Virus record (IMG/VR): IMGVR_UViG_3300027649_000013 | Span: 1-25,262 of that record | Length of the DNA stretch: 25,262 bases | Reading direction: 5' to 3' (one strand) | Origin: a virus | Part shown: positions 1 through 25,262 of the stretch, in pieces | Layout: the number at the start of each line of letters is the position of its first letter | Numbering within the stretch: the first letter of the stretch is position 1 | Program-made: the position numbers and the translations under genes | Notes under the pieces: model-generated | What the model saw: only the letters and a program-made list of their open reading frames with translations | Told to the model about the DNA's origin: nothing | Database searches by the model: none

Positions 1-1173
1 CACTCGGACGAGCAATTGGCACAGATTGCCGCCAGTATCCGTGAATTCGGCTTCAACAATCCGATCCTGGTGGATGGGGAGCGCGGGTTAATTGCTGGTC
101 ACGGCAGACTGCTCGGTGCGCGCAAACTGGGGCTGACCACTGTGCCGGTGATTGAACTCGCGCACCTCTCCCCCACACAAAAGCGCGCTTACATTCTGGC
201 CGACAATCGCTTAGCCGAGAGTGCAGGCTGGGACAACGAGTTGCTATCCCTTGAACTGGCGGATCTGTCAGCGGCGGAATTCGATCTGGACCTGCTGGGC
301 TTTAGCGCCGATGAACTCGATAAATTGCTCGATAGCGAGAACACCGGACTGACCGATGATGACGCTGTACCTGAGGTCACCGAGTCGGCAATCTCCAAAT
401 CCGGTGATGTGTGGTTGCTCGGTGAGCACAAGCTGCTGTGTGGGGACGCCACCAAGGCAGAAGATTACAAAGCATTGCTCGGGGATGAGCTGGCCGACAT
501 GACGGTCACCGACCCGCCGTACAACGTCAACTACGCCAACACGGCCAAAGACAAGCTGCGCGGCACCCACAGACCGATCTTGAACGACAACATGGGCGAA
601 GGGTTCTCCGCATTCCTGCTTGCGACCTGCCAAAACATTCTTGCGGTCACTAAGGGTGCGGTCTATATCGCGATGAGTTCATCTGAGCTAGACACGCTGC
701 AATCGGCATTCCGTGCCGCTGGTGGCAAGTGGTCAACGTTTGTCATCTGGGCGAAGAACACGTTTACGATGGGCCGCGCCGATTACCAGCGCCAGTACGA
801 GCCGATTCTCTACGGTTGGAAGGATGGCTCACAGCACTACTGGTGCGGTGCGCGCGACCAGGGCGATGTGTGGCAGATCAAGAAACCACACAAGAACGAT
901 CTTCATCCAACCATGAAGCCCGTGGAGTTGATGGAGCGCGCGGTGCGCAACAGCAGCAAGACGCGCGACATCGTACTGGACCCCTTCGGTGGTTCGGGCA
1001 CCACGCTGATCGCCTGTGAGAAATCAGGCCGTCGCGCACGGTTGATGGAATTGGATCCGAAGTACGCCGATGTAATTATTCGGCGCTTCCAGGATTACAC
1101 CGGTAAGCAGGTCACGCGTCAAAGCGACGGAGTGAGCTTCAATGCGCTGTGTCCGGAAACGGGCGCCGCTTAG
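1..1173 (+). CDS. ParB-like N-terminal domain fused to DNA (N4/N6) methyltransferase, 5' partial
   Basis: The reading frame is open from base 1 and the residues before the TTG at 16 (HSDEQ) already fit the ParB/sulfiredoxin-like domain, so the true start lies outside the window. The first ~110 residues form that domain (GHGRL at about 28-32 counting from the TTG). A beta-class amino-methyltransferase follows: motif IV TDPPYN near 165-170, HPTMKP near 297, and the SAM-binding LDPFGGSGTT near 321-330. The order IV before I is typical of the class that methylates adenine N6 or cytosine N4. No restriction partner is adjacent, so it is probably an orphan phage methyltransferase that marks phage DNA against host restriction; that role is inferred. 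The target sequence cannot be read from the protein. Confidence 0.93.
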   Translation, partial: HSDEQLAQIAASIREFGFNNPILVDGERGLIAGHGRLLGARKLGLTTVPVIELAHLSPTQKRAYILADNRLAESAGWDNELLSLELADLSAAEFDLDLLGFSADELDKLLDSENTGLTDDDAVPEVTESAISKSGDVWLLGEHKLLCGDATKAEDYKALLGDELADMTVTDPPYNVNYANTAKDKLRGTHRPILNDNMGEGFSAFLLATCQNILAVTKGAVYIAMSSSELDTLQSAFRAAGGKWSTFVIWAKNTFTMGRADYQRQYEPILYGWKDGSQHYWCGARDQGDVWQIKKPHKNDLHPTMKPVELMERAVRNSSKTRDIVLDPFGGSGTTLIACEKSGRRARLMELDPKYADVIIRRFQDYTGKQVTRQSDGVSFNALCPETGAA

Positions 1174-1214
1174 TGGCGGCAGATCCACAATCAATAATGA
1201 TCTGTGAAGTGCTT

Positions 1215-1270
1215 GCCTTCTCGGCCGAACAGAGCGTGAATGGGGTTGTCGCAACCCAACCAGAGAAGGC
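1215..1270 (+). promoter_or_regulatory. Leader hairpin sequestering the ribosome binding site of the 85-aa gene
   Basis: GCCTTCTC at 1215-1222 is the exact reverse complement of GAGAAGGC at 1263-1270. The second arm contains the Shine-Dalgarno sequence (AGAAGG) for the ATG at 1276. Between the arms lies a smaller hairpin, GGGTTG-TCG-CAACCC at 1243-1257. If the RNA folds this way, ribosome access would be reduced. The pairing is seen directly; any regulatory role is inference. Confidence 0.5.
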
Positions 1271-1275
1271 CCATC

Positions 1276-1533
1276 ATGAAAAACGAAAACGAATTTGTAG
1301 CTGAGATGACCCGCAAAAACGCACGCGAGTCCCTGGTCAATGCGCGCAACACCCTGGCGCGCGCGCTGCAGGAAATGGACAGCTTTGTGGCGAAGTTTGA
1401 CGCCGCTGCCACCGATGGTGATCGTGCCAAGATTCTCAACTGGACGATCAACCACCTGGTCTCGAGCATCCAGCCCAATCTGCGCATCGACATGCTGGCC
1501 GATAGCCAGAGTGAGCTGGCCAAACGGGGCTAA
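1276..1533 (+). CDS. Small helical phage protein, 85 aa, unknown function
   Basis: I do not recognise this family. The ATG at 1276 is chosen over an upstream in-frame codon at 1240 because AGAAGG lies 7 bases before it. The sequence starts MKNENEFVAEMTRKN and is charged and mostly helix-forming, with no cysteines, membrane segment or signal peptide. It lies between the methyltransferase and a convergent DUF3489 gene, in the accessory stretch before the packaging genes. The leader can fold so that the ribosome binding site is paired, which suggests controlled translation. A small DNA-binding or regulatory protein is possible but nothing in the sequence proves it. Confidence 0.7.
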   Translation: MKNENEFVAEMTRKNARESLVNARNTLARALQEMDSFVAKFDAAATDGDRAKILNWTINHLVSSIQPNLRIDMLADSQSELAKRG

Positions 1534-1544
1534 AGGGCATCCTC

Positions 1545-2054
1545 TCAGGCACCGATGCGGTACACACGCTCGCCACCAGATTCTTTGCTGGAGTCGATGG
1601 TGAGCCCGAGCTTCTTCTTGAACGCGCCAGCAAACGTACCACGCACTGTGTGCGATTGCCATGAAGTCGCCTCACAGATCTGTGCGATGGTCGCCCCCTC
1701 GGGGCGCTGCAACATCGCAATCACCTGCGCCTGTTTGCTCCCCTCTCGCATGCGGGGTTTGGCTGCTTTAGCTTGTGCTGCCTCAGCGTTGGCGATGACG
1801 GCATTGAGTGCGGCAAGCGTGACCGGGCCGCGTGCTGGTGCAGGTCGTGGCATACCGAGCGCGTCGTAGCCCTCGGCGGCAACGCACCAATGCACACCGT
1901 CACGGGTGATCAGGGCGCGATTAGAAAGCGCATCGATTACTTGCTTGCGTGCACCCCCCTTCAAGTTGTCGGGGAACCAGCTGAGCCGTCCCTCGGTGTG
2001 GTGAATGGCGTGAGCGAGGATGGCGTGTTGTGAGGCGCTGAGTTGTGGGGTCAT
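1545..2054 (-). CDS. DUF3489 domain protein, 169 aa
   Basis: The start is the ATG at 2054 ([13 protein letters not shown]), preceded by a clear AAAGGAG; the frame continues 20 codons upstream but without a comparable site. The N-terminal half (about 1-75) looks like a helical, winged-helix type segment. An Ala-rich linker follows, then the DUF3489 region with the family pattern [20 protein letters not shown], then [15 protein letters not shown] and ERVYRIG at the end. DUF3489 proteins are common in proteobacterial prophages; their function is unknown, and the C-terminal part resembles a helix-turn-helix DNA-binding unit. It is the only minus-strand gene between the methyltransferase and the packaging genes, so it needs its own promoter, probably in 2055-2169, but I see no good -35/-10 pair there. 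Confidence 0.85.
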
Positions 2055-2169
2055 GTGATGCTCCTTTGTGGTTGATGACAGCGACATGAACACTTCATTT
2101 TGGAAGTTAATCAACTCAATTCTGCAGAAGATTCCAGCACCGTCTGTTACTGGTTATTGATTCTCCGCC

Positions 2170-2577
2170 ATGCCGCGTAAAGCGCCCACGCCCTGCCGAC
2201 ACCCGAGTTGTGGTGCGGTGCTGGCGCAGCCTGGCTACTGCGACGTCCACCGGACAGATCAGCGTCAATGGGACAGCACTGCTCGCAAGCGCCAACGGCA
2301 GGCGAGTCGCGCTTTGCCGACCAACAGCGCGGCCTGGCGCGCCATCCGTGCGCACGTACTTCGTGAAGAACCGTTATGCCGGGCGTGCCAACAACGAGGT
2401 GTTCTGCGTGCAGCAAGCGTGGTAGATCACATCAATGGAAATAGTCACAACAATGAACCATCGAATTTGCAATCAGTCTGCGGTCCGTGTCACGCCGCTG
2501 TTACCGCACGACACGATGGCGGTTTCGGAAACCCGAGGGTTCGCCGTAAAAGCGGCGTGGCTAACCGATGCAAATGA
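2170..2577 (+). CDS. HNH endonuclease of the phage packaging type
   Basis: This 135-residue protein has an N-terminal zinc-ribbon-like cluster (C9, C14, C24, H27) followed by the HNH fold: LCRAC (C70, C73), VVDHI (D86, H87), SNLQSVC and CGPCH (C104, C107, H108). Length and spacing fit the small HNH proteins beside terminase genes in cos-type phages such as HK97 (gp74), where the protein stimulates terminase cutting at the cos site. Its position just before the terminase genes supports that role rather than a homing nuclease. The ribosome binding site before the ATG at 2170 is poor, so translation may be weak or the start slightly different. Confidence 0.9.
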   Translation: MPRKAPTPCRHPSCGAVLAQPGYCDVHRTDQRQWDSTARKRQRQASRALPTNSAAWRAIRAHVLREEPLCRACQQRGVLRAASVVDHINGNSHNNEPSNLQSVCGPCHAAVTARHDGGFGNPRVRRKSGVANRCK

Positions 2578-2742
2578 CATATGACAATGGGGTGGTGGTG
2601 TCTAATATCTACAATGTAATCAATGAGATGCGTGCGCTTGCACAGATTTTTGCGCGTGCAAATTGAAACTTTTTTTCTTGTGCGCAATGCGCCTATGAAA
2701 GATGGAATTTTCCAATATTCAACCCACAAGGATGCAATCCAC
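2578..2742. other. Non-coding gap before terminase; possible cos/terminase binding region
   Basis: No convincing gene occupies these 165 bases. The stretch 2630-2692 holds several GTGC/GCAC repeats in both directions, including TTGCAC...GTGCAA and GTGC-GCTT-GCAC, and a run of seven T. In cos phages with an HNH gene beside terminase, the cos site or terminase-binding sites usually lie next to these genes, so this is a reasonable place for them. The 12-base cohesive site itself cannot be recognised from sequence alone. Confidence 0.3.
2581..2608 (+). promoter_or_regulatory. Candidate sigma-70 promoter for the packaging operon
   Basis: ATGACA at 2581-2586 matches the -35 consensus at five of six bases. 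TAATAT at 2603-2608 follows after a 16-base spacer and matches the -10 at four of six. It lies 135 bases before the small terminase start. The match is moderate, and late phage genes may instead be read from far upstream. Confidence 0.3.
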
Positions 2743-3207
2743 ATGGCTGGACGTAAGCCGCTGCCGCTGGCGATCAAACAGATCAAGGGAACCGTGCAGA
2801 AATGCCGCACGAACCTTAACGAACCGCGGCCTACGACAACATTGAGCAGCCCGCCCGATTACATGAGTGATGTGGCCAAGGAGGCTTGGACCTACGCCAT
2901 CACCAACTCCCCGCCCGGGCTCTTGTCAGCTCTGGACGGCGCGGTGCTCGAGCGCTGGGCCAACTGCTCAGGCCTGTACCGCGAGGCGCTGGCCAAGATC
3001 AATCGCGCCGGGGTGTCCGGGATGATCATCAAGACGCCGAGCGGCATCTTGCGTCGCTCGCCGCTGATGGATGTAATCCGCGAGTTGGCCATGGAGATGA
3101 AGGTCTACGAGACGGAGATGGGGTTTACCCCTGCGGCGCGCTCGCGAATTTCAGCACCCAGTGATACGCCACGGGACAACGACCCCTGGTCTGACATCGC
3201 AGGCTGA
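2743..3207 (+). CDS. Phage terminase small subunit, P27 family
   Basis: The ATG at 2743 opens MAGRKPLPLAIKQIKGT, the usual N-terminus of P27-type small terminases, with AAGGA about 10 bases upstream; the 40 extra codons back to 2623 do not look coding. The product is 154 aa, normal for the family. The N-terminal basic stretch is followed by helices (LSALDGAVLERWANCSGLYR) and the family segment SPLMDVIRELAMEMKVYE, which helps form the DNA-recognition oligomer. It recognises the packaging start site and hands DNA to the large subunit. Its TGA overlaps the large terminase ATG by one base, so the two are translationally coupled. Confidence 0.93.
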   Translation: MAGRKPLPLAIKQIKGTVQKCRTNLNEPRPTTTLSSPPDYMSDVAKEAWTYAITNSPPGLLSALDGAVLERWANCSGLYREALAKINRAGVSGMIIKTPSGILRRSPLMDVIRELAMEMKVYETEMGFTPAARSRISAPSDTPRDNDPWSDIAG

Positions 3208-4919
3208 TGGCACCACGCAACTATGCCGCTGTTGCGCGCCAGTACGCCCGGGACGTGGTGGCGGGCAGAATTTCGACCTGCAAATGGGCGCGCCAAGCCT
3301 GTCAGCGCCAATTGGATGACCTGGAGCGCTTCAAGGGGCCGGACAGTGCTTACCGGTTCAATCCAAAGCTCAACGACAAGTCTGGCAAGGCGTTCACACC
3401 CGCCGACAACCTGTGCGCGTTCATCGAGCGCCTGGCGCATGTGAAGGGGCCGCTGGCCGCAATGCCTATCCACCTGGAGCCATGGCAGGTGTTTGTCCTC
3501 ACCACCGTGTTCGGGTGGATCAAGCCGGACGGCAAGCGGCGGTTCCGACGGTCGTTCGTAGAAATCCCGCGCGGGAATGCCAAGTCGACAATTTCTTCGG
3601 CGCTGGCGCTGTACATGATGGCCGCCGATGGCGAAGGCGGTGCGGAGGTCTATTCGCTGGCTACGACTCGTGATCAGGCGCGGATAGTGTTTGGCGACGC
3701 GCAGACGATGGCCAGGCAGTCGGCCGGGTTCCGCAACCGATTCGGCGTCACGGTGGGGGCCCACAACATCCATGTCCTGAAGACCGGCTCCAAGTTCGAA
3801 GCACTGTCGGCAGAAGGCTCAACGCTTGACGGCCTGAACATTCACTTTGGCTGCATCGATGAACTGCACGCGCACAAGACGCGCACCGTCTATGACGTGG
3901 TGGAAACCGGTACCGGCAAGCGCGACAACTCGCTTCTGTGGGTGATCACCACCGCCGGCAGTAACCGAGCCGGCATCTGCTACGAGGTACGAACCTTCGT
4001 CACCAAATTACTCGATGGCGTGTTCGAAGACGACAGCCAGTTCGGCATTATTTATGGCTTGGATGATGGGGACGACTGGGTCACCGAAGCGTCGCTAATC
4101 AAGGCCAACCCCAACTGGGGCGTGTCGGTGCGACCCGAGGTGTTGCTGCCGTTGCAGGCCAAGGCCATGCAGTTGCCCAGTGCGGTCAATAACTTCAAGA
4201 CCAAGCACTTGAACGAGTGGGTCAATGCCGACACCTCCTGGATGGATATGCGTGCCTGGGACCGCTGTGCAAACCCGAGTATGACGCTTGCGGCGTATGC
4301 CGGGCAGCCGTGCTGGATCGGCTTGGATCTGGCGAGCAAGACCGATATCGCAGCCTTGGTGCTGGTGTTCGCGCACCAGGAGATCGAGGGCGCGTTCGCG
4401 GTGTTTGCTCGCTACTACCTGCCGGAGGACACGGTGCACGCCAATGGCAACAGTCAGTACCCGGGCTGGATGGGCAGCGGGCGGCTAACGGTGACACCTG
4501 GCAATGTGATTGATTTCAGCTGGATCGAGGCTGACCTGATTGAGTTCGTGTCACTACACGCGGTGCAGGCGGTGGCCTTTGATCCGTTCCAGGCGACACA
4601 ACTGTCCACACGAATGATGAGCGAGGGCTTACCGATGATTGAAGTGCGTCCGACGGTGCTCAATTTCTCGGAACCGATGAAGACGTTAGAGGCGTTGGTG
4701 CTGCAAGGTAAATTAATTCATGACGGCGACCCGGTGCTCGGCTGGATGGCCAGCAACGTAGTGGCGCACCTGGATGCAAAGGACAACATCTACCCGAGGA
4801 AGGAACGCCCTGAGAACAAGATCGACGGCATCGTGGCACTGATCATGGCGCTGTCGCGCGCTTTTCTTCCCGGTGACTCGGTGGTGCTGGGCGCGGACTA
4901 TGAACTGGTCATGCTCTGA
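3207..4919 (+). CDS. terL: Phage terminase large subunit (Terminase_1 family)
   Basis: This 570-residue protein is the packaging motor and headful/cos nuclease. The ATPase half shows a deviant Walker A PRGNAKS at 121-127 and Walker B CIDEL at 216-220. An adenine/coupling segment VITTAGS lies near 247-253. The C-terminal RNase H-like nuclease shows IGLDLASKTD (D374, D380) and a late acidic position in KIDGIVALIMA (D540). The length is typical for HK97-like terminases. It overlaps the small subunit by one base upstream and the portal gene by one base downstream (TGATG in both cases), an arrangement that keeps the packaging proteins in fixed ratio. Confidence 0.97.
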   Translation: MAPRNYAAVARQYARDVVAGRISTCKWARQACQRQLDDLERFKGPDSAYRFNPKLNDKSGKAFTPADNLCAFIERLAHVKGPLAAMPIHLEPWQVFVLTTVFGWIKPDGKRRFRRSFVEIPRGNAKSTISSALALYMMAADGEGGAEVYSLATTRDQARIVFGDAQTMARQSAGFRNRFGVTVGAHNIHVLKTGSKFEALSAEGSTLDGLNIHFGCIDELHAHKTRTVYDVVETGTGKRDNSLLWVITTAGSNRAGICYEVRTFVTKLLDGVFEDDSQFGIIYGLDDGDDWVTEASLIKANPNWGVSVRPEVLLPLQAKAMQLPSAVNNFKTKHLNEWVNADTSWMDMRAWDRCANPSMTLAAYAGQPCWIGLDLASKTDIAALVLVFAHQEIEGAFAVFARYYLPEDTVHANGNSQYPGWMGSGRLTVTPGNVIDFSWIEADLIEFVSLHAVQAVAFDPFQATQLSTRMMSEGLPMIEVRPTVLNFSEPMKTLEALVLQGKLIHDGDPVLGWMASNVVAHLDAKDNIYPRKERPENKIDGIVALIMALSRAFLPGDSVVLGADYELVML

Positions 4920-6220
4920 TGGGAATGTTCAGTTTCTTCTCCCGTTGGATGGCGTCCGCTGATCGATCTGCCGGGGGTGATTTCTGGTTTGAGCCGGTGT
5001 CGGCGCGTACTGGTGGCGGCATGCGTGTATCACCGGAGAGCGCGCTGCGCCTCGCAGCGGTCTACGCCTGTGTGCGCATCCTCTCCGAGACCATGGCGTC
5101 GCTACCGCTGGTGATCTACCAGCGCCGCGCCGACGGGGCTAAGGACAAGGTGACCGACCACTGGCTGTATCGCCTGATGGCCAAACGCCCGAACCGGTTT
5201 CAGAATCCGTTCGAATGGCGTGAAATGCTGCAAAGCCACCTGGTCTTGCGGGGCAACGCGTACAACCAAATCATCACCAACCCAAGAGGCGAGGTGGTGG
5301 AACTGATGCCGATCCATCCGGACCGGGTCAAGATCGAATTGCTGCCTTCCGGCGAATACCGCTACCGCGTCACCGACCGCGCAGGCACCGAGGTCCTCAT
5401 GCCGCGCGGTGACGTGTGGCACCTGCGGGGACTATCCTCCGATGGGCTGATCGGCATGAGCCCGATTGAGCTCGCCCGCGAGAACCTCGGGATGGCGCTC
5501 GCCGCCCAGGACTACGGTGCACGATTCTTTGCCAACGATGCCAAGCCCACGGGCGGCTGGATTGAGTTTCCCGGCTCGTTCAAGGATTCTGAAGCCAAGA
5601 AAGTGTTTCGCGAGTCCTATCAAAGTGCGCAGTCCGGCACCAACCGTGGCAAGGTGCTGGTGCTGGAGAACGGCATGAAGTTCCACGAGGTCGGCGTCAC
5701 CAACAAAGATGCTCAGTTTTTGGAGCTTCGAAAGTTTCAGATCACCGACATCGCCCGATTGTTCCGGGTCCCGCCGCACATGATCGCGGATCTAGACCGG
5801 GCGACCTTCTCCAATATTGAGCAGCAGAGTCTGGAATTCGTCATGCACACCATGACGCCGTGGGCTGAGCGCTGGGAGGCGAGCATCGAGTCTGAGTTGC
5901 TGCTCGAGAGTGACGACATCGAGATCGAGTTTGATTTCGCCAACCTGATGCGCGGCGATGCGGCCAGCAGATCAAGCTACTACCAAAGCGGAATTCAGAA
6001 CGGTTGGTTGACGCGTAATGAGGCGCGTATCGCCGAGAACCTGAACCCCCTCGATGGCCTGGACGCGCCGCTACGGCCACTGAACATGGTCGAAGAAAGT
6101 GCGGCGGAAGATCTTGAAGTTGACGCCGAACAGGCGGAGCCGCCAGCGCGGGATAGCACCGTACCGATGACCGAAACCGAATTAACCCAACCACTGCTCG
6201 CCCCCGGGACACTCTTATGA
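4919..6220 (+). CDS. Phage portal protein, HK97 family
   Basis: The 433-residue product matches HK97-type portal proteins in length and pattern: SALRLAAVYACVRILSETMA near 41-60, then LPLVIYQR, HWLYRLMAKRPN, the segment LVLRGNAYNQI, DVWHLRG, and the late block ITDIARLFRVPPHMI followed by NIEQQSLEFV. The portal forms the dodecameric ring at one head vertex through which DNA enters and to which the tail binds. The C-terminus is acidic and variable, as usual. It starts within the terminase stop codon and its own TGA overlaps the protease start (ATGA), so it sits inside a tightly coupled unit. Confidence 0.97.
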   Translation: MGMFSFFSRWMASADRSAGGDFWFEPVSARTGGGMRVSPESALRLAAVYACVRILSETMASLPLVIYQRRADGAKDKVTDHWLYRLMAKRPNRFQNPFEWREMLQSHLVLRGNAYNQIITNPRGEVVELMPIHPDRVKIELLPSGEYRYRVTDRAGTEVLMPRGDVWHLRGLSSDGLIGMSPIELARENLGMALAAQDYGARFFANDAKPTGGWIEFPGSFKDSEAKKVFRESYQSAQSGTNRGKVLVLENGMKFHEVGVTNKDAQFLELRKFQITDIARLFRVPPHMIADLDRATFSNIEQQSLEFVMHTMTPWAERWEASIESELLLESDDIEIEFDFANLMRGDAASRSSYYQSGIQNGWLTRNEARIAENLNPLDGLDAPLRPLNMVEESAAEDLEVDAEQAEPPARDSTVPMTETELTQPLLAPGTLL

Positions 6221-7140
6221 AAAATCAATTACTGGTCGCCGAGTTCCTGGCGACCCCGTGGGCGATGATGCCCGAGCACCTGAATGTGATGTACGGCGTC
6301 ATTTCACGCTGGTCGAGCAACACACCCGCAGGTAATGAGGTGATGCAACGTATTGCGGCTGAGCGCAGTGCGCGTGAGGCGCGGCGTCAGGCCACCCAGG
6401 TGAACGCAGGCGGCATTGCCGTACTGCCGCTCTACGGCATCGTGACCCAGCGCGGCAATATGGTCGAGGATGTTTCCGGCCCGGGCAGTACCAGCACGCA
6501 GCAGTTCGCATTCAGCCTGCGCCAGGCATTGGCGGATGAGAGCGTGAGCCAAATCCTGATCGATATCGACAGCCCTGGTGGCAGTGTGTACGGTGTTGCA
6601 GAACTTGCCGATGAGATTACCAGTGCCCAAGGTCAAAAGCCTGTCATTGCGATTGCCAACAGCTTGGCCGCCTCCGCTGCGTACTGGATTGGCGCTTGTG
6701 CTGCCGAGTTCTACGTGACCCCTGGCGGCGAGGTGGGATCGATTGGCGTGTGGCAGGCGCACCAGGATTACAGCCGCGCCATGGATGATGCCGGCGTTAC
6801 AACCACGCTCATCTCGGCGGGTAAGTTCAAAGTCGAGGGGAACCCCTACGCGCCCCTGAGTGAGGAGGCGCATGGCTTTATGCAGTCGCGCGTCGATGAC
6901 TACTACGCAGCCTTCACCAAGGCGGTCGCTAAGGGCAGAAATGTACCGGTCGCGCAGGTACGCGACAGCATGGGCCAGGGCCGCGTGTTCGGCGCCGATG
7001 CGGCCCTTTCCAGCCACATGGTCGATGGCGTCGCCACACTGGATGACGTTATCAATAAGATGCGCCGCGCTGTCAGGATCTCATCCAAGCCACGGGCTTC
7101 GCGCTTGGCCATCGCGCAAAAGGAACTGCAAATTCTTTAA
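6217..7140 (+). CDS. Head maturation protease, S49 (SppA/lambda C-like) family
   Basis: The 307-residue protein carries the S49 signature: ILIDIDSPGGSVYGV near 113-127, IANSLAASAAYW with the probable nucleophile S153, the oxyanion-side segment GGEVGSIGV, and the general-base lysine in SAGKFKVEGNPY (K203). The Ser-Lys spacing of 50 is close to that of bacterial SppA. In phages this enzyme clears the scaffold and trims capsid proteins inside the prohead. It begins with an ATGA overlap with the portal gene. No separate scaffold gene is seen; a scaffold might be made from the C-terminal part of this gene, as in lambda, but no internal start stands out. A convergent NYN gene ends 12 bases beyond its stop. 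Confidence 0.93.
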   Translation: MKNQLLVAEFLATPWAMMPEHLNVMYGVISRWSSNTPAGNEVMQRIAAERSAREARRQATQVNAGGIAVLPLYGIVTQRGNMVEDVSGPGSTSTQQFAFSLRQALADESVSQILIDIDSPGGSVYGVAELADEITSAQGQKPVIAIANSLAASAAYWIGACAAEFYVTPGGEVGSIGVWQAHQDYSRAMDDAGVTTTLISAGKFKVEGNPYAPLSEEAHGFMQSRVDDYYAAFTKAVAKGRNVPVAQVRDSMGQGRVFGADAALSSHMVDGVATLDDVINKMRRAVRISSKPRASRLAIAQKELQIL

Positions 7141-7152
7141 AACAGATTTTTA

Positions 7153-7776
7153 TTACCAAGCAGACGGCTTGGTAAAACGTCCATTCGCATCGGATAAGGG
7201 ACTAGGAAACTGTGAGGCAGAGAGCACTCCCTGCCGAATCTGCTTAATAAAATCGATGTGTGGCAACAAAGCTCGACTAGGATTCTTTTGAGGATTAAGG
7301 ATGCCAACCTTTTTACCGAGTTCTTCGCGGACGATTCTTATTGGAGCCAGAAGATCGGAATCATTTGAAATCACGACAGCAATATCAAATCGTCCTAAAT
7401 GTGCATCATGCAGTAAATGGGTTGCCAGATTAACATCAGAACCTTTTTCTTCGGTCTTGATGACCCTTGCATATTGTTGAGGCTGCCCTGTTGGAACTAC
7501 CAATGGCATGAATATCTCATGTGTTAGAAAATGTCCAAGATGAACAGAGACATTTGGCAACGTAGCTAAAGCACGCAGATATAACTGCTGCCTGACGGGC
7601 TGGTCCAAATCGTTAGGTCTTGCAGAAACCAGGGCGGTAAAATATTTTATTTCACCAATCCTGTTGTTGGGCAGCAGCAAACGACACATCTGGTTTGGAT
7701 CAACCCAACGATGGGGCGTTTTACGTAACGCGCCATAGTAAAAATTAAATCCGTCAATATAGACGTTTGTGATCAT
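7153..7776 (-). CDS. NYN-domain (PIN-like, LabA type) putative RNase, phage moron
   Basis: The ATG at 7776 is chosen because MITNVYIDGFNFYYGAL is the exact start expected of an NYN domain; the frame runs 50 codons further but through promoter and hairpin DNA. The 207-residue protein shows the acidic metal-binding set D8 with N11, E109/E110, D114 in KGSDVNLA, and D139/D141 in ISNDSDLLAPI. NYN proteins are Mg-dependent RNases of the PIN fold. The gene faces against the structural operon, lies between protease and capsid genes, is AT-richer than its neighbours and has its own promoter. Those are features of a moron expressed from the prophage. A role in host RNA control or phage exclusion is inferred, not shown. 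Confidence 0.9.
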   Translation of the reverse strand: MITNVYIDGFNFYYGALRKTPHRWVDPNQMCRLLLPNNRIGEIKYFTALVSARPNDLDQPVRQQLYLRALATLPNVSVHLGHFLTHEIFMPLVVPTGQPQQYARVIKTEEKGSDVNLATHLLHDAHLGRFDIAVVISNDSDLLAPIRIVREELGKKVGILNPQKNPSRALLPHIDFIKQIRQGVLSASQFPSPLSDANGRFTKPSAW

Positions 7777-7795
7777 TGCGAATTCCAGAAATGCA

Positions 7796-7817
7796 GAAGC
7801 CACCCGAGGGTGGCTTC
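7796..7817 (-). other. Leader hairpin B of the NYN gene
   Basis: GAAGCCACCC and GGGTGGCTTC form a perfect 10-base inverted repeat separated by two bases. It lies in the 5' leader of the NYN gene, 19 bases before its ATG. No T-run follows on either strand, so it is not a simple terminator. Confidence 0.7.
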
Positions 7818-7820
7818 GCG

Positions 7821-7842
7821 CCCGGCTACCGAAGCAACCGGG
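7821..7842 (-). other. Leader hairpin A of the NYN gene, UUCG tetraloop
   Basis: Read on the minus strand, CCCGGTTGC and GTAGCCGGG pair over nine positions (two of them G-U) around a TTCG tetraloop, a very stable loop in RNA. It sits just 3 bases upstream of hairpin B, and together they fill nearly all of the predicted ~73-base leader. Confidence 0.6.
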
Positions 7843-7855
7843 GGGATGTGCGAAT

Positions 7856-7884
7856 ATTATGCATAACAAACCAACCGATTGCAA
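7856..7884 (-). promoter_or_regulatory. Sigma-70 promoter for the NYN gene
   Basis: On the minus strand TTGCAA (7884-7879) and CATAAT (7861-7856) are separated by exactly 17 bases, each close to consensus. The predicted start of transcription is near 7849, just before the two leader hairpins. This is the best promoter match I see in the window. Confidence 0.65.
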
Positions 7885-7941
7885 TAGTAATCTGATTTTG
7901 TATTTTGTAGCAAACCCGCGATTCATCGCACCTCAAGTCTG

Positions 7942-7964
7942 ACCGCCCTCGTGGCGGTTTTTTT
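7942..7964 (+). terminator. Rho-independent terminator before the capsid gene (first of two)
   Basis: ACCGCC and GGCGGT form a 6-base stem with a 5-base loop, followed by a run of seven T. It lies 42 bases before the capsid start, with no room for a new promoter after it, so it must be leaky, anti-terminated or used as an RNA end signal. Confidence 0.75.
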
Positions 7965-7966
7965 AT

Positions 7967-7987
7967 ACCCGCGTCAGGCGGGTTTTT
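7967..7987 (+). terminator. Rho-independent terminator before the capsid gene (second of two)
   Basis: ACCCGC and GCGGGT pair over six bases around a GTCAG loop, followed by TTTTT (counting the paired T). It is nearly identical to the hairpin at 11568-11589. The capsid ribosome binding site (CAGGAG) begins six bases later. Confidence 0.7.
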
Positions 7988-8005
7988 CATTTCAGGAGAA
8001 ATCAA

Positions 8006-9337
8006 ATGAGTAAACAATTGCGCGAGCTGCAGGCTCGCAAATCCACGCTGATCCAAGAAGCCCGTGCGCTCACCGAGCGCGCGGCCACCGACAACCGCGA
8101 CATGAGCGATGAAGAGGTCAGCGCCTTTGATGCGCTAAAGGCCCGCATTGACTCCGCCTCCGGCGCCATTGACCGCGAATCGAGCCTGATCGCTGAGGAA
8201 GCGCAAATGGCCATAGGCGCACTGAACCACCCGCGCAACGCGCACATCACGGTGACCGACAACCGTCAGGCCGACCCGATGCACGGCTTCCAATCGGTGG
8301 GCGAATTCATGCAGGCGGTCTACCAGGCTGACAAGCCCGGCAAGTCCCTCGATGAGCGTCTCCTCATTGGTCGCGATTGGGGTGGTGGCCGTGGTGCGGC
8401 AGCCCCAGGCAGCTTTGCCAACGAGGCCTCGGGCCAAGACGGCGGCTTCATGGTGCCCCCACAGTTCTCGCAGCAGATTTTTCAGCTCTCCCTTGGCGAG
8501 GATTCCCTGTTGCCGATGACCGACAACGTGGAAATCTCCGGTAACAGCATGGCATTCCCCAAAGACGAGACCACGCCCTGGGGCACCAACGGCATCCGCG
8601 CCTACTGGCAGGGTGAGGCCAATGCAGCAATAGCCACCAAACCCGTTCTGGGCCTGGCCACTTTGCGCTTGAAGAAGCTGATGGCGCTGGTGCCCACCAC
8701 CGACGAGTTGCTCGATGACGCCAGCGCGCTCACGAGCTACCTGCCGGACAAGGTGGCGACCTCGATGCGCTGGAAGATGAACGAGTCGATTCTGTTCGGT
8801 GCTGGCAACGGCGTGCCGGTTGGGGCGTTGAGTTCGGGGGCTACCGTAACGGTCGCCAAGGAAACGGGGCAAACCACGCAAACGCTATTTCCCCAGAACC
8901 TGGCCAAGATGATTGCGCGCCTGCCCTCGGGCTCGTTCGCCAATGCAGTATGGATCGTCAACAACGATGTACTGCCAGCACTCTTTACGCTGACCTTGGG
9001 CAATTACCCGATCTACCTGCCAACAGGTCTGGGAGTCGGCGGCATTCAGATCTCGCCCTACGGCACGCTCTTGGGGCGTCCGGTGTTTGTGTCGCAGCAC
9101 GCCAATACCTTCTCAGCGCAAGGTGACATCTTGCTGGTCGATCTGAAGTACTACCAGACCATCACCAAGTCAGGCGGCATGCAGACAGCCACATCGATGC
9201 ATCTGTACTTCGATGCGGACCTCACGGCGTTTCGCACCACCTTTCGCATGGATGGGCAATCCAAGATCGTCGCGCCCATTTCGCCTGCCAAAGGTAGCGC
9301 CACCATGTCCCCGTTCATTCAACTCGGCGCGCGCTAA
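8006..9337 (+). CDS. Major capsid protein, HK97 fold
   Basis: The 443-residue product has the two-part layout of HK97-like capsid precursors. Residues 1 to about 75 are a charged, coiled-coil delta domain (LRELQARKSTLIQEARALTE), expected to act as internal scaffold and be removed by the S49 protease. The HK97 domain follows, with EASGQDGGFMVPPQFSQQIF near the start of the mature part, LRLKKLMALVPTTDELLDD, MNESILFGAGNGVPVG and the late strand segment LYFDADLTAFRTTFRMDG. It starts at an ATG with CAGGAG 7 bases upstream, directly after two terminator hairpins. High expression is expected. No separate scaffold gene is needed with this architecture. Confidence 0.96.
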   Translation: MSKQLRELQARKSTLIQEARALTERAATDNRDMSDEEVSAFDALKARIDSASGAIDRESSLIAEEAQMAIGALNHPRNAHITVTDNRQADPMHGFQSVGEFMQAVYQADKPGKSLDERLLIGRDWGGGRGAAAPGSFANEASGQDGGFMVPPQFSQQIFQLSLGEDSLLPMTDNVEISGNSMAFPKDETTPWGTNGIRAYWQGEANAAIATKPVLGLATLRLKKLMALVPTTDELLDDASALTSYLPDKVATSMRWKMNESILFGAGNGVPVGALSSGATVTVAKETGQTTQTLFPQNLAKMIARLPSGSFANAVWIVNNDVLPALFTLTLGNYPIYLPTGLGVGGIQISPYGTLLGRPVFVSQHANTFSAQGDILLVDLKYYQTITKSGGMQTATSMHLYFDADLTAFRTTFRMDGQSKIVAPISPAKGSATMSPFIQLGAR

Positions 9338-9364
9338 AGCGTCCACCACACAAGGAGAAAAACT

Positions 9365-9811
9365 ATGTTTCCAAACTCACAAGCCAGCGAGATGCTCGCC
9401 CTCATCGCTACCCTCGATCCAGCCTCCCAGGCCGCAGGCGCAGTCAGCACCGGCTGGGTGTCGGTGGCCAACCACCTCGGATTTCTGGCGCTGGTGCAAA
9501 CCGGCGTGCTGGGCACGGCCGCTACGGTCGACGCCAAACTGCAGCAGGCACTGGACAACGCAGGCACCGGTGCAAAAGACATCACCGGCAAATCCATCAC
9601 CCAGATCGTCAAGGCCACGGGTGACAACAAGCAGGCGCTCATCAACATCAAGCCCGAGGAACTGGACACCGTCAATGGTTTCGGTTTTGTGCGGGTCACG
9701 GTGACGGTTGGCGTAGCCGCCAGCATTACCTCAGCGCAACTGATCGGTGTGAATCCGCGCTACGCGCCGGCGGACTCGCAAAACCAGGCGGCCGTGGTGC
9801 AGGTCATCTAA
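9365..9811 (+). CDS. Probable head decoration/stabilisation protein, 148 aa
   Basis: A strong AAGGAG precedes the ATG at 9365. The protein begins with a helical Ala-rich part (SEMLALIATLDPASQAAG), passes through FLALVQTGVLGTAATVDAKLQQALDNAG and ends in beta-rich sequence (FGFVRVTVTVGVAASITSAQL). The middle block is one I associate with a widespread uncharacterised family placed directly after capsid genes in HK97-type prophages. Position and beta-rich C-terminus suggest a capsid decoration or cementing protein, but this is inference from context. It has no membrane segment. The next gene starts immediately after its stop codon. Confidence 0.75.
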   Translation: MFPNSQASEMLALIATLDPASQAAGAVSTGWVSVANHLGFLALVQTGVLGTAATVDAKLQQALDNAGTGAKDITGKSITQIVKATGDNKQALINIKPEELDTVNGFGFVRVTVTVGVAASITSAQLIGVNPRYAPADSQNQAAVVQVI

Positions 9812-10387
9812 ATGCCGCTGCAACTCATCACCCCACCCGCAGAGGAACCGGTGTCGATTATTGACGCCAAGCTCCACCTGCGGGTGGACTTTAACGAGGA
9901 CGACACCTTGATTGCCTCCTTGATCTCGGCATCTCGGCAAGCCGCTGAGACCCTGACCGGATGCCAGTTCGTGACCGGGCGCTGGAAACTGGTGCTCGAT
10001 GGGTTCCCGCGTTGCGTCATCGCGCTGCCTAAATGCCCGGTGCAGTCGGTGCTGACCATCAATTACCTGGACATGAACGCAGTGCTGCAGACCATGCCGG
10101 CCTCAACCTACACGGTGGATACGGCGTGTGAGCCAGCGCGTATCACCCCCGTGTTCGGTCAGTTCTGGCCGCTCGCGCTGCCGCAGATCGGCGCGGTGAC
10201 GGTCACCTTCGATGCCGGGTATGGCGCGCCATCTGATGTTCCCGAGGGCATCAAGAGCTGGATCAAACTGCGTGTGGGAAGCCTCTACGCGTACCGCGAG
10301 GAAGTCGCTGTGACGAGCGGCGGTCGTATCGAAACATTGCCCTTCATGGACGGATTGCTCGATCCCTACAAAGTCTCACTCATATGA
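9812..10387 (+). CDS. Head-tail connector (phiE125 gp8 / HK97 gp6-like)
   Basis: The 191-residue protein starts MPLQLITPPAEEPVSIIDAK and continues with LHLRVDFNEDDTLIASLISASRQAAETLTG, the classic N-terminus of the phiE125 gp8/HK97 gp6-like adaptor family. A further family block is WKLVLDGFP and the beta segments around VQSVLTINYLD. These proteins form the ring that joins the portal to head-closure and tail proteins. The gene begins at the base after the previous stop, and its end overlaps the head-closure gene start by four bases (ATGA), which fits coupled translation of neck proteins. Confidence 0.92.
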   Translation: MPLQLITPPAEEPVSIIDAKLHLRVDFNEDDTLIASLISASRQAAETLTGCQFVTGRWKLVLDGFPRCVIALPKCPVQSVLTINYLDMNAVLQTMPASTYTVDTACEPARITPVFGQFWPLALPQIGAVTVTFDAGYGAPSDVPEGIKSWIKLRVGSLYAYREEVAVTSGGRIETLPFMDGLLDPYKVSLI

Positions 10388-10728
10388 ATTCGCTGCAGGC
10401 AGGTCAATTGAATCGGCGCATCACGCTGGAGTCCCTGGTGCAGACTAAGGATTCGGAAGGCGGCATGGTCGATAGCTGGTCTGCGGTCGCCACGGTATGG
10501 GCCAAAGTGGACAACCTGTCAGGCAATGATCGCCGCGCCACCAGTCACGGTGGACAGGTTGCAGAAGCCCGCACTGAATTCACTATTCGGCACCGGTCGG
10601 GTCTCAATGCAAAAATGCGCGTGAACTACGGCGGTAAAAAATACAACATCCGCCACCTCAATGATTTTGCTGAGGAGCATCGCTTCGTGGTGTTGACGTG
10701 CGACACCGGGGTGAATGATGGGCGGTAG
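10384..10728 (+). CDS. Head closure protein (phage head-tail joining family)
   Basis: The 114-residue protein has the head-tail joining pattern: AGQLNRRITLESLVQTKDSEGG at the start, WAKVDNLSG, then EARTEFTIRHRSGLN and MRVNYGGKKYNIRHLND. This is the family of SPP1 gp16 and HK97 gp7-type stoppers that plug the portal exit after packaging and bind the tail. It overlaps the connector gene by four bases at its start and the next gene by 14 bases at its end, an order conserved in HK97-like phages. Confidence 0.93.
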   Translation: MNSLQAGQLNRRITLESLVQTKDSEGGMVDSWSAVATVWAKVDNLSGNDRRATSHGGQVAEARTEFTIRHRSGLNAKMRVNYGGKKYNIRHLNDFAEEHRFVVLTCDTGVNDGR

Positions 10729-11203
10729 CAGGGTCCTTGGCATAGGCGAGCTGATCCGCTCGTTTGCAACGTTGGCGATCGACATGAAAAAAACCGCCGC
10801 CCGACGCATTGCGGCAGCAGGTGCCAGTATGTTGCGCCAGGAATCGCGTGTAATCGCGCAAGCCCTCGGCCTGCGCAAGACCGGCGCATTGATCAAGAAC
10901 ATTGTCATCAAGCGCGAGCGCAATGTGCCGCCCGGCACCGAGCAATACAACCTGGGCGTGCGACACGGGCGGGACTTGGGCAATGGAAAGAAAGTCACAA
11001 AATACTTAGCGCTCAACAAATCTGGGCGCGTTGTGACCCGGCGGCAGAATGATCCGTTTTACTGGAGTTTTTTGGAATTCACCACGAAACGTCGCACCGG
11101 GACGCCCTTTATTGCAAAAGCACTTGAGAACAAATCCACCGAGGCCATCGCCGCCATGGAAGCGCAGGCGCTGAAAGAGGTTGAGAGGGCTGCCAGCAAA
11201 TGA
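10715..11203 (+). CDS. HK97 gp10-like tail component
   Basis: The 162-residue basic protein contains ELIRSFATLAIDMKKTAARRIAAAGASMLRQESR, then LRKTGALIKNIVIKRE, and a late segment FYWSFLEFTTKRRTGTPFIAKALE. This is the layout of HK97 gp10-family proteins (G-T-P-A/F-x-P-F-like end motif), which act in tail completion at the head-proximal end. Two adjacent ATGs at 10715 and 10718 could both start it. The gene overlaps its upstream neighbour by 14 bases and its downstream neighbour by four bases. Confidence 0.88.
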   Translation: MMGGSRVLGIGELIRSFATLAIDMKKTAARRIAAAGASMLRQESRVIAQALGLRKTGALIKNIVIKRERNVPPGTEQYNLGVRHGRDLGNGKKVTKYLALNKSGRVVTRRQNDPFYWSFLEFTTKRRTGTPFIAKALENKSTEAIAAMEAQALKEVERAASK

Positions 11204-11547
11204 CCATCAAATCGCAGGTGCTCACCGCCCTATCTGCCGTGTTGGCGAACACCTGGGCGGTAGATCTACCGGAGCAGCCCACCTGGCCCGCGATCGTATT
11301 TGATATCGACAGCGAACCGGAACAGAACTGGGTGCAGGACGGCGGCTACGACCAGCACACTGTGGGCGTGGTGATACTGGCCAAAACGCTGGGCGAGATT
11401 CCTGTGCTACAGACCTCAGTTGATGCAGCGCTGGCGGAAATCCTGGTCTATCTACGCGAAGAAGGCCGCGGGGATGCGGCTTATGAATCAGATCCGAGCG
11501 TTTACGCTTGTTTTTCTAATCATGTAATTCGCACCCGTCGAATCTGA
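11200..11547 (+). CDS. Probable tail terminator/completion protein (DUF3168-like)
   Basis: The 115-residue acidic protein begins MTIKSQVLTALSAVLANTW and contains WPAIVFDIDSEPEQNW followed by HTVGVVILAKTL and a long helix (TSVDAALAEILVYLREE). Short proteins of this form after the gp10-like gene are usually the tail terminator that stops tube growth, like lambda gpU or DUF3168 members. The family match is moderate and position is the main support. It overlaps the preceding gene by four bases. A terminator hairpin follows 20 bases after its stop. Confidence 0.7.
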   Translation: MTIKSQVLTALSAVLANTWAVDLPEQPTWPAIVFDIDSEPEQNWVQDGGYDQHTVGVVILAKTLGEIPVLQTSVDAALAEILVYLREEGRGDAAYESDPSVYACFSNHVIRTRRI

Positions 11548-11567
11548 GCCTGCCGCATCCGACTATC

Positions 11568-11589
11568 AACCCGCTCAGGCGGGTTTTTT
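11568..11589 (+). terminator. Rho-independent terminator after the tail completion gene
   Basis: AACCCGC and GCGGGTT form a 7-base stem with a TCAG loop, and six T follow the GC part of the stem. It ends only two bases before the GGAG that serves the next gene, and it closely resembles the hairpin at 7967-7987. Confidence 0.75.
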
Positions 11590-11603
11590 ATGGAGAAAAA
11601 ATC

Positions 11604-11801
11604 ATGAGCAACAAGAAACAGATTCCACCCGTTGCGCCCGGCATCGACGTTGAATTCGCTGATAGCGTGGATGTCCTGAGTGGCGCCGAAGACTCCGACC
11701 TGTTGCGCGCCATCACCACCGATGACCATGCCGGCAAGGGTGGGTCCTACACCTACGACCCCGCTACTGGACAACGCACGCGCAACCAGGATTCAGCGTA
11801 A
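11604..11801 (+). CDS. Small acidic phage protein, 65 aa, unknown function
   Basis: I do not recognise the family. A clear GGAG precedes the ATG at 11604. The protein is hydrophilic and acidic in the middle (DVEFADSVDVLSGAEDSDLL), ends with a Gly/Tyr/Thr-rich tail (GGSYTYDPATGQRT), and has no membrane segment. It is placed between the tail completion gene and the tail tube gene, directly behind a terminator hairpin. The good ribosome binding site and the fixed position suggest a real structural or accessory tail gene. Low structure is likely, perhaps a small surface or assembly protein. Confidence 0.7.
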   Translation: MSNKKQIPPVAPGIDVEFADSVDVLSGAEDSDLLRAITTDDHAGKGGSYTYDPATGQRTRNQDSA

Positions 11802-11841
11802 CCGCTTTTATTTTCCGATCACAACTTGTCAGGAGTAACCC

Positions 11842-12774
11842 ATGTCAAAAGCATCGCGTAATGTAATCCTGCTCGCAAAAATCCAGCCCGTCGTCGGGAC
11901 GGATTCTGTCCCAACCGTCGGGGCCAATGCCATTTTGTGCAGCGAGCCGAAAGTCGATCCGCTCAATGCGCAGATCGTGAAGCGCAACAATGTGCTGGCA
12001 TGGATGGGCAACCCCGGTAGTGTCGTGGCCGCCGTACATTCCACCATCGAGTTCGAAGTGGAAATGCAGGGTTCCGGCGTTGCCGGTACACCGCCCAAGT
12101 TTGGTCCGCTGTTACGTGGCTGCGCGTTAGGGGAAACCATCGTGGCAGCCACCAGTGTTGGCTATACGCCGGTCGATACCGCGCACGAATTACTCTCGTT
12201 TTATTATTTCCTTGATGGGATCAAACACGTAATCACTGATGCGAAGGGCACGGTCTCATTCGATCTGAATGCACAAGGCATCCCGGTGATGAAATTCAAA
12301 TTCTGGGGCTTTTACTCGACCCCAACAGACCTCACCAATCCTTCCGGAACGGATTACTCCGGATTCAAGGATCCGCTGCCGATCAATAAGGCCAATACCA
12401 CCGCCTTCACCTTGCACGGCATTGCGCTCAAATCCAAATCACAAACACTCGATCTGGCAAATCAGGTGGAGTACGTCAACAAACCTAACTTCGAGGGCAT
12501 CCAGATCACCAACCGCATGCCGGTGGGCAGTGCAGTTTTCGAAGTGGATACGCTTGCCGTGAAAGACTGGTACAGCGTAATCAAGAACGGTACGCTCGGC
12601 GCATTGGCCGTGACACACGGGCTGACTGCTGGCTACATTTCCGGTATTAGCGCTCCCAAAGTGCAATTAACAAACTTATCTTATACCTCCGACCAAGGCA
12701 TTGCCCATTGCAATTCGAGCATGGATTTGCAGGCCAATGCCGGGCGAGATGAACTGGTTGTGACATTCACTTAA
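11842..12774 (+). CDS. Major tail tube protein
   Basis: The 310-residue protein begins MSKASRNVILLAKIQPVVGTDSVP, the usual start of the phage tail tube proteins of HK97-like prophages (Phage_tube_2 type). Later blocks are EFEVEMQGSG, PKFGPLLRGCALGE and the beta-rich end LQANAGRDELVVTF. It polymerises into the tube around the tape measure. The internal segment KGTVSFDLNAQGIPVMKFKFWGFY is a conserved strand pair. AGGAG lies nine bases before the ATG. A terminator hairpin follows its stop and precedes the chaperone gene. The length is in the usual range for tube proteins with a C-terminal immunoglobulin-like extension. Confidence 0.9.
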   Translation: MSKASRNVILLAKIQPVVGTDSVPTVGANAILCSEPKVDPLNAQIVKRNNVLAWMGNPGSVVAAVHSTIEFEVEMQGSGVAGTPPKFGPLLRGCALGETIVAATSVGYTPVDTAHELLSFYYFLDGIKHVITDAKGTVSFDLNAQGIPVMKFKFWGFYSTPTDLTNPSGTDYSGFKDPLPINKANTTAFTLHGIALKSKSQTLDLANQVEYVNKPNFEGIQITNRMPVGSAVFEVDTLAVKDWYSVIKNGTLGALAVTHGLTAGYISGISAPKVQLTNLSYTSDQGIAHCNSSMDLQANAGRDELVVTFT

Positions 12775-12799
12775 ACCGGTTCTGATGCAGCACCCCTTT

Positions 12800-12822
12800 G
12801 CCTCGCTCCTGCGAGGCTTTTT
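12800..12822 (+). terminator. Rho-independent terminator after the tail tube gene
   Basis: GCCTCG and CGAGGC form a 6-base stem with a 6-base loop, followed by TTTTT. It lies between the tail tube stop and the ribosome binding site of the assembly chaperone, where a drop in transcript level would fit the lower need for chaperone. Confidence 0.75.
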
Positions 12823-12843
12823 GTTCTATTCGAGGAATCAATC

Positions 12844-13173
12844 ATGACATTTAAAAAATCCGCTAAGCCCACCTTCACCAGCCGCGTGACGGTGAATATG
12901 CCCAACGACAAAGGCGGACACGACAAGTCGCAATTCGATGCGGTATTCAAGTACATCAGCAACTCCATCGAACTGGAGGAATTGCGCAACCTGTCCGCCC
13001 GCGAGGTGATGGAACGAGTGTTGCTTGGTTGGAAAGAGTTTGTCGATGAACAGGGTGCGCCGGTTGATTTCAATGAAGCTGAAGTGCAGGCGTTGCTGTC
13101 GATCCCGCAGGCGTTATACGGCTTGATGGAAGCGTTTTGGAGCAACGTCGTCAAGGCATCAATAAAAAACTAG
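12844..13173 (+). CDS. Tail assembly chaperone (lambda G-like), 109 aa
   Basis: The gene lies between the tail tube and tape measure genes, where siphoviruses place the G/GT chaperone pair. The product starts MTFKKSAKPTFTSRVTVNMP, contains a conserved-looking helical core (LEELRNLSAREVMERVLLGWKEF split by short loops) and ends KASIKN at the TAG at 13171. The last codons form the slippery heptamer A AAA AAC, so some ribosomes should shift to -1 and continue into the next frame, giving a 242-residue fusion. These proteins bind the tape measure and tube subunits and are not part of the final particle. GAGG lies ten bases before the ATG. Confidence 0.85.
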   Translation: MTFKKSAKPTFTSRVTVNMPNDKGGHDKSQFDAVFKYISNSIELEELRNLSAREVMERVLLGWKEFVDEQGAPVDFNEAEVQALLSIPQALYGLMEAFWSNVVKASIKN

Positions 13174-13571
13174 AGGAGGCCGCGCGCTGGTGGGCAGGTG
13201 ACAGGCATGCCTCCGCCGCGCGGCTCCAGCACGGTACTGCCGTCCTCGATGGACTGATTGCCGACAGTGCACAGGAAGATGTAATCGAAGCGGTGCGCGC
13301 GCGCATCGAGCAAGCCGACACGCCGGACGAAGATACTGCCGATGCTTTCGAGGTGTTCTCAGAAAACTGGGACAGCGTCCTATTTTTCCTGCGGGTTGGC
13401 ACGCAATGGAATGCAATCGGCGGCATGGAGCGGGTGCATTGGCTGGGCCTGAACTATGCCGGAGTCGAAACGCGCATGCCGAAATCAAAAAAGAAACGCA
13501 AAAAGCTGTGGGATGACCTCCAAATAATGGAGGCCACCGCGCTGGAAGTTCTGAATCGTCAAAAGGATTGA
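13137..13571 (+). CDS. DUF1799-like C-terminal part of the tail assembly chaperone (GT-like extension)
   Basis: This frame is -1 relative to the chaperone gene. After a shift at 13164-13170 it is read from the codon at 13170 (LEEAARWWAGD) and adds 133 residues. The region contains FSENWDSVLFFLRVGTQW, GG and WLGLNYAGVE, the pattern of the DUF1799 family of phage proteins. It ends with a very basic stretch (PKSKKKRKKLW) and a helix. The only upstream start is a TTG at 13137 with a weak GGAAG, so independent translation is possible but less convincing than frameshifting. The stop is six bases before the tape measure RBS region ends, and the tape measure starts at 13574. Confidence 0.8.
   Translation: MEQRRQGINKKLEEAARWWAGDRHASAARLQHGTAVLDGLIADSAQEDVIEAVRARIEQADTPDEDTADAFEVFSENWDSVLFFLRVGTQWNAIGGMERVHWLGLNYAGVETRMPKSKKKRKKLWDDLQIMEATALEVLNRQKD
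13164..13224 (+). promoter_or_regulatory. Programmed -1 ribosomal frameshift site with downstream stem
   Basis: A AAA AAC sits at 13164-13170 exactly in the zero-frame X XXY YYZ phase, one codon before the TAG. A stem GCCGCGCG (13179-13186) with CGCGCGGC (13217-13224) begins eight bases after the heptamer, a standard spacing. The loop of 30 bases can form an inner hairpin. Heptamer, phase, spacing, stop codon and gene context all agree. Confidence 0.85.
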
Positions 13572-13573
13572 TC

Positions 13574-16500
13574 ATGTCGGCACTCGGATCATTGGTGGTG
13601 AAACTCGCGCTGGAATATGCCGAGTACACCCAAGGTCTCGACAAATCCAGTCAGGCTGCGCTCATGCATGCCAAAAATGTGCAGCGTAATTTTGATTCTG
13701 CCGAGAAGTCAGCCAAGCAATATTTCAGCCGTATCGCAACCGGCGCAGTTGCGGCCGTGGCCGCGTATGCCGGTATCAACGCTGCGATCGACCGTCTGAG
13801 TAACTCCATCAACACCTTAGCCAAACTCGACGACATGGCGCAGAAGACTGGCTCCTCGGTCGAGAACCTCTCTCGTATCCAGAAAACCGTTGCTGCATTC
13901 GGCGGCGATTTCGGCGCAGTCGATAACGCCATTGCCAAGCTCGCCAAGGGCATGGGCACGATAGACAGCGATACCAACAAAGCCAACAACGCGCTCAAGG
14001 CGCTGGGTATTTCTTCGCGCGATACCGCTGGCAATTTGCGCGATCCGTCCCAGGTGATGATCGAGATCGCCAGGAATTTACAGAACTACGCCGATGGCGC
14101 GGGCAAGACTGCGCTGGCCACTGATCTGTTCGGTAAATCCGGTGCGGAAATCATGCCGGTATTGAACGACATGGCGGACAACATCAGCCGCTTCTCCGGT
14201 GTCTCGACCGAGGCCGCGCAGCAGGCCTCACTGCTGAAAGACCAGATGGGGCTGATGAGCGGGCATGTGGATTCGCTGTACACCTCCATGGCACTGAACC
14301 TGATGCCAGCGCTGACCGATATCGCCGGAGCAATGAACAATACTTCGACCAATACGGTGGCATTCACCGCCACCGCCGATGCAGCAGGGATTGCCCTCAA
14401 GGGACTGGTCACCGCGGGCTCACTGGTGGGGTATGTGTTCACCCAAGTCGGCACTGCCATTGGTGCGGCGGCGGCGATGGCCGATCGTTTCGCGCATCTC
14501 GATTTCTCCGGCGTCAAGGTAATCAAGGATGCGTTCTTGAGCGACGCCGCTGACAATTACGCGTCGCTGGGGAAATTCATCGGCGACGTGTGGAACGGCT
14601 CGTCGGAGGTCGCGAAGCAAACCTCCAAAATCAACACGCCCGCAGTAGCCAAGCCCGCACTCAACTACCAGTCTGGCGCGGCAGCTGCCAGTGCCTCTGA
14701 CGCCAAAGCCGCCATCAATGCCTACGACAAACTGATTGGCTCGATCCATGAGAAAACTGCCGCGCAGGCGCTCGAATTATCCGGGCAGGCCAAGTTGACT
14801 GACGGGCAGAAAACCGCACTGGATGCCATGGTCAAATTGCGCGACGGCACGCTCAACCTGACCAGCGTGCAGAAAATCAAACTGACCGGAGATCTGGAAA
14901 ATCTGCTCACCACCGAGCAATCAGTGACCGCCATGCAGGCCGCCAAGAAAGCCGCTGATGATCTGATCCAATCCGGCCAGCGGCAGATCACCGGCGTACA
15001 AGGACAGCTCGACGCGCTGCGTGAACAGAATGCCATGATCGGCATGAGTAACGAGCAGATCATCGCATTGACCGGATCGAAGAACGAGGAACTTGCGGCA
15101 AACCTGCGTAGTGCCGCCGTCTATGCCGGGCCATTGCATGATGCATACATCCAGCATGCCAACGATCTGGATGCGCTCGCGCAACTACAGCGAGATCTAG
15201 TGAAAGAGCAACAGATTGCCAAAGCGGGGGAAGACTGGAGTCGGATGTGGAGCACGATGGAACAGACCGGCCGCATGGCATTCGTGCAATTCGCCGCACA
15301 CGGGACAAGCGCGATGGCATCCATCGGGCAATCCATCAAGATGTCCATCATTGATCTGCTGTATCAGCTCACGGTACGCAAGTGGATCATCAACATCGGC
15401 ACTTCGTTGAGCGGGAGTTTTGCTGCAGGGGCAGCCAATGCCGCCGGGGGCTCGGTGAGCGGTGGTGGCATCAGCCTGATGAACATCGCCTCCAGCGCCA
15501 GCAATGTTTTCAGTGCGGTCACCGGCGGACTCACCAGCACGCTCGGCAGCGGTATTGCTGGTCTTGGCAGTATGTTCGGTTCCAGCGCGGTGAGCGCGTT
15601 TGGCGCTGGCTTAGCCGGCTCCACGGCAGGCATATTCAGTGCGGCAGGTGGGGCAGGTACTGCGTTCATCGGTGGCGCCGGCACGGCAATCGGAGGCGCT
15701 GGCATGGGTGCTGCCGCCACCATCGGCGCGAGCCTGGCAGCAATGGCCGGGCCTGCGATTGCACTGATCGCGGTTGATCTGGTTTTCAGAAAACTCGCTG
15801 GTGATAAAGTAATTGGTGGGGGCGTGGGGAAGGTACTGAATTATGTGCCGGTGCTCGGCCCCATGCTGAACACCATGTTTGGGCGCGGCCCGTTTAAACC
15901 CGCCGGGCCGCAGGAGTTGGTCGGACAGTTTGATGCCAGCGGCTTCGAGGGCGACCTGCAGCAAACAATGCGCAGCAAAGGCGGATGGTTTCGTAAAAAC
16001 CGCTACAGAGTAGACCACACGGCTCTTAGCGAGGATACGCAACAAGGCCTCTCTTCGGTCGTCGCGACAGCCTCCGCCATCTATGCCGATCTGATTCAGT
16101 CCGCCGATGAAGGCGCCCGCTCGCTCGCAGGCTGGACCTATTCAGTGCGACGGCAGATCGACTCTGAAGAGAAGATCAAGCAGTTGACTATTGACGTGTC
16201 CAACAGTCTGGGCATGCGCCTGGTGCCGGAATTGGCGGCGGTGCAGCAGAAGGGCGAGCAGTTGACGGACACCGCCAAACGCATGCGCTCGGAATTCATT
16301 TTGACCACCGAACTGATCGATCTCACCGGGCAGTCGTTTGGTGCATTGGGGCTGGCCAGCACCGTCGCACGCGACAACCTGATCCAGTTATTTGGGGGAG
16401 TGGATAAGGCGGCTGCGCCGCTGCAGGCGTACTACCAGAGTTTTTACACCGACGCCGAGCGCAACGCCAGCGGCTGGCGGCTGCTAAATCATGCGCTGTC

Positions 16501-17065
16501 CAATCTCGGGCTGACCACTCTACCCGCCACGCTCGACCAGTACCGCGCCCTGACCGAGGCGCAGGATCTAAGCACCAATGCCGGGCAGGGAATGTTCTCA
16601 GCGCTGGTGCAACTCGCGCCCGCGTTCGCATCGTTGACCAATGCGACTGAGCAGTTGGGCCAGGGTATCGTCGCGCTGACAGAGGACTATTTTGCCACGC
16701 TGACGGACTATATTCGCTACCAGCACACCAGGCAGACCGGCAGCAATACGCTGCTGAGCCAGACCAACGCATTCCGCCCGCCTGGGTTTGCCAGCGGCGG
16801 TAATTTCGCCGGTGGTCTACGCATCGTCGGGGAGAATGGCCCCGAGTTGGAGGCCACCGGCCCATCGCGCATCATCAGCAATAATGAGTTGATGGCCAAG
16901 CTGCGCAGCCCCGATGCTGGCAATGCTGCGTTTGTGGCGGAAATTCGCCAACTCCGCGCAGAACTCAAAAAAACTAACGATGCAATCGCACGCCACGTTT
17001 CAGCAACCGCCGATATGGTGCGTCGCTGGGACAACGATGGCATGCCCGCCGTGAGAACGGTATGA
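13574..17065 (+). CDS. Tail length tape measure protein
   Basis: At 1163 residues this is the largest gene and follows the chaperone pair, as expected. The ATG at 13574 with AAAGGA six bases upstream is preferred to the TTG two codons earlier. The N-terminal part is helical (YAEYTQGLDKSSQAALMHAK), with a block LDDMAQKTGSSVENLSRIQ typical of phage tape measures. Long helices follow to about residue 580, then an Ala/Gly-rich hydrophobic stretch around 610-740 that could insert into the host membrane. The end carries the familiar GFASGGNFAGG...VGENGPELE segment. The protein sets tail length and leads DNA into the cell. Its stop overlaps the next start (ATGA). Confidence 0.95.
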   Translation: MSALGSLVVKLALEYAEYTQGLDKSSQAALMHAKNVQRNFDSAEKSAKQYFSRIATGAVAAVAAYAGINAAIDRLSNSINTLAKLDDMAQKTGSSVENLSRIQKTVAAFGGDFGAVDNAIAKLAKGMGTIDSDTNKANNALKALGISSRDTAGNLRDPSQVMIEIARNLQNYADGAGKTALATDLFGKSGAEIMPVLNDMADNISRFSGVSTEAAQQASLLKDQMGLMSGHVDSLYTSMALNLMPALTDIAGAMNNTSTNTVAFTATADAAGIALKGLVTAGSLVGYVFTQVGTAIGAAAAMADRFAHLDFSGVKVIKDAFLSDAADNYASLGKFIGDVWNGSSEVAKQTSKINTPAVAKPALNYQSGAAAASASDAKAAINAYDKLIGSIHEKTAAQALELSGQAKLTDGQKTALDAMVKLRDGTLNLTSVQKIKLTGDLENLLTTEQSVTAMQAAKKAADDLIQSGQRQITGVQGQLDALREQNAMIGMSNEQIIALTGSKNEELAANLRSAAVYAGPLHDAYIQHANDLDALAQLQRDLVKEQQIAKAGEDWSRMWSTMEQTGRMAFVQFAAHGTSAMASIGQSIKMSIIDLLYQLTVRKWIINIGTSLSGSFAAGAANAAGGSVSGGGISLMNIASSASNVFSAVTGGLTSTLGSGIAGLGSMFGSSAVSAFGAGLAGSTAGIFSAAGGAGTAFIGGAGTAIGGAGMGAAATIGASLAAMAGPAIALIAVDLVFRKLAGDKVIGGGVGKVLNYVPVLGPMLNTMFGRGPFKPAGPQELVGQFDASGFEGDLQQTMRSKGGWFRKNRYRVDHTALSEDTQQGLSSVVATASAIYADLIQSADEGARSLAGWTYSVRRQIDSEEKIKQLTIDVSNSLGMRLVPELAAVQQKGEQLTDTAKRMRSEFILTTELIDLTGQSFGALGLASTVARDNLIQLFGGVDKAAAPLQAYYQSFYTDAERNASGWRLLNHALSNLGLTTLPATLDQYRALTEAQDLSTNAGQGMFSALVQLAPAFASLTNATEQLGQGIVALTEDYFATLTDYIRYQHTRQTGSNTLLSQTNAFRPPGFASGGNFAGGLRIVGENGPELEATGPSRIISNNELMAKLRSPDAGNAAFVAEIRQLRAELKKTNDAIARHVSATADMVRRWDNDGMPAVRTV

Positions 17066-17967
17066 AGATGATTCGGCCCATGCCGGTAAACGATGCCGCC
17101 CTGACCAGCAGCAACGTACCAGAAACTGATTACGCGGCGTACAACCCGGCAACGACTTATACCCTGGGCGCGCGCGTGATTTACATCGCCGCCGATAAGC
17201 ATTGGATCATCGAGTCTCTGCAAAACGCCAACACAGGGCACGCGCCGACCGGGTTGGCAGCAGATACCTGGTGGCTGAAAGTGGGCGCGACCAATCGCTG
17301 GCGCATGTTTGATGCGGTGGTGTCGGGACAAACCAGTAACGCTGATAGCATTGATGTGACGATCAATTGCACTGGTCGGGTCAACGGCATCGCGCTGATG
17401 AATATCGCCGGAGCGACGGTTCGCATCATCGTCACGGACGCCATTGATGGTGTTGTTTACGACAAAACGACCAGCCTGGTTTCGACAATGGGAATCACTG
17501 ACTGGTACGTGTATTTCTACGAGCCGATTGTTCGCGTGTCTGATTTTGTGGCGCTGGATCTGCCGGCGTACTACGCCCCCACTGTGAGGGTGATTTTATC
17601 GGCGCCAGGTGCCACAGCACTGCTGGGCGAATTGATGCTCGGGATGCAGTTTAATATTGGGATCACCGACAATGGCGCATCGGTCGGGATCGATGATTAC
17701 AGCGTCAAACAGCAGGATGTGTGGGGTAATTTCAGCATTCTGGAGCGCGCCTACAGCAAGCGTGCCACTTTTGCGGTTGAGGTCGAAAACGTGCGCATCG
17801 ATGCGCTACATTTGCTCCTGGCATCTTATCGCGCCACGCCAGTGGTGTGGGTCGGCATCGAAGGGTATTCCTCAACATTTATTTACGGGTTTTACAAAGG
17901 ATTTCGCATCGACATTCCAGGGCCGGTGGTGTCAGCCTGCAGCCTCGATCTCGCCGGGCTGACATAA
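17062..17967 (+). CDS. Distal tail protein with N-terminal carbohydrate-binding-like segment
   Basis: The 301-residue protein has a segment near 25-75 (YAAYNPATTYTLGARVIY, then WWLKVG) that resembles the aromatic-rich CBM5/12-like modules found in phage tail proteins. The rest is beta-rich, with IDDYSVKQQDVWGNFSILERAYSKRATFAV and WVGIEGYSSTFIYGFYKGFRID near the end, a pattern I have seen in prophage tail genes without an assigned function. It starts in the tape measure stop (ATGA), so it is probably a baseplate or tail-tip component acting between tube and fibre. The second possible start, at 17068, has no better ribosome binding site. Receptor or glycan binding is inferred from the N-terminal segment only. 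Confidence 0.7.
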   Translation: MKMIRPMPVNDAALTSSNVPETDYAAYNPATTYTLGARVIYIAADKHWIIESLQNANTGHAPTGLAADTWWLKVGATNRWRMFDAVVSGQTSNADSIDVTINCTGRVNGIALMNIAGATVRIIVTDAIDGVVYDKTTSLVSTMGITDWYVYFYEPIVRVSDFVALDLPAYYAPTVRVILSAPGATALLGELMLGMQFNIGITDNGASVGIDDYSVKQQDVWGNFSILERAYSKRATFAVEVENVRIDALHLLLASYRATPVVWVGIEGYSSTFIYGFYKGFRIDIPGPVVSACSLDLAGLT

Positions 17968-18003
17968 GGCGTATCAGAACACTTTAACCACAGGACTAGA
18001 ATT

Positions 18004-18912
18004 ATGCCAGCGATTACCTTGCTACCTACGCCAGCACCCTCCCGAACAATGATTGATGCGGTCTATGTGCCCGCAGCCGATGCACTGATGGGCGCACTGC
18101 CTCAGTTGGTCGCTGAGATCAATGTAGCCGTGACCGCCATGAACAACAACTCGACCAACGCTACCAGCACCACGGCGCTGAGTATTGGAGCTGGAACCAA
18201 GAGCCTGACCGTGCAGACGAGCAAGAGCTACGTTGTTGGGCAGAGTTTAAAAATAGCATCTTCCGCAAGTCCTTCAAATTACATGATCGGCTATGTAACT
18301 GCATATACGGCCGAGACAGGTGCGCTTGTTGTCACCGTGACGCAGCACAGCGGATCGGGAACAATTGCAGCATGGACGGTGACGCTTGCAGTTGAAGGGG
18401 TGTTATCTCGCGTTGTGCTAAATGGCGCTACGAGTGGCTCTATTACGATCGAGGCGCCAGCCGTTGCAGGCTCTGGAACACTCACTCTACCAGTTGCGAC
18501 CGATACGCTGGTGGGCAAGGATACGGCTGATACGCTGACGAATAAGACTCTGGTCGCACCGGTGCTAGGTACACCGGTAAGTGGGGAGTTAACTAACTGC
18601 ACGGGGACAGTCAATTCTTTAAATGCTGGCATAGGAGTTAACCAGACTTGGACGAATGTTTTAACCACTCCGGGTAGATCGGCGGGAACAACTTATACGA
18701 ATAGCACTGGAAAACCTATCTTTGTTCTCATTACCTGCTCATCTGGCACGACAACTATAACCGGAACTGTGAATGGACTTACATTTACCTCTGGGATTGG
18801 GTCAGGGGCTTATTACAATGCCTCCACTATTTATCTAATTGTGCCAAATGGTAACACTTATAAAACCAACTCTTTTGGAGCTGGCATCCAGTCATGGTTT
18901 GAGCTACGTTAA
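18004..18912 (+). CDS. Tail fibre / receptor-binding protein
   Basis: The 302-residue protein has the mosaic layout of phage fibres. Residues 1-45 likely attach to the tail. A Ser/Thr/Val-rich beta part follows. Near 160-200 is the widespread fibre segment GSGTLTLPVATDTLVGKDTA followed by DTLTNKTLVAPVLGTP. The C-terminal ~100 residues are Gly/Thr/Ser-rich with aromatic residues (GAYYNASTIYLIVPNGN), suitable for a trimeric receptor-binding tip. From about 18600 onward the DNA is visibly AT-richer than the preceding tail genes, which suggests a swapped tip. AGGA precedes the ATG. The following gene is probably its assembly helper. Confidence 0.82.
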   Translation: MPAITLLPTPAPSRTMIDAVYVPAADALMGALPQLVAEINVAVTAMNNNSTNATSTTALSIGAGTKSLTVQTSKSYVVGQSLKIASSASPSNYMIGYVTAYTAETGALVVTVTQHSGSGTIAAWTVTLAVEGVLSRVVLNGATSGSITIEAPAVAGSGTLTLPVATDTLVGKDTADTLTNKTLVAPVLGTPVSGELTNCTGTVNSLNAGIGVNQTWTNVLTTPGRSAGTTYTNSTGKPIFVLITCSSGTTTITGTVNGLTFTSGIGSGAYYNASTIYLIVPNGNTYKTNSFGAGIQSWFELR

Positions 18913-18927
18913 AAAGGATAGTTGATA

Positions 18928-19335
18928 ATGATTTACTACAAGGATTTAACCACTAACGAAGTCTACGGATATGATGAGACAGAAGAATCGCAACTGCCAT
19001 ATATCCAGCAATCTATTGATAACGGATGGGAGAATGTTACTGGGAGTTATCCCCCTCCTCCTCTGCCGCCAACGGCAGAGCAGAATCAACAAAAAGCCTC
19101 CGGGTTGTTATACAACACCGACTGGACGACCATATCTGACATAGGGCTACCAACAGCCAGTCCCAGATTAGCGAATCAAGCAGAGTTTATTGCGTATCGC
19201 CAAGAGATTCGTCAGATTGCTGTGTACCCTTTAGCAGGTGAAATAATCTGGCCCACACTACCAACTGAAGTTTGGGTACCGATTCCGCCGTTGGATGAAT
19301 TCCTGTCAGTGCTGCCGACTCAGACGATACCGTAA
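18928..19335 (+). CDS. Probable tail fibre assembly protein, 135 aa
   Basis: The ATG at 18928 follows AAAAGGA; an in-frame TTG two codons earlier is less likely. The N-terminus MIYYKDLTTNEVYGYDE and the later pattern LLYNTDWTTISDIG with EFIAYRQEIRQIA match the general form of tail fibre assembly proteins (A/L-x-x-TDW, then YR-x-x-LR-x-I). A Pro-rich run (PPPPLPP) joins the halves. It directly follows the fibre gene, as chaperones of this type do, and shares its lower G+C, so the two genes may have been acquired together. Function is to help fold or attach the fibre. Confidence 0.78.
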   Translation: MIYYKDLTTNEVYGYDETEESQLPYIQQSIDNGWENVTGSYPPPPLPPTAEQNQQKASGLLYNTDWTTISDIGLPTASPRLANQAEFIAYRQEIRQIAVYPLAGEIIWPTLPTEVWVPIPPLDEFLSVLPTQTIP

Positions 19336-19355
19336 TCTATTTACATTCAACTACC

Positions 19356-19377
19356 AAGCCTCTTCGGGGGCTTTTTT
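19356..19377 (+). terminator. Rho-independent terminator at the end of the tail genes
   Basis: AAGCCTC and GGGGCTT pair over seven positions (one G-U) around a TTCG tetraloop, with T continuing to 19377. It ends the tail fibre unit and lies 26 bases before the first small lysis-region gene. Confidence 0.8.
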
Positions 19378-19403
19378 ATTGCTCTAAATTCAGGAGGAAC
19401 ATC

Positions 19404-19619
19404 ATGGCAATCGAAAAAGAAAAGGAGAAATGTGTGGTGACATCGGTCAAGGATGTGGCTGCGAGAATCAGGCGATCGATTGCTGCTGTCGAGGCAGACA
19501 TGGAGCCGGCTGTTGACAGGTTGGTGGTGCGTTTGGCTGCAAAAAAACATTCTACGGCATTCCTGTTCACCATCATCGTGGCCGCGTTCGTGGTTGGACT
19601 GCTTGCAGGCAAATCGTGA
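19404..19619 (+). CDS. Small membrane protein with C-terminal transmembrane segment, 71 aa
   Basis: A very strong AGGAGG precedes the ATG at 19404. The first 45 residues are charged and helical (MAIEKEKEKCVVTSVKDVAAR and on), followed by a hydrophobic segment near 51-68 (STAFLFTIIVAAFVVGLLAG) that ends the protein. The form is that of a tail-anchored inner membrane protein, broadly similar to DUF883-like helical proteins, but I do not assign a family. Its stop overlaps the next start by GTGA. The position before the endolysin suggests a part in lysis, such as a holin-related or antiholin-like protein; this is not proven. Confidence 0.75.
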   Translation: MAIEKEKEKCVVTSVKDVAARIRRSIAAVEADMEPAVDRLVVRLAAKKHSTAFLFTIIVAAFVVGLLAGKS

Positions 19620-19795
19620 TCCCAGAAGTGTGGGAATGGCTCGCCGGCCAGATCATCGTTGGTGCTGCAATTTGGGGCGGAATCCGCGCAGATATTCGCG
19701 GAATTCATCACCGGCAAGATCAGTTAGGCAAGAGCATCACTGAGGCGCACCAGCGTATTGATCGGTTGTTGGAAAAAGGTCGTCACGAAGATTAA
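19616..19795 (+). CDS. Small membrane protein with GTG start, 59 aa
   Basis: Reading from the GTG at 19616, which overlaps the previous stop as GTGA, gives 59 residues to the TAA at 19793-19795. The first ~22 residues (MIPEVWEWLAGQIIVGAAIW) form a single membrane segment with aromatic edges. The rest is a charged helix (RADIRGIHHRQDQLGKSITE and on) ending LLEKGRHED, a possible coiled coil. Small proteins of this kind occur beside lysis genes in proteobacterial phages. It could be a holin partner or a spanin-like protein, but it has no lipoprotein signal. The overlap with a well-supported gene is the main evidence that it is translated. Confidence 0.72.
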   Translation: MIPEVWEWLAGQIIVGAAIWGGIRADIRGIHHRQDQLGKSITEAHQRIDRLLEKGRHED

Positions 19796-19876
19796 CGAAT
19801 CGCCCCGGCGCACCTGTCATAGCACTCTCCCCTTCCGTGCTGGCAATCGCCTGGGCACATTATTTGAGCGCCTCGA

Positions 19877-20365
19877 ATGACACCAAATCAAAAAGCATTT
19901 CTGGAAATGATTGCTTACAGCGAACTGGGCTCCGCACTGTTGAAATCCTCCGACAATGGATACAACGTCATAGTCGGGTCAACACCGGCGCACCCGATCC
20001 TGTTTCACGACTACTCAAAACATCCGCGTCAACTGATAAAGCTGAGGCCCACGCTTGCATCAACTGCGGCGGGCCGCTATCAATTGCTTGCTCGTTACTT
20101 CGATGCATACAAACTCAGCATGGCCCTACCAGACTTCTCGCCGCATAGCCAAGACTTGATTGCGCTGCAACAGATCAAGGAGTGCCGTGCGCTGGATGAC
20201 ATCGAGGCCGGAAAGTTCCAGTCGGCCGTTAGGAAGTGCGCTCACATTTGGGCAAGCCTCCCCGGTGCCGGTTATGGCCAACACGAAAACAACATGGAAA
20301 ACCTACAAGCGGCCTACAAGCAAGCTGGCGGCACGCTGGTGGTTTCACAAAAGGATGATCTATGA
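19877..20365 (+). CDS. Endolysin, lambda R-like lytic transglycosylase (GH104)
   Basis: The 162-residue protein closely follows lambda R: QKAFLEMIAYSE (catalytic E16, equal to lambda Glu19), GYNVIVG, DYSKHPRQLIKLRPTL, STAAGRYQLLARYFDAYKL, FSPHSQDLIALQQIKE and IWASLPGAGYGQ. The enzyme cuts the glycan chain of peptidoglycan, forming anhydro-muramic ends. It has no signal peptide or anchor, so it depends on a holin for release. Two short insertions relative to lambda lie after SE and after VIVG. Its last codon overlaps the holin start (ATGA). The ribosome binding site is weak (GAG), which may delay or limit synthesis. Confidence 0.95.
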   Translation: MTPNQKAFLEMIAYSELGSALLKSSDNGYNVIVGSTPAHPILFHDYSKHPRQLIKLRPTLASTAAGRYQLLARYFDAYKLSMALPDFSPHSQDLIALQQIKECRALDDIEAGKFQSAVRKCAHIWASLPGAGYGQHENNMENLQAAYKQAGGTLVVSQKDDL

Positions 20366-20619
20366 AAGATGGCTACAAAAAGGTTTGCCGAGACTGGTTC
20401 ACAGAAACCAATAATCTAACCCATGATCCGGTACGGGCGCTGGCGGCTGGTGTGATATTGGCCGGTGTAATACTCGTTGTTTACTCAGTGGTTTGGCGTG
20501 GTGAAAAATTCGACGTGCAAACATTCGGGATTGGCATGGCCAGCTTGTTTGCTGGCGTGGGCGCGGCACTGGGATTAAAGAAAGAATCTACCCATGCGCA
20601 GGGCAAGGATGACAGCTAA
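20362..20619 (+). CDS. Holin-like protein with two membrane segments, 85 aa
   Basis: The protein has a charged N-terminus, a hydrophobic helix near 26-45 (RALAAGVILAGVILVVYSVV), a short charged link (WRGEKFDVQ) and a second helix near 53-72 (TFGIGMASLFAGVGAALGL), ending in a charged tail. Two helices, small size and overlap with the endolysin gene fit a class II-type holin that opens the inner membrane. The order endolysin then holin is the reverse of lambda but occurs in other phages. No dual start motif is obvious. Confidence 0.78.
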   Translation: MKDGYKKVCRDWFTETNNLTHDPVRALAAGVILAGVILVVYSVVWRGEKFDVQTFGIGMASLFAGVGAALGLKKESTHAQGKDDS

Positions 20620-21202
20620 AATTCTGGCATTCAAGGAATTCCTGCTGATCGTTGCAATCTCCGTGGTGCTGTTCGCCATATCCTGGGGATGGCATTGGTA
20701 TCGTGAGCATGGTGCGCCTGTTGGGAAGTCTCTGCCCGCTGTTATTTCCTGGGAAGTCGCTCATCAGCCACATGAGTTGGCCGACATGAAGGTTCCGCCC
20801 GAAGTTATTGCTGGCGGAAAGAGGGTCAAGGAAAACCTGAATCTTCCTGCCTCAGTAGTGCAGCAGGACAGCAAAAAGGTGACGGGGGCCGCCACCACGA
20901 AGGCAGATGGTCACCGTCATACAATCACCAGTGTGCTGGATACATCCACCGGCAAGACCACCATGTATGACCGGGTAGACCCACTACCGTGGTTCCAATT
21001 TCTCACCAGTGGGCGTGTCGGCGCCTACTACGGAACAAGTGATCAAGGCGCGGCTGCCATGCTGCTTGTAGAGCAGGATTTGTTGCAGGTTAAGGCGCTT
21101 CGACTTGGAGTAATCGGTACGGTGACTCAACCTACCGGTATGAACGCTGGGCAGCTCTCAACCCATGGGTTTGTTGGCATCGGCGGACGGATCGAATGGT
21201 GA
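20594..21202 (+). CDS. Membrane-anchored phage protein, about 200 aa, unknown function
   Basis: The gene overlaps the holin end by 26 bases. ATG codons at 20594 and 20609 are both possible; the second has AGGG seven bases upstream. One N-terminal membrane helix (about 13-32, FLLIVAISVVLFAISWGWHWY) is followed by a soluble part with VPPEVIAGGKRVKENLNLPASVV, HTITSVLDTSTGKTTMYDR, and a beta-rich end with two Gly-rich turns. I have an impression of similar proteins at the end of lysis cassettes in proteobacterial prophages, but no function is known. The topology, membrane anchor and periplasmic domain, would suit a spanin-like or superinfection role. It does not look like Rz. Confidence 0.72.
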   Translation: MRRARMTAKILAFKEFLLIVAISVVLFAISWGWHWYREHGAPVGKSLPAVISWEVAHQPHELADMKVPPEVIAGGKRVKENLNLPASVVQQDSKKVTGAATTKADGHRHTITSVLDTSTGKTTMYDRVDPLPWFQFLTSGRVGAYYGTSDQGAAAMLLVEQDLLQVKALRLGVIGTVTQPTGMNAGQLSTHGFVGIGGRIEW

Positions 21203-21245
21203 TTATATTCCTCCAAGTATTCGACATAAATATACGCAGTTAACT

Positions 21246-21533
21246 GACATCGATCTGATCACGGCATTGAACGCCACGCTGCGCTACTGCCCGGTGCTGG
21301 CCACTGAGCCCGAGGGGCGGCTCGCCGCCATCGTGGATTTCACGTTCAACCTCGGGGCGGGGCGGCTGCAGGCCTCGACGCTTAGGCGGCGGGTCAATCA
21401 GCGGGACTGGCATGGAGCGGGCCAGGAGCTGCGGCGGTGGGTGTATGGCGGCGGGGTTGTGCTGCCGGGGTTGGTGATTAGGCGGGAGGCGGAGATCGCC
21501 CTGCTGATCGCCGGGGTGAAGACCAGCGTCTAG
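21246..21533 (+). pseudogene. C-terminal remnant of a GH24 (T4-type) lysozyme
   Basis: The frame gives ALNATLRYCPVLATEPEGRL, then AAIVDFTFNLGAGRLQ, STLRRRVN, and RRWVYGGGVVLPGLVIRREA, the C-terminal half of phage/bacterial GH24 endolysins. The N-terminal half with the catalytic Glu and the GYG motif is absent: upstream DNA is the end of the preceding gene and about 45 AT-rich bases. An ATG at 21165 is in frame but encodes unrelated residues. The remnant is G+C-rich compared with both sides. It is probably left from another lysis module, cut at about 21205-21250 by recombination. It marks the likely edge between phage and host DNA. Confidence 0.75.
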
Positions 21534-21564
21534 GCCCCGAAGCAATCCCGGCGGGGCTGCATCG

Positions 21565-22578
21565 TCATGGATTGTTCCAGCAACCTGGACTCTGCGAATC
21601 AAAGAATGTCACGGTGGTGTCTGTCAACGAGCGGCCAACGGCCTCGAGGACATGGCGGCAGAAGGCCTGCTGATCAGCTTCTGTTTGACCAGTGAACACG
21701 GAGACCGCCATTCGTCTAGGCGGACTTGCCGCGATGGCATCGAGTATATGCTGGTCCCGTTCGTCAAAGCTCCAGCCATACACGACCACACTCTCCCCGA
21801 GAGCGGGCAGGGCCTTCTCATACATGTTCGTCAGGTAGTGACTTCGGCGAATCGCGGCAACTTTCACCTTACTGGTTCCCTCACTAACAAACACCGGCAC
21901 GTAGCACTCGGACGACCACTTTCGGGTAATCGTTGCGAGCAAATCACCCGTCGTGCCAGTGGATGCCTCGATCTTTGTCTCATCACCGATGTAGTCGCGA
22001 GCTACTGACAGACTGCCATGTGGATAGAACACCAGCGTTGATCCCACCGCGCGCTGATAAGGCGTCCGCAGGTATTCCCAGTCCGTCTGGAATTCACCGT
22101 GACGGAACACGTCCTTGAACCAGTTGCCGTTTGCTGCATTGAACAGCAGCATGGCCCAGTACAAGGTGAGGTCATAGTTTAGGCTGACGACAGTTGGGAA
22201 CGAGCTCGCGAAAGCGCCAATCCGTTGCAGGTCGGCCACAACATCGGCATGTACCGGATGCACGCTGTGCACCGCTTCGATCAGTGCTGTGCGTACTTCC
22301 GCGTAGGCAGCGGAGATATCGGTCGACGGCGACCCCAAGGCCGCGTTGACGTGCTCGGCATACCAGCATGCGAGCAGCACATGTTCAAAGTCGGTCGTGC
22401 CAATCTTCGCAAAGATTGGTGCAGTGGTAGGAAGCAGCCCTTTTGCGTCAGCCACGCTGTGAAGTGTTGGATATGCAAATTCTTCATGAATGGCGATGCT
22501 GGCGCCGTTGCCAAGAAGGATGGTACTCCAACTTTCTCTATGGATGCTTGCCCAGGTGACGATGTCGATTCTGTCCAT
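21565..22578 (-). CDS. SIR2-like (DUF4917-like) protein downstream of brxL
   Basis: The 337-residue protein shows the SIR2-fold motif series: LLGNGASI at 21-28 (nucleotide-binding Gly motif), TTDFE at 61-65, SLNYD at 132-136, PHGSL at 186-190 with the candidate catalytic His, and VYGWSFDERD at 266-275. This pattern matches the DUF4917/SIR2_2-like group. SIR2-domain proteins in defence systems often cleave NAD on phage infection. It has no membrane segment. It lies 53 bases after brxL on the same strand, so it may be co-transcribed with the BREX operon, although its ribosome binding site is weak. Whether it works with BREX, or separately as a defence gene in the same island, cannot be told from sequence. 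Confidence 0.82.
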   Translation of the reverse strand: MDRIDIVTWASIHRESWSTILLGNGASIAIHEEFAYPTLHSVADAKGLLPTTAPIFAKIGTTDFEHVLLACWYAEHVNAALGSPSTDISAAYAEVRTALIEAVHSVHPVHADVVADLQRIGAFASSFPTVVSLNYDLTLYWAMLLFNAANGNWFKDVFRHGEFQTDWEYLRTPYQRAVGSTLVFYPHGSLSVARDYIGDETKIEASTGTTGDLLATITRKWSSECYVPVFVSEGTSKVKVAAIRRSHYLTNMYEKALPALGESVVVYGWSFDERDQHILDAIAASPPRRMAVSVFTGQTEADQQAFCRHVLEAVGRSLTDTTVTFFDSQSPGCWNNP

Positions 22579-22631
22579 GTATTTCTACGTATCCAATCTG
22601 TGCGCTGGAAGTTGGGCTCCATTCGTTTGCA

Positions 22632-24725
22632 TCATGCCCGGAAGATATCCACCTTCGTTTCCAGGCACTTGCGCAGACTCAGATCGTTTGCACCAACCTC
22701 AAACCAACCCGCAGGCTTCTGGTAGAAGTCCAGCCCGCGACCGATCTTGATGATCCAGCCGTTGTCGAGGTGGATTTCGCGGTCATGGATGTTCGGGTTG
22801 AGTTTCACCTCTAGCTCGACGTCCAACTCCAGGAGACTCTGTTTGAGCTCGTCAAGCTTCTCGGCGATGTCGGCCAACTGGGTCTTGTCGTCGTAGCCGG
22901 TGATCAGGCTGATCTTCTCCACGGTGCCTGCCTTCAGCACCGTTTCGCAGAAGCGCACGAAGTTCTGAATCTGATGTTGCAACCGGATATACGGATCCTC
23001 GATGGCGACGGCCTTTGCACCCTGTAAGTAGGGGCCAAGGATCGACTCATAGCTGTAACCGGTGTCGCCATAAAGGATGCTGAAATGCTGCTCCTTGAGC
23101 TCCACTGCTGGTGGCGCAACCACCGCTGGTGTTGGCGCAATCGGCGATGGAGCCACTGAAGGTTCTGCCGCAACGGTAGGCGCAGGCTGCCCGGCAGACT
23201 GCGCTTCTACTGCCTCGCTGGATTGCTCACTCGCCTGGCTTAAACGACGACGAGCCGGCTGCTGTGTTGCCGCCGCATCCTTCGATTCAGGGCAGAAAAC
23301 TACCACCTCCTCACCGCTGGCCTTGAAGTAGGACAGATTGATGCGTGCAAACTCGTCGTCTGGCTTGCGCTTATTCATTTGCTCCTTGACGCGGCGGCGG
23401 CACTCAGTCGCGTAGGCCACGTACTCTTCGAACTCGTCATCGGTCGGCGGCCCGTTCGGGTGCAGGATCTTCAAGAACGCGCAGACGGTTTTCTTGATGC
23501 CTTTTTCGTCGCGCCCCTCGATGGCCTTGCCGAGTCGAATGCGCTTGCTGACTTCCTCATACCGGTTGGTGTGCTTGAACTGGTAGTGGAAGGCCTCTGC
23601 AAGGTAATCGGTGATGAATCCGTAACTGCTGGTCAGGAACTCGCTGCTGTTCTTGGGCATCTCCCAGCCCGGGATGTACGCCGCGAAGCGGTCCATCACT
23701 GCCAGGTCAAACTCGGGTGGAAGCGGTTGGAACAGGTCATGCTCGTTGGAGTTCACCACTTGCTGGATCGATACATCGATGTTTCCGACGAAACTCAGAC
23801 TGGCATCAGCAATGACCTCAGCGCCGCGCGAAAAGCGCCCGTTGGCCATGAAGTCCTTCATGATCTGGATGGTGTCCTGATCGCGCACTTTGATCCCGCC
23901 AACCTCGTCAAACGCGACCGTGTCCCAAAAGCCGACCAGGCCCACCTTGCGTCGGGCATTGTTGTAGAACAGCGTGGCCTTGGTCGCTTGGCCGCCCGAG
24001 ATCAAGGTGGCGTAGGGCGAAAACTCGCTGAAGAAATAGGACTTACCGGTGCCGCGTGGGCCTAATTCGATGTAGTTGTAATTGGGTTCCACCAAGGCTG
24101 CCAGCCGAGCGATGAAGTGCATCTGCACTCGCTTCGACAGCTTGCTTGGCTCCAGACCAACCGAACGCAGAACCGCGGCGATCCACTCGTCGCGTGTGAA
24201 TGCTACCCGGCCTTCGGTGTAGCGCTCAAAGTCGAATCGTGAGAGTTGAATGGGCCGCAGATCCTCGATCGAGAACGCGTAGTCGTCCTCATCGATATCG
24301 TTGTGCGCCAGGGTGACTTCCGCCCAAATTCCGCCTTCTAGAAGCCGGTCGTTATCGCGGTAGAATTTCTCGCCAATCGCAATGCGCTGCGAGTTGAAAT
24401 TCTCCAGGGATGCCCAGTGGCGCTTCTCCTTCTCGACATAACGGACGTGAATCTTGTCGATGAAGCGGTGCTTGCCCTTGGTGGCCACCTTGGATTGAGC
24501 TGCATTGGCTTCGTCAGGACGAACGTAATTCTCCTGCAAGGAGGAGAGCACTGCTTCAATGCCTGCATCCATTTCTGCCTGGTCATTGCTGGCGCAATAC
24601 TTGGCGAGCAGAAACTCCAGGACAAAGGTTGGGACGTTGGTGCCTTTCTTAATCCGATGCAGCAAGTCCTTGCGAAGAACTTTGCCATCGAAGGTTACAT
24701 TTAGCTTTTGGTCAAGTTCGTCCAT
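22632..24725 (-). CDS. brxL: BREX ATPase BrxL (Lon-like AAA+) with C-terminal PLD-like domain
   Basis: The 697-residue protein has the BrxL layout: an N-terminal region to about 190, then an AAA+ domain with Walker A GPRGTGKS at 222-229, Walker B VAFDE at 270-274, sensor FVGNID at 312-317 and an arginine-finger-like MDRF at 344-347. A Gln/Ser/Ala/Pro-rich linker covers about 483-543. The C-terminal part (544-697) has EDPYIRLQHQIQNFVRFCE, IHDREIHLDNGW and IKIGRGLDFYQK, the pattern of the MIT C-terminal (phospholipase D-like) domain. BrxL of type 1 BREX forms DNA-encircling hexamers and is required for blocking phage. It begins five bases after the pglZ stop, typical of operon coupling, with only a weak GGAA before its ATG. 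Confidence 0.93.
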   Translation of the reverse strand: MDELDQKLNVTFDGKVLRKDLLHRIKKGTNVPTFVLEFLLAKYCASNDQAEMDAGIEAVLSSLQENYVRPDEANAAQSKVATKGKHRFIDKIHVRYVEKEKRHWASLENFNSQRIAIGEKFYRDNDRLLEGGIWAEVTLAHNDIDEDDYAFSIEDLRPIQLSRFDFERYTEGRVAFTRDEWIAAVLRSVGLEPSKLSKRVQMHFIARLAALVEPNYNYIELGPRGTGKSYFFSEFSPYATLISGGQATKATLFYNNARRKVGLVGFWDTVAFDEVGGIKVRDQDTIQIMKDFMANGRFSRGAEVIADASLSFVGNIDVSIQQVVNSNEHDLFQPLPPEFDLAVMDRFAAYIPGWEMPKNSSEFLTSSYGFITDYLAEAFHYQFKHTNRYEEVSKRIRLGKAIEGRDEKGIKKTVCAFLKILHPNGPPTDDEFEEYVAYATECRRRVKEQMNKRKPDDEFARINLSYFKASGEEVVVFCPESKDAAATQQPARRRLSQASEQSSEAVEAQSAGQPAPTVAAEPSVAPSPIAPTPAVVAPPAVELKEQHFSILYGDTGYSYESILGPYLQGAKAVAIEDPYIRLQHQIQNFVRFCETVLKAGTVEKISLITGYDDKTQLADIAEKLDELKQSLLELDVELEVKLNPNIHDREIHLDNGWIIKIGRGLDFYQKPAGWFEVGANDLSLRKCLETKVDIFRA

Positions 24726-24730
24726 TTTTA

Positions 24731-25262
24731 TTATTCCGTATAGTCAGTTTCAATCGCAAGAGTGCTGTATGTGGCGAGCGTGGTTGGGTTCAGTACCTTG
24801 AACGAAAACTTACCCCTGAATTCATCATCCATCCGTAGCGCAATCTGTTTGCGTTGGTCCGTCATCAAAGTCACGGTTCGGGTGGTGGGATTCACATCAC
24901 CGCCGGGGCGTGGCTCACCCACCACATTGCCCTTGCTGTCCTGGGCTTCCAACAAGATTTCAACGCTCATGTCCTGCGAGAACATGTCGTCTGCAACCAG
25001 TATCACTTCGACAACCGGCAATCGCGTAGTAATTCGTTTGGCGCCATTCTTGTAGCTCAGCTCCACCACTACCTTGCGCAATTCCGCATGGGGGGTGGTA
25101 TCCAGCCGCGCTACCAGCACGGGTACGACAGCTTCCGCGAGGGATACTCCGCCGTGGAAATACAGATGCCCCGCACGATAGGGCGCCATGCTGCGGGGCA
25201 AGGCTACTTGGGAGAAGTCGCCCCGAATGCCGACCTTATCCGCGCTGACGATCAGGCTGTGA
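24731..25262 (-). CDS. pglZ: BREX protein PglZ, C-terminal end (partial)
   Basis: The frame is open to the right edge and codes for about 176 residues. It contains HSLIVSADKVGIRGDF, PRSMAPYRAGHLYFHGGVS and LAEAVVPVLVARL, the hallmark C-terminal segment of PglZ (YFHGG.S..E..VPV), followed by a beta-rich tail ending TLAIETDYTE. PglZ is an alkaline-phosphatase-fold protein shared by all BREX types; the catalytic part lies outside the window. A TTG at 25201 should not be taken as its start, because the matching sequence continues upstream. Order pglZ-brxL is that of type 1 BREX, so pglX, brxC, brxB and brxA would be expected beyond the edge. Confidence 0.92.
   Translation of the reverse strand, partial: HSLIVSADKVGIRGDFSQVALPRSMAPYRAGHLYFHGGVSLAEAVVPVLVARLDTTPHAELRKVVVELSYKNGAKRITTRLPVVEVILVADDMFSQDMSVEILLEAQDSKGNVVGEPRPGGDVNPTTRTVTLMTDQRKQIALRMDDEFRGKFSFKVLNPTTLATYSTLAIETDYTE

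Follow-up and report, generated by a model that had tools for sequence, protein, structure and literature searches.

A gene for a SIR2-like protein of the DUF4917 family stands directly behind a BREX operon in the DNA analysed here, a stretch of 25,262 nucleotides (positions 1 to 25,262 of IMG/VR virus record IMGVR_UViG_3300027649_000013, referred to below as the window). This arrangement raised the question whether the gene is a functional part of BREX or a defence gene in its own right. A first-pass annotation had suggested that it acts as a backup effector if BREX fails, or shares its sensing. Open reading frames and their translations agreed exactly with the order, strand, and gaps of 5 and 53 bases described at that stage: pglZ, brxL, and the DUF4917 gene are all encoded on the minus strand at the 3' end of the window, which otherwise consists mainly of a prophage on the plus strand. 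The relevant features are the following.

3207-17065, plus strand: prophage structural region (TerL, portal, S49 protease, major head protein, tape measure)
19877-20365, plus strand: the prophage's own endolysin, intact and of a different family (phrog_90)
21165-21533, plus strand: 3' half of a phage lysozyme gene, covering Pfam positions 63-125 of 125
21250-21273, inside the lysozyme gene: putative crossover, where DNA similarity to other lysozymes starts
21534-21564: convergent gap of 31 nt from the DUF4917 stop codon to that of the lysozyme remnant
21565-22578, minus strand: DUF4917 / PDC-S21 gene, 337 aa, SIR2-like fold, reading frame intact
22579-22631: spacer of 53 nt between brxL and DUF4917, without a promoter-like site
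22632-24725, minus strand: brxL, 697 aa, final BREX-1 core gene, identified by profile matches
24726-24730: gap of 5 nt between pglZ and brxL
24731-25262, minus strand: 3' end of pglZ, running off the window, with a profile match to the PglZ C-terminus

The DUF4917 protein matched Pfam PF16263 over its full length with 249.6 bits (cut-off 28, E = 6.5e-74) and the PADLOC single-gene candidate PDC-S21 with 337.9 bits (E = 1.6e-101). Membership in AbiH was rejected, the score for PF14253 being 14.2 bits and thus under the cut-off of 30.9. All four motifs from which a SIR2-like fold had been deduced in the first-pass annotation are present, LLGNGASI at residues 20-27, SLNYD at 132-136, PHGSL at 186-190, and YGWSF at 267-271; GNGxS corresponds to residues 23-27. 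An AlphaFold2 model built from 42 homologues reached a pLDDT of 90.3, and the SIR2 of SIR2-HerA was its best Foldseek match in the PDB (E = 8e-10). Further significant matches were ThsA, KomC, and DSR2, all SIR2 domains of antiphage systems. By sequence, the DUF4917 family profile also reaches SIR2-HerA, weakly (E = 0.012). A fold search of BFVD gave no useful match, and INPHARED phages contained no match to the protein and none to the prophage DNA.

In the profile alignment of the 42 homologues, on which positions were counted by hand, N168 and H227 of the E. coli SIR2 protein in PDB entry 8j4u are the counterparts of N134 and H187. In the homologous SIR2 of V. cholerae SIR2-HerA, either N168A or H227A abolished immunity (PMC11559045). 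N134 and H187 are invariant in the 42 homologues and are kept, together with GNGxS, in homologues as remote as about 25% identity. Comparison with 11 relatives yielded dN/dS values of 0.10-0.16, indicating purifying selection on the gene. As modelled, the DUF4917 protein is a SIR2-fold protein with the catalytic Asn/His pair of an NAD pocket, and the two residues named in advance for this pocket, N134 and H187, are supported as the active-site pair. Because fold and active-site residues resemble those of antiphage SIR2 NADases, the protein is predicted to consume NAD.

Close relatives of the gene with 78-85% identity were taken from 21 genome loci and nine viral loci, and the window was added to the counts. 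The sample was picked by DUF4917, and counting was limited to loci with readable upstream DNA. The gene immediately before DUF4917 was mcrC in 12 cases, a DUF262 restriction gene in nine, brxA of BREX-3 in three, brxL in three, and none of these in one; the identities of the partners were confirmed separately. An enrichment of the family beside BREX had been proposed as a check. The outcome was mixed: a BREX gene is located not more than three genes away in about 11 of 26 close relatives, but these are mostly BREX-3, and McrBC or DUF262 is a commoner neighbour than BREX. On the DUF4917 gene tree the upstream partner switches at least ten times compared with a minimum of four, and the partners appear to be spread over the tree almost at random.

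Since this sample had been chosen by DUF4917, the reverse search was performed in viral contigs, with McrC, DUF262, and BrxL relatives for which enough downstream sequence was available. DUF4917, partly as mere remnants, followed 4 of 11 McrC, 6 of 25 DUF262, and one of nine close BrxL loci. In L155, L158, L159, L161, and L163, the mcrC stop is separated by 1-40 nt from a lysozyme gene and DUF4917 is absent; the same applies to L188, L190, and L191, in which 19-24 nt lie between the stop codons of brxL and lysozyme. Near-identical DUF262 loci, too, reach the same prophage lysozyme without DUF4917. The same operon ends thus meet the lysozyme with or without the gene, and therefore DUF4917 was regarded as an optional module which, as judged from these junctions, is inserted exactly where the last defence gene would otherwise meet the lysozyme. 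A constant cassette with a WYL regulator and DUF4917 as bookends, also considered, proved to be an artefact of querying with DUF4917, as the reverse search showed the gene to be optional.

More distant relatives were detected in quite different surroundings. In 16 plasmid regions the gene stands alone with varied defence and mobility genes nearby, and BREX was found in none of the 16. One distant relative is contained in an apparent integron array with DUF3265 genes, and several viral relatives occur as single genes with P2-like baseplate genes on one side and tail-completion genes on the other. In L116, L119, L123, and L140, where a distant DUF4917 gene occupies this P2-like interval, it is directly preceded by a small companion ORF of the MEEVEFFNDG-like or MEEKEFFSHG-like type. 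Among E. coli genomes, none was found with a P2-type relative. The genome of Achromobacter pulmonis ANB-1 harbors, at another place (G371:C1:6669-7649), a second DUF4917 gene that is 46% identical. The way in which the family is spread fits a self-contained gene.

Because the partners switch, operons occur without DUF4917, and distant relatives stand alone, the gene was taken to be self-contained. In the preferred reading, to which we assign a probability of roughly 0.7, it is a SIR2-type NAD-consuming abortive-infection gene, carried as swappable putative prophage cargo, and no component of BREX. By analogy with the relatives in fold, NADase activity, abortive infection, and a trigger are most likely. 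A phage trigger would switch on the DUF4917 protein, the active protein would hydrolyse NAD+, and cellular NAD+ would drop. The infected lysogen would then die or stall and no longer support the invader. This reading gives a family of defence candidates a testable mechanism, that of a SIR2 NADase dependent on N134 and H187.

The main rival is a guard of restriction systems in general. DUF4917 would be silent as long as BREX, type I RM, McrBC, or DUF262/GmrSD works and would be released when a phage inhibits the system. PrrC beside type Ic RM is a comparable guard. The direct upstream neighbours are indeed nearly all modification-linked systems, and the McrC and DUF4917 genes frequently overlap or stand a few nucleotides apart. 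Moreover, DUF4917 is embedded in type I operons at three loci, being flanked by hsdS and hsdR in L031 and by hsdM and hsdR in L130 and L135, and in L100 and L101 it adjoins type I RM genes. These relatives make it conceivable that the gene is functionally tied to modification-based systems. Against a guard, many relatives on plasmids, in the apparent integron array, and at P2-like sites have no such neighbour, the same restriction systems are found at the same site without DUF4917, and partners assort nearly at random on the gene tree. This explanation was considered unlikely.

A second rival is an accessory effector specific for BREX. The adjoining part of the genome contig (locus L023) completes the BREX type 1 operon beside DUF4917: all six core genes are present, brxA-brxB-brxC-pglX-pglZ-brxL on one strand, so that the gene is the last in a complete BREX-1 run, as had been supposed. 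Family assignment and BREX synteny are both far beyond what could be obtained by chance. A crude scan of the 53 nt behind brxL detected no promoter-like site, and an own promoter of DUF4917 in this gap was dismissed on that basis; the gene is probably co-transcribed with BREX. In another BREX-1 locus, L041, order and spacing of brxL and DUF4917 are identical, and several BREX-3 cassettes include the gene. Yet most BREX-1 loci with 80-92% identical brxL have no DUF4917, several of them ending at a prophage lysozyme, and in relatives lacking the gene the similarity of brxL runs to the stop codon and diverges after it. In 369 sampled genomes of the class, 11 contained DUF4917 and 16 a BrxL relative, and both together were detected only in the window's own genome. 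In L285, the closest BrxL locus of the class (87% identity), the lysozyme follows 24 nt downstream without DUF4917, and DUF4917 was missing from the short downstream stretch examined in each of the other 18 BrxL loci of that class. As a rule for the family, an accessory role in BREX was ruled out by the reverse searches, the gene being optional in BREX-1 and other partners being commoner, and for the window itself such a role was judged distinctly improbable. The BREX-specific function proposed initially was thus not supported; a backup effector is conceivable as redundancy of independent systems, but not as a part of BREX. DUF4917 would be located at the 3' end of the operon because its cargo site here also holds BREX-1. 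A tempting but wrong link is corrected in this way, the same operon being seen with and without the gene. Ahead of brxA (L023:15127-16771), a 166-aa ORF without family match and three small divergent ORFs were observed, followed near the contig end by DNA that appeared IS3-like by eye.

That DUF4917 is an inert passenger or a recombination homology anchor at the lysozyme, without defence function, is very improbable, since the recombination-prone junction and the remnants observed at L109, L144, and L171 have to be set against dN/dS values of 0.10-0.16, invariant active-site residues, and family members outside the lysozyme site.

In nearly all close relatives a convergent lysozyme gene, of one of two types, is located just downstream of DUF4917; in three loci a conjugative element's TraG region takes its place. 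Lysozyme type and upstream partner combine freely among these relatives. The N-terminal half of the lysozyme in the window is missing or diverged, and DNA similarity to lysozyme genes at more than 100 further loci begins sharply at 21250-21273, within the gene. From the half lysozyme, this sharp start, and the separate intact endolysin, we infer that BREX, DUF4917, and the half lysozyme came together by recombination. A hairpin terminator between DUF4917 and the lysozyme was rejected, the predicted RNA fold of the 31-nt gap being no better than that of shuffled sequences. At L109, the C-terminal part of DUF4917 alone survives between two lysozymes.

Among 80 viral lysozyme loci (L204-L283), the cargo on the 3' side varied from locus to locus. 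Genes of BREX-1, BREX-3, DUF262, McrB, TIR, and TatD DNase were among those seen on the lysozyme side. Prophage callers may trim such cargo away at the lysozyme, because 26 of the 80 records end less than 400 nt past it. One mark of a prophage defence hotspot, defence genes that change from locus to locus next to a conserved phage gene, was therefore found at the lysozyme. It appears somewhat more probable than the opposite that several unrelated types of prophage have a defence hotspot of large capacity at the lysozyme 3' end. Cassettes of BREX-1, BREX-3, or type I RM-McrBC, often headed by a WYL regulator, would be swapped there through recombination at the lysozyme gene or within it and would also be shared with conjugative elements, DUF4917 being an optional terminal module. 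If so, phages would exchange complete multi-gene immune systems, and the site is perhaps a more interesting outcome than the DUF4917 gene. No description of such a large-capacity hotspot beside lysozyme was found in the part of the literature covered.

A serine integrase is located 35 kb to the left. A search by shared words up to the contig end found no attR, and the far cassette end and the prophage attachment site were likewise searched without success. L024 contains a large serine recombinase (7885-9303), probably the prophage integrase, next to apparent genes for RND efflux, and no att repeat matching it was found at the opposite end. A WYL-domain regulator heads most of these defence cassettes (L015, L018, L019, L002, and other wide loci), sometimes followed by PsyrT, and a serine recombinase is present further out in at least one locus (L070). 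In L002, a second lysozyme copy lies at the far side of the cassette, at -12218 to -11823 relative to DUF4917.

How does the locus compare with known systems? The family is already listed as a defence candidate, and defence by SIR2 proteins is established. The full-length match places the protein in PDC-S21 of PADLOC and DUF4917 of Pfam, and nothing excludes its membership; the literature covered, which was partial, yielded no paper giving a mechanism for either, DUF4917 being mentioned once and PDC-S21 not at all. SIR2 of SIR2-HerA (Nezha) is the best fold match, with aligned active-site Asn and His; identity in the structural alignment is about 14%. SIR2-HerA, however, has an adjacent herA gene, and none is found beside DUF4917 in the window, where the neighbours are brxL and the lysozyme. 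DSR2 and ThsA share the SIR2 fold and are known to act by NAD depletion. DSR2 has about 1000 aa, a large part of the protein serving as sensing region, and ThsA acts together with ThsB and a signalling molecule; in contrast, DUF4917 is a single protein of 337 aa. A complete BREX type 1 operon adjoins the gene, but DUF4917 is not one of its core genes. In the hotspots of P2 and P4 prophages, loci are reported to comprise about 1-5 kb and to contain neither BREX nor type I RM (Rousset 2022, PMC9122126). The lysozyme site resembles them in that the defence cargo next to a conserved phage gene has a high turnover, and single-gene DUF4917 occurs in P2-like phages as well. It differs in that entire systems of the BREX-1, BREX-3, and type I RM kinds adjoin the lysozyme here, which suggests that complete BREX and type I RM systems are exchanged between prophages beside this gene.
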